Below, in pieces: positions 1 through 64,000 of a stretch of DNA of 64,000 nucleotides; the first letter of the stretch is position 1; each line of letters starts with the position of its first letter. The position numbers were made by a program, and so were the translations under genes. The DNA lies in assembly GCA_021234155.1 (NCBI GenBank), contig JAJEKV010000031.1:8260748-8324747 (forward strand), written 5' to 3'. Below the pieces are notes generated by a model. The model saw only the letters and a list, made by a program, of their open reading frames with translations, was not told the origin of the DNA and made no database searches. The stretch is from Isoetes taiwanensis (lineage: Eukaryota > Streptophyta > Lycopodiopsida > Isoetales > Isoetaceae).

Positions 1-1410
1 CTAAAGTCAGTTTGAAAAAGCTGCAAGAAATAGATATGCCCATTATGCAAATCAGCAGAGATGAGGCTCTCCCTCGCCAATATAGAATCATAGTGGGGTT
101 ACACAACATATGGGGAGGATGGAGAGGAGGCTCTTCTCCATCAAGAATGGAAGCGCAAAATGGAAGGGTGGAACAAAGAGGAGGCTCCCCCTTACCTATT
201 TCTAGGGCTTGTTGGGCAGATCTTTCAGGGGAGTCTCATAGTGCTAATGTAGTAGAAAGTATGGAAGTGGAACATACCAATTCTGTATGAATATTTTGTC
301 ATGGAATGTTAGAGGCATTGCTTCCTCCCGAAGTAAAAGGAGCGACTTACCTTTTTAGAAAGGTATGCAATCTATTGTATTGTCTAAAGTGCATTCTATT
401 GTTTCAATAGAGCAGCGTGCACTTTTGGAGACAAATATCACTAGGAATGATTTGGGATATGCGGCTCAACTTTGGAGAAAAGAAAATGTCTAGGTCTTGA
501 TGGTTTTCCAGTAGAACTTTTTCAAGAATATTGGGAGGGGAGGATTGGAGATGATGTATTTAATGCATTTTGTGAAGATTCAAGAGTTTGGACAAAATTC
601 TTAATACAGATTCCATTTCATTGATTCGCAAGAGTAAAGAACCCAAGACCGTTTCAGATTGGCATCCTATAAGATTGCTCTCTTTGGTGTATAAAATTTT
701 TGTGAAAGCTCTAGCAGAGAAACTTCATGTTATTCTTGCTGAGTCGATATCTTCCACCGAGACATGGTTCTTGCCTTAAAGGTGTATCCTTGATAATGTT
801 GCCGCAGCATATGAGGGCAATATTGGGCAAGGCTAAAGGCCCATCGCATAGTATATCAAAAACTTGACTTTGCCAAGGGTTATGATAGTCTGGACTGGGG
901 TTTTTTAGAAAAGTGTTTATTGGCCTTGGGGTTTGGTATTCCATTCACAAGGGATGTGCTGAAGCTGTATACTTCTACAAGATCTACGATACTCTTCTAG
1001 GGAGAGCCCTCTGTAGTGCTTTCTGTTGGTAGAGGAGTTTGCCAAGGTTGTCCTTTGGCTCCGTTGCTTTTTACAATAGTGGCAAAGGTGCTTTTACAAT
1101 GGTTTTCTAGTGCTGCTGAGGATGATGTGATTAGGAGTCTACCTATGGAGAATGGCTCTCAAGAAATATGTGATTAGTATGCAGACGATCTATTCTTGAT
1201 AGCAGAAGAAGATAATATTCAAAATACAAAGCTTATGTTTGACACATTTTCCTTAGCCTCTGGAGTTTTAGTCGATTGGCAAAAGTATTCTGCTCTATAG
1301 ACTTTAGATGATGAAGTTCCACCATGTGTTCTTGCTCATCCCTGGAAAGTGTTGCCTCATGGGAGGGCAACCAAGCTTCTTGGTATTCAATGGGTGTTTA
1401 GCCTCAACTT
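1..1410 (+). pseudogene. LINE (non-LTR retrotransposon) remnant: ORF1 tail and ORF2 with reverse transcriptase
   Basis: An ORF1 tail runs from the left edge to a TGA at 288-290, and ORF2 begins at an overlapping ATG (287-289) with MNILSWNVRG, the usual start of a LINE endonuclease. The frame breaks after about 20 codons. Coding resumes near 480 at the start of reverse transcriptase (CLGLDGFPVEFFQ), then SDWHPIRLLSLVYKI near 655, GVCQGCPLAPLLF near 1035 and the catalytic YADD at 1178-1189. A further LINE-like stretch (GRATKLLGIQWVFSL) ends near 1410. Most of the endonuclease between about 350 and 470 is missing, and many stops and shifts are present, including a TAG directly before YADD. It is a dead copy. 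The family call is secure; the clade was not determined. Confidence 0.85.
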
Positions 1411-1954
1411 CTGATAAGCACCAATTCATGAATTTGAGAAAAAATAGTTCATTGGAGAATTTTAAGCTAGCAAGCATGACCCATTTTACCTTCATCTTCA
1501 ATTCAAACGTAACCATATGCCTTACTTTTACCTTTAATTCAAATGATAAAACATGCCTTGGATGGGATAAATGTCAAATGGTAATCACGTACCTTGGGGG
1601 TAGTAAAATTTGAAATGTTAACCACGTGTGTGTTGCTTGAGCCTTAGATACGACCAGCGGCCAGGGAAGGAGCAACCAGAGCAACTACTAGCTAGGGGAG
1701 GAGCGACCCATGGCTAGGGGAGGAACGGCCTAGCGCCCCAGCGACCTAAACAAATCAACAGGTTATAGCGGTGCTTCATATATAATAGGGTTTTTCAGCC
1801 AGGATTCCTTCTCAGATTCTTAATAATAGACTCCTACATCAATTCAAACTAATTTGGGAAATGTTGTGTTTTTAGGCTGAATCAAGGCTTCTTAGGTAGA
1901 TTTGGCAAAAGGACCTCTAAACATTGATGCAAAGATGCTTTGTTGGTGGATCTT
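1411..1954. other. gene-free stretch between two LINE remnants
   Basis: No protein family is recognised. A short direct repeat of the type TTTACCTT(T/C)A-TTCAAA lies at about 1485-1545, and clusters reading GGGAGGAGCGACC lie at about 1690-1735. This may be spacer or LINE tail sequence. Confidence 0.4.
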
Positions 1955-4288
1955 TCATAAATTCCGTTTCATAGGTAAGACCTGATTGTCCTGTCTGCAT
2001 GTGCATTTGCGAGAATCGGGCCACTGTGACAGGCCATTGCAAATTATCAAGTCAAAAATACCACATAGCAGGAGCAACTGTCTGCCAAAGCGAGTGACCT
2101 GGCTGTCATCCAATCCTCGTGGCCAGGTTGCTTCTGCGGGGCGTAGCTGCAGGACATCATCAGCGAGGGGGTCAAGTTGCATGGGCTGCTCTACTCCTGA
2201 CCGTGCATTGAAGTCTCCAAGAAGGACGACCCTACCCAACTGCTGGTGCTGCTGTATGTCATCATATAGATCGACATAAAGGTCCATCCTATCCGCATCG
2301 GGGTGGCTGTGATAGAAGGTGCTCTCTGCGTGAGGGAAATAACAGGCGGCCAGAAAAAGAGGGTTGCCACTGGTATTATGTACACGAACCCACAAGTACC
2401 GGCTAGGTTGCCGTCCTTCCTGAATGTAACCGAATGTGCCAAGGTTGTCCCAGAGTAGCAAGCCACTCCACCATGACCCTCCGGCCCCGCATGTGCATTG
2501 AAGACCGAGAAATGTTGGTAACCCTACAGATCGTAGCTCAGGCTCAAAGATGCTCCCATGTCTCCATGAGAAAGATGAGATCCATATTGGTCGCCACGGA
2601 GTTCCGACCGCCCCCTTCGCCAAGGGAAGCCTCGACAATTCCATGAGACCACCCGGAGGCACAATTCCTATTTGTCGGCCAGGGATGGTATGCGCAACTG
2701 AGTCGCTGGGGAGGACGGGAAGCGAGGGTCGAAAGGAGAAGTAGATGGAGCCGGAGGCAAAGATGTGGTCGAGAGGCATGGGTCGCGGAGGGAGCGTGGA
2801 GTAGGAGCAGGAGAAGGGGGGGGGGGTAGGAGAAGCGTATGTGGCCACGGCGGTAAATGGTTGGGGGATCTGCAGGGTCTCGGCAGCGATGAAATTTGTC
2901 ATGTTTGAAAATGTGCATCCCGCCGAACCAATGCGGCACCCCCCCCGGTGGCGAATGCCTCTAACCCCCCGACAAGCTCATGTCTGCGTGCCTCTGCTGC
3001 GGGTGTGAGGTCCCGGCCCACGCATGAGGATGTCCCCTTGAAGATCAGCCCCCGGGCGCAATATGGCATCACGCACTGCATCCGCAACCGTGAATATGAC
3101 AATGCGGTCCGCGGCCGGCGTTGAGCCCCATGACGGGCCGCTCGAGAAATGTGAACTGCCCCTCGAATGTCATCCGTCGAGAATGTGTGTTCGGATGTTG
3201 TGGGATAGACTCTCCCCTCGCTGTTATGGCATGCCTCGAACTACCGGTGATTGAGCCTCTCCGCTGCGCTCACGGAGTTCTGCGGCCCTGCTGGGTCAAA
3301 AGGTGGGCGAGGGGCCGTCCCGTGGCCGGGGGTGGTGGTGGTGGGCGGGATGGCGTGGAGTGGCTGGAGCGCCGGCAAGAGCGCGGGGCCTCGGGCACGC
3401 CTGCGGGAGGCCGTGGCGGGTAGCGGTGCGAGCCGCGTTCACCGGCCGGGAAGCTCCGGAGCACCAAATGTCTTGCGAGGGCCTCTGGCGCTGGCCATCT
3501 CTCCCTGCATGCCGGTGACTATGAACCCTGGCGGGGAGACCCCGCTCGTTTATGGATGGTTGCCCGCAACCCCGGTTCCGTGCTCGAAGTAGCGAGAGCA
3601 TGCTCGAGCCCCAAAGACACGCGCCGAGGGGGTCGCTTGCTTGTTCCGATCTTACTCAAGATCCCGGCCGCGTTCCGTTGTCTCGCAAGAGCGACTGCGC
3701 TTCCCATGCCATGGTGGTGGGCGCCTCCACCTCCGACCGGGGCCGAGACACCGCGGACCATCGCCTCTCTGCATTGCGCGCCGCCCCCTCCCCGTCATGG
3801 TGTCCAGAGTGATGAACACAGAGTCTGGGGCGGCCCGCATGTCGGCCGACCTCCCCGCCGGCACATTGTCGCCGGTGTGCCGTGCCAAGGCCATCTTCCA
3901 CATGCAGCGTGCGGGTCTCCAGACCTGTGATGCGGTTCTTCTCGACCACCATTTGCCTTTTGAGCACATGGGATGCCGAGGACTCCATCTCCACTGTCAT
4001 GCCAGCCAGGCGGGCACTGTTAGCCTCAATACGAGCACTGTTAGCCTCCACTCCCGCTTTGACATGGCTCCAATTCTCTGCCGAGGCAGAAGTTCCTATG
4101 TGGTCTGAGCAATCAATCCCTTCCGGCCGGGCTGGCCTCGCTGAGGGGGCCTTAGCCTTAGCCCGAGCCTCCTTCTTCATGGAGGATGACTCTCCCCTGT
4201 CCATGATGGCTGATCGGGACCGTTTGTGCGGCGGCCCCTCGCCTTGGGTTTCCCAGGCTGGCCCATCTTCTGTGGCCATGACTTTCAA
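1955..4288 (-). pseudogene. GC-rich LINE remnant, 5' half: ORF1-like region and apurinic endonuclease domain
   Basis: Reading on the minus strand from 4288, a basic and low-complexity N-terminal region (KRSRSAIMDRGESSS, then repeated EANSAR heptad-like units) resembles a LINE ORF1. It becomes scattered over three frames between about 3970 and 3270. The endonuclease part lies at about 2640-2000: METWE near 2560, a GGVACY-type segment near 2450, YLWVRVHNTSG near 2390, ACYFPHAE near 2330, and VVLLGDFNARSG near 2220, the GDFNAR being diagnostic of the exonuclease-endonuclease-phosphatase fold of LINEs. No reverse transcriptase follows downstream of 1955, so the 3' half is absent. That is the reverse of ordinary 5' truncation. 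The GC content is far above that of the flanking DNA. Confidence 0.72.
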
Positions 4289-4600
4289 AGTTTGAGGGGT
4301 CTCTGGCTGCGGAAAGGGTGCTTAGAATCCAATTTGGGGACTCAAAAACGTGGGCAGAGCACCTTTTGGGGTGGGGGGTCTTGGGGGTTCCAAAGTTTGA
4401 GGGGTCTCTGGCTGCTTAAAGGGTGCTTAGAATCCAATTTGGGGACTCAGAAAGGCGGGCATAGCACCTTTTGGGGGTTTGGGGGTTTTGGGGGTGGCAA
4501 AGTGTAAGGGGTCTCTGGCTGCCTAAAGGATGCTTAGAATCCAATTTGGGGACTCAAGAAGGCGGGCAGAGCACCTTTTGGGGGTTTGGGGGTTTTGGGT
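4286..4600 (-). repeat. three tandem monomers of 105-107 bp at the 5' end of the LINE
   Basis: Units begin at 4286, 4391 and 4498, each opening with CAAAGT(T/G)T and sharing GGGGTCTCTGGCTGC and ATCCAATTTGGGGACTC. Each ends in a G-rich run (TTTTGGGGGTTTGGGGG). They lie immediately upstream of the minus-strand LINE start at 4288, where a 5' leader and promoter would be. Confidence 0.75.
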
Positions 4601-5430
4601 CTAGAGAGAGATTGTAAACCCTAGAGAGAGAAAGCCAGAAAGGGGCAAATCAAGGGGGTCTATGCAAGGGGAGTGGGGGCGCTAGAGAGAGGGAGTAGGG
4701 CGCTGGGGAGAGGCGCTGGGTAGAGGGTAGGCATTTAGAAATATATTTCTATAAAAGCATTCGACATGATTTGCAAAACTTTGAATCTAAAATATACATG
4801 CACCAGTAAAAATGTTCATAAATGAGTTTCACATTTGTGATGGCATTTATGCCACAAGAGGATTGAAAGATTAGATAAGATATTTGGGCTACAACTATGG
4901 TCACAATATTTAGCATTTATGACATATATCCAACCAGATACTATATATTTGGGTTATAACTATATTCACCTATGTCTTTTGTTGTAATACTATGACCTTC
5001 TTGGGTTGCCCCTAGGAGGGCAAGCCCTCGTCCATGTGGGTTTATGGCATATTCTAGGTATATGCCAGTATATGCCAAGAATATGGCAATGACTGCTCCA
5101 AACTTAGTATCGGGTGTAAACTGGCAATGGCCGTTGTTGTTGGGCAGCCACTTTGGAAACCGGCTAACCGATGCTTGCTCCTCCTAAGCAATGGAAGATG
5201 TGGTGACGCAAGCAGATCTGCAAAGCTGGGCAATCCGACCCTGCATACTCTCTGGCACGTCGAAAGATTGACCCCCTGTGCACAAGCCATTACCCTTTTT
5301 TGTAAGTGAATATGAGAGGATCCAAATAGATCAAAGTAGAAGGATATATCTGTAAAGCAGAGTTTCATTAAATTTGGAATTCTGAAGACAAGTTGGAATA
5401 ATTTTTATATAGTACATCTTGGAGGGTTAT
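4601..5430. other. gene-free AT-rich stretch
   Basis: GAGAGA-rich sequence at 4605-4720 is followed by AT-rich DNA. Short open frames near 5054-5368 match nothing I recognise on either strand, and none has a convincing promoter or splice signal. Confidence 0.4.
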
Positions 5431-5440
5431 GTATACCTCA

Positions 5441-5655
5441 ATACTTATAGTATGGTTATGTGTATTACAAAAAGTTATGTATACCTGTTGTATACTAACA
5501 CAACCAGATTACAATAAGATAACAAGTACTATTATTCTTCTACTATTGCTTATAGCATGGTTATGTGTATTACAAAAGGCTATATATACCTGTTGTATAC
5601 TAACACAACCAGATTACAACAAGATGATAAGTACAATTATTCTTCTACTATTACT
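5441..5655. repeat. two tandem copies of a 105-bp AT-rich unit
   Basis: The motif ATGGTTATGTGTATTAC occurs near 5452 and again 105 bp later, each followed by TGTTGTATACTAACACAACC and TATTATTCTTCTACTATT-like sequence. Neither unit codes for a recognisable protein. Confidence 0.7.
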
Positions 5656-5703
5656 ATTCTGAATCATCAGAACCAGCAAAAGGCGCTCCAGAGATCCTTT
5701 CGA

Positions 5704-5955
5704 TCATGAACATTTGATGCTCTCTATTCCATATAAATGGATGATAACATCGAAGGGATCAGGATAATGGCGAGGATTGAGAGCTACAGTGGTGAGCCAG
5801 TCTTCAAGCGGTATATCTCGCTCGCGGCACCGCTTGAAGTCCTCATGATTCATCTTGCAAGTGATAGAATCACGTTCAGGACCAGAATGCGTCATAGCTA
5901 GATGGAGGCCAATGTTGCTGCACTCGGCAATTTGATGTATGTTTATACCCACCAA
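5704..5955 (-). CDS. small protein, member 1 of a local three-gene family (divergent)
   Basis: This minus-strand frame of up to 83 codons carries a pattern shared with the two genes to its right: a K-M/S-x-x-D-F/L-x-x-C core followed by a hydrophobic VIIHLYGIES block. In the others the matching parts read IKCxMSYxDLxxC and VMIHLIWLPE. No known domain, signal peptide or membrane helix is evident. The true start is uncertain. It is the most divergent member, lies in opposite orientation, and lacks the leader that the other two share. Confidence 0.4.
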   Translation of the reverse strand: MVGINIHQIAECSNIGLHLAMTHSGPERDSITCKMNHEDFKRCRERDIPLEDWLTTVALNPRHYPDPFDVIIHLYGIESIKCS

Positions 5956-6089
5956 AATTATTGATGGTATGTAGCACCAAAATTATTGATGGTATATACA
6001 TGGAAATTATTGGATCATATACATACTTGTATGGTACTCATATATACCCAATAATTTTGCTGCAGTGGACATCAATAATTTTACTTGAC

Positions 6090-6096
6090 TATAAAA
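6090..6096 (+). promoter_or_regulatory. TATA box of small gene 2
   Basis: TATAAAA lies 43 bp upstream of the ATG at 6133. It sits inside a leader shared with gene 3 (CATCAATAATTTTACTT, then CTATAAAAGCAGCTCCATTC). Confidence 0.6.
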
Positions 6097-6132
6097 GCAG
6101 CTCCATTCGGTGGTAGAGGTCATTCATCTCCC

Positions 6133-6373
6133 ATGGCTTCCTTGCCTGATCGTCCGGAGCACATCCGAACCATCAAGTGCTACATGAGCTACAATGATCT
6201 GTATGATTGCGTGATAAAGGGTGTCAAACTTGATCCATGGCTGCAATCCAAAGCGATGGTCCTGCGATGGTTGCAGGAAGCTCACTCGTGTTGTGATCCA
6301 CCTATATTGGCTTCCTGATCAGGAGATCTATGAGCTGAATGCCATCACCTCAGCAGGTGTTGATGATGAGTGA
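6133..6373 (+). pseudogene. small protein, member 2 of the local family (frameshifted)
   Basis: The ATG follows the shared leader and the sequence TCATCTCCC. The N-terminal half (IRTIKCYMSYNDLYDCVIKG then PWLQSKA) parallels gene 3. After SKA a one-base shift is needed to enter the frame reading VVIHLYWLPDQEIYELNAIT, which ends in DDE and TGA at 6371-6373, the same ending as gene 3. The family is unrecognised: about 80 residues, slightly acidic, no visible catalytic motif. Gene 3 is uninterrupted, so this copy is probably the damaged one. Confidence 0.5.
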
Positions 6374-6587
6374 ATCAGTGATGATATGTATACCTGTTAA
6401 GGATATAATAATATAAGCACTTATGATTTGTGTATCTGTTAAGGATATAATAATATAAGCATAGTGAATATTAGTTGATGTATAGAATCTGAGTAATTAA
6501 ATATTTCATACTTGTACGAGTACATGATACTTACAATAATGGCGCTACAGTCTACCCCAATAATTCACATCAATAATTTTACTTCAC

Positions 6588-6594
6588 TATAAAA
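6588..6594 (+). promoter_or_regulatory. TATA box of small gene 3
   Basis: TATAAAA lies 43 bp before the ATG at 6631, exactly the spacing seen for gene 2, in the same conserved leader. Confidence 0.6.
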
Positions 6595-6630
6595 GCAGCT
6601 CCATTCGGGGCTAGAGGTCATTCATCTCTC

Positions 6631-6873
6631 ATGGATTATTCGCCTTCTTCTGTTCACCACATCGAGGCGATCAAGTGCTCAATGAGCTACACTGATCTTG
6701 TGGGTTGCAGTGATAGGGGTATTCTTTTTTATCCCTACCTGCAATCCAAAGCCAATGGTGCTGAGATTCGTTGCCCCGGGCTGATTCGTGTTATGATCCA
6801 CCTCATTTGGCTTCCCGAGCGCAATAGCTATGAGATAAGTGGGATCACCACAGCAGATCATGATGATGAGTGA
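6631..6873 (+). CDS. small protein, member 3 of the local family (intact, 80 aa)
   Basis: An uninterrupted 80-codon frame runs from ATG to TGA. The core IEAIKCSMSYTDLVGC is followed by DRGI, then LQSKA, a hydrophobic IRVMIHLIWLPE, and a C-terminus ending DHDDE. Conservation of the frame and of its TATA-containing leader with gene 2 argues that it was expressed. I recognise no family. No signal peptide or membrane helix is evident, although the VMIHLIWL stretch could be a buried strand or helix. The gene lies just past the 3' end of the DUF7869 gene on the opposite strand, so it may belong to the same mobile unit or be an independent duplicate. Confidence 0.6.
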   Translation: MDYSPSSVHHIEAIKCSMSYTDLVGCSDRGILFYPYLQSKANGAEIRCPGLIRVMIHLIWLPERNSYEISGITTADHDDE

Positions 6874-7031
6874 ATCACCATATAAGCACTTCTGACCATC
6901 TTATCTATGAATCATGTATGCATTTATATATTAAAGATGTAAGCAGTTATATATGATCTACATTATAGTAATGTACAAGATCTTATGTATTAAGATGAAA
7001 GATATGTATTACAAGTACAAGATCTCATGTA

Positions 7032-9197
7032 TTAAGATGAACAATGTGCTATGTCTTTCCACATGTCTACAATATATTTTGGAATTTGGACTGTTTTCGG
7101 CCTCTTGCCATTGGCATCCCAAGCATAATGAATAGCATCTAAATTTTCGTACCTTGAAGGATCGGAAGGATTAGGCCGCCAACGCTTAGTTAAGCAGTCT
7201 TTGTAGTTCCCTCCAGTAGGCTTCCACCACGATATATAAATATGGCCAAAATATGTAGATTCTGGATCAAGAACAGCATTCTCCTCTGCATATCCTAACC
7301 AAGTGGCAGTGTTATCATCTCCAGGTCTGACTAGAACAAACATACCCTTTATCACATGTACGTGAGGATCAAACTCTTCAAGAGGCAACACTGGACGGCC
7401 ATCTGACGGGCCACAATAAGATGGTAAAGGTCGCGTGACCAAGGCAGATACGTCGACCTCTGGAACAAATGCCGTTTGTTCTAGAGGAGCTTGTCTTGTT
7501 TGTGGCCAAAATGCATCATTTTGAGGACGTCCTGGAGCAACATCCTCCAAAGAGATAAGAAGCTGGCTCCAATACTCAACACTTGCCGTGTATTGCCTTG
7601 CAAACAAGCTAGTTTCTTGATTCTTACATATGTCCTTCCATAGGGAGATGTATTTGTTGATGCTATCCTTCAACCCTGGAAGATCTTTCAATGTTGGTCT
7701 AGGAGGAATATTTTGTGGCACACCACTTGGTATCATTGGCTGACCATGTTCATCCTCTTTCCACATTTGAACTCCTGGAGAATCTGCTGGAAACCACTCT
7801 TTATGTGTAGGACGCATTTTGTATTGCATAACAGGCCAATCTCCAGCCATCTTAAATTTGAAGAGCAAGGGTTCAGTATGCCCAGCCAGGCGTTGGCCCT
7901 TATCAGGGATGAATCCCTTCACAAAAGCCTTCCAATTTGGAACTTCATCAATAAAGTATGGAATTGGAGATTTTGCATTGCACTTGCTGAACAAGTAAAG
8001 TAGCTCTGGTAGTGTCAAAGCATCCGACGAACTCATCAAGGTTGAAAAATTTACAAATAAAGTGTCAATATCATCATGGGTGTGGCCGACCATCATAAAG
8101 CCCACTTGGATCTCATCAAAGACCTTAAGCCAAGTCAAATAAGATAAGTATGAAAAGACATACCTATTTTTGTTTTGGCCTGATGCATTATCAAGTTGCA
8201 AATAGAGATTTCGGGGAAGAGGGTTGAACACCTCAGGATTCGTTGTAGTTGAAGTACTTGGCAATACTTCTGCCATGGAAGCAAGTTTGTTCTTCAAAGG
8301 ATTGATGTCCTTGACTGCTTGCATCCATTTGCAATCTGCAGGCTTACTTCCACATAAGTCACCTATCTTGTCCTCTTGCACTAATTCCAAGTTATGCAAT
8401 ATTCTAGAAAGTGAACCAATGTGGAATTTTGAATCATCTTTCCATAAATCAAGTGAAAAATGACCATAGGCACGACCACCATGCCCATGAGTCAAAGCTC
8501 CTGACAAACTGCTCTTCAAGTGATCACCTCTCCATACAGATTTTGCTAGATGATTACTTCTAGAAACTAAAGTCTTAACCTGATCCATCTTATCATGTAT
8601 TATACATAGATGATTTTCAGGAGACCGCTGTGACAATGCTCTCCAATGCCAATATTGACTTCTGCAAGAGCGTTGCTCTAGCATATGAGACCGACGTTGA
8701 ATTGCAAGATTTCGTCTCTCTCTCTCGTATCTTTTGTTTTTTTCCAGCTTCTGCTTAATTACCACGCAGATGTTGCATTTAGAGAAGGCTGTATTTTTTG
8801 CAATGCTAACATCTGAAAATTCTCTTTTCCATATACTATAAAAAGAGTTCAAGGCTACAGTTGTTCCTGTAAGCTCTTCAACGACTGCACCAACTTCTTT
8901 ATGTATAAGCTTCTTATTAAGAATGGAAGGAAGCTTGCGTATATTTTCTCTTACATCATCTCTACCTCTTTTGCTCATATGGGTAATACTTTCAGCATTC
9001 TCCTGAATGAATCTGTCTAGCACACATTCGGTGGCCAATGTAGAAGATTTAGGCTTCTTAGAGCCAGTATTACCATGTTCAGCTACCTTTCCACCTGCTT
9101 CAAATCTGTTTCTCCAATTGTAAAATGTTGACTGACTGATACCTAAAGCCATGCGCCACCTAGCCAGACAGAATTCCATCCCCTTGAGCACTATCAT
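7032..9197 (-). CDS. DUF7869-type protein, transposase-like C-terminal part
   Basis: This 721-codon frame has the features of the plant DUF7869 proteins. Near its start is a helix-turn-helix-like segment (GISQSTFYNWRNRF, then EHGN). The middle has a zinc-type pair CNIC. Its hallmark is LQLDNASGQNKNRY (about 8165-8205), followed by GFMMVGHTHDDIDTLF (about 8055-8105). I infer that D of LDN and the D residues of THDDID belong to an RNase-H-like catalytic core; this is not proven for the family. The C-terminus contains ISWWKPTGG and ends with YIVDMWKD. It is continuous with the upstream frame except for a one-register jump at 9194-9197. The frame is fully open over 2.1 kb, so the copy is young or selected. 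Confidence 0.75.
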   Translation of the reverse strand: MIVLKGMEFCLARWRMALGISQSTFYNWRNRFEAGGKVAEHGNTGSKKPKSSTLATECVLDRFIQENAESITHMSKRGRDDVRENIRKLPSILNKKLIHKEVGAVVEELTGTTVALNSFYSIWKREFSDVSIAKNTAFSKCNICVVIKQKLEKNKRYERERRNLAIQRRSHMLEQRSCRSQYWHWRALSQRSPENHLCIIHDKMDQVKTLVSRSNHLAKSVWRGDHLKSSLSGALTHGHGGRAYGHFSLDLWKDDSKFHIGSLSRILHNLELVQEDKIGDLCGSKPADCKWMQAVKDINPLKNKLASMAEVLPSTSTTTNPEVFNPLPRNLYLQLDNASGQNKNRYVFSYLSYLTWLKVFDEIQVGFMMVGHTHDDIDTLFVNFSTLMSSSDALTLPELLYLFSKCNAKSPIPYFIDEVPNWKAFVKGFIPDKGQRLAGHTEPLLFKFKMAGDWPVMQYKMRPTHKEWFPADSPGVQMWKEDEHGQPMIPSGVPQNIPPRPTLKDLPGLKDSINKYISLWKDICKNQETSLFARQYTASVEYWSQLLISLEDVAPGRPQNDAFWPQTRQAPLEQTAFVPEVDVSALVTRPLPSYCGPSDGRPVLPLEEFDPHVHVIKGMFVLVRPGDDNTATWLGYAEENAVLDPESTYFGHIYISWWKPTGGNYKDCLTKRWRPNPSDPSRYENLDAIHYAWDANGKRPKTVQIPKYIVDMWKDIAHCSS

Positions 9198-10541
9198 TCT
9201 CCTGTGTAAGTCACACTCAGCACGTCAAAAAAATACGTAACCCTTGTATTGTATGGTTGAGATAAAAATTCTTTTCTTAATTCACGTACTTGATGCTTGG
9301 TAAGTTTCTTGTTGCAAGTATTTTTGCAGCAGCTTGACATCATGAACTTATTGATTGAAGTTGTGGAGCATAGCCTTTCCTCTTTGCTCTTTCCCTTGGG
9401 CTGTCTTGGAATTCTATTTGTGTAAGCATACTTCCTTTTTCGTTTGAATTGAGCCTGAATGTTGTCCTCAAATGATTCTATTTCCATATCCTCATTTTCT
9501 TTAGCTTCTCGAGCTTGCAGATGTTGTGAGACAGTCCTTCCATCCTGCAGTATCACATCGCTATTTTTCCATTGTACAAGTGCATTTTCTGCTGGCCTTT
9601 CTGCACAAGCATGAGATTTGAGATCCTCTGCAATTAGTGCAGGAAGGATCTTTCCCACACAGAGCCCCACCGTTGAGTCTCCTAAAAATTCATCGTCAAC
9701 TGCATCCTGGGGATCACTGAAGACAATTATGGCCTCTGCATATTTACTTCGGTCACATGCATGAAGAATGTGGCAATGCTTATCCAAGAGATCAGTTCTT
9801 GAGAAACTAGGTGGTGGTTCATCATCATCTGATGCTATCCTGCAAGGAAAACGAGTACCTAGATCCACTGTAGGATCAATTTCTTCATCTGCATCTGACA
9901 CTGCCTCTACAGATTCTACATTCGAGGTCAGTGATGGAGTAGCTAAATCAATTGCATGATATCTTATATCCTGCCGAGGCCATTCGATAAACGTGCCCAC
10001 AGCCTCTTCAACGTTGTCAGCGCCATCACATGGAATCGGAAGGATGTGGGTAGGCACTACAGCCTCGGTAACTTGCACTGCTACGTTGAGTGCGTCAACA
10101 TTCTTCCCATGGATGCAAGTTCTATTCACCCAGACACCCTTACCAACCACAGTATTATTACTGACTAGGTTCACCATATTCTCTGTGCTGCTTACTGTTT
10201 GAAGGAGCGGAGCAGTCGACACTGAGTCTGATGATGTTGTGGAGGGACTACTAGGCAAGTTGGGGGTTTCAGTATTAGACGTTCCCGACGACACAGGTGA
10301 GGCAGTTTCACAGTATCTTACTTGATTTCGAGGCCATTCGATAAATGTCCCCACGGCTTCAGCAATGTTATCTGCTCCCTCACACGGAATGGGAAGCACA
10401 TGGGTCGGCACTATGGCTTCAGTGACCTCCACGACCACATTGCACCATGCAATGTTCCTGCCATGCAGATGGCCTCTATGCAATTCATGTCCCCTGGCAA
10501 CTACCACATCCCCATGGATAAGGTTATGCAGGGGCCTTTTC
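9194..10541 (-). CDS. N-terminal part of the DUF7869 gene with two DUF8039-like repeats
   Basis: The exon starts at a 3' splice site (TTCTTACAG, 10542) and reads KRPLHNLIHGDVVV at its beginning. Two copies of a domain of about 55 residues follow: HGRNIAWCNVVVEVTEAIVP...AVGTFIEWPR and HGKNVDALNVAVQVTEAVVP...AVGTFIEWPR. Both resemble DUF8039, a domain common in plant CACTA-type transposon proteins. A basic stretch (FKRKRKYAYTNRIPRQPKGK) is a candidate nuclear signal. The end has CCKNTC, a conserved feature just before the DUF7869 helix-turn-helix. The stop overlaps the next frame's ATG (ATGA), so both parts probably make one protein through a shift, or the copy has a single-base error. The first exon was not found. 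Confidence 0.65.
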
Positions 10542-10650
10542 CTGTAAGAATCAATACACAGACATACTTGTTAAAGACATGCAACCCTCGATGACATATA
10601 CTTAGTAAAAATAGCGCGAAAATTTGGAAGAAATTAGACGACATGGGACA

Positions 10651-10926
10651 AATGGCGCAGCTGCTCCATTTACGAAATGGTGCAGTCGCGCCATTTACCT
10701 TTAAATGGCGCAGCTGCGCCATTTACCTGTCAATGGGGCAGTTGCGCCATTTTTCTTTAAATGGAGCAGCTGCGCCATTTTCCTTTAAATGGAGCAGCTG
10801 CGCCATTTAAAGGTAAATGGAGCAGCTGCGCCATCTAAAGGAAAATGGCGCAGCTGCCCCATTTACAGGTAAATGGCGGGCAACTGCTCCATTTAAAGGA
10901 AAATGGCCCATTGACAGGTAAATGGC
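10651..10926. repeat. array of CAGCTG palindromes forming a giant inverted repeat
   Basis: About ten copies of a 22-bp palindrome with core ATGGCGCAGCTGCGCCAT are separated by 6-7 bp spacers. Spacers left of about 10800 read ACCTTTA, ACCTGTC, TTCTTTA or TCCTTTA. Those to the right are the complements (AAAGGTA, AAAGGAA, ACAGGTA). Variant units (one with GGGGCA) also pair across the centre. The whole array is therefore itself a dyad centred near 10798. It lies upstream of the DUF7869 exon, probably in its first intron or leader. Confidence 0.85.
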
Positions 10927-11209
10927 ATCTTTAATCTAAATGCTATATCTAATAATTAGAGTTATGGATTCCTATTAGTGCAAGATTCAGCAAGACATCA
11001 ATGTTGAGAACTTATCTACTGAGCAAGATAGAGAAGATCTACCCTTAAACACTGTAAAGAATTCTCATTAAATACACACCATCAACCCATGCAATCTACC
11101 ATCTCCAGTTCCATCCTACATTTAACATATTAAAACATTTAACATACTATAACTGAATACCCTCTAACCTGGAGGTCATTGACGATTCCGGATCTGCCAT
11201 ATCAGAGAA

Positions 11210-11325
11210 TGCGCCTGAAGAATCTGGACAAGCGCCACTAGAATGAAGCCAAGTGCCTGAAGAATGAAGCCGAGCGCCTGAAGAACGAAGACGCGCGCCT
11301 GAAGAATGAAGACAAGGGCTAAGCG
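11210..11325. repeat. 21-bp minisatellite (heptad-like)
   Basis: About five units of the type GCCTGAAGAATGAAGCCGAGC. On the plus strand the unit reads LKNEAER, a coiled-coil-like heptad, but stops interrupt the frame, so it is not a supported gene. On the minus strand it gives a low-complexity SSGAR frame. Confidence 0.6.
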
Positions 11326-11577
11326 ACTGCAAAAGAAAGACAAGCGACCAAGCTGGCGACTGCTGCTATTGACTAAGGAACCAACATCTAAGACGGAATA
11401 GACGTCGGAGAAGCGCCCTGCTTTGTCGACCAAGTGATCTCAGGCGCAAATACCTTCGAATATTGAAACGAGGACGAGGTGCATAAAATCACAACCTACG
11501 GAGTCGACGATAGCGCCTTTTAATGACCATGTCTGCCTCCTGACAGCAGACAGTGAAAGGCGCACATTATGAAGTGG

Positions 11578-11840
11578 ACGGGCAGGCAAATTCAAAGTTC
11601 AAAAAACGGGCGGGCAAATTCAAATTTCAAATTTGAGCTGGTGACGAAGGACGACAAATGTAAGACGGGCGGGCGGGCGGAATGACTCAAACTTTTTAAA
11701 ATTTAGACAGACGGACGGGCGGGAAAATTCAAATTTTTTAAAATTTGGAGAGACGGACGGGCGGGCGGGAAAATTCAAATTTTTCAAAATTTGGAGAGAC
11801 GGACGGGCGGGCAAATTTGGAGAGACGCGGACGGGTGGGT
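11578..11840. repeat. GACGGGCGGG / AAATTCAAATTT minisatellite of about 45 bp
   Basis: Alternating G-rich (GACGGACGGGCGGG) and AT-rich (AAATTCAAATTTTT) blocks repeat five or six times between the two divergent genes. The G-rich runs lie on the plus strand. The next 240 bp (11840-12083) are pyrimidine-rich and should contain the promoter of the plus-strand gene. Confidence 0.65.
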
Positions 11841-12083
11841 AAATTTGGTTTTCTTCTCCCCCGACTTATCTTTTTCTTTTCCGTCCAATTCTCATTTCAT
11901 TACTTTTGCGCCTACTCGCCTCCCGCCTCCGCCTACCGCCTTCCGCCAGCGCCTAGCGCCTTGCACACTCTCTCTCCTATTCAAACATTTTCTCTCTCTA
12001 GCGCATGTTGATTCGGGAGCGTTCGGAAAAAAAGTGGAGTAAGATTTATACGGTCCTATACTTTTATACGCAGTACAAATACA

Positions 12084-15000
12084 ATGGCGCAATCTTCGCT
12101 CAAAATCCAGGATCCAGGCTCAGGTTAGTATCTGTTGTTTCTATTCTTATCGATTTGTAGTAGCTTAGGTAACTGTAATGGCGCGGACGCGCCATTTCAT
12201 TAGGAGAGGGTGGGCTTGTAGCCGCCCTTCCTCGTATAGTTTATGAAATGGTGCAGTTGCGCCATTTCTAGAATGTCTATTGACCTTCTTCTAGAAGCGG
12301 ACCCATAGAAGAGCAAATGGCGCAGCTGCGCCATTTAGTGCAATCTATTCTAAATGGCGCAGGTGCGCCATTTAGTCTAAATGGCGATAGTCTAAATGGC
12401 GCAGGTGCGCCATTTAGACTAAAATGCCGTTTGCTGTTTTATCTTTCTAGCACATGTCATTTCTCTCACCATGCTTACCTTGCAGCGGCTAATGCGCTAA
12501 AGAAATGGAACGTGGTGACTTCGAGGAGCATAGTCCTGACTGGAAGATCTTGGTGTATGGAGATTGTTAGAGCCATACCCTTGACTGAAGGCGTGGACCC
12601 AACCAAGGGAGACAAGAGGCGAGAACTTTGCCTCCTTGTCAAATCAGGTACAGGTGAAGAAGGAGTTTCAGCCGTGGCCCAGATGGGCATCATTGTTAAC
12701 ATGAGGGAAGTCAAGAAACAAGGAAGACTTGACTTTCTTGGCTGCACAGTGGAAGATCCGGTCAGTGGCAGCATTGATCTCTACTGCATGGATTGGCAGT
12801 GCTACGAGCCTGCAATGATGGAGTCCAGCATAAAGGACCAAGCACTGTCGGCCAAAAAAAAAGGTTGGTCGTTGCCATCTTATGAGTCCAGAGAGCAAGC
12901 AGATATCAAAGGCACTATAGAGATCCTCAGATGATTCAGTATTCTGCGAGCGGCAATGGACATGTCCAAAAACTCTGTGTCCTACATTGTAAGAGCGAAG
13001 CTCTCAGGCAACATGCCAGCAGTAATGGATAGCAGATGGCTGCTGGGAGAGATGCAGAGAAAAGGTGTAAAAAGTAAACCAGCCACCAAAGTTGGCAAAG
13101 GAGCAAAAACAGGTGGAGGTGGTGAAGTACAAAGGGAGACTGAAGAAGAAGGAGGACGAGACGGTGAGAAAGGGGATGAGCATCAGGATGAGAAGAGGGA
13201 TGAGGCTGATGTCCACCAACATGAATCTCACGTGAAGTCCACTGTGAAGCCTGCTGATAGTGATCGCACGATTAGTGACAATAAGGAGGCTACAAAGCAC
13301 ATAAGAAATGTAGCATCCACAGCATATAGCAATCCAGCAAAGAGAAAGCAAGAAACCAAAGCCCAGACAAGGGCCAGGAAATTGCAAAAGATTGCAGATC
13401 TTGAAGTGCCCGAGGAACTAAAGATGGACCGTGACGCCGAAGAAGAAATGGCAGAGGAAACATTAAAGAAAATACAAAAGCACGGCCACATGTTCCCCCT
13501 TGGAGTCACATACACCAGAAGAATATCTATCTGGGATCTAGAAGAGGCCCCACCTAATATGACCGCCAGGGTTATTAACCCCGAGCATGTTAGGAGGCTC
13601 TGCAAATCTTTCGCTGAGGATCCACACCCGGTATTCACTCCAGCAGATGTGGTGCGCTTTGATCCGGATACAAAGGAGTTGCTGAGCTGGTCAAAGGAAT
13701 CTGATCTGATTCGGAAAAGATTTTATATTGTCAATGGTAATCATTCGGTCTCTGCTGCTCAGCTCGTGTGCAGTAAGTTGGGGACAGAAGATGCTAGAGT
13801 TGAGCTCAGCAAGATCTATAGCTTCAGAATATGCAGAGTTCTTTCTGGAGAGATCAGTGACCTGGACCTTCTTCAGCTCAGTGTGGATGTGAATGATATA
13901 GTAGCAAAGACTGTCTTCAAGGAACCATATGTGGATCAGATCCACCATCTCCGCAAGCAGTATCAGGAGTGCGGAAGACCAACTCCTGCTAGTAAAGGAC
14001 AGTCAAGAAGTGACGAGTACAAGGTACGTTTATGTCTCTGTTGCCATACATTTATCGAAATGGCGCAGCTGCGCTATTTACATCAAATGGCGCAGTTGCG
14101 CTATTTACATCAAATGGCGCAGCTGCGCTATTTCGATAAATAGCACAGCTGCGCCATTTGATGTAAATAGCACAGCTGCGCCATTTCAGTTGAAATTCTA
14201 ACATCGCCAGTTCTCTTGCAACACACGAAGGATGTCAATCGGTTTGTCTTCATGCCAGATGATGTCTATGCACTCTTCCGCCAGATGAACAAATGGAGGA
14301 AGGGAGAACTAAAGGACAATAGGGGTCAAGCTATAGTAATCAATTTTGCGAAAGACAAAGATTACTTCAGTGACAACTACCTTAGATGCATGAGGGGCTT
14401 GGACTATGATGATTGTCGAAAGGTCCTCGAAGAAGCATTAAGCGGGGATATATACGTCAAAGTCACCTCAGATTACAAAGGCGAGAATTTCTTCAAGACG
14501 AGGGCGCAGAACTTAAGAATACTTGCTTACATGAAGAAGAAGATACTGCACTTCATTGCAGATCAAATTGGCATTAAGTACAAGAAAATCGAGGACCTAA
14601 GGAAGGCCACCGACCATTTTTCAGATAATGCACTTCTGGCTTGGGGAGTATGCCACCATAAGTGGGTGTCGGAAGGAATACTCAAAGAGGGAGTTCATGG
14701 TAACATGCCATTCTCCTTGGCCAGATCCATTCGAAAAATCCTTCAGCCCGAAACAGAAAAGGACCTGCCAAGATATTTTATGGAACATGTCACTGCTGGG
14801 GAGATTCTGCAAGAAAATGCAATTCTACCTGCCAGCATGATATGTTTAGATGCAAGGCAGCTTATTCCAGTTTGGAATAGTGAGACTGTAACCGCGTTCT
14901 TCGATAGCGTCTCACAGATGACAGATGTAGAGACATACTGGATTCTATGTTTCGTCAGGCCGGAGCATAACTTTCTATTTGCCAGTGCACTTGAAAGACT

Positions 15001-15706
15001 GGAATCCAGGTCAAGAGTGTTTGTAGGAATCTATGAAGCTGGAGCTACAGGTGGTACAGGAATAAAAGAGCCACAAGCTCTCGTTCTTGCTACGAGGATT
15101 TCAGCACAGACGGGAGAGGCTGATGAAGACCAGGATCTCAGGCTATATGGCGATCATCCTCGAAAGCTCCCGCAAATTCCTCTTATTCCTAAGGAAGCCA
15201 TCGGAAGTGAGGGAGATGTTATGGCTAAAAAACTCATGCAAGACAGGTTTAAATGCAGTTGGCAGGGTATGGAGGGAGAATAACTGGTGCATAAGCAGAT
15301 TGGTCCTGCAACTGCGTTCTACCTTATTGATAAGCTCTGCCCTCCAGGTAACATCGTACTAGATTTCTTCTCTGATGGAGCCTTCTCTAGGGCATCCCTT
15401 CATGTAGGAAGAATCAGTGCGACGTATGAGCATGACTTCGGAAAGATGAAATGCATATCGGGCATTCTGGGTAGGGTCGAGAACGTCATGTACCCCTGGC
15501 TTGACCCAAAGGCCATTGGCCAACGCGAAGTCTTGACTTTGAAAGATGGTGAATCTCAGAAGGGGGCAGACGAAGAAGCTTCTCATATAGAGAAAGGTGA
15601 GACATCGGGCCAAGGTGGAGCAGAGCAGGAGCAAATTGACCGCAGTAAAATTAACCCTTCTGACTATGAGAAAGTCGCTGATGAACACTTCGACAAAGAC
15701 TATTAA
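12084..15706 (+). CDS. ParB-like nuclease domain joined to a DNA-methyltransferase-like domain (three exons, two in-frame stops)
   Basis: Exon 1 is 12084-12123 (MAQSSLKIQDPGS), with donor CAG/GTTAGT. Intron 1 is 12124-12485 with acceptor TTGCAG. Exon 2 (12486-14023) continues in phase. Intron 2 is 14024-14230, and exon 3 ends at 15706. After a unique N-terminal region and a charged linker, a ParB/sulfiredoxin-like fold appears at about 13490-13780 (PEHVRRLCKSF...FYIVNGNHSVSAAQLV; the GNHxxxAA motif matches ParB GxHRxxAA). Exon 3 ends in KLCPPGNIVLDFFSDGAFSRASL (about 15337-15405), resembling the SAM-binding FxGxG motif of N4/N6 DNA methylases. Upstream, where DPPY is expected, MICLDARQLIP is seen, so catalysis is doubtful. 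Two single stops interrupt an otherwise continuous frame: TGA 12932-12934 and TAA 15281-15283. ParB-methylase fusions are familiar in phages and bacteria. Confidence 0.6.
12179..12421. repeat. palindrome array in intron 1
   Basis: Four or five copies of the GCGCAGCTGCGC-type palindrome (variants GCGCAGGTGCGC, GTGCAGTTGCGC, GCGCGGACGCGC) lie within intron 1 of the plus-strand gene. An apparent ATG at 12317 in this array is intronic and not the gene start. Confidence 0.8.
14058..14190. repeat. palindrome array in intron 2, folding into one long hairpin
   Basis: Three head-to-tail units (AAATGGCGCAGCTGCGC then TATTTACATC) are followed by a centre near 14135 (TATTTCGATAAATA) and two or more reverse-complement units (GATGTAAATAGCACAGCTG). 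The left arm is about 14058-14133 and the right arm about 14138-14190. It fills most of the 207-bp intron. Confidence 0.85.
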
Positions 15707-15803
15707 AAAAATTCTATCTGTTTTGAAAAATTGTATCTTACATAATATTTCTATTAATATATATCTACATGGTCTTCTGAAAATATGTGTTATCTATAGC
15801 AAA

Positions 15804-16040
15804 ATGGCGCGAGAGCACTATTTGCTTGGTCTTCACGTTCAGGCAAATAGCGCGCCTGCACTATTTGCTCGCTCTACACGTTAAAGCAAATAGCGCGCCT
15901 GCACTATTTGCTTGCTTTCATGTTAAAGCAAATAGTGCGTCTGCACCATTTGCTTGCTTTCACGTTAAAGCAAATAGCGCGTTTGCGCTATTTGCTTTGT
16001 AGTTATTTTTAAGCTAAAGGGGCGGCCGCGCCATTTTGTT
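15804..16040. repeat. 43-bp tandem palindrome repeat 3' of the ParB-methylase gene
   Basis: Units starting at 15843, 15886, 15929 and 15970 each carry GCAAATAGCGCG(C/T)(C/T)TGC followed by (A/C)(C/T)(T/C)ATTTGC and a spacer CTTGCTTTCACGTTAAA. This is a relative of the CAGCTG palindromes with an altered centre. It lies about 100 bp after the stop codon. Single related half-sites continue to about 16040. Confidence 0.75.
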
Positions 16041-16740
16041 TGCTTGCCGGGTGCTTTTTGGCAATTTAATATCTGCTTTTGAGGTTCTCGGGGCGTTTTT
16101 CTTCATACTTGCTAAGTAAATGGCGCCATACTTCTCTTCCTGACAACTAAAACCGCGCTGTTTTATCTTAAATGTAGCGGTTTTTCCATGACAACTGGTT
16201 TCTTTTTAAGTAAATAGTGCCATATCTATCCATAAATGTGTGATAAAACAGGGAAGAAACTGATTTCACGAGATATTGGAATCACAAAATTTCCAACTTT
16301 AATGAAACTCTGCTTTGTACTGATATTTGGGACTCTTTTATTCTTGCAAAGCTTTTATAAAGTGAAAATGTTTCCATAAAAGGGCATTGAGAATTGCCAT
16401 TTGTCTCCTCACTATTTAACCCCTTTTTTTTTATAGTTAAGCAAATTCCATGATCACTTCTCTACGAATGAATCGAAGCATTTTAACTTGTATGTGCAGC
16501 ATTTAGTCAAAAATCATGTGCTTCATATGCACACGTTGTTTGAATTCTTTTGATTTTTACACTGCATCTTGGTATGACCAAAATTTAGACAAATGTGGAG
16601 TCCTATTTAAATTGTTCTCCCTATTTTGCAATACTGCAAATGCTACAATCATTCCATTTTGGTATGCCAACTCACTGGATACATTGTTGTACATTTCATG
16701 TTAGTGGAACTGTTATTTTTGGGACTGAAACATTGTTTTT
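16041..16740. other. gene-free AT-rich stretch
   Basis: No supported coding region. Isolated AAATGGCGCCAT and AAATAGTGCCAT half-palindromes at about 16120 and 16210 may be the last members of the palindrome family. Confidence 0.4.
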
Positions 16741-17062
16741 ATGGCCTTGCAAAAGGGAGCCGAGCTCATCTTTCAATCAATGGCCTCTAAACATCCTCAC
16801 CAAATACACTATGGATGCCAGAACAATGTGCTAAGGATTGCCTCAAGGTTTAGTCGAGGTTGCTTCATCTCATGTTGTTCAGATATTAGGCCATACCACA
16901 GGAAGAGTACTTGTACTAGAGCTCATGGAGAAAGATCTGACAACAATGATTGAGAGAACAACTTTGCCCCTGATACCAGCACTTGAGGCTATGCTACAGA
17001 TTTCCAAAGCAATGCGGCACTTCCACTCTCTGAAACTGATATATTCAGACTTAAAACTATGA
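16741..17062 (+). pseudogene. protein kinase domain fragment
   Basis: A frame near 16838-17062 reads VVQILGHTTGRVLVLELMEKDLTTMIER, then ALEAMLQISKAMRHFHSLKLIYSDLKL. This matches kinase subdomains IV to VIb (strand beta-4/5, hinge ELM, helix E, and a degraded HRDLK). The catalytic HRD is replaced by YSD, there is a stop right after DLKL, and an upstream part (16741-16840) is in a different frame. It is a relic. Which kinase subfamily it came from cannot be told. Confidence 0.55.
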
Positions 17063-17540
17063 AAAATTCTAAATTTAATTGAAAATGTGAAAAACAAGTG
17101 ATCTTGCCCTCTCAAGGAATATGTGGCCTGCAATTTTAAGGGCGCATACAAAACCTGCGCACATGGAAAAGTGAGACATATTTTATACCTAGATTTCACC
17201 AGACACTGATGATACTAATACATAGGACATGATTCAAATAAGGCTAGAATAACAATACAATTTGTCTCAATGTTTTTGAAGTGGACGTCGTCGGAAAGAT
17301 TGTTTATTAGCTGATTACGATAGTTTACGTCACATGAAGCTAAGAAATAGTCGCTTTAGTTGTTATAAAAAATTATACGCTCTATGTCGAATGTAGAGGG
17401 TCTACAAACTGATTGTAAGAACATGGTAGGGGTCTGTTTTAATTTAAATATAGATTGTGAAAACATGGCTTCACGATTTCATTTAGACCACTTCACCCTC
17501 AAGAAACTAGAGGGCAACCATCTGTGCGTAGCACCTTGTT
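17063..17540. other. gene-free stretch
   Basis: AT-rich sequence with no recognisable gene on either strand. Confidence 0.35.
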
Positions 17541-19175
17541 TATTTTCATAGTAGAATGCAGAAGGCTACCATGTTAGTACACTTGACTCTTTAGTAGAAA
17601 TAAAAATAGAATGATTATGCTATGATTATGTTCATGTATTATTGTTTAAGCATGTATTATTGTTTTTTGCCCTGGATAATGGCACATTTCATAGCATATT
17701 CCCCCTCCATAGACCCTGTTCGCCCATCTAGGGTCTTTCTCGGGTCAAACTGGGCCCCTGTTGACCCGATTTTAAAGGGAGCACTAGGAAACCATCAACC
17801 ATTGGTTAAAATAGTATTTTTGCATCTATACAGTACAATGTCATAGTAATATAGTCCAATACTTCACAACTCCACAACTCAAACATATGAACACGATTCC
17901 ACCATGACATGAGCCTGGGGAATCGAACCCCAATTCCAATCCAATGCTCAAGGCTTACCTGAAGCTTAAGTGAAGATCATGCGAGGCCTGTAAGGCCATG
18001 CATAGGGGCCATCAAACACGTGCCATTGACTGCCATTTTGCTGGTTTACAAAGTAGATCAATATACTACAAACTGTAAATAGTAGTAAGAAAGTTATGCA
18101 TGCAATTGCCGAGACTACTGCTGCTATGAATCGCAAAGAAAGAAATAAACAGAGCCCAAAGCAGTTTTCCTTGCAATGTCGTTCCTATGTCACTGTCAGA
18201 AGCTGTTTTGCTTCCAAATCGCAATCCAGAAAATTTTCGCTCCTAGATTAAAGCTCAAAAACTCTATTTTGCCTTATAAGAACTTAGATCAAGACAAACA
18301 TAGAGCTAGCGACGCCTTAGTAGCCCCCAATCGTTCCAAATCCCCTTCAAAACCACCAAATCACTCCGGCAAACCGCAGAGAAAGAAAACTAAGGGCGCA
18401 CTACTTAGCGGCTATGAAGCACGAGAGAGGTAGAACAAGGCCTTTATAGAAACCTGAAAGACCTTTTCTTGCTCCGCCGACTCTGACCGCCATAGCCAGA
18501 AATGAACACCGAAAAAGTTGCGGGAGAGCAGATTCCGGCAGAGTAGGGGCCCGAAATTAGCATCGCCCTCCCTGGGCGCCATATGCGCGCCCGCACGTGA
18601 GCTCTTATCCGCCACTCCACCTTATACAAAAAAAAAAATACTACTTCTTTCTAAAACCCAGGTGCCACCATCATTTTTGTACGTATTTCCATGCGAATAC
18701 CACACTAAACATTATGCAAAAGCGCTGTTTTGCAGACTTGTACTACTGAAATTCAACAATTGAATTAAGCAAAAAGAAATTCATTTTATTGAAAGAACAT
18801 TATTGGCCATTCGACATTTACAGCGTGTTCGGTTCGGCTGTATATATCAGACGACGTCATGTTATAGCCACGGGCATATCCGTAGTATATCTTTGACATG
18901 TTATAGTCACGCAAAAAAAAAAAAAAAAAAAAAAAAACGGCGTTTTCGTGGACTTACCTGATTTTTTGCCATTTAAGAATAGAATAGAGGCTGGCTATAA
19001 CATGCCCACGTCAGACATTTACAGCGTTAGGTTCGATAGTGCTTCAAATTCTTGCTACTGTCACTGCCTTGGAAGTGCATCAAAACAACCGCGTAAGGGA
19101 TGCAGCAATAATATGCATCAACAAGTTCCTCGGACAGTTACCATAACTGGAGGAACTATCCAAATGATACAGGAA
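17540..19175. repeat. duplicate of the region 20500-20800, carrying two insertions
   Basis: Blocks 17540-17620, 18711-18824 and 19032-19170 match 20500-20577, 20577-20672 and 20670-20790 in order (for example AAAGCGCTGTTTTGCAGAC and GTGCATCAAAACAACCGC). Divergence is about 5-8% by eye. A 207-bp insertion with a run of about 25 A lies at 18825-19031, flanked by TTCGA and bearing CATTTACAGCGT near both ends. Confidence 0.65.
17621..18710. mobile_element. 1,090-bp insertion flanked by ATTATGC
   Basis: The sequence left of 17620 and right of 18711 is continuous in a second copy at 20500-20670, so 17621-18710 was inserted here. ATTATGC at 17614-17620 and 18711-18717 is the apparent target duplication. 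No clear terminal inverted repeat is seen. It contains a tRNA B-box-like stretch (GGGGTTCGATTCCCC on the minus strand, near 17920) and a pyrimidine-rich end. The superfamily is undetermined. Confidence 0.55.
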
Positions 19176-20500
19176 GGTGCCCTGAACTAAAGCTCCTGCT
19201 TATTCTCCTTCCATGGATTATATGATGTATAGGAACTACAAAATTAATCTGCAAGACCAATATCGTTAGCTATCATTCCAATGCATATCAAGGCTAACAG
19301 AACCTCTAGCATTCCAAGGCACAGTATCAGTGCGCTTGGCATCTTCTGGAACGCAAAAGAGACCTGCTGTAAGCAGATTTTCAGCATTCCATCAGCATAG
19401 TTTCGTAATTTTCATGGTTGCAAAGGCTTAAGGCTCTGCTGAATCTCCAAGTCTTAATCACCATGGTAGTTAAACTCTGATTTCAATGTCCAGTTGAAAA
19501 AGTATGAAATCCCAGATAACCTGCCAGAAACGTTTTGGCTGAGTTAGCATATACGTCCAATAACAGTATGCATGTTTTGATTCCGAGGTTTGGTTCTGAT
19601 GTCCGCTGTCTAAAAACTAATCCATAGCATCTGTCAACAATGGTTATGCTAAGATACACAATAAAACAACATCTGACATTTAAATTTGCAGGTATGGGCA
19701 GGAGATGAGCATACATGCAAACCTGGAAGATAAATAACCAGAATACTGGGAGCAACGAACCAGCAAACAGGATTAATCTACAAAACCTGCAGAATACTAA
19801 CCAAAGGTACAAAGGAAGTGCCCAAAGAAATATGTAGCATATTACCAGTGGAAGAAATATATAGTTTCCGCATGTCATCAACCTGTCAAAAGGTTAACGT
19901 TGGACTCATGGTTGAGTATATAAACATTAGGATGTTCAGGGGTCTGCTCTTAATTTTGATATATCTTGACTTTTCATAGTTCACTGACGTGCTTCTATCA
20001 ACTGTATTGGGCAAAAATGGAGAAACTGGCAGCATTTTTTATACTTCCAATGGCTAATACCCAAAGAGACAGATTAGATGCAGGAAAAGGTCCAAGCATG
20101 CCAGATATGTACAGTAGATTCTGCTGTCTAGTAAGATATAAACTTGCAGTAAACAGTTTATAATGTACAATAAGTAGTTTTGTTGATTCCATGTATCAAT
20201 GGATAGGCTGAATGAACAACCTTAAATGCCAAATCCAATCTTTGTGAACACGAATTCATGCTTGCTCTAATGTCAATGTCTAACCTTCATGCTAGGGGTA
20301 CCTACACCTGCAAGTAATAGTATCAAAAACATGCAGAACGTCAAAATCATGCATAGAAAGTTGCATAAGCAAGCACCGTTCTCTGTTATGACAAGTATTG
20401 GGTTGACATATCAAGACTTGAATTGACTTCTATTTTTAGCAGTTTAATAGTGTATAACAAAGGTCTACAATATGCATCAAAAGTTGTTTCTTTTTTATTT
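19176..20500. other. gene-free stretch
   Basis: No coding region is supported. Short open frames at 19483-19881 and 19966-20163 match no family. The sequence lies downstream of the 3' end of the pyrophosphorylase gene. Confidence 0.35.
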
Positions 20501-20741
20501 CCATAGTAGAGTGCAGAAGGCTACCATGTTGGTACACTTGACTTCTGTAGTAGAAATAAAAATAGAATGCTTATGCTAAAGCGCTGTTTTGCAGACTTGC
20601 ACTACTTAGATTCAACAATTGAATTAAGCAAAAAGAAATTTACTTTGTTGAAAGAACATTATTGCCGTTCCATAGTGCTTCAAATTCTTGCTACTGTCAC
20701 TGTCTTGGAAGTGCATCAAAACAACCGCATAAGGGATGCAG

Positions 20742-20879
20742 CAATAATATGCATCAACAAGTTCCTCGGACAGTTATCATAACTGGAGGAACTAAAAAAT
20801 GTTAGCCTTACAATAATATGCATCAACAAGTTCCTCGGACAGTTATCATAACTGGAGGAACTAAAAAATGTTAGCTTTA
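20742..20879. repeat. two tandem copies of a 69-bp unit
   Basis: CAATAATATGCATCAACAAG occurs at 20742 and 20811, each followed by TTCCTCGGACAGTTATC and ATAACTGGAGGAACT. It lies in what would be the 3' UTR or downstream flank of the pyrophosphorylase gene. Confidence 0.8.
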
Positions 20880-20912
20880 CAACGAACTTTGGATCAGTTG
20901 TCTAGAATCAGT

Positions 20913-22405
20913 TTACATCACAGACTGTTGCTTCAAGATAGTCGATTTGACTTCTGCACATGGCAAGACAAGCCCTCTGTTGCCCAAAACTGTCGTGTTT
21001 TCATCCTGTGCTCCTTGGCCAACTATGCCAACAATACCTCCAGAGACATATGCATTTTTCCTGATATGTGTCCTTTCCATGATTGTGCAATTCTCCAACA
21101 TAGCCCCATCTTCTATAACACAGCCTGGTCCTATAGAAACATCTGGACCTATTCGGCATCCCTCAGAAAGGTGCACACCTCTACCCAAAACTGTTGTGTT
21201 TTCAGCTCGGGCCCCTTGGCCCACTGTAGATTGCCAACCAACAATACTTCCAGATACATATGCATTTTTCTTAACACATGCCCCCTCCATGATTGCACAA
21301 TTTTCCAATCTAGCCCCATCTTCTATAACACAGCTTGGCCCAATAGAAACATTTGGACCTATTAGGCATCCCTGGCCAATACGTGCCCTTGCATCAATGA
21401 GGACATTTCCTATCACATGCTCATTGTTCGAGAGCTTTTCAGAAAAACTGGCCCTCAAGGAATCTAGATAAAGATGTAAGCCTGTGATGTAATCCTTTGG
21501 CTGTCCAATATCCATCCAAAAACCTGGCAAGTCCATAGCGTACAATTGCTTTTCTTTAGCAATTTTAGGAAAAATATCCTTTTCGAGAAAGGAACGCTTA
21601 AGCTCAATCCTGTTCAAAGTACTGGGATTCAAAAGATAAATGCCTGCATTGATCTTGTTGCCTACAAAAATCTGTGGCTTCTCTACAAACCTTTCAACCT
21701 GACCTGTCTCTTCGTCCATCAAGACCACCCCATATTTTGATGGTTCCTCTACCTGGAAGCAAGCAGGATATATTTCTGATATTAGCATACAAAAACAAAG
21801 TAAAGATATATTTTTTTCTTTATGAATAATTTTAGTAAGGAAACATGTACCTTAATAACCATGATGGAGGCCTCTTTTCCATGTTGCTCGTGAAATTTGA
21901 TCATATCACTTAGAGGATACTCGCATATCACATCACTGTTGAGAACAAAAAATGGTTCCCCAGATCCACTCAAAAGCTTATCCTTTGCTAGGGCCAAAGG
22001 GCCGGCTGTGCCTAATGGATCATGCTCTTGCGAAAGAGTTATCTTGATGCCAAATCTTGTTTCATACTCTCTTACAAAACTCAGCATACGTTCCGGTTTA
22101 TAATTGATTGCTAGAATCACCTCATCCACACCAACTGCAATCAATGCTTCTATCTGCATTACGAATCAATTAAATTATGCTTCTAATTTGAGTATCTAAC
22201 TCCACAATTGTCGAAAAAAGAAAGGAGCAAGTTTTTACAAGACGATCAACGCAAAAAATGGGAAAAAGAAAAGATTCAAAAACCTAACCTGGTGAACGAT
22301 CATAGGCTTATTAGCAAAATCAAGGAGTGGTTTAGGTACACTGAGTGTAAGGGGTTGCAACCGAGTTCCAAGACCGCCAACAAGAATCAGAGCTTTCATC
22401 TTCAT
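20913..22405 (-). CDS. mannose-1-phosphate guanylyltransferase (GDP-mannose pyrophosphorylase)
   Basis: The enzyme joins GTP and mannose-1-phosphate to make GDP-mannose in the cytosol, feeding ascorbate, N-glycan and cell-wall synthesis (plant VTC1/CYT1 family). Three exons: 22405-22289, 22153-21851 and 21752-20913, all with GT-AG introns and intact joins, giving about 419 codons. The first exon carries [18 protein letters not shown], the nucleotidyltransferase signature with the K of PKP. Exon 2 has [14 protein letters not shown], the metal-binding D. Exon 3 has FVEKP and NAGIYLL. The C-terminus is the left-handed beta-helix of hexapeptides (IGxxVSIGPxCVIEDGA) and ends ILKQQSVM. The usual plant protein is about 360 residues; the excess is explained by a tandem duplication of the beta-helix (two units at about 21374-21184 and 21183-20985). 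The start could be either of two close ATGs (22405 or 22399). Confidence 0.92.
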
Positions 22406-22489
22406 CGCAATGCAAGAATCAAGCCTAGGGTGAAAATTTTGACGGGCTTTGTTTAATGCCAAACCGATTTGCACCTTTTGCGACAAACC

Positions 22490-25400
22490 TTTTTCTTTTT
22501 GGGTTACCCCGGCGACCTTTTCTTTTGGGTTACCCGGCTACTTTTTTTTTAGCTTTACAACTCTGATTCAATTTGCCCTGATTCAAAGTGGAAAAGGAAC
22601 CATAAAAGAACCCACAAGCACTAAGGCTGAGGATGCAATGTGCGAGGGGGCTCAAGAGGGAACCCACACCATATGAAACACGCAAAGAACCACCCAAGCA
22701 AGAATGCATAAGCCACCCATGAAGCACTAAGCGAACCTCATAAAGACAGAAGCACGATCCCAAAAATCGCATACAAGAGATGAGAAGCAAACTTAAAGCA
22801 TGCGCGCAAAGCAATATCCAACCCCAATGACAAGCATCACATACCATGCAAGAGGGAGAGGATAGAAACCTCTAGAGAGGGTTACACCCCCTCCCCAAGG
22901 ACAACACATGAAGCTAAAACCCCATATCACTAAGGAGTCAAACCTGGAAGTGTGACGAGCCTGCCGAGTTGACCCTCTAGGCAACTCGGGATCTTGTCAA
23001 TACTGTGCTAATTCTAGGTTGGCGTGACAAACAATTGGATATGGTGAAGAATTGAATCTTCCTCTTGCACAGTTGAAATGACACGCTCAAAACTCAATAA
23101 GCAAAATACTTATGATCTCAGTATAATCAGATAACATTACATCCAAAGAATCCATATTCTCAACAAATATAATATCTAATTGTGAACAATTCAACCCAGG
23201 AGCTTCGCTCAACCATGATCCTCAGTTGCACCGGGCCGCCATCCCTTGCTTATTCATCGCACATGCATTCACCGGGTTAGTCCTCGTGACTAAGTGGGGA
23301 TCCCCGGTCCACATCGCATGCATGGAAATACTCGCAAATCTCTGGATAAGCATAAACACGCATTTAAAAATCCCACGCGAGTACAAATTGCTAAGACAAT
23401 GACAACATAATCCAAAGAAATATCAACATGAACATCGGCAAGACATAGTCAAAAATACCAAACCATCATGATACATAGCTCCGGGACAATGGGAAGCTCA
23501 CCCCGGCCTACATGCGGGCCCCCGTTAGCAGAGAAATGCCCGGCCACCACATTCCGAGCCCCGCTGGCGGAGTTGGTGGGGTGAACCTCGTATCGCAGAT
23601 ACCCCTTCCCAAAATTTCGTCGCCCGGCTACGGAGGACCTCTTACCATGGAGTCACAGAGGTGACATAGCATCCTGATCAGGGAAACTACGCCCGGTGTC
23701 ACAGAGCACAAGAACCACAGAGAATCACAGATGAACATGAGCATGCCGGAGCAACCTAGGCCACCGAACCTAGAAGTCCGACCCCGGAGGTTCCAAGGGA
23801 CATAATCAAATACCAAGAACGACAGTGGAACAATGCAAGACCATAACATGTGAAGTTCATTAGACAATCTACGATAAATGTGCCTAGATCATACTCTTGC
23901 CGATGTTGCCTGTACAACTTGCCCATGTTGAAGTAGCTAACTTAATGATCCAAACATGTTGAGGAAGTCACAAGCCTAACTATCATTGATGTAGCTCCCA
24001 TACCTATGTACTTCACTGAACAAGGAAAAACAACATTCCAAACAATGCAAACTTACCTCAGAACCATTCTCCCATGAGGATAATCCATTAGCTACGATGC
24101 TTTTGTTAAAATATTGCAACAACTTAGAAACTTACAGATATACACTTAGACGAATAGTGCTCCATGCCATAGCCTCATCTGGACACTCCATATACCTCAT
24201 ATTACTCTCTCGGCCCAACTTCTCCGGGTCTCCAAAGTTCCAACATGCTTTCTTTCTTTAAAATTATTAGCTAAGGTTTTAATATTCCATATTAAAACCC
24301 CCAAGTTCCTTAGCTTTCAATTTAATAGCACATCTAATGCATGTTCTCGAAATCACGCACTGCCAGCTTAAAAACCCACTCCGTCTCATGACCGTAACTG
24401 CATATAACATCTGTCAAAGGATTCCAGACCTAGGCCCCATCTCCGGGACATCCCCAAAAGCCCAAAATTACGATTAGCTTATTATTCTTATAAATGCATC
24501 ATATATTCTCTTAGTTAAATTATTTCCACCATTCATAGAATGCTAATTCTTACTGTTGTTATTATTATGCCCAGCTCTTCATGCTCAAATTTCCTATGCT
24601 GGCTAGGCCTTTCCTTAAGCCAAGGCACAACCCAATTCCTTCTATGATTACATAGCTTTATAGTTTTTAACATGCAAACAATGAATTCAAAGCAACAAAT
24701 TGGCAATTCCAGATATAAACAACAAATCAAGACCAAAACCCAAAAGTTACAGGAAACAAACGGACAGGAAGCAGCATAGACCTATTTCGGCCCCTTTGGC
24801 TCTGATTTTAGCATCGATTCTCCACTTACTTACAGCCCACAACCCAAATCGATCTGCTCCCAACTCAAATCAACCCGATTCAACTGGTTTTGATGCATTT
24901 TGAGGCAGTTGGGTCACTGGAGGATCTCTTCAAACACTGCGGAACAGCCATGTCGACTCGTGATTCATTCCAACCAGCCCTGTAGCTTCAATTTCGGCCC
25001 ATTTGGGTGCTATTGCAGCCCATTTCCAGGAGTCTCAGAGCTGGATTATTGCTGCCTCAAAGCTGAACCAGCTTTTGGGCTCTATCCATAAGCCTTGAAG
25101 TGATTCAAATTCGACTCTATCGTCTCAAATCTGACTGCTAGGCAGCAATTTCGGCCTTCCTAACTTTGCCCAGCTGCTTGGGAAGAGCCCATATGCTTCT
25201 ATTAAGTTTCCTCAACCATTCCACAGTTAGATCCAGTGCTATCTATTTAACAAAGCCTGTAAATTCCATCTCTGAATCTAGGTTCACATCAATAGATAAG
25301 CAACTCCCAATCCTTTATCAGAAAGCATGAGCCAATCATAGCAACAGCCATATGATCTATAGAATCTAGAGAAAAGCCCCCACCTGAAAGAGAAGAACGA

Positions 25401-26020
25401 TCTGATGCAGTCTCTTCAAGCTCTTGCCTCCACAACTTGGATGCAATCCTCCTCCGGGTGCCTCTGCAACTCAATACCTTCTCGAGCTCCTCTCTTGCAA
25501 AAATTCCTCACGTACCACAAAAAGCCCTCTTTTCCAATATTGCCTTTTTTTTATAAACCCTTTGTTTACATGAGCTCATGTTGCATGGATGCCACAAGTA
25601 CATATACAACTCATATACGTACCATACACAAATGCGTATACTGAACCATTAAGTGGCCAGGTCCGTTACAGGAAGAATCTCTCAAGCCATGCTATAGGGC
25701 CTACTAATCATATCCTATCCATTGCACCCCCTAATGGTCCTAAAGGATCTCACAAAGAAGAAGAGGAAGTGGGACCTCCCCCCTCAAAAAGAAGCACAGA
25801 GGCTGAGGTAGGGCAACAATGGAAGCATGCTCCCTCGCGACTGGCCAATAAGAAGCACAAAAGTCAATGAGGAAAAGGAGGTCGAGAAGAAGGAGGCCAA
25901 CACAAAAAGGCAAAAGAAAGGAAAACCCATCCACCAACGATGGCAAGATAGAGCTAACCCAACACTCGAAACAAAACTCCATCGACAAGTACCTGCACCA
26001 GGAGCACAAACACACCCACA
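22490..26020. other. 3.5-kb stretch without a recognisable gene
   Basis: Both strands were examined. Long stops-free pieces are short and match no family. Sections at 23200-23780 are GC-richer and contain CCCGGCCACC-like words that could be decayed LTR sequence, but I found no paired LTR, PBS or TSD. 24700-25500 is low-complexity coding-like sequence without support. Confidence 0.4.
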
Positions 26021-26965
26021 ACATGGGGGGACTCGTACCACCACCAAGTGTGCAATACAATTCAGGGGTTCAAATCCCTGCAGAGAAACCAGAGCTCCAT
26101 CAAGAAGATAACTTGTACCTGCAAAAGGAGAACAAACACACCCACAACATGGGGGGACTCCATCGAGAAGATAACTTGTACCTGCAAAAAGAGAACAAAA
26201 ACACCCACAACATGGAGGGGGGGGCTCGTACCTCCACCAAGTGTGTAATACATTGGGCAATAAGATATACGATAAACAACATTATCGTTGGGGCTTGCCT
26301 CTAAGCCAGGCACCACGACCAAGAAGATTGGGCAATAAGATATACAATAAAGAGCAAGGCAAGATCCAACCTCCACCATAAAACAAAGCCTGCAAATATA
26401 GCACTACATGACCTTCACACTTGGAGGGACTCTTACCTCCACTAAGTGTATCGTACATATTAAGGGATTAAACCCATGATCCCTAGCATTGAGGCATGCC
26501 CCTTAACTAGGCATCATAACCACTAGGGCTAGACCACAAGATGTAAAAGAACAATGCTTATGTAGCCAAAGCATTCATGGGGTGACTGGTACCTCCACCA
26601 TGAAAAATACAAACTTGAACTATACATGGGGGGGCTAACACCACCACCACCAAGCATGCAATGCATGTCAAGGGATTGAAACCTTGACCCTTGACCACTA
26701 GTCTAAGGGCTTGCCTCTTTGCCATGCACCACAACCAAGAAGGTTGGGCATTACAACGACCAAAAAAGCATAAGCAAAACCCTCAAGGGGAAAGAGAACC
26801 TCCACCATAATACAAAGCCTGCAAACATATAACTAACATAACCATAGCACTTGGGGGGACTCTTACCTCCACCAAGTGTATTATACATACTACGGGTTTG
26901 AACCCATGATCAGTAGCCTTGGGGCATGCCCCTTAGCTAAGCACCATAACCACCAGGCTCAGGAT
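26020..26965 (-). repeat. cluster of tRNA-like SINE-type repeats
   Basis: At least five copies of a unit of about 110 bp (near 26025, 26215, 26425, 26627, 26855). On the plus strand each begins GGGGGACTC(T/G)TACC(T/A)CCACCA, passes AAGTGTAT, and carries GGGTTTGAACCCAT or relatives, then GGCATGCCCCTTAGCTAAG and CACCATAACCACC. On the minus strand this order gives GTGGTTATGGTGC...AGCTAAG (A-box-like) and GGGTTCAAACCC (B box), the layout of a tRNA-derived SINE. The copies are diverged by 10-25% by eye. Confidence 0.55.
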
Positions 26966-27166
26966 ACTTTTACCCTTGATTCGGTGATCCCGGAAATAAA
27001 TATGCCATCCTCTGGGATCCCGGGTCGCTCTCGACGGGGTCCGTTGGAGAGACCCCGTTCTGAGGTATCCCCGCCGTCCAAAGCCCCGTGCAATCGCGGC
27101 CGTCTGCGCCTCAGAGATCCCCGCCTCGGGGATCATCCACGCGATCCCCTCCTCCGGGATCCCCAC
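26966..27166 (+). repeat. left terminal inverted repeat of the MULE
   Basis: This 201-bp segment matches the reverse complement of 31728-31955. The right copy has 28 extra bases in the middle. Shared words include CGGGTCGCTCTCGACGGGG, GATCATCCACGCGATCCCC and CCTCCGGGATCC. Confidence 0.85.
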
Positions 27167-27249
27167 CTGCCGCCGGAAATCGTTAATCCACGGGACGCTA
27201 TCCGCCGAAGCCGATCCCCTCCTCCGATCCCCTAACCCTCTGGACGCGG

Positions 27250-28690
27250 ATCCCCCGTCTTCTCGATAAGAGTCAAAGAGAAGCCTTCATTAATTTACAG
27301 GTCCAGAGGAAGAAAGCAAATGAATTGGAAAGCCAACAATTGCAGATCGAGGAGATAAGGGCACGGATCAGAAACAACACCAAAAATTTAATCTCTGATG
27401 ATGAGCTTTGGCCTCCACTAACCAAAGAGCAGGAGCAAAGTCAATTGGACGCTGATGATGTGAGCGAGGAGGTGGCTGCAGCGGTAGGTAAGTATTCGGC
27501 CCCCACGGCCCTAAACCCGTGTTGCCAAAGGCGTGCCCAAAAATTCTCTGAGGCATCGTGCGCACCCAAAACCCCAAAACCTCCCCTAAATCCATCAATT
27601 CATGGCCCCTAACCGATCCTCGGCTGAAACCGGCCGGGAGAAAATATTCCCAAGCCCAAAGAAGATTATGTCAGATCATCTCAGATTCGTACGATCCACA
27701 TTTTCTAGATTCAGTTTTGGACTACCAAAGAGGTGTTGATGCCGATCGATGGCATTCCCTTCACATTAAATTTCCCCGTGGTGGTTGAGAGCCCCTTCAT
27801 CAAGGTCGGCAAAGAAAGTCAACAAATGTCGAAGTTTTACATCCAAGAAGCCGAGGGCCCTTAAATTTATGACAATCCCTTCCGGCCTCGGGGATCCGGA
27901 GAGCGATGTGGACTCGGATTGCATTGGTTCTTATCTCCCAGTAAGTTTTTAAGTTCTAAAGTTTCTTGAATTTTAGTTTATCATTGCACTCAATTGCTCA
28001 ATTCGCTTTATGCAGGTAATTCTCAAGACTCAATTCCTATCCAGAAAAGGTGCCATCATATCTTCCTGCATCCTGCTGCATTCGGGTTGTTCTTGAGTGG
28101 AAGCAAGGCCGGGTTGGCAGGGGCTTATGAGCAGTTTGCCAAGCTCATCCCTGACAACCCGTTTGGTAGGGCACGCTAGAAGATCCAGACAGCACAATTC
28201 TATTATATTCCTGTCAATGCTGGGTAAACTCTGATCACTTGATTATTTATGTTTTAAATCTATTTTAATTGCCTTTCAATTTGCTATTTCTTAGTGGCCA
28301 TTGGAGCCTTTTCATCTTAGTGACTGATGGCCTGGCGTGTGCTCAGCTTGGAAACCCCTGCCCTTGCATTTTGCACCTTGATTCATATGATCCCTTGCAT
28401 GCATCTACCCGAGAATTTGTCACACTGTAAGTATTCCTCTCTATCTCGAATTATTTAATCTTTTGCATTATGATTTAAGCTAATTTCTTATTGATACTCG
28501 CAGATTCCTCACAGACGTGTTTAAAAGGTGGAGGCATGAGGAAAGTGCATTGTATAATGCACCCTGCATTCCATTAGAAACTCCCCAACAGCACAATAAT
28601 TCGGACTGTGGTGTGTATGTCATAAATTATGTGAAGAAATTTGTTAGAGACATCAGTGGCAAGGAGGATAATGTGAGTCTTTGAGTTTAT
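27250..28690 (+). pseudogene. Ulp1-type (C48) cysteine protease gene of the MULE
   Basis: An N-terminal coiled-coil piece at about 27270-27480 (RKKANELESQQLQIEEIRAR) is followed by frame breaks. The protease lies in exons at about 28018-28170, 28295-28427 and 28502-28672: HWSLFILV holds the catalytic His-Trp, CILHLDSYDPLH the Asp, and PQQHNNSDCGVYVINYVKKF the Gln and the catalytic Cys. Ulp1/SENP enzymes cut SUMO-type proteins. The triad residues are all present, but upstream stops near 27780 and 28180 suggest that this copy is not functional unless spliced differently. Confidence 0.65.
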
Positions 28691-29471
28691 GTTTGTTGTT
28701 TCTTTTTTTTGTGTGCAAGTTTTCAGTTCATGGCTAAATTCATGTTTTAATGCAGGTTCTGATTAACCGTGTAGGTTCAAAAAAGAAGACATAGATTGCA
28801 TGAGGTCAGGCTTCAAGATAATGCTCCAGAAACTGCACGATTGCTTGGCTACAGGGAAGTCCACCTTTTACTTACCCCAGGGTGACACGGGTGATAGTAG
28901 ACCCCAGACCCGCTTGCTAGTTCATGGTCCTTGACATTCTGGTAAAAATCTAAAAATTTGTGAATGTGATAATCTCAAAACTTTGAATGTGAATATTTTC
29001 TTGAACACTTGAATGTGAATATTTTCTTCAAGACTTTAATGTGAACACTGGAACACTTGAATGTATTTTTGGCTTTTGAGTTAGTGTAATTTTATTGTTT
29101 TATGACAGTGCAATGGCTCAATGCACCAAAGTTTAATGTTTCAAAGCTTCCACCAAAGTTTCAACACCAAAGTTTAATGTTTCCACTGTTCCAAGACATT
29201 TCAATGGTTCTATGATAAATAATATATTCATAATTTCAATGGTCGGGCCACTTGATGTTCTTGATGTTCTTCTGCAACCACTTGATCCAAGCCCTCCTCA
29301 CGTGCCATATGCAAATTTGCACGGGCACACTAGGAAAAAACCTATGAAAATAAACAATGTTAGTACAGTTATGATTTGCTTCCAAGGATTAGAGTTTGAC
29401 AAGTTACTTTTTTCACGGCCTTTATCTCAGCATGCAAGAAGGTTGCCAATCAGGATCATCTCGGCATAAGG

Positions 29472-30863
29472 ACTCCTTTAGTGCTTGCATCCACTTTGTT
29501 ATAGCTCCACTCTTTTGAGAATTGGTAATAACGTAAGCCAATGGTAAACCATTGGAATACTCATCAAAGGCGATAAGTGTGAAAAGATAGAACCTGCATT
29601 AAACCATACACAATAATCAAATCAACACACAATAAAAGTTGAGGAAGAACCGCACCTCTTGTCGTTTGTTTTGAAAGTAGAGTCCATGCAAATGGCTCTG
29701 TTCTTGCCAAATCTCAACATGGACTCCCTTTGGATTGGAGTCATAACTCCTAATTGAAACAAGTCTCTTTGCTCATACATGAACACAGAATCTTGATGCC
29801 CACATGTCAATGCTAGTGGGAGGATCTTCATGTAGCTTCCATGTGTTACGAACAATTCCCTTTTCAATACTGTACACGTCCCGAATTTTCAACACATCAT
29901 CCCTACACATGCTTTCATGTCCATTCACTTCAAGTCTCAACCTCCACCTCTCTTCATGCATGTTCATGACACTACGTGGCGTGTGCCATTGGACAAGCTT
30001 CTCTCTTACCCATTCCCTCAATTCTTGTGAGATCCAGGGTGCTAGCTTGAACTTAACTCCAGAGGATGGGTCAACAAACCTACCATGGCAGGGCAAACCT
30101 TGGATATTCTTGTGATCAAACCCATAATAAGTGATATGTGAAAATTCTGGAAGGAAATAGAGTTGCCTGATTGTGAAATGGTACTGGCAGCCCCTACGTA
30201 TGCCCTCTCCCTTCTCAACCCTTTTCCTACGTGTGCCCGGTGGACGTGGTCTTTCCTCAACCACATGAGTGTTTGCTGTCTTGTCTTGAGGTCCATATGA
30301 ACACCAATATCTGTATTGTGCATTACAAGTTAGTTTTGATCTACTAGGTGTAATCCTAATGACAAGCACCTCAAATGACTTAAAAAAACACATAACCTAT
30401 TGGATGGTCCTATTGGATCTTGGACTCATGATTTAAAACACAAACACATGAATCAAACCAATACCTCTTCAACGTCATATAGGAATCCTTGTAGGGTCTT
30501 TTTAACACTCTCTCAGGCACTGAACTTCTTATATAGAAATTGGCAGGTGCTTCACAATTCCTCTGCTCCCCAAGAACGAAATCTTGGCCTCGGTCTGTAT
30601 GGATGTAGCAAGTCCAAACAAGCATCTGGCCACCCCCTTGAATATACAAAATGCTCTTCAGGATACCAATGTAAGTTGCCATGATCAAATAGGCCATTTG
30701 GAGGTGATTCGGGCTGTATTTCAGCCCTAAGCTGAAAAAAAATACATTAAACAGAAAATGACAATGCTTGTTTACAGCCCTTGGAGTTTGCTATGAATGA
30801 AAAAGAATACTTACCTCTTCTCTCTTCTCCTCTAGCCACAGTCGCATTGCGCTCCTCCTCCAT
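29472..30863 (-). pseudogene. MULE transposase
   Basis: Exon 1 starts at 30863 (MEEERNATVARGEE) and ends at a GT donor (GAAGAG/GTAAGT) near 30815. Later segments read CSYGPQDKTANTHVVEERP and ITYYGFDHKNIQGLPCHGR, then WVREKLVQWHTPRSVMNMH, a typical MULE DNA-binding region. Near 29690 RFGKNRAICMDSTFKTND contains the first catalytic D of the MULE DDE core (MDxTFxTN). Beyond 29640 the reading continues into an AYDEYSNG-like segment near 29560. Several frame changes are needed and the C-terminal half of the core is missing, so it looks inactive. Confidence 0.6.
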
Positions 30864-30914
30864 GCCTCGCTACATTGACATCAACATGCAACAGGGAAGA
30901 ACCACACTCAGATG

Positions 30915-31727
30915 GTGATCCCGGAGGGTGGTCTCAGAACGTCCACGTGTTTTCATTGTATTGGTCTATCCGTGCATGGGCTGGCAAAATTCAAACTTCG
31001 ACCACCTGTTTAGTCCACGCCGCTATCTCCACCGTCCAAACGTTGTCATATACTGGCCTCCGGAATCACAGGTGCAAAGGACATGGTGATCCCGGAGGAC
31101 GGTGTAGATCACCGGATCTAACAGCTATCGTCAAACCAACACGGTTTGCATCTAACGGTGATCCCGGAGGATGGGATCCACGTCACCCGATCGGGGATCC
31201 CGGAGGAGGGGATCACCTCGGCGGATAGCGTCCGCCGTTATCAGCCACGGCGGGTGATCCCGGAGGAGGGGATCCACGTCCGGGGTGCCCGGGGATCCCG
31301 GAGGAGGGGATCACCTCGGCGGATAGCGTCCGCCGTTATCAGCCACGGGCGGGTGATCCCGGAGGAGGGGATCCACGTCCGGGGTGACGGGGGATCGCGG
31401 AGGAGGGGATCACCTCGGCGGATAGCGTCCGCCGTTATCAGCCACGGGCGGGTGATCCCGAGGAGGGGATCCGCTGCCCGGTGCCGGGATCCCCGAGGAG
31501 GGGATCACCTCGGCGATAGCGCCCACCATTATCGCCACGCGTGTGATCCCTGAGGGGGGTATCTCAAGGCCCGGTGCCGGGATCCCGAGGAGGGGATCAG
31601 CCTCTACGGATAGCGCCCGCCGCCAGCCACGCACCGGGTGATCCCGAGGGGGGATCCGCTGCCCGGGGTGCCTGGGATCCCTGAGGAGGGATCGGCCGGA
31701 TAGCGCCCCACGCACAGCCAAATAATC
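30915..31727. repeat. subterminal GATCCCGGAGGAGGGGATC minisatellite
   Basis: The palindromic word GATCCCGGAGGAGGGGATC recurs at least a dozen times. From 31186 it falls into units of about 100-130 bp with CACCTCGGCGGATAGCG, CCGTTATCAGCCACGGGCG and CCACGTCCGGGGTG. It lies just inside the right TIR only; the left end has one or two copies. Confidence 0.8.
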
Positions 31728-31955
31728 GTGGGGATCCCGGAGGAGGGGATCGCGTGGATGATCCCGGAGGCGGGGATCTCTGAGGCGCGGACGGCCGTGA
31801 TTGCAAGGGGGTTTGGACGGCGGGGATGGACCGGGCCGACGTGGTGTGTGCCGTACCTCAAAACGGGGTCTCCCCAACGGACCCCGTCGAGAGCGACCCG
31901 GGATCCCGGAGGACGGTATATTTATCTCCGGGATCACCGAATCAAGGGTAAAAGT
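31728..31955 (-). repeat. right terminal inverted repeat of the MULE
   Basis: This 228-bp segment is the reverse complement of 26966-27166 with a 28-bp insertion (near 31830-31857), ending in GGGTAAAAGT. Confidence 0.85.
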
Positions 31956-32180
31956 CATCAGGGCTAGGCAATAAGATAAAGAACAAAAAGAAACTCATTG
32001 GTAGCCAAGGTATTCATAAGGGGACTCGTACCTCCACCATGAATAGATGGGCACCGAAAACATACAACTGGATCTTATCACCACCACCAAGGGGGGGCCA
32101 CCTACCACATATGGAATTGAACCCACAAACTGATGCCCCAAGACATTGGGACTAGTCCCCTTAACCCATTAAGGCAAGGA
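31956..32180 (-). repeat. SINE-like sequence continuing after the MULE
   Basis: CATCAGGGCTAGGCAATAAG continues the SINE context cut at 26965. A further unit at about 32069-32178 has ACCACCACCAAG, AATTGAACCCAC and AGTCCCCTTAACCC, matching the tRNA-like repeats at 26 kb. Confidence 0.5.
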
Positions 32181-34610
32181 GGATCTGTAGAAAGACACCA
32201 ACCACTAGTGGATAAAAAGGAAAAAAATGGTTAGGGGGGACTCATACCTCCACCTTGGCCAAACAAATACATGACGACATCCCTAGGGCCAAAAAAGTAA
32301 CTTCAAGTGGAAACCTAACCTTGTTTAAATAGGAAACCTTACCTTGAAAAGCTATCACCACAATAATCAGGGGGGGATAAGGCTTCAAAGGGGAAAATTG
32401 TGGAGGTGGAGGTAGGTATACACGTGTGGCACGTTTGTCAGACTTTACCTGCCTCTGACTGCCCATACGAAAAAATGATGGTAGGAGGACCAGCTGGCAG
32501 TACGAATCTGACACTTTTTGAGTTGTCTCTTTTCGATAGTCTGGGCACTGTTCGAGCTAGGGGCCTTATGATTTTACTTTTTCCTTACCTGAAATGCCAT
32601 GGCCATGGCGAGCTCCCGCTCCAGTGATCCAGGACAGAGGCTTCGGCTATGGCGCTACTTCCGAACCCCAATCCGCTTCATGCAAACTGCATGCCTTCAA
32701 ACTTTGCATGCCTATTTCGGCTCTTTGCATGTCTCAATGCGTGTCTGCTTTCCTATAAATCAGAGATTTCAAATTCGGCCTAGATTTCCAACAGAGAGAT
32801 ATCTCAAGCTATAGGAGATGGAGTTAGGCGCTTGCAAATAAGGTAGAAACACTCTTCTATTGATCATATCGTATGAAGATCTCTGATAAAACCTTTCTAT
32901 TAAAAAGTGATCATCCTTTTGCAGTTGAACAGACTCCGGATCACTATGCAAAGGCTGAAAAAAACCTTGTTGCTGAGCTCAGATTCATTCCTGCTTTCCC
33001 TTTCTTTAGCGATGTCCGGATCTTTTCCAGGATATCAAATATCAGAAATATACCAGTCCATCTTTTGCTTCCCTATAAATCTGGGGCTCCATAACCGGCT
33101 CCCTGGTCCAATTTAGATGTAATATTCATCAAAAATTTTGGATACACGGCTGAGATTATTTGGGATTTGTTGGGGTTTCTGACACTTATGACAGTTAGAC
33201 GATAGAGATTGTTTGAAATTTTCTGGAGATAAAGTGGAAGGTGGATATGCAATCTCGGTATTTTGGCGGGGGCAGGGGCAAGAGTAGCGGCAGGGGCATA
33301 GTTTGGAGTTAGTAGTTATTTGTTAGCTAACGGCTAATGCAAAAATAACATATAACGAGTTACCTTGAGAGGTGATAATGTGTTATTTTTTTGCCAGAAA
33401 AATAGTTTCAGGTTTTAACAATTTGAAACTTGTTTTGCACTAATTCGAACATGCCAAATTCAAATATGCACTCAGAATTCTCATCCACCTATTCTAACAT
33501 ACTAAAACTTGATGTTTGTATCCAAACCTGTCATCTTACACAGGTATTTGTCATAAAAGAGACAATCTGTATATTTCTGTGGTGAGATATACAATTATTT
33601 TAGATGAAGATCGTTTAAAAACATGAAACCAACAATAGAGATATTGCAGATGCTTTGCAAATCCCTAAAACAACGCGCAATACCCTTAAATCTATTGAAT
33701 TCTGAAGTACCCTTAAATCTATTGAATTCTAAAGTAGAATATTAAAAAATAAACAACAAATAAGGAATCAAGCTGAAAATTTGATTAACTACCTAATCAG
33801 AAGCATACATCTTCAAAACAACAGAATTGTTAGACAAAGAGTTAGAAGTCTGTACAGCACAAAACATCTCAATAATTTTGATACATCCATTTTGTGCAAA
33901 ATCCTAAATGCAGCGAGTTGGGTTAGAAGATTTAAGTAGCGATTTTTTACATCCTAAATGCTTCCAAAGATTTGTAAACCTGGGTTGCGCTGGAAACAGT
34001 GGTGTTGGGGTTAGTGGAGAAGATCCGAAGGCCTCATGATGGTGGATGGATCAGAGGAATCTATACCCAAGAAAAAGAGGAAGGAAACAGAGGTTAACCT
34101 GATCAAATGGCACAGCAGCGGGCGAGCAGCGGCTCCAATCGCGAAAATGGAGCTTCTCCTGGTCGGAACTTTTTGTGCAAAATTTTGACGATTTTTTAGC
34201 ACTATAATTTTCTGGCAAAACTAAATTTCCTGGGTTTTTTTTTTTTTTTAATCACGGATCTCGTGTTAGGGATTTGAAGCTAACGCGTGATATGCCAACC
34301 ATGTGTAGGAAGGAAGGAAGGAAGGGAGGGAGGGAGGGAGGGAGGGAGGGAGGGAGGAATTAATTAATTAATTAATTTATATGAATTTATTTTATCGTCC
34401 ACGGAACCCAATCGGGTTATGGAACCAGAACAAACAAAGGGGGCATAAGCCCTAACAGAACAGAGGGCCGAAGCCCAAAAAACAGAACATGGGGTCTAAG
34501 CCCCGTTACAACACACAAATAAAAGAAACTGAACCAAGCAGAATCGAAAGCTGAAGATTGGTGGCAGAACTGGGGGAAGCGAAGTTTCTTAGCACAGAGA
34601 GAGAGGAAAG
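32181..34610. other. gene-free stretch with simple repeats
   Basis: No supported gene. Simple repeats: a poly-T run at about 34217-34232, (GGAA)n/(GGGA)n at 34305-34357 and (TTAA)n at 34358-34376. A purine-rich piece at 33270-33300 (GGGGGCAGGGGCAAG) is also present. Small frames near 32599 and 34011 match nothing. Confidence 0.45.
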
Positions 34611-35187
34611 ATGAGCTGCAGTTGGAAGTTGTGTGTAGACATAGTTGGAGCTAGAGCAGCAACAAAGAAGCAGATCAGAATAGTTGTTACGAAGATCCGA
34701 TGGGATCTATTTCCAGAAGATGTTCAGCTAAAGATTACAGTTGAACTGTTTAGATCTCTTCCACTCCTGTTTGCTTGTGTGCAAAGATTGGAAAATTTGG
34801 ATTTTATTCTCGAAATATTTTGCAAAGCTTCAAAGCCAACTTTACAATAGCCAGATAACTCGAGTTCATAACAAATGCAAAAAGGGGATTACTCTTCAAT
34901 ACGACAGTGACAATCAAGTTCTAGATTTGGCATACCATGATTTTTGCTTGCCAACATTTGGAAAGGCAGGTTTGATTTGCTTACAAAATTTTGAGAAACA
35001 AACTATCATGTTAGGAAATCTATCTAAAAGATGTTGGAAAACTCTTGCTTATCCTACCGATTTCATAGTGGACTCGCTATGTAGATGCATTAACATCTCC
35101 ACCTTCTTAATTGGGTACAATTTTCACAAGACTGTTCATCACTTGTCTACGCACAAGTATATGATTCAAAATAGAGTTTTGGACTGA
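34611..35187 (+). pseudogene. F-box protein gene (broken)
   Basis: From ATG 34611 the protein reads a basic N-terminus, then IRWDLFPEDVQLKI, the first half of an F-box (LPxDxxxxI). The second half (LVCKDWKIWILFSKYF) lies one frame over, starting near 34775, so there is a frameshift inside the F-box. The second frame continues to 35187 with a C-terminal region of about 110 residues (ITLQYDSDNQVLDLAYHDF) in which no repeat domain is clear. F-box proteins are SCF ubiquitin-ligase adaptors. This copy cannot make a normal protein without a shift. Confidence 0.5.
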
Positions 35188-38100
35188 GATGCAACCATTT
35201 TCTTTCCAGTTCTGGCATGTTAATCCTGTCGGCTTGGAGGATTCTTCACCATAACCATCTCAATTAATTTCTTCCCTAACTTTGTCAAGGCTTTTTCGTC
35301 GTCGTTTTTGTTTTCAACAATATTATCATTGGTATGTCAACCCTGTAATTTAGTATTTTTATTTGCAGTTTTTAGCTCGTATAACAATATGATTCTAGCG
35401 TCTTAGGAATGCATATTGGATGAGGCAATGGTCTACGAGAGAAACCCTCATGAAAGGCACCTATTCCTGAATGTGTTATGTAGAATTAAATGCTGAATTC
35501 TGGGCCTTGTTGCGTAATGCATTTTATAATTGTGTTGTAAGAATATGGTACAGTTCTTTGAAACAATCATAGTTGTGAGACATTTAGTATTGTAGATGGC
35601 ATACACAACTGCAATTTATAGATTACAGTTTTATTCTATTATTTTGAGGACACTGAATGTAGATGCATGCTGGGAATTTGCGACAATGGCATGCAATGCT
35701 CGACTATAGCACAAGGTTAATGTCTGAGTAAAGGCAATGGCATCTATGCAAGTGCTATCACATTTAAGGATCTGAACAGGACTTGAACCCACTACCTCTG
35801 GAGTGACAAGTGCGAGTAAGGATCAGTGTGTGCTTTGATCTTCATCTTGCCATCTTATTGCCTATGGAAGCAATTGAGTTTTTGCTAACTTGATTAATAA
35901 ATTCCTTTTGTAGTCTCTTCAGGTAACATGCATATCTCACCTAGTTGATGTTCAGAAAGTAGTCCAAAATGCTTATTTGATAATAAACCTCTCCCAGTTT
36001 ATCTAGAGCAAAATGCCATCGCAGCACCATAAGGCTCTCAAGGTAACATAGTGCACGCCAGTGATGAATATGACGTGGCAAGGATTTATCTTAAATGACA
36101 ATTTTGTCCCTTTTTTTCCTCTTATTTTTCCAGCAAATTTGTGGTTTTCATCAAGGAGGTGCAGACATATAATTTGTATGTCTGCACCTCCTTGTTAATG
36201 ATGAAAAGAGAAACAGAACATGTGTGTTTCAAGCATTATCATTTCAGGATGTTGCAGCAAAAAATGATTCCAAGGGTAGTGATGCTATTGCACCTCCAGT
36301 TCATTCAGTAGAAGTTCCTAAGTTTCTTAGGTAGAAGGATGTTGAACACCTTTTGCTGGATCCAGTACATGGTTTCCAAAGGACGAATAGAAACTTGAAA
36401 GAACAAGGGCCCTTGTAGTATACAAAAAGATTGCTTCAAGATCTCCATCACTCTATGCAAAATGGCAGACTTTTGGATGAACACTAGACCCTGGGTGAAG
36501 TAGCGTCTACTACTTTTGTAAGTTATTCAAACTAGATATTATTACCTAGTTGTGTTGTGTCCGCCATCTGAGAGACATCATTTAATCACTTTCTTTCACC
36601 TGCAGCTTCTCTTCCTATATTGCAGTAACAGCCTCCTTTGGTTTTGATTTATGAAAAGACTTATTGTTACTCTTAGTGATAGGGCCTTTGGCCACAAGCT
36701 TTTATATAAAGGTATGGATACAATTTTCAATGCTTTTTATTAGATTTGTCAAAAGAATAGAACCTAACACGAAGGCACTTAGTAAGCATACTTCCCAGTT
36801 ATATATGGATGCAAGAACTGGGAAGCTAAGGGAAAATCTTAAAGAAAACATTGGACACTCTATTAAGGAAAGATGGCTTGCTATTGCTTCACATTTTGAA
36901 AGTGGGTAAGCACGTTCAGATTTCAAGAGGATTTTATTGGAATTTTTTTCCTAGAGCAATGAAAAGTTCTTGGACTTCATGGATTATGTATGGCCATCAT
37001 GGCGACTCTTCAAGCGAACTTTGCTAGGCTCGTTTTGAGAACCTGTAGATTTATATGTCAACTGCCATGTCAGTGAGCATTCTCAATGACCAGGAGCCCA
37101 AATATTTGTGAAGCAGATAAACAATTATAAGTAGCGCAATTTCCAGAGAACTGCAAGTCAGTTCATGTGACATGGTTTTGCTAGTTTGGTTCTACTATTT
37201 CAACAAGCGAAAACTTGGGATGGCCACAGTATGTCAGCAACACAAAAAAGTTTTGACGGGAACACATCTGCGTGAAGCATTTTATTATAGAGTTCAATGA
37301 TTTATGTTCGACGTGGAGTTTATATTACACTTTTGTGAATTTTCGTACAACTGCAATTGCGGAAGAGACAATAAGTTCGTCTCTCTATGTCATGTACTGC
37401 ATTCTGCTATAATGGAACTAGAATTCTTTATCTAGTAGAAACATAGATAAGAACCACCATTTTATTGTCTCCCAATTGTCTGCTAAAATATCTCATCCAT
37501 GATCAGAATTGGAAGGAATTGATGTCAACCTCTATATAGTTTCGCAGTAAAAATTCGTGACATCAGGGTGCACAGAGTGATTTGACCTTCAAAGCTATGG
37601 CCCTAAGATGCAACCTTTTGATGTGGGCCTTCTTGCATATATGCCCGAGGAATGATAGGGTGACATTCAAGAAATATAAGTTTGTTGTAATCCTTGCGTT
37701 TGACATGAGATGTAGCTAATGATGCAGGGAAATAGAAAGTGTCTAGTATGCAGTGAATATCTTTTATTGTATATTACACCCCTTCAATCTAAATGCATAG
37801 ATAGATTAGAATGGACAATGGAAGAGAAGAAAGAAATTCCAGACGTTGGCAACTTTTTCTTGGAACTGTACACTTTTGCTGTTGGGAACACTTTGCCTTC
37901 TTCTTGCTCATGGTATGCACTCTTATCATAGAGTGGCAATTCACTTATTTAGAATCTACATTGTAGTTGCAAGATTGTGAGATTAAGTTTCCTTTGGAGA
38001 TGTATCTTTAGAATGTGTCTCCCCTTCTATTATCAAAATATCTAAATGTTAGGCGTTGCAAAAACATTTCAGTTGCCTCCACTAGATTTATTGTTGAATG

Positions 38101-38462
38101 GATGCAACAACTTATGGAAAACGAAAGTCTCTGATATGAGATTTGTGAAGAAGATAACTTTTTAAAGTGTGTGCAATCTGTGGAGATTGGTATTATATTT
38201 TGTATGCTTGGATCTTGCTCTATGTAACAAGAATTAGGTTTCAATTATGGGAGACATTAAAGAAGAGAATGATTTTCTATGATAGCATTTCGATACTTTC
38301 TTGAAAGCAAAAGACAAAGATTGCCATGACACATCACAAATGTATTAGAGGTTGCGCAAAGGTAAGGATTGACATTGGCAAATGCATATAAAGAAGAGGA
38401 GGAATATTTGCAAACAATGAAATATTTAATTTCCATTCCTTGTTCAATATTCCATTTCCAAA
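35188..38462. other. 3.3-kb stretch without a recognisable gene
   Basis: Short frames at 36240-36480, 36664-36909 and 37719-37931 might be decayed exons (one has DPVHGFQRTNRNLKEQG), but I recognise no family and see no linked splice sites. A tRNA-like B box (GGGTTCAAGTCC on the minus strand) lies near 35780, perhaps a SINE relic. Confidence 0.35.
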
Positions 38463-39912
38463 TAAATTGCTTTTCTTTAGCAATTTTAGGAAAAATATCA
38501 TTTTCAAGAAAGGAACGCTTAAGCTCAATCCTGTTCAAAGTATTGGGATTCAAAAGATAAATGCCTGCATTGATCTTATTGCCTACAAAAATCTGTGGCT
38601 TCTCTACAAACCTTTCAATCTAACCTGTCTCTTCGTCCATCAAGACCACCCCATATTTTGATGGTTCCTCTACCTGGAAGCAAGCAGGATATATTTCTGA
38701 TATTAGCATACAAAAACAAAGTAAAGATATATTTTTTTCTTTATGAATAATTTTAGTAAGCAAACATGTACCTTAATAACCATGATGGAGGCCTCTTTTC
38801 ATGTTGCTCGTGAAATTTGATCATATCACTTAGAGGATACTCACATATCACATCATTGTTAAGAACAAAAAATGGTTTCCCAGATCCACTCAAAAGCTTA
38901 TCCTTTGCTAGGGCCAAAGGGCCGGCTGTGCCTAATGGATCATTCTCTTGCGAAAGAGTCATCTTGATACCAAATCTTGTTTCATACTCTCTTACAAAAC
39001 TCAGCATACGTTCCATGTTAGTCCTGTGCCTCCTGGTACAGGACTATTCATGCATACGACAGACCAGGTCAAGCTCAAGGATCCTCAGTCAGCCACGGGT
39101 CAGCCATCAAAGGCTCAGCAGAAGACCAAGCAGCAGACCACGCAGTCAAAGCCTGCGTCCGTCAACAAGAGGCGCCGCTCAGACAAGTGATGACCCGTCA
39201 CCGCCCGTGTCAGCGTCAGCGTGATTCTAGGCATTTAAAGAGGCACCACCAACATTCCTGCAAATCAGGCCTCCTTCCAGGAGTCGGCACCGAGATCAGT
39301 CAGAGTGTCTATATTGGGCCCAAGGCCATTGTACTATATATATGAGTAGAGCTAGCATATGATGGCTAGATGAGTTTTGAGTCTTGTCTCCTTTCAGTTT
39401 TTCTCTCTATTGCGAGAGCTCATGTATGTTCATCATTGATATCAAGGAAGCTTATCATTTTCCTCTCATTTGTTCTGTTTTCTTCTTCTTCTTCTCTTCT
39501 TGCAAATCCCGCGTGACATAGTCCCCCGGACTCTCCTGTTAGATCCACGGGTCCTCACAGAGGGCTGTCTTCCAGGAGTTCCCGAACCCAGACCCCAAAC
39601 ATTCCAGTTTATAATTGATTGCTAAAATCACCTCATCCACACCAACTGCAATCAATGCTTCTATCTGCATTACGAATCAATTAAATTATGCTTCTAATTT
39701 TAGTATTTAACTCAACTAATTGTCGAAAAAAGAAAGGAGCAAGTTTTTACAAGGCGATCAACGCAAAAAAATGAGAAAAAGAAAAGATTCAAAAACCTAA
39801 CCTGGTGAATGATCATAGGCTTATTAGCAAAATCAACGAGTGGTTTAGGTACACTGAGTGTAAGGGGTTGCAAACGAGTTCCAAGACTGCCAACAAGGAT
39901 CAGACCCTTCAT
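38463..39912 (-). pseudogene. truncated second copy of mannose-1-phosphate guanylyltransferase
   Basis: It matches the intact gene exon by exon: exon 1 39912-39802, exon 2 39664-39602 plus 39015-38772 (split by a solo LTR), exon 3 from 38673. Exon 3 stops being homologous at about 38463, so the whole beta-helix is missing. The signature is altered (GGLGTRL becomes GSLGTRL), there is a stop at 38622-38620 (CAG to TAG) and a one-base loss near 38800. The introns are kept, so it arose by DNA duplication, not by retroposition. Its 5' flank ends at the LTR junction 39957/39958. Confidence 0.85.
39016..39601. mobile_element. solo LTR
   Basis: A 586-bp insertion in exon 2 of the pseudogene starts TGTTAGTCCTGTG and ends ACCCCAAACA, the TG...CA ends of an LTR. 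It is flanked by a 5-bp target duplication TTCCA (39011-39015 and 39602-39606), confirmed by the uninterrupted sequence of the intact gene (GTTCC/GGTTT). It contains a TATA-like CTATATATATGAG near 39340. No internal domain is left, as expected after LTR-LTR recombination. Confidence 0.85.
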
Positions 39913-39957
39913 CGCAATCCAAAATCAAGCCTGGCGGATAGAAAAATTTGACGGGCT

Positions 39958-40358
39958 TTCCTTTGCCAGCTAAATCCATTGCCATGAATTCTGTCTGCAA
40001 TGACTTCTGGAGGCCAAGCCGTCAGTCGAACCCCCTTGAGTTAGAGCCCCTGGGTAGGACTCCCTTGTTGTTATTGATTATACTGATGATGTTGTATATG
40101 TGATGATGATGATGTGCTCACCCTTCGAGGTGATTGTGTTTATATACTGTTAGTTTGTGCTCATGTTTGTTTATTCACGCTTCCACAGATAGGTCGACCC
40201 GATAGGAGACGGGTGAATGACACATCCATTCTTCCCTTGCTGGCTCATTCCTCTGGGAGTGGGGTCAGGTGGATAGCCCCGGTCAGTGTAGCTGCCAGGG
40301 GGAATGATCCTCCTTCGGATACGATGTGTGCATCGTATAAGGAGTAGGGGACGTCACA
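39958..40358 (+). repeat. 5' LTR, 3' end only
   Basis: From TTCCTTTGCCAGC to GACGTCACA this matches 62618-63015 almost base for base. Everything upstream in the 3' LTR (including its TATA box) is absent here; the sequence switches at 39958 to the pyrophosphorylase pseudogene. Confidence 0.9.
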
Positions 40359-40359
40359 G

Positions 40360-40371
40360 TGGTATCAGAGC
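40360..40371 (+). promoter_or_regulatory. primer-binding site for initiator tRNA-Met
   Basis: TGGTATCAGAGC, complementary to the 3' end of plant initiator tRNA-Met, one base after the LTR end. Confidence 0.9.
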
Positions 40372-40576
40372 ATGATCTTGGCAGACCAAGATCGAGCACT
40401 GACCATTTTCCCATAGGACTAACAGTAGATTCAAGCCTTGGGAAATAGCCACCCAAGTAGGAACCTCGAAAATTGGGAAATTTTTTCGAATTTCTAGTGT
40501 AGTAAATAGGTTAATGCTAAGTTAGTAGTAAGTTAGCAGAAATCCAACCTAGAATGGCCAAAAAGAGGTGACCCCT

Positions 40577-40854
40577 CTCACAGAGTGCGCCCAGACCCAT
40601 TCGGTTTGCAATCCGATTCGACCCTGCCGCACTGTGTGAGTGGTGGACTCATGTTGACCTAGTTAGATGTATAATTTAGCTAAACTAATGGTGCAGTTCA
40701 GCTTATCTTCTTGATTCTAGCTAGTTTTGCATGTTATGACACTAAGAAACCCCTTGTAAATTGAAAATTGGACCCAAAAAAAGGTGACCCCTCACAGAGT
40801 GCGCCCAGGCCAAATCCATTTGGAATCCGAATTGATCCTGGCGCACTGTGTGAG
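40577..40854. repeat. stem-loop repeats 1 and 2
   Basis: Copies at 40577-40640 and 40791-40854. Outer arms are CTCACAGAGTGCGCC and GGCGCACTGTGTGAG. The interior has a second, nested palindrome related to CGGTTTGCAAACCG. Both precede the promoter of the H3-like gene. Copy 2 has a diverged inner palindrome (ATTTGGAATCCGAATT). Confidence 0.85.
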
Positions 40855-40965
40855 TGGTGGATGCTTTTTGGCTAAATAACCTAATGTAGCCCTCATATCT
40901 TCACTAATACCTTCTAGATTGGCCCAATATGGAATTGCAGGTCCAAACCCTAAATTTCCCTTACC

Positions 40966-40973
40966 TATAAATA
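40966..40973 (+). promoter_or_regulatory. TATA box of the H3-like gene
   Basis: TATAAATA in the context CCTATAAATAG, 109 bp before the ATG. The same context is found before the next gene, implying internal promoters separate from the LTR. Confidence 0.65.
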
Positions 40974-41074
40974 GAAAATTAGGGTTCCTCAATTGTCCCC
41001 AGTGCCTTCGGAGAACAGCTCATCCCAGAAAACGATTTCTAGGCGCCCGAGCTCGGATTGCTTCAAACAAAGAC

Positions 41075-42309
41075 ATGGCCCGCACCAAACAGACAGCCCG
41101 GATTACTGTGCCCCCTGGACATGTCAGCGCCCAAGAGCGAGCAGCTCGGCAGAAGGCCCGAGGGGCTCAGGAGTGAGCCGAGTGAGAGCAGGAAGAATAG
41201 GAGGCCCAACCTAACCCAGATGCCCAAGAGGAGGCCCCGAAGCACCAGGAAGAGGAGCAGCCCCGAGACCTTGAGGAGGGAGGTGAAGAACTCACAGCGG
41301 AAGAAGCAGCAGAGTTACTGCAGAGAGAGCTCGAGAGAGAACTCTTCCACGACTTTAACGGGGAGGACAAGAAGGAGAAGAAAAGGAAGCGGGAGCACGA
41401 GGACGGATTAGAGAGGAAGTCGAAGGAGGAGCGTCGCAGGGAGAAGGAGGAACGGTGCAAGAGGAAGGAGGAGAAGAAGCAAAAGAGGGAGGAGAAGAGG
41501 AGGCGATGGGAGGAGCGAGAGAAGCTGAGGGCAGCGAAGGGAAAAGCTCCTGCGCTGCCAAAGGAGTCAAAGCAGAAAGTGAAGACGACTCCCGCCAAAG
41601 GAGTCACTATCCAGAGCCGCACTCGAAAAGTTTTCCATCCTCATCCGACACCGAGTCGATGAGGGAACTAGGATACCCCCACCGAGGGGCTCGGACCCAA
41701 ACACAAACAAGGGGGAGGAGGAGGATGTGGTAGCAACTAGCAAGGGCACCCCCGCCCTAGGTGGTCGTCGCCAAAGCACCCCAGCGACAGCACCAAGAAG
41801 CCGAAGCCGCAGAGGGAGTCGTACATACTCAAGCAGAACCTTGAGTATAGGAAGAACCTAAAAGAGTACACTTCGTACATGAAAATATACGAAGAATACT
41901 CTAAGTACTATGACGAGCACAAGGTCACGTTTGTCGAAGGAGGCCGGCCGACTAAGAAGAACACTCTGAAGCCGCCACCCGAGAGACCTGTTCCACCAAA
42001 GAAACCCAAGAAGAGAAAGGAAGACTCCAAATTTTCCAGAGCTACTAGGGAGATCCGACATTTTCAGCAGAGCTACGGACTTCTCATCCCCAGAGCTTCC
42101 TTCGCGAGGCTGACACGAGAGATTTTGCAAGAATTCGACAAGTCCAAGCGAGTCACGGACGATATGTTGCTGGCGTTACAGGAGGCGGCCGAGCAGCACC
42201 TGGTCCAACACTTCGAAGACTCTGTTGCATGTGCTATGCATGCAAAAAGAGTAACTTTAATGCCAAAAGATTAAGACTAGCCCAATACATAAAGAAGGAG
42301 CCATATTAA
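41075..42309 (+). pseudogene. histone-H3-like protein with long charged linker, inside the chromovirus
   Basis: The ATG at 41075 opens with MARTKQTAR, identical to the first nine codons of histone H3, then diverges (I in place of K9). One reading frame continues to 42271. A Glu/Lys/Arg-rich, helical linker of about 300 residues leads to an H3 histone fold: alpha-N REIRHFQQS, alpha-1 FARLTREILQEF, alpha-2 MLLALQEAAEQHLVQHFED, and the diagnostic HAKRVTLMPKD. By eye 43 of 77 fold positions match canonical H3. The frame stops right after MPKD (TAA 42272-42274), but one base out of register, RLAQYIKKE, resembling alpha-3, runs to a stop at 42309. In-frame stops at 41174, 41183, 41198, 41660, 41669 and 41738 each equal a C-to-T change of CGA or CAG. 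The linker far exceeds that of any ordinary H3; CenH3 variants also have long tails, but lack this exact N-terminus. If made, it would enter or compete with nucleosomes or H3-tail readers. Confidence 0.8.
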
Positions 42310-42454
42310 GACTGTTGTAAATAAATTTTGTTAATACAAATTTGTAATTTGGATGAGTTAATGTATTTAATCAGGTGTAAGTAGGATGTGTTGCTAAGTT
42401 CTGTACTTGGAATTAACAAATTTGGAGCAAAACCAAGTGTTTTTGGCCCCATCC

Positions 42455-42899
42455 CTCACAGAATGCGCCCAGACCCTGGGCGCTGTGTGAGTGGTCGAGC
42501 ATGGTTTGATGCTAAGTCTTGTCCAAATGCGGAAAGTAAGTATACCATTCGACTTAGCTCACCTTAATTAGTAGGATTTGACCCCTGGTTTGTGGAAATT
42601 GACCAACCCTAACTCAAATGGAGCCCCACCCCTCACAGAGTGCGCCCAGACCAATTCGGTTTGCAAACCGATTCGACCCTGGCGCACTGTGTGAGTGGTC
42701 GACCCGAAAACTAGGCCAAAACTTGTCCAAATGAGGCAAGTAAGGGCTCAATCCGACTTATCTCGATGAGAATGCAGGATTCTATCCTTAGTTTCCATGT
42801 TTGGCATCATCCTTGACCCAAACAAGGCCCCACCCCTCACAGAGTGCACCCAGACCAATTCGGTTTGCAAACCGATTCGACCCTGGCGCACTGTGTGAG
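42455..42899. repeat. stem-loop repeats 3, 4 and 5
   Basis: Copies at 42455-42491, 42632-42695 and 42836-42899. Copies 4 and 5 keep both the outer arms and the nested CGGTTTGCAAACCG; copy 3 has lost the nested palindrome but keeps the outer arms. They fill the space between the H3-like gene and the next promoter. Confidence 0.85.
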
Positions 42900-43075
42900 T
42901 GGTCACACTAAAATTGCCCTAACTTGTCCATGCTTTCCCCAAATTAGATGAAATTTGTTGTTATAGGACCATTAGAATGCATTCTTTAGCATAATTAGCC
43001 TGTGAATTGCATAGCTAGACCTTAGAATCATAGATATTCCACAACTTTGAAAATTCCCAAAATTAGGGTTTTGCC

Positions 43076-43083
43076 TATAAATA
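43076..43083 (+). promoter_or_regulatory. TATA box of the second extra gene
   Basis: TATAAATA in the context CCTATAAATAG, 119 bp before the ATG at 43195, nearly the same spacing as for the H3-like gene. Confidence 0.6.
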
Positions 43084-43194
43084 GGACCACAGGTGTCATT
43101 TGCATCCTACACCCTTGCTCCTCACTCCAAGCCAATTTTTCAGGCCCCTAAGGCGCTTCTCCATCTGTTTGACATCCCCAGCTGCTCATTGACC

Positions 43195-44570
43195 ATGGCA
43201 ACCACTGCATTCAGGCGATGGTACAGCACCACAGCTCATGTGGCCGAGGCTGACATCAACTCCATCTTCGCCGTCTTCCAGAAGGAGCTTGATGCGAAAG
43301 CTACCATCAATGCCACCTCCTTTTACCAAGACATTATGTTTGAGGCCTACCCAATTACATGTCTATCTCTGTCAATAGGAGGAGGTACTTTTTCTATACA
43401 GTAGCCGTAGCTATTTTCCTATCTCTTCGAGGCCAAACCCAGTTAGGAGAACCCTCAGTACAGCCCTTAGAAGTTGAACCCATGGCCATGGCAGTAGCAG
43501 AAGAGGAGCAGATGTGCCTCGAGTACGAACAGGAGGGAGAAGAGGAAGAACACGGGTCGGATTCAGAAGACATCGACCTAGAATAGGAGAGGCAGCAGGC
43601 AGAGCAACAGCTCCAAAACTTTGAAGAAGGACTCAGAGCAACAAGAAGAGCCCCACCACTTGGGCAAGGAATAACAAGCTTGACTCCAGTGTTCATAGGA
43701 GGAGAAGCATACTTAAGCCTCCATGACATTAAAAATCTTCCAGAATGCAGAGATAGGGGTTTCAGAGTGGATGAAATTCTGCATCTCCTATGGCAACAAC
43801 CAGATCTCGACAACTTCATCGATCGAGAAACTCAAGACTTCTCCATCAGCATAAGGGAAGCTAAGACATACACTGGCGAGACGTCATCGGACATCGAGGC
43901 TTACACAGGCATCAGACAAATGATGACCGAGAGGGAATTGCTGTCAGAAGAAGAGTTCCTGGCAATCCAAGAGCGCATGAGCATTAAGGGAAAGTCGACA
44001 TCAGCACTCTTACCTTACTCATCGGCAACGGCACCAGGGCAGCATGGAGGCAGCATCAACCTGAGGAAATTAGTGCACCAGGATTTCAGAGAACTGGAGG
44101 AGGTGCAGGTTGACGAGTACGCGGGAAGACATAGGGCAACCTCGGCATCTGGTGAGGAAGCAGGGCATGATAAAGCCCTCAGGTACTACCTTCCGTTACT
44201 CCTAGACGGAAGAATAGCGGTTATACACCGCCAATTCAGCCCACGGGGTGAAGAAGGAGTCTTTATGCTTATCGCCCTCTCAGGATTTGGAAATCATGCT
44301 CGATTGACCCCAAACGTCGACCATGTCATACTTATCAAGAGAATGATAGCATTAAGTATCGTCGACTTCGCAATCCCCTATAGATGGCAGGGCAGGTTGG
44401 CAGTGATGGCAGCATATACTTCGGATAGGAGGATCGAGGACTTAGTGATAGCGCTCCAAGGAGGCACGGCCACAAACATCCTCAGGAACCTAGGGAGAAC
44501 AATCGGCACGGTCTTAGTGAAGAAATTTTTGGAGGACAACCCCGATTATTTGAAGAAAATCCAGGAATAA
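43195..44570 (+). pseudogene. second extra gene of the chromovirus, function unknown
   Basis: From ATG 43195 (MATTAFRRWYSTTAHVAEAD) the frame shifts once near 43360-43400, then continues in one frame to TAA 44570 with a single stop at 43584-43586. The product would be about 450 residues: a short N-terminal domain ending in a hydrophobic FFYTVAVAIFLSLRGQ, an acidic Glu-rich hinge, and a conserved-looking globular C-terminus of 296 residues (LPLLLDGRIAVIHRQFSPRGEEGVF, VDFAIPYRWQGRLAVMAAYTSDRRIEDLV). I recognise no family. It is not gag, which follows separately. Position and promoter parallel the H3-like gene. Confidence 0.6.
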
Positions 44571-44744
44571 AATTAGAAATGTTAAAAAAAAAAAATATTC
44601 TGATATCTTGGATGTATAAGTATTATTATGAATGTAAATGGTAATCTCAATTATGTTCTCTTAGTATATTTTGTCCCCACAATTATATCATCAAACAACC
44701 AATGCAATGACAAAACAATGATAATCATCAGAGTATAATCTAAT

Positions 44745-45960
44745 GTGTATGCAGCTAGAGTACCTAGAAATGTTGAACAACAAGGACATCATGACCAAGA
44801 GCGTACTCCACCAAGGCGTTTCCAGCCAAGAAACCTACGCCAAGAGTTTGATGCAGTAACATCAGAGGAAGAGCTATCACAGATTCGATCCGACATTCAT
44901 GAGATAAGGGCATTATTGGCAGTAGCAGCAATAGGAGGGCAAGATCAGAATGTGCCATTGCCAGAAACACCGACCGACTGAACAGTACAACAAAGGAAGA
45001 GAAGCCACAGAAGAAGGTCCCCTAGCTCGGGTTCCTCCGACTCTAGACTGATTTCGGATCGGAAGAGCAGGAGGAGAGACAGAACCAACGAGATGACCCA
45101 AGCCGTGATAGGGGCAGGGCACAATCTGAATATCAGAAGAAGGTCGACTCAGCACTTAGCAATGTCTGGAAAGCAAGAAAGCTCGAGCAGTTCTCTGGAG
45201 ACACCAGATCCGAAATGGAAGCAGAAGCGTGGCTTGATGAAATGAGGGAATATGGTAACGCTCATAGCATGAAGGACAAGGACAAAGGCAGAGTAGCTAC
45301 AGCCAACCTGAAGGGAGCAGCTAAGATTTGGTGGAAGGGCTACGCCAAAGCACATGGACTGAGCAGGGGTTGCAGGTTCAAAAAGTTTGCTAAGGCATTC
45401 AAGCGCCATTATGTACCAAGAGAGCATAAGTGTCACATGATGCAACAGTTTTACCGATTGCAGCAGGGCAACAAATCAGTTCAGAAGTACACGGAAGAAT
45501 TCATGAGACTAAGGCTTTATGTGCCGAAGTTGAGTGAAAGGCACGCAGTGGAGGGCTACATAGAAGGGTTGAATGAGGAGATCAGCTAGTAAGAGCAATC
45601 AACCCTAGGATGGTGTCAGAAGCGGAATCCAAAGCAGTCAGCTTGCAAGGGACGAGAATTCAAGAGAATGCACCAAGGCAGCAGTATTACCATGACAAGG
45701 GAAAGGGCACGGGAAGCTATAGCCCAAGAGCGGCGAGCCCAGCAGCCAGCAAGCCTCAGTACAACGCTAATTACAGGAAACAGGGCAATGCAAACTCTGG
45801 CAAGCAGGATAAGAAACAGGTGACCTTCAAAGAGCAAGGAGGGGGGATCCAACTATTCCAAGACAGTGAGACAGTTTTTTTAATCCATTCTCAAAGAGAA
45901 GAAGCAGGAGTGCATAGAAAAGCAGTTGTGCTGCAGGTGTTTCCAACCAGGGCATAGGAC
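44745..45960 (+). pseudogene. gag: gag polyprotein
   Basis: An N-terminal coiled-coil piece is read at 44745-44981. The Retrotrans_gag domain lies at 45130-45589 (KLEQFSGDTRSEMEAEAWLDEM, then FKRHYVP, LQQGNKSVQKYTEEFMRL). A Lys/Gln-rich linker follows, then the zinc knuckle CRCFQPGHRTNNC, part of a perfect CX2CX4HX4C motif at about 45925-45970 in another frame. A stop at 45587-45589 and several frame changes break it. Gag would form the virus-like particle and bind RNA. Confidence 0.8.
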
Positions 45961-46139
45961 AAACAACTGCCCCTTGATGATGAATGCGGCATTAGCGGAA
46001 ATGGGATGGGAGACACCAATGGAAGCTGACGATGACGATGCACCGGACTATATTCATGGTGAGTGCCATATTTTCGCAGCTATTGACACGGAACGCAAAA
46101 AGCCAGTACCAAGTAATCTCCACAACTGGGAAAGCCAAG

Positions 46140-47794
46140 GAGAAATCTTTCATAGTCTTGATAGATACAGGGAGCACCTATAACTTTGCATCGCCAAGAC
46201 ATTGAAGCTTAAGCCCTTGAAGTTAAAGCCTAGACCGGTTGTATTGGCTAGTGGAGCAATCAGGCATACAACAGGAAAAAGAATTAACTTCAACGTAGAC
46301 TTGCCGGGAGTCAACGTAGCATTGGGAGCTGAAGTGATGAACATCGGCAAATATGATTTGATAATAGGAATGGAGTATCTTGAACCAGCAGGAGCCATCA
46401 TTGATTGTGGGAAACGTAAGGTGACCTTAACAACGCCGGAAGGCAAGATCATCGAGATAGCAGGTAAAGAAGTAACACCAATTATGCAATGCATGTCGAG
46501 TGAGAAATTACTTAAGTGCATAAGGAAGGAGCAAGTGGCCTACATCTTCAGACTCCAAGCGGACGAGGAAGAGACGAAAGAAGAGAAGGAGGCCAAAGCA
46601 TTGAAAAAGCTCCCAAAGCCTAGAGCAAAGTTGATAAAGGAATTTCATGACTTGTTTCCTGATGAGATCAAGCGGCTTCCACCCTATAGAGGAGTCGAGT
46701 GTGAAATAACACTTGAACCAGGGACTAAGCCAACTAGCAAGGCACATTATAGAATGTCAACCGAAGAGTTGACGGAGTTGAAGAAGCAACTGCAAGAATT
46801 GCTAGACCTGGGGTTCATAAGACCTAGTGTCTCTCCTTTTGGAGCGCCTATCCTTTTAATGAAGAAGAAGGATGGAAGCCTTAGGATGTGCATTGACTAC
46901 CGCCAGTTAAATAAGCACACCATTAAGAATAAGTATGCCTTGCGTAGATCAGATTATCTCATGGACCAGTTGCAGGGAGCGAAGGTCTTTTCTAAGATAG
47001 ACTTGAGATCAGGTTATCACCAGATCAGGATCAAGGAAGAAGACATCTACAAGTCGGCTTTCAGAACGAGATATGGCCACTATGAGTTCACGGTGATGCC
47101 ATTCGGTTTGTCCAATGCCCCAGCAACTTTCATGAGGCTTATGAACGACGTCTTCCGCGAATTCTTAGATGCTTTCAACATAGTCTTCTTTGACGACATC
47201 CTAGTTTACAGCAAGTCCTTGGAGGAACATGCCCAACACTTGAGGAAGGTACTCGAGAAGTTGAGGAGGCATCAACTCTTTGCGAAGCTATCTAAGTGTC
47301 ACTTCGCAACAGAAAGAGTGGAGTACTTAGGGCATGTGATCACAGTAGAAGGCATCTCCACCGACCCTGCAAAGATTGAAGCAGTGATTGATTGGCCCGC
47401 ACCGAAGAACACACATGAAGTGAGGAGTTTTCTCGGCCTAGCAGGCTATTATAGAAAATTCATCAAGAACTTTGCAAAGGTAGCAGCGCCATTGACGGAC
47501 CTCACCAAAGTAGGGAAGATAAAAGATTGGGCAATTCATTGGCAAAGTAAGGCCTAGAAAGCTTTTGACACATTCAAGGAAGCATTGACAACGGCGCCAG
47601 TTTTGGTCTTACCAGACCCGGCCAAAGATAAGCTTGTGGCGACGGACGCTAGTAGAATAGGAAAGGGTAATGGCCTATGATTCGAAGAAAGTGAATGATG
47701 CGGAGCAGCGCTACCCAACACATGATCAGGAGCTTCTGGCTATAGTAAGAGCTTTAAGAATTTGGAGGCACTATCTATTGGGGAGAAGATTCCA
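46140..47794 (+). pseudogene. pol: pol, first part: protease, reverse transcriptase, start of RNase H
   Basis: The aspartic protease motif [10 protein letters not shown] is at 46158-46187, in a frame that stops just after. The main frame 46202-47557 holds the protease end ([12 protein letters not shown]) and reverse transcriptase: [53 protein letters not shown], and the catalytic [10 protein letters not shown] near 47183-47212, where Ty3 usually has (Y/F)xDD. A TAG at 47555-47557 and a shift precede RNase H (VATDAS, then SKKVNDAEQRYPTHDQELLAIV). The gene is cut at 47794 by the DNA transposon. Confidence 0.9.
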
Positions 47795-47963
47795 GGGTAG
47801 AAGCATGAAAGGGTGGGCAAAAAAAGTGCTCGTATTTTACATTTACAAATTCAAAATGTAAGGAAATCCCTCCCCCCCAGAAATTATTATTCTTGGAATG
47901 AATCATTAATAGGGCAAATAATTTTGAACTCTCCTCCCGCGCTCTGTTCAACCTTCCTCCCGC

Positions 47964-48075
47964 TCGAACCTCCATAGCCGAAAGCTTGACATCCATATTC
48001 GAACCTCCATAGCCGAAAGCTTGACATCCATATTCGAACCTCCATAGCCAAGATCAGGACCTCCATAGCCAAAAG
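47964..48075. repeat. 35-bp tandem repeat near the left end of the DNA transposon
   Basis: Three units starting at 47964, 47999 and 48034 of TCGAACCTCCATAGCC plus AAAGCTTGACATCC-type sequence, with a fourth, partial unit. Subterminal repeats are common in DNA transposons and may bind the transposase. Confidence 0.75.
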
Positions 48076-48114
48076 CTTGCATTTTCAAAGAGCTGAAGCA
48101 CCAGGGAAGAGATC

Positions 48115-49096
48115 ATGACGAAACAGCTTGGAACAAAGACATCTCCAAGGAAATCTCCTCGCAACAAACATGTAAAGCCCATGCCAAGGTCTCCCACTAG
48201 AACTTGCCAAAACTCAAGAGTGGGTCTTCTTCAGATCGGGAGGTCTTGCCGCCCGAGTTTGACAAGGTAAGCATCAGGCAGCTTAGGAGCAACAATTTTG
48301 ATAGCATGTTTCCAGGGCTAGTGCAAATAGTGCAGGATGTTTGGGGTTATGAAGCCCCTGCTGTTAGGGGTTATCAAGAGTGCAGGATTAAGCCTGGTTG
48401 GATGGCAGATTTTTTTCTGTGTATGAGCACCTTTTTTGTAGGAGGGACATTGCAAATCATCACATTCCATTGTATTTTGCCCGAGCATATGCACTTCATT
48501 ACAAAGGAGTAAGCATTGATTGGGATGAGGTGAAAGCAAGTGCAAGTCTTCATTCAAAAGGCTCTCAAAAAGAATCTGACCTGATAGAATTAGCTACAGT
48601 AAAGTCTTCCAATGTTAAAGCTATTAAATGTATGCCTCAGGTAGAATTGGGGCAGCAGTTGGAAATGATGAAAAGGTGGAGGGAAACAAGAGCATTAGAT
48701 TCTGCCTCCATGCTTGATGAAATCTGAGACTTTAAAAGAGAAAAGGAAAACAATGGAAATTGAACTGTTGAAGCATGAGAGTGATAAGAGCTTCTTGACA
48801 AGACTTGTGCAGAGTAAAGATGCAAAAATATGTGAGCAGTTCAAATTATGGCAGGTTTAAAAGCAAGCGGGAAGCCAACTGATGTGCAAATGGCTTTGGC
48901 ATCCCATTTAGAGGAGGAGAAATCAAGTTATATTGCTGACTTAGATGCTCTAATGATTCCCATTGATTGTTTAAAGGCTGATTTGCAAGAATTAGAAGCT
49001 GCCTTTGAAAAAATCAGCAAGGATTTGGAAGTTAATTCCAACTGTGAGAATAGAATAAAGGAGATGACTAAGCATTTAGAAAGATCAGACCGATAG
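48115..49096 (+). pseudogene. coiled-coil protein gene of the DNA transposon
   Basis: ATG 48115 gives a basic N-terminus (KTSPRKSPRNKHVK). Further frames read LRSNNFDSMFPGLVQIVQDVWGYEAPAVRGY, then a helical region LGQQLEMMKRWRETRALDSASM and a C-terminal coiled coil (LEEEKSSYIADLDAL...LEAAFEKISKDLEVN). At least three frame changes or introns are needed. No known family is recognised; similar low-complexity accessory proteins occur in large plant DNA transposons. Confidence 0.45.
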
Positions 49097-49872
49097 GCCT
49101 GCAGCCCGCCTCCCATACTCGCAAGAAGGCGGGCGCTTCATTCTCACATATAAGCAATACTTGCAGCAGCTGCAATGATTGCCTTGACTCGACCATGGTA
49201 ATATCTCCACTTTATGGTCATACATATTGTCTATTTTGTCTTATATTCAGGGTTTCAACGATGAATACATGTGTACATGATTGTTTATGGTCCGAGGACC
49301 TGCGACATTGCTTAGGAATCCCTTCCGAAGGTACATCTATTTCTATTTTGATTACATAATTAGTTTGAGTGTACTTAGATGTAGTTAGTTTCCATCATGT
49401 ACATAACTGTATTAACATTTGATTTGGCGTGGTTTTGTCTTTACTGTAAAGAGGAAATGTATTTGCTTCTGTACTTTACATTTACATGTGCCATGAAGTG
49501 CTTTTCTGGAATTCCTTTACAGGGTGTATTGCATTGACTGTACTTTGCATTTACATGTGATCAGAAATGCATATGAATTTGATATTTGACTTTCCTTTAC
49601 ATTCAATGCTGAATGATGTATTTGATAGGGTGTATTGATAAAATATTTTGTTCTGAAATGTACACTAATGTACTTCTATTTTGTCGTTACATTATCAGCA
49701 GAAAGTTTGCCTGTAGTAAAAACCTACTTGCATGTAATTAACATTTGTTCTGTTTTGATTTGCATCTGATTGTTTTTTCTTCAGATTTTGCTTCTATCTA
49801 CTCTACATCTCCCCTTGATTCTGAATCAAGTGTTTACATTTCTTATTGACACCCAATTGTGTCAATGCAGAC
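49097..49872. other. gene-free stretch with TTTACATGT words
   Basis: AT-rich; TTTACATTTACATGTG-like words recur at about 49480-49740. This is probably intergenic, or an intron, of the transposon. Confidence 0.4.
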
Positions 49873-51810
49873 ATGGGTAGTATCAAGAAAGGAAGAAGTA
49901 AAACTGCAGGTAAACTAAACAATTCATGTTTCGTGCACTATGCTTAAGTTCTGAATATAGCAAAATTTCATGTTGTAGGTGAAAAGAAGAATGTTATTGA
50001 GAAGGGGTTGCATTTACCATTCTCGGACATCCCAATTCTTTGAACACGGCACAAAAGATGCTTAGCTGCTATCGATGTTGGAAGTCCATCCACATCTACA
50101 TCACCTTTGAGAATTGCAACAACTCATAAGCAATCGGTCTGATTTGGAGACGAGGGGTATGTGGAAGGTAGGGTGATTACATTCGATTACATTAAGATTG
50201 CATCTGTTGTAGTTAGAGTTCACTAATGTTCAATATTTTTTGCGGAGGTTGTTTTCCAAAAAAGAGAACCACCTGTTGAAGCCGAAGCTGCTATTATTGA
50301 ACAACTAGTTGAAAGCCCGAGAAAAGTAATTCTCTCTCCTTTTTTGGGGTTTCTTTTTTTATTTTTGAAACTTACGTTGGCGTGTTTCTGAGATAAAAAT
50401 TACTGAAGATGTTGGTGACGACATTGAAAACAGTCCTGAAGCTGCTGTTTTTCAAGTTGAGGAAAAGGCTTGTTCTTTGGCAGGTACGTGTTTCTTTTTT
50501 TGTCTTGCTTTCAAAACATTAGAATGAAGCACTTTCTTGTCTTCAGAGACTTGCGACGATTCAAAGGAGCTAGATGATGTTGAAGAAGCCTTGGAGATTG
50601 CAATACAAGGCAACGACTAAGTTTATGGTCAAAGCCGATGCCAAAAAAAATTGGAAAAAAGAGTGCAAACCAGAGCAGGGACATCCGCTGCAAAACGGTA
50701 ATTGCTAGCTTACATTGACTTACTTATACTTCAGTAGCTTATTATATTTTACTCGTTTTGCAGGTCTAAACCACTGGAAACAGAGATTGGAAGGTATCAA
50801 TTTATGCTTTATTGTCATGGATCAATTGTTAATATGACACTAACATTGACTTACTTATACTTCAGTAGCTTATTATATTCTACTCGTTTTGCAGGTCTAA
50901 ACCACTGGAAACATAGATTGGAAGGTATCAATTTATGCTTTATTGTCATGGATCAATTGTTAATATGACACTAACATCTTGGATCTGACAACAGAAATGA
51001 TGACAAGGATAAACTTATGGAATTCCGCGCATTCAAGAACCTGTCCAACCGGCTGAAATGAAAGTGGTTGCATCTGACATAGCAATTTTATGTGCAACTA
51101 ACTCTAAAATGAGTAGCCGCTTAGTGGATCTTTATGGCAGGTAATAACCTGGTTGTAACCGAGCTGTATTTGTTGCTATTCCTTGTCTCTAATGTTAATC
51201 TTAATCTAATCCAGGTGCTTGTATGAGACATTGCCTTTCGAGTGGAAGAGCAAAATCTTTTTTTATCCTGCTTACAACTATATAAGGTTTAGAGAAGCTA
51301 CCAGCAGCAAAAGAAAGGGTGAATCAGCTGAAGGATCACTGAATGTCATTGAAATAGTGAAATCAGGGATGAAGGGGATTGTGGTAGCTAAATGCCATCA
51401 TATCCTTGCACCTATCCTTGAGAATGACCATTTTGTCTTTGGCTGTTTTACGCCGCACCATCGATTCAAGATCCTACCGCACTGGAAATTCACGTCTTGA
51501 ATCCTCTTACAGGTTATGCGACGAACGAGAAAGCAATCAAAGGGTATGTAATACTTTAAGTTGTTGCTTTGCTTTTCTTCGCTAATTCGGTCTGCTAAAT
51601 TTCGTGATATGTAGGCTGCACACACAAATGTTAACCACATCGATCGGTCAAGTATCTAGAGGCGTCGATTTCATGAAGAGAAATAATGTTAATCGGATTC
51701 AGCAAGTAGAGGTGCCACGCAGCCGGATTTAACATCATGTGGGTTGTATGTGATGGGATTTATGCACAAATATGTTGAAGCTCTTGTCTCTACGGTAGAG
51801 ATATGGAAGT
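49873..51810 (+). pseudogene. Ulp1-like cysteine protease gene of the DNA transposon
   Basis: Small exons joined by GT-AG introns begin at ATG 49873 (MGSIKKGRSKTAG). A segment near 51060-51140 reads VVASDIAILCATNSKMSSRLVDLYG. The next exon, near 51214-51500, contains HHILAPILENDHFVFGCF, where DHF would hold the catalytic His. The Cys exon near 51700-51810 reads DLTSCGLYVMGFMHKYVEAL, resembling the Ulp1 Q/D-x-x-SCG signature. A 131-bp exon-intron unit is duplicated at 50712-50973. Frame breaks are present. The protease call rests mainly on the SCG segment and gene context. Confidence 0.5.
50712..50973. repeat. two tandem copies of a 131-bp exon-intron unit
   Basis: ACATTGACTTACTTATACTT begins each copy (50712 and 50843). 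Each includes a 3' splice site (CGTTTTGCAG) and a short exon GTCTAAACCACTGG. The copies are almost identical, so the duplication is recent. Confidence 0.85.
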
Positions 51811-52295
51811 AAGTTGTATGCCTTCCTTTGTATGTCTGCATCTCATGTTCCTTTAAATATTTCTAACCTTATTTATGGATGTCACGATTACATCTAAATG
51901 GTTCTCTCATGAATACATGCATCCACGGCGACAATTTCTAATAGATGATTTGGTCATGCATTGTGATGCCAATCCGAAAGAACGTATCGGCCAGCCCCTC
52001 CTGATTTACGAAATGATCATGAGTCCGAGTATCGATTTTGCAAGATGAACTATGTAACGGGCTTATATATATCTTTTTTGTTCACATTTGTGTTCACATT
52101 TCCTATCATAAGGAATGTGTAAATGACACTATCTTTGAATAGTATACTCATGATAGTATACTTTATGACTATGTAAGTTTTTTTTTTTTTTTTTTTGAAG
52201 ACAAAAGATTTCTGATTTAAAGAAGCCTTGTACCCTTTTTGGTCGGTCAAAACAGGTTACTTGATTGTTTTCGGTGATATATTTTGTGACCTTGT

Positions 52296-52880
52296 ACCAC
52301 ACCACACCCCACAACACCACACCACAATCCACAACACCACACCACCACACCCCACCACACTCCACCACACCACATGGGACCACCACACACCACTACACAC
52401 ACACCACCACCACCCCCCCACCACCACCCCCCACCACCACCACACACCACACACCACCCCCCCCACCACCACCTCCACCACCGCTCCACACTCCACCATT
52501 TGGTGTATGGTGTATGGTGTGTGGTGGTGAATGGTGTGGTGTGTGGTGGGGAGTGTGGTGAATGGTGTGGTGTGTGGTGGGATGTGCTCGCTCAGTGAAC
52601 ATGATAGTTGGTGTATGGTCTATGGTGTATGGTGTGTGGTGAATGGTGTGGTGTGTGTGTGGGTGTGTGTGTGTGGGTGGGTGAATGGTGTGGTGTGTGG
52701 TGGGATGTGCCTGCTTAAGTGAATATGATAGTTGATGTATGGTCTATGGTGTATGGTGTGTGGTGAATGGTGTGGTGTGTGGTGGGATGTGTGGTGAATG
52801 GTGTGGTGTGTGGTGGGATGTGCTCGTTACGGGTGAATATGATAGTGTGGGGCATGGTATAGTGCATGGTTTGGTGTGGT
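52296..52880. repeat. CCACCACAC / GTGTGGTG minisatellite with a strand switch
   Basis: From about 52296 to 52499 the plus strand is almost only C and A (CACCACACC words). From 52500 on it is G/T-rich (GGTGTATGGTGTGTGGTG). The two halves are reverse complements in style and can pair. The right half also has a higher-order unit with GGGATGTGC and TGATAGTT(G) at about 52573, 52702 and 52815. Apparent proteins in this stretch are artefacts of composition. Confidence 0.85.
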
Positions 52881-53495
52881 ATACACACCCTAACAGTTTA
52901 GTGTTCATTTCATGCGAGATGGTATTGTTCAAGAGGTTTTACGGACCAACATCCGAGAAATTTTTGGCGTGCTTGCTTGATGCTTCAAGATGCATTTAAA
53001 GAAAAATACTCTGAACATATTTTCCTATTGGCTTCTTTGGTTACCATATTTTGTTAGTGTCGGATCATAAATTACGCACCTTAAAATTCCTTGTTGGCTT
53101 TAATGTTTGTTTTGGTATACTATTTCAAGAATTGTACTTTGCATTTTATAATTAATGACAAAACTCGTCATTAACTTGAGTTGCACCAAAAACTTGAGTT
53201 GCAAACTAAGTACCAAACATGTTTCTTATATCTATCTGAGAAAAGGATAGAAATTCGAGTTAACTAAAAAGAACAAATGGAAACTTCGGAGAACAGTTAA
53301 AAGCAAAAAATAGTCACAACAAAAGAGAGAAAAAGGAGTTACATCATTAATGAAAAAGCTTTACAAAAATGGAGTCACAAGGACTATTGCAAAACAAGTT
53401 GAATTAAAAAGCTTTACAAAGAATAGTCACAAGGACTATTACCAAAAAAATTGAAACCAGGGATTACAAAAAACAAGGCTTGATCTTCAGGCCAT
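52881..53495. other. gene-free AT-rich stretch
   Basis: No family recognised on either strand. Repeated words AAAAGCTTTACAAA and CACAAGGACTATT occur at about 53355-53445. Confidence 0.35.
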
Positions 53496-53499
53496 CTTC

Positions 53500-53827
53500 A
53501 GCTCTATATGAAGGTCGTCCTCCATGGCATACATCTTCATTTCGAGGAGTCTCCCTCGTCGAGGTAAGCCTCATGCACCCACTCGATCACCCTGCAACGA
53601 AGCGGCGACTGATGATCCATGATGAGCTTCTCCACCTGCGGTGGAGTGAACCCGCCCGATCAGAAACGGGTGGCCTCCGGAGGAAGACACGGATTCTCCG
53701 AAGGAAGACACGGATCCTCCGGAGGAAGAGGTCCTCCGGAGGAAGAGGAGGACCGTGCTGGCGGGGGAGGAGCAGGCACAATGGCCGGGATAGTGTTCCT
53801 GCGGAGTGTGGTCTTGAACTTGGCCAT
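53500..53827 (-). pseudogene. small proline- and serine-rich gene candidate in the DNA transposon
   Basis: Minus-strand ATG at 53827 (MAKFKTTLRRNTIPAIVPAPPPPAR) leads into a GC-rich repeat of GGAGGAAGACACGGAT type (53680-53760), then GGFTPPQVEKLIMDHQSPLRCRVIEWVHEAYLDEG after one stop. The non-repetitive end looks like real protein. No family recognised; low confidence. Confidence 0.3.
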
Positions 53828-54163
53828 GGCGGAAGTGACGGAGATGGACGGAATGGGGAAGGAGTGAAGGAGATGGTGGAATAGACGATGGGGACGGAAT
53901 GAAGCTGCAGGGCAGAATTTTGGGAATAAAAGGGATGTTTGCATGCATACGATTTTGTTTTGGGAATTAGGCAGAAGAGGAAAGGGATGTATCCATGCAT
54001 AAGATTTCACACCTCGGGAGCCGATCCACCCACCTCAATATTTTTGCAAATGTAAAATGTATAGGTTGAACCATATTATGAGACCAATTGCTTGGTATGC
54101 AAGCACAACCCTAACACAAAGTTAGCAATATCCCACATGCATATATCACAAAAATCGTGCGCA

Positions 54164-54173
54164 TATATAAATA
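54164..54173 (+). promoter_or_regulatory. TATA box of the small Cys-rich gene
   Basis: TATATAAATA in CATATATAAATAGGG, 63 bp before ATG 54227, with a plausible short leader. Confidence 0.55.
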
Positions 54174-54226
54174 GGGTTTTGCTGCTTCATTGATAAGTGT
54201 GGATAGAGATTAGATGTTGAAAAGTT

Positions 54227-54409
54227 ATGGCTCGCTGGGCTTGTAATCTTGATTCTGAGGGGGCGTGTCATAACTGTCCAAGATGTAATCCTAGTCCACC
54301 CTTTTTTTTTAGTAATGGGCTCAAATATCCCACATGCATTCAATGTTCCACATGTTACCAAATCAACAATTGCCAAATCAACAAATGCCAAATGAATGGA
54401 TTATGTTAA
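54227..54409 (+). CDS. small cysteine-rich protein, 60 aa
   Basis: An intact frame with MARWACNLDSEG at the start and eight cysteines, including CHNCPRC and CIQCSTC. It has a good TATA box and no signal peptide, so a zinc-binding peptide is more likely than a secreted one. Its family is unknown. It lies inside the DNA transposon, 60 bp before the heat-shock-like array. Confidence 0.45.
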   Translation: MARWACNLDSEGACHNCPRCNPSPPFFFSNGLKYPTCIQCSTCYQINNCQINKCQMNGLC

Positions 54410-54472
54410 GGCATATTGTGTACCTATGCATATTGTGTTTGGTAAAGCGTGAGTCAACAATATAGAGATAAC

Positions 54473-54650
54473 AAGGAATATTCCTTATTACCTTGAAAGG
54501 AATATTCCTTTTTGCATTGAAAGGAATATTCCTTAGTGCCTAGTTATCAAGAATATTCCTTATTACCTTCAAAGGAATATTCTTTAGTTTGTTTAAGTGC
54601 ACCCATAGTTACAAGGAATATTCCTTATTACATTGAAAGGAATATTCCAC
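54473..54650. promoter_or_regulatory. array of seven heat-shock-element-like palindromes
   Basis: AAGGAATATTCCTT or a close variant at 54473, 54497, 54521, 54549, 54572, 54613 and 54637. The core GAATATTC fits the heat-shock-factor pattern nGAAnnTTCn. The units alternate with ATTACCTTG-like spacers. Position is between the small Cys-rich gene and the minus-strand transposase, so either could be the target. Confidence 0.7.
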
Positions 54651-55590
54651 ATTGAGTATAGCCCTTTCATTTGAGCTAGGCTTGTGGGATATATGCCAGC
54701 ATCAACCATTGGCCAATTGGGTCAGAAAAAGAGGACAGTGGGATAGATTTTGAGAAAAGGATGTTGAACAAATCATTGGCACAAATCATTGGTTAAGGAA
54801 CAAATCATTGGCATGGTACGAGCCATATCAGAAACAGGGGAGAAGGGAATAGACAGGGATAAAAATTCCTTTTTTACCTGTGGTGACTGGTTGATTCCGA
54901 TGGCGGGAGGAGATCGAACGACTAGATCACAATCCATATCCCCAATTCAAATGCAAACTCACCGGCGCCCGATTCTTGAGGAGATCAATGCCGAAACAGG
55001 GGAAACCGATTGAACAAAATCAAGCGGAGAGGCGATCCACGAGTTCGGTACTCCTATTCTTAAACATGCTTTTGTTCCTAATCTAACAATTGCTTATGAT
55101 GTTCTACACGATGCAATGAGGGAGACTTAACAATGTTGGAAGCATGGATCGAGCTATGGGAGTAGCAGCGGACAAGGGGGATGAGGAATCCCAATTATCT
55201 AAAGCAGAACTAGAGAGTATTCTCATTCAACTTAAACAGGAAGTTGTGCATGCAAAAGCAATCAACAAAGTGCTGAAAAGGGCTGAGGTTTGGAGATTCA
55301 ATAGCCTCAAACCATACTTTACCAATCTCTATCATAAATAGCAACAGAAGCGAGAAGCACATGTCTTGCTTCAGTTAGACTTCACCAACTTCCAAACAGG
55401 TACATCACGGACACTCTTCTCACAATTTTTCGAGAACAGGACCATTGCTGATCTCACACCGCAAGACCTTACGGATGAATCTTGAGTCTTGAATCTTGAA
55501 TCTTGAGACCTTACGCTTCTGATTGTTTTTTACAACTTACACTAAGTATAACGATCTTGGAACTATATAAACAATATATTAATGTTTGTG
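54651..55590. other. stretch with one doubtful small frame
   Basis: A 65-codon frame at 55144-55341 (SQLSKAELESILIQLKQEVVHAKAINKVLK) looks like a coiled coil and might be an exon, but has no recognisable family or splice partner. TTGAATCTTGAGTCTTGAATC repeats lie near 55480-55510. Nothing else is seen. Confidence 0.35.
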
Positions 55591-55592
55591 TT

Positions 55593-58500
55593 TTAATCTC
55601 GATTACATTCAGGTTTGCAAGTCCATGCCTTAGTGCATAGAAAAGTTACTTCAACAACGGTAGCATTACTACGAGAGATTCTACAATCTCGGCAAATTTC
55701 CCAACAACATTTCATGCCAATAGTTAGTCGGTTCATATGCATAAGATGTACCTTTAATCTTATGTTTGGTGGCTCAAATGGAAATCTCACCCCATTCTTG
55801 ACTTCGGGATGGACAAGAACTTTCTTTCCTTGAATAAGCCTGTACTTTTTGATGGCAACCAGGAATCAATTCAAAGTAGTTACCAGCTATAACTTTATTA
55901 CCACAATAAAATTCATTTCCATAGTCATCCTTGGTGTCTTCTTCGAGGGCATGTTTCACTTACGTACCTTTGGATGAGATAATAAGGGACCCTTTCATAA
56001 TTGTCCTGGGATGTGAATGATGCAAAATAATCTCCAACCCCCTTTGTCTCATCCACATTGTCCACGTCATTTGCCCACAAGTCCTCCCGCCTCGTACCCA
56101 TCTTCTTCAACATTGTCCCTGTTTGTAGGCTCTAGTTTTCTCAACTCCCACCTGCCACAATGATTAGCATTCTCACAAGCGGGGCCAATCAAAATTGATG
56201 CATGCCTTACAAAAACATGAAAGAGATCTACACATTAACTTTGTTGGATCATTTGGATCTATGGATGATACGCAATGAAGAGATTGCACCCTTTCACTTT
56301 GGGAGCACATCAAATCTTTAGGAACGGTCAATGTCGGACACCTTCCAAAATACCCTTTCCACATCAAAATTTTCTCTTCAAGAACCTCACATGCGGTTTA
56401 CGCATTTTTATCACTTTCCCATCCTTTTTTTTTTTGTTACGCCTCGAGCCATAGTTTGGCTATGGCTCCTTCTCCGTCATGTGTGCCCTTCCCATGTCCC
56501 GAGCCAAAGAAATTCCGGTGCATTCTGATCTTATGCTCTTGATGATACCTAGTTACATGATAGAAAGCTCTTCTCGACTTGAATTGGGCTGCACACCCGT
56601 CGGACCAAACTAAGTGGTATTTCATATGACCAAAGACCATTTTCTTTCAGCCAATTGAGGTGCATCTTGAATGCTTTTTGTACAAAGTGAGTATCATGTG
56701 TTTTGTCATCTGAAATAAAGAAGTGCACACATTTCCTCATTTTACCACATACCTTGAACATCGTGATGTGGACCAATATGCTTGATTTGTTCATTGTACC
56801 AATGTTGTGCTTGAATCTCGTTGAATGGCTTCAAAGTATAATTCTCAGAAATCAACAACCGATATCTGAGTATCATCAACGAAGACTCTTCATGGATTCC
56901 TTGAATTGTTTGCTCTGCCAATGTGCCACAAAAGTTATGATATACAAACTTTGACATATGATCAAACATGTTATCCAACATATTAATGGAGCTGCCTTTC
57001 TTGTCAATTAGCTTTAGTCTTCGTGAAGTTCCTTTCTTGAGGGCTCATTAACGTAACCATAGACTTGCCAATCAAGCGTTTGATCAATGCGCTCCTTGTA
57101 TTCTCTTGGACACAACTCAATTAATTGTTTCCCACGGTTTCCACAATCGATTTGATACATTGTAGCTTATGCCACTTTCGTTGCTGCTTTGCTCTGTCAC
57201 ATACCATAGCCCTCAAAATGTGCTAACATTATCAAATGTCTTGTCCTTGGCTTGACATATTCCGGCATGAGCTTCGGATCTGCGCACACACCACAATTGT
57301 ACGAACAATTTTCATGGAGTCTTGACCTCATCAAATTAAATGCACGCTGTATGCGGTCGATTGCTCATGTTTCACGCAACAACATGTGTTTAGTTCCTTT
57401 AGCTTTCTAATGCAAGAAGGTTTTAAGTATTCAAATTGCCTAAGCCCAATCCAACCTCACGGATCTTGATCCACAAAATTCGGAATAATTCACTGTAAAA
57501 TTACGGTGAAATAAAATTAGTCACCTCATTACATTCGTTACATACAAATCTTTTACATATTCAAGACCCTAAACTCCCACACATACATGTACATTCTGAC
57601 ATGAATTTTATTTCATTTACTATGAAGTCACATAATGTTTTGACAATTAATACATCTCCACACTAATTTCTTCTTAGTTCTGCCTACCTACATCTACAAT
57701 ACATCCGAATATACATGTAAACAAATATACATCCGAAATATACATGTAAACAAATATACATGTAATGTTGCCATGAAATAATTTGACATTTCCATGTAGA
57801 AACAACTAGGGCGATTTGCATCTACATTACATTCAAAAAGTAAAGAAATCTGTTACAAACTTTACATCGGTGTTACAAAATAAAAGACATCTTTATTACG
57901 CCAAAAAGTAAAGAAATCTACAAACTTTACATCAACATTACAAAATAAAAACATCTTTATTCGAAAAACAAGATGCAATTACGACTAAATTACGATCGTA
58001 CACATGTAATGTCAATATATTGAATTGGTTGTGTCCTCTTCTTCATGACATCTCTAATTTTTGGTGAAACCTTTGAGTTATCTAACCAACACCGAAAGCA
58101 ACCATATCCTTCATAGCCCCGATCTATCATATTTGTTCTTGGTTTCGACACTTGCTAATGCCCACAGATTTGTTCCACCTAGTGACATTCTTTTCCTTCT
58201 CTCTCCACCTAGTTTCATATTTCTAGGATGTATTTTCAGCAACTTAGTTGCTAGTGAAGTCTTCAAATTCTCCTTCCTCTCCAACCACCATAGATAGTAC
58301 GAATGCTTTGCGGCAAAGTCATCATTGCTATTTGCATTTTTGGCGTCTTGGAGGCCATCCTTTAAATTCTTTACGGATCTGTTTTCACGATAGCCTCTTG
58401 AGGCCTTCCAATGACCAGCTCAAATAGGAATTGCAATCTTTTGTCCCGCAATAATCTTCTTGCAAATATACTTTGTTTGTTTTGGAGTCAAATTAGATAC

Positions 58501-58944
58501 CTCATTCATTATGAGATTTCTGAAGCATTCACCTTTCTTCTAATTGGCTTTGTCACGTATCCACCCCTACAAACCCTCTGTTTTCGATTTTCTTTTGTGC
58601 CGCTTGTAACGATTAGCTTTCGAAACTTCATCAACAAAAGGATTGAAATCTGAACCCGATCTTGACCTCGAAGTGCTTGCATGAGAGTCCAATCCTTCTT
58701 CCATAGTTTCTTCTTCAACCGGGTGCTTTAAGACATCGATCCATTCTAAAGGGGATACAACATCCTCGCACAAAAATCAGATTATTAACCGATTTGTATT
58801 CTTGCTTGAAGGGATTTGTATTCTGCATGAAGGAAAGGGATTTCAATTTCTTCAAGATACATTTGTTTCTTGAAATGCATTCGATTTAGGAGCAGCTATA
58901 ATCGATTCGGGCCAAGTTTTCGTTGAGGTAGAATCCGGAGCCAT
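55593..58944 (-). pseudogene. transposase-like gene of the DNA transposon (RNase-H-like)
   Basis: Likely start ATG 58944 (MAPDSTSTKTWPESII). Exon pieces down the minus strand include a nuclear, basic region (RYKRHKRKSKTEGL, 58570) and CRSLSCFCKACI (56215). The core lies at about 56440-56980: TLKPFNEIQAQHWYNEQ, VWSDGCAAQFKSRRAFY (56570-56625) and FFGSGHGKGTHDGEGA (56470-56510). SDGCxxQFKS and HGKGxxDGxGA are hallmarks of an uncharacterised eukaryotic protein family. I infer that their D and D/E are catalytic. Numerous stops and shifts show that it is decayed. The layout parallels the DUF7869 family (LDNxxGQNKN and GHTHxDID). Confidence 0.55.
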
Positions 58945-59220
58945 GTTTGATCGATTGAGGAAAGTTCAAAATGTGCGCCAAAGTTTTTTTTTTTTCTTTT
59001 CGCAGGCAAGATATTTAGATTTTATTGATAGAGAAGCTAGTACAAGATTTCGGGAGGATTTGGTATAATTATGGAGAATATTGTACGTCAACCGCCTTTA
59101 TTAATGATAGGCAACTCCATGTAAAATTCAAAATGTATATTACAAACACTTTAACCCAGTTCAAATTTTTACATCAATATACAAAAAAATTCAATCACCC
59201 TTTCATGCTTCTACCCTCCA

Positions 59221-60940
59221 GCTAGATACGGATCATCAAAGCCTTTAATACATATTTACACAACCACTCCTCAATTTGAGGCAAAGGAGGTGGATGGAAT
59301 TCCTTGAAGAATATGGCTGGGATAATTTATATAAGCCAGGAAAGCTCAATGTGGTTGCAAATGCTCTTTCTAGGAAGCCTTTGGCCACGAGAACACATTG
59401 TAATGCCATATCGACGCTCGTAAGCGAGTATGGCAAGAAGATCGAAGAAAGTTTGCCAACAAATCCCAACTTTAAAGAAGTTTGGGCAAGTCTTTGCAAG
59501 GAGGCCAAGACGGACAAGGAAAGGGAGATGTTCAGGCACTACAAGAAGGAGGGAAACTTGCTTTACCATAAAAACAAATTGTGTGTACCAGATCTTCACA
59601 AGTTAGGAAGCCAATCCTCAATGATACACACAATAGTCCCATAGCAGGGCATGCAGGGTTTATGAAGACATACTTCAAAATTAGAAGCAGTTACTTCTGG
59701 CCCGGCATGAAGAAGGAGATAGCAAGGTATATTCGTGAGTGCCAAATATGCCAGCAGACAAAGGCGGAACAGCTCCAAATTTCAGGTGCCTTGGAACCAT
59801 TGCCTGTGCCAAACGCTAAGTGGGAGGTAATAAGTCTGGACTTTATTACATGACTCCCAAGAACAGCAAGGGGCAAAGATGCCCTGATGGTGGTAGTATA
59901 AGTTGTCAAAGATGGCACACTTCATGCCGTCCAGGACAACAGATACAGCATTGGATACGGCCGTTCTATTTGTTAAGGAGATTTTCAGACTCCACGACAT
60001 GCCGAGGGAGATAATTTCAGATAGGGACTCCAAATTCATGAGTGCCTTTTGGCAGGACCTATTCACCACCATCCAGACGAAGCTTTCAATGAGCACGGCA
60101 TATCATCCCCAAACAGATGGTCAGACGGAGAGGACGAATAGGATCATCGAAGACATGTTAAGAAGCTATGTTTGGAACAAGCAATCTAAGTGGGATGATT
60201 TCATCCACTTAGTAGAGTTTGCATGCAACAGTGCCAAGCAAGAATCATCGCAGATGAGTCCTTTTATGATCAATTACGGGTACCAATGTCTTACCCCGGA
60301 TACTTGGCACAATCCCGTGTCCAAGGTAGAAGTCTCTCAACAGATGCTTTCGGAGATGCAACAGTTGGTGGAGGAGGTGAGAGGATACCTCCTAGCAGCA
60401 AGAAGTAGGCATAAAAGCATCGCCGACAAGCATAGAACAGTAAGGGAATTTCAAATGGGAGACAAAGTGTGGTTGAAGATCAAGGTGAAGCAGACCAAGC
60501 TCCGCATCGGCAATTGCAAGAAGCTTGCTCCAAGATGGGCTGGACCTTTCAGGATAACCAAAAGAGTAGGTACCCAAGCCTACAAGTTGGACCTGCCAGC
60601 ACATCTCAAAATCCATAGGGTCTTCCATATAAGTCTCTTTAAGAAACTGGAGATGACCGAGTTACTGGAATTAACGGACGACCAGATCGAAATCGTCCCT
60701 GAAGTTCTTCTTGACAGGTCTTATAAGAAGACAAGAAGATCAAAATTCCTCCAATATCTTGTGAAATGGACACACTTGCCAGTGGAAGACGCTACGTGGG
60801 TGCTACAATCAGATCTAGAGAAGCAGTACCCCGAATTTATGGAGCAATGCAAGGGTCGGCTCGTCACCGAAGTAGTAAACATCAACTCAATAGGTGAGTG
60901 GAAGGTAGATAAAAAGTCTACTTCCGTCCCACGGAGGTAG
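59221..60940 (+). pseudogene. pol: pol, second part: RNase H end, integrase, chromodomain
   Basis: Pol resumes directly after the DNA transposon (LDTDHQSL, then RQRRWMEFLEEYG and NALSRK, the end of RNase H). Integrase follows: zinc domain with HNSPIAGHAG and CQICQQTK at 59640-59770; core with SKMAHFMPS, IISDRDSKF (second D, about 60011-60035) and HPQTDGQTERTNR (E near 60127). The C-terminus has the GPFRITKRVG fold and a chromodomain (PEVLLDRSYKKTRRSKFLQYLVKW...EDATWV, about 60697-60810), which in chromoviruses guides integration to marked chromatin. The 59903-60940 frame is uninterrupted; a stop at 59245 and a shift near 59850 break the rest. Confidence 0.92.
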
Positions 60941-61068
60941 ACGTCCTCGAGGGAAAGGAGGTCATTCAGGAATGCATGGATAGGAAAGCACCTTTGGCCA
61001 ATGCCTATTACGGGGAGGACCCTATCACGGGAAAGACACTATCCTCCACGCAAAAAGGGCAACCAAAG

Positions 61069-63015
61069 GTGTAGGCATGAGTTGGCATCCTAGGCATGAT
61101 AGGGCACTGTCTCCACGACCACGATGGAAGAATCATAATCTTCCTACGCCGGGAGATATGCCTTGCATTCATATAATTGTAATTAATGGGTGGTTCCCTT
61201 ACAACCAACCCTTTTAAATAATTAAATGTGTTCTAACGTAGTGTTGGACCTGCAGGCCAATAAAGGAGTTGAGCGGCAGCGCGATGGCACTACGAAGACT
61301 CACAACACATAATTTTGTCATAATGTGTTATGAGGACAAGGCAAGGAGCATTAAGTAGGAAATTTTGGACTATGTTTATAATTATAGTATAAGCCATAAA
61401 ATTTTGTGAATAATAGATGATGAAGTAGAGGACGGAAGAGCCTCTCACCATAGTACGATTTTATGAAAGGATACTTATGATTAATTAACATATTACCTGG
61501 AGACATGTACTTGGTGGTTGTAGTAGGTTGCACCTAGGGGGCAAGAGTTGCACCTAAGGGGCAACTTTGAATATTGTGCATGTTAAATAAACATACACAA
61601 TTAATGCCCCATTGCCATTTGCCAATGTTTTAACCTAACCCTAAGGGTTTCTATATAAGGGTTCCCCTCTTAAACCCTAAACCCTTCTCTTTTCCTTGCA
61701 TTTTAGGGTTTCCATAGAGCTCCTTTATCTTTTTGCATTTAGGATTCCCTTGCGCCACTTCGGCCAAGTGAAGACCCCATTTTGCATTGCTCGGCTCTGC
61801 AAAGCCGTCTTTGCACAACAAATCATCGAGTAGCAGCCATCTTCAGCAAGATCAGAGACATGGATGCGTTTCGAGGAGCCGGAGCGGGTCAAGGACCAGG
61901 TATCTAGTCATTCTGTTGTGCAAAGCCGTCTTTGGGCTAAGCAGTGAGGTAGTTTAGCATATTCATTTAGCCATAGAGGCCTTATAGATCCCGAGATCAT
62001 AAGCCCTAACTAAGGAACCTAACTCTGTATTTAGGTAGATAGATTAAGATGATATTCTTCATTTCAAGTTCTGTAATGATGATGGTATTTCATTCTGTGA
62101 CCTCCATGTATTGGGAAGGGGGGTAGAGACCCTAGCAGCCTTGTAGAAGATGATCCTAGAATAGTATCATTAGTACCCAATTATTGCGGCCTGTACACAG
62201 GAGCCCACCGGGTTGAAGGTAGAGGGACCAGACCGGCAGACAAGGAGGTACTTGTCCCAACACAGATAAGCCCCTCTGGTGTGTAAAGCCTACCAGGGAT
62301 TCTAGTGAGCTAGGTCTAATGCCTTGCCACTGCGTGTGGGCAAGGCATGGACTCGACACCTGTGGAGTGATGCGCCACTCTCCATTGGGTTCAAGTTGAA
62401 TAAGGACAGTGGCCCTCTAGCCACCTGTGTTGAGCATGGAAGCCTCTGGAGGAAGGGTGACCTTCCTCCTGCCTCATCGGGGCTGGGGAGATGCAACCCA
62501 GTAGTAGCCCTTTTGGCTATGTACCCGGCAGGCTACGGTCCAGTCACAAGACTTATCAACCCACTCTGCAAAGTGTGTACAGGAGGGGCGGATGGAGTGG
62601 ACTACCCAACAGCCATGTTCCTTTGCCAGCCAAATCCATTGCCATGAATTCTGTCTGCAATGACTTCTGGAGGCCAAGCCGTCAGTCGAACCCCCTTGAG
62701 CCAGAGCCCCTGGGTAGGACTCCCTTGTTGTTATTGATCATACTGATGATGTTGTATATGTGATGATGGTGTGCTCACCCTTCGAGGTGATTGTGTTTAT
62801 ATACTGTTAGTTTGTGCTCATGTGTGTTTATTCACGCTTCCGCAGATAGGTCGACCCGATGGGAGACGGGTGAATGACACATCCATTCTTCCCTTGCTGG
62901 CTCATTCCTCTGGGAGTGGGGTCACATGGATGGCCCCTGTCAGTGTAGCTGCCAGGGGGAATGCTCCTCCTTCGGATACGATGTGTGCATCGTATAAGGA
63001 GTAGGGGACGTCACA
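61069..63015 (+). repeat. 3' LTR (5' boundary uncertain)
   Basis: The right end GACGTCACA at 63015 matches the 5' LTR. The left end cannot be fixed because the 5' LTR is truncated; TGTAGGC at 61069, after AACCAAAGG, is one candidate, and TGTTGG at 61242 another. It holds a TATA box TATATAAG at 61653-61660 and telobox-like AAACCCTAA words near 61675. An ATG at 61860 opens a short exon (MDAFRGAGAGQGP) ending at a good donor (ACCAG/GTATCT, 61899/61900). Confidence 0.7.
61653..61660 (+). promoter_or_regulatory. LTR promoter TATA box
   Basis: TATATAAG followed by CT-rich leader sequence and AAACCCTAA, as usual for plant promoters. Confidence 0.65.
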
Positions 63016-64000
63016 ATATTGGCCAATCAACCAATGCACCAGCAACTGGGGAGGCAGTCACGCCAGAGCCAATGCATTGTTTGTCTGGTCAAGTGGGTAT
63101 GGGAAGATCTTGCAAAAAGATGCCACCTACTGTGCCCAACAACCCCTCATATATGACGCCTGTCAATGACAATAGATCTGCTAAGGAGAGACGTTTGACA
63201 CGTAAGAGTGTTGCAAAAGCTAAGGCTTTGAGGTTAGAATATAATATGAATGTTCCAATGGATATCCGTTTGCGTATACCTTCTTGCAATCTGCAAAATC
63301 CTGTGAGGAGGCAATATAATGCTCCAACTGTAAATGAAATGAGGTGGTTGTCGTAATGCCTATCGATGACAAGCCCGAAGATGGTCAGGGGGGCATTATT
63401 ATACACTCTAAGGATGGTGGCGTGAAGTTTATAGATGCATATCACTCAGCGTATGATCCATTGCACTTTGTGCTACTTCTTCCCTATAGTACAGGTGGAT
63501 GGCATCTTAAAATACCTCATGGACGGAGTGGCACAAAGGAAGTAACTATTATGAAGTACTACAGATATCATATGTTCACGCGTCGTGAGCATGCATCTCC
63601 CCTTCACATGACTGGCCGATTGTTTCAAGAATATATTTGTGATATGTTTGCAAAGATGGAACAAGAAAGACTGCAATTCGTGGTGTTGAATCAACACACC
63701 ATTGAAAATACATGTTACAGGGCATTATGGACTTTGAAGGAGACGATGCAAGTGCTATTGGCCGAAAAGTTATGTTACCATCCTCACATGTGGAAGGTCC
63801 GAGATACATGGCCCAACGATATCAAGATACTATGTCTATTGTTCGCGAACATGGGAGGCCGGATCTCTTTATAACCATGACTGCCAATGCAAATTGAGAA
63901 GAGATTAGGAGGGAATTATTATATGGTCAATCACCAAGTGATCGACCAGAGTTAGTGGCTAGAGTATATGAAGGTAAAGGAGCTGATAGATCTGATAACT
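63016..64000 (+). pseudogene. Helitron Rep/helicase gene, N-terminal part (runs off the window)
   Basis: Frames read NDNRSAKERRLTRKSVAKAKALR, then after a stop near 63354 VVMPIDDKPEDGQGGIIIHSKDGG, AYDPLHFVLLLPYSTGGWHLKIP, MKYYRYHMFTRREH and, in a third frame, LPSSHVEGPRYMAQRYQDTMSIVREHGRPDLFITMTANA. These are the Helitron-like domain in order, ahead of the HUH nuclease motif, which would lie beyond 64000. TGA at 63896-63898 replaces the Trp codon expected after TANAN. It abuts the 3' LTR directly, as if the chromovirus had inserted into it. Confidence 0.8.

Follow-up and report, generated by a model that had tools for sequence, protein, structure and literature searches.

The plus strand of the 64-kb stretch of DNA analysed here (the window) carries an LTR retrotransposon of the Ty3 type with plant-type features, and our evidence supports the presence within this chromovirus of a gene derived from histone H3, which lies between the primer-binding site and gag (41075-42309, plus strand) and is broken in this copy. 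This arrangement suggests that a chromatin protein was formerly produced by the element itself, possibly as a means of evading silencing. An initial annotation of the same DNA had proposed a captured H3 or a chromatin mimic encoded by the element, read in one continuous frame; the descent from H3 and the setting in a Ty3 chromovirus held up, whereas the frame proved to be broken in this copy.

The element was delimited by a pair of LTRs (39958-40358 and 62618-63015, plus strand) that were 96.0% identical over 401 columns by self-BLAST, 12 of the 398 aligned bases being mismatched. The outermost bases at the 5' edge of the 5' LTR seem altered or missing, the true start of the 3' LTR may be near 62598, past a purine-rich stretch, and no clean or matching target-site duplication was seen by eye at the ends of the element. 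The primer-binding site TGGTATCAGAGC (40360-40371), which we take to be of the initiator-Met tRNA type, adjoins the end of the 5' LTR. A stretch of 4.7 kb separates it from gag (capsid; 45047-45589; Pfam Retrotrans_gag 1.5e-17, Ty3_capsid 2.8e-12), which is followed on the same strand by a weak protease-like region and the reverse transcriptase (46184-47557; Pfam RVT_1 1.9e-38), by the first part of an RNase H split by an insertion (47655-47795; positions 28-74 of the Pfam RT_RNaseH profile), and by an integrase (59599-60940) with an H2C2 zinc finger, a Tf2-1-like SH3 domain and a chromodomain (Pfam 5.1e-19, 2.2e-20 and 3.5e-08, respectively). The protease match to RVP_2 was weak (E 0.0057) and under the Pfam cut-off, the best PDB matches of the reverse transcriptase were 4ol8 (RT/RNase H) and the Ty3 Gag-Pol 7q5b, and the catalytic core of the integrase, which had no Pfam match, was recognised by eye only. 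The order of LTRs, primer-binding site, gag, reverse transcriptase, RNase H and integrase, with the chromodomain at the integrase end (60698-60847), is that of a chromovirus; both this classification and the location of the H3-like gene between the primer-binding site (40360) and gag (45047) agree with the initial annotation. The insertion inside RNase H (47794-59217) measures about 11.4 kb and has perfect terminal inverted repeats of 22 bp at its two ends; its three forward frames gave no separate Pfam match at E ≤ 0.01.

The H3-like gene begins with MARTKQTAR (41075-41101), the exact N-terminus of H3 as had been reported, and continues with isoleucine in place of Lys9 (41075-41104 together, by translation). 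The likeness of the tail to H3 is confined to these first nine residues: K4 is present, position 9 is isoleucine, and the remainder could not be aligned to the H3 tail, with residues 10-33 matching it no better than shuffled sequences did (p 0.97, free-end-gap alignment). A candidate second H3-like segment in the tail, with a K27-like AAR, was rejected, since its alignment was likewise no better than those of shuffles. The isoleucine may be a late change in this decayed copy, although it is read from ATT, which is two bases from either lysine codon. About 300 residues separate the tail from the fold, and they include the charged linker that had been noticed at the outset (41201-41659, plus strand), an open stretch of 153 codons in which K, R, E and D make up 54% of the residues. 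The linker is acidic at first (-15 over 41201-41359) and then basic (+20 over 41360-41659), and the charge just before the fold is +14. Kinship of this linker with those of other long H3 proteins was considered and found no support (P0001, p 0.62; P0003, 0.52; P0005, 0.50; P0009, 0.17; P0011, 0.01, the last being one of five tests and possibly a charge-rich match). Two of the long H3 proteins, P0003 and P0005 (278 and 412 aa), have by eye an unusual pre-fold linker in common and possibly represent another family of extended H3 genes.

The reading of the gene as one continuous frame was wrong, because six in-frame stops (41174, 41183, 41198, 41660, 41669 and 41738) precede its end. Two open stretches within the frame, which ends in the histone fold, measure 153 and 177 codons. 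The frame of the fold ends directly past MPKD with a stop at 42272 and shifts there, so that one frameshift or more comes on top of the six stops, and this copy of the gene is dead. The statement that the gene ends in an H3 fold with MPKD was right for the fold up to that motif (41984-42271). A remnant of helix alpha3 lies in the next frame (42274-42309, plus strand, by three-frame translation), and its last base is the end coordinate given in the initial annotation. This remnant, RLAQYIKKEPY-stop, compares with QLARRIRGERA-stop of H3 (P0022). The complete fold including alpha3 is therefore not contained in a single open frame in this copy; because alpha3-like residues resume in the next frame after MPKD, the fold was probably complete in an ancestor.

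Membership of the fold (alphaN, alpha1, alpha2, loop 2 and MPKD) in the H3 family was evident from both profile and sequence comparisons. It matched the Pfam Histone profile PF00125 at 2.9e-23 and 82.9 bits (cut-off 26.4), so the Histone profile search suggested with the initial annotation gave a significant hit and the absence of one is excluded. In the PDB, the best H3 chain matched at 1.7e-19, and among 175 distinct sequences at E ≤ 0.01 the best 60 were all named H3, in agreement with the H3 fold first seen at the end of the frame. An AlphaFold model has helices at residues 100-112, 118-132 and 140-172, with a pLDDT of 83-96 in blocks over 101-170, and a Foldseek search with the model of the fold found H3 chains (E 1e-4, TM by target 0.5-0.66); this support is not independent, because H3 relatives were in the alignment used for the model. 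Searches of a protein database with the H3-like ORF gave 12 proteins out of 42 candidates at E ≤ 0.001 and 7 out of 61 at E ≤ 1e-5, all of them with a Pfam Histone domain and 43-57% identical. Close relatives were not found there, which is weak evidence because the search sees only exact shared 5-residue words and proteins of similar length. A third protein search, in which 7993 candidates were scored and the best 120 listed, was the source of the centromeric H3 (CenH3) and H3 sequences used below. Self-BLAST detected no second copy of the H3-like gene in the 64-kb window, and pattern matches at IMG/VR loci (8 for the H3 ORF, 34 for ORF2 described below, and 28 for the reverse transcriptase) were none of them confirmed.

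In the fold, 43 of 79 positions are identical to the plant-type H3 P0022 and 36 are mismatched. Positions that are deeply conserved in H3 and CenH3, defined as the same in 80% or more of a hand-picked set of 18 divergent sequences, were kept in 26 of 30 cases, versus 17 of 49 for the other positions (Fisher p 6e-6). This indicates that the fold has a history as a histone, whether in the element or in the host; the selection may already have taken place in the host, prior to any capture. Among 24 hand-picked positions that contact DNA or other histones, 16 were kept (R49, R52, R69, R72, R83, Q93, E97, D106, C110, H113, R116, V117, T118, M120, K122 and D123) and 8 were changed (53, 56, 63, 64, 79, 84, 85 and 86). 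When neutral evolution was simulated from H3 to an equal divergence, 14% of the runs were without a stop, which makes a stop-free fold no rare outcome, and 0.1-3% were without an indel at the two indel rates that were assumed. The quality of the 36 mismatches, on the other hand, was no more conservative than under neutrality (p 0.32), which speaks against strong constraint.

The region in front of gag contains a second open reading frame, ORF2 (43195-44570, plus strand), which is likewise interrupted (its longest open segment, of 327 aa, spans 43587-44570), had no match in Pfam or NCBIfam, and gave an unusable single-sequence structure model (pLDDT 38). Two hairpin repeats, arranged as direct repeats (40560-40648 and 40776-40862; fold z -3.1 and -6.9), precede the H3-like gene and three (42448-42500, 42626-42702 and 42830-42906; fold z -4.8, -6.2 and -5.0) precede ORF2, all on the plus strand. 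For each of the five hairpins, 0 of 200 shuffles folded as well, and the 15-base hairpin core (up to 2 mismatches) occurs in the 64-kb window only in these five. Between hairpins and start codon, TATAAATA boxes recognised by position and motif count are found 109 nt upstream of the H3-like ATG (40966-40973, plus strand) and 119 nt upstream of the ORF2 ATG at 43195 (43076-43083, plus strand); of the 4 occurrences of TATAAATA on both strands of the window, 2 precede these two ATGs. The two ORFs run in the direction of the element and have a common layout of hairpins, TATAAATA, a leader of 109 or 119 nt, and ATG. Because hairpins and TATAAATA precede both ORFs, the region has the look of a pair of similarly built cassettes, with the H3-like gene as part of a design that it has in common with ORF2. 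At the three codon positions, the G+C content in the fold (0.56, 0.38, 0.55) and in ORF2 (0.54, 0.40, 0.52) resembles that in gag. No Rfam family out of 4227 matched the window at the gathering score. By eye, the segment 61640-61900, between the integrase and the 3' LTR, resembles a third, empty cassette, as it has a TATATAA box at 61652 and an ATG with a short leader.

Transposon silencing acts partly via marks on histone H3, and Lys9 is the residue of the silencing mark. With this in mind, it is quite possible, if short of probable, that a captured and remodelled H3 was kept by the element as an accessory gene before gag, where it served counter-silencing. A Ty3 chromovirus would have captured an H3-type coding sequence and retained it in front of gag with its own promoter. 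During remodelling, MARTKQTAR and a nucleosome-forming fold would have been kept, and the other part of the tail would have been replaced by the acidic-then-basic linker. The protein from working copies would then pair with host H4 and enter nucleosomes on the DNA of the element or at target chromatin, and, because Lys9 is absent, we propose that it would resist or blunt silencing by H3K9 methylation. The element, the tail, the fold with its histone-like conservation and the layout of the cassettes are observed here. That the gene was taken up by the element, as opposed to landing in it through a chance nested insertion, that its own promoter was used and the gene expressed, and that the protein assembled into nucleosomes and countered silencing are all steps that we infer, from one decayed copy only. 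Counter-silencing appears to be the likeliest role because of the isoleucine at position 9 and because of precedents described in the accessible parts of several papers: in fission yeast, H3K9M acts dominantly to prevent methylation of K9 and captures Clr4, and G9a was bound in a similar way by a norleucine peptide (PMC5030085); VANC of the Arabidopsis VANDAL transposons is an anti-silencing protein (PMC5735166); and KYP, a K9 methyltransferase of plants, is inhibited by a protein of a geminivirus, which is a plant DNA virus (PMC4606454), so that the K9 methylation step is a known target.

The same precedents permit a narrower version, in which the protein would be a decoy histone that, with an exact tail up to Arg8 and a hydrophobic residue for Lys9, entered chromatin, trapped or resisted the H3K9 methyltransferases of the host like H3K9M and thereby shielded the retrotransposon from silencing, perhaps alongside ORF2, which would act on the hairpin repeats. 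We consider this version improbable. Several observations speak against the preferred reading of a captured H3 used for counter-silencing: K9 enzymes may need the tail past residue 9, which is not H3-like here; a search of the accessible text of PMC5030085 for isoleucine, K9I or K-to-I gave 0 matches; and 8 of the 24 contact positions are changed, while the mismatches are no more conservative than under neutrality.

Alternatively, the H3 gene and ORF2 might be a host segment, or the cargo of another transposon, that landed in the leader of this copy and was useless to the element. In favour of such an event, the stretch between the primer-binding site and gag is 4.7 kb long, the same copy took the 11.4-kb insertion in RNase H, hAT DNA transposons are known to bear H3-like genes, in Pyrenophora together with a central ORF of unknown function (PMC3538342, as far as its accessible text goes), and the linker is richer in G+C by codon position (0.65, 0.39, 0.66) than gag (0.52, 0.38, 0.55). 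However, both ORFs are in the direction of the element, the fold and ORF2 resemble gag in codon-position G+C, no Pfam transposase was found in the three forward frames of 42300-46300, and 36 differences from H3 in 79 positions are more than a host copy of recent origin would show. We regard chance cargo as somewhat unlikely.

A further explanation is that the gene came from CenH3 and steered the chromatin or the integration of the element to centromeres. In 10 diagnostic columns, derived from plant CenH3 of grasses and crucifers (13 distinct folds) versus H3 (9 folds), the element agreed with CenH3 at 5, with H3 at 2 and with neither at 3, and its highest identity was to a grass CenH3-type protein, P0100 (62% among the best 120 of 7993 candidates, 60% in the set used for the tree). 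AU tests gave p 0.24 for grouping with plant CenH3 and 0.098 for grouping with H3, neither of which was rejected; the set, 30 rows in total, held the element, 14 plant CenH3-type proteins (13 distinct folds) and 10 H3 proteins (9 distinct folds), hand-picked from the 120, and also took 7 of the 19 proteins from the first two protein searches. In contrast, the best alignment scores among 139 proteins belonged to P0001, P0003 and P0092, which all have an H3-type loop 1 and lie just above the CenH3-type rows. The loop-1 spacing of the element is 17, as in H3, versus 18-19 in the 11 CenH3-type rows compared, so that the longer loop 1 typical of CenH3 is missing, and its tail begins MARTKQ, versus MARTKH in CenH3-type proteins of Arabidopsis, rice (O. 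glaberrima) and Zizania. In a tree of 42 rows and 81 columns the element sat on a long branch and had no firm placement; P0012 was omitted from this tree and from alignment A1, and P0132, treated as CenH3 in the tree set, was moved to H3 in the AU set. Chromoviruses of the CRM clade do colonise centromeres (PMC3059260), and CENH3-directed integration is the subject of a reference cited in PMC13317346, to judge from the accessible parts of these papers. These comparisons point both ways between H3 and CenH3, and we regard an origin from CenH3 combined with centromere steering as unlikely. Least convincing of the alternatives, and doubtful in our view, is that the basic linker and the fold bound and packed the RNA or cDNA of the element, in particles or en route to the nucleus, for although the protein has strongly basic stretches (+20 over 41360-41659, +14 before the fold) and some DNA viruses encode histones (PMC9145170, in its accessible part), gag lies downstream, a separate promoter seems to serve the H3 gene, and an exact H3 N-terminus is unnecessary for packing.

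Relative to known systems, the preferred reading of a captured, remodelled H3 has partial parallels. Capture of H3 by a transposon is not new as such, because H3-like (H3L) genes are described, in the accessible parts of the reports, on hAT DNA transposons of Dothideomycete fungi, namely Pyrenophora tritici-repentis (PMC3538342) and Pseudocercospora, Cercospora and Sphaerulina (PMC6710886). Like the element here, these transposons bear an H3-like gene, and in Pyrenophora the gene has insertions in the tail and a fold that is fully neither H3 nor CenH3, next to a second ORF of unknown function (PMC3538342). They differ in being fungal DNA transposons with the gene inside terminal inverted repeats, whereas the gene here sits in an LTR retrotransposon, in a separate TATA cassette, and has an exact MARTKQTAR and a tail set apart from the fold by some 300 residues. 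The initial annotation's statement that no LTR retrotransposon with an H3 gene had been described thus stands for the open-licence PMC literature, within its accessible text, where we found none with any histone gene, and needs to be qualified by the fungal hAT elements. In orchids, Ty3/Gypsy elements have captured an RNA demethylase of the AlkB type, thought to counter surveillance (PMC9289625, accessible part); these too are large plant Gypsy elements whose extra ORF is a regulator captured from the host, though the regulator is an RNA demethylase and not a histone. That study, which covered 121 angiosperms with 25,565 consensus sequences of LTR retrotransposons, reported 15 extra domains; no histone is among those named in the accessible part of its text, and PF00125 is absent from the main text. 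The word histone is likewise absent from the main text of a survey of captured genes in rice and sorghum (PMC3726574) and from a 2026 review of plant gene capture (PMC13317346).

VANDAL transposons, like this element, combine an accessory protein with repeated motifs in their own non-coding DNA, to which VANC binds, and differ in that VANC is not described as a histone in the accessible text of PMC5735166; by analogy, we would guess that ORF2 or the H3-like protein was linked to the hairpin repeats as VANC is to its motifs. Virus-encoded histones (PMC9145170, PMC5423620) are another case in which a genetic parasite encodes a core histone, and the H4 of a bracovirus becomes part of host nucleosomes and changes the expression of host genes (PMC5423620), but the carriers in these accounts, as far as accessible, are DNA viruses, and the accessible main text of the review PMC9145170 has no mention of retrotransposon, retroelement, retrovirus or Gypsy. 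If the preferred reading is true, an H3 supplied by a retrotransposon, with a tail retained as far as the silencing lysine but without that lysine, would be a direct counter-move against silencing and would show, as a natural experiment, how much H3 can lose and remain functional. Transposon-borne H3, described on DNA transposons of fungi, would then also include an LTR retrotransposon.

Several other features were observed around the element. An open frame at 63338-63874 resembles, by eye, a Helitron helicase-like protein, and a 730-codon open frame on the minus strand (7032-9224) has by eye the look of a transposase. A fragment of a mannose-1-phosphate guanylyltransferase gene lies at 20913-21851 on the minus strand (299 bits to two mannose-1-phosphate guanylyltransferase 1 chains, and 247 bits to the next match, the 7d72 beta chain), and a like piece was seen by eye at 38257-38619, also on the minus strand. 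Together with the type of the primer-binding site and the TATA leaders, the best matches of this fragment, which are presumably plant enzymes, suggest a green plant or a streptophyte alga as the host. By self-BLAST, the segment 21544-22450 is repeated, split in two, over 38465-39959, where it reaches the retrotransposon's left edge.
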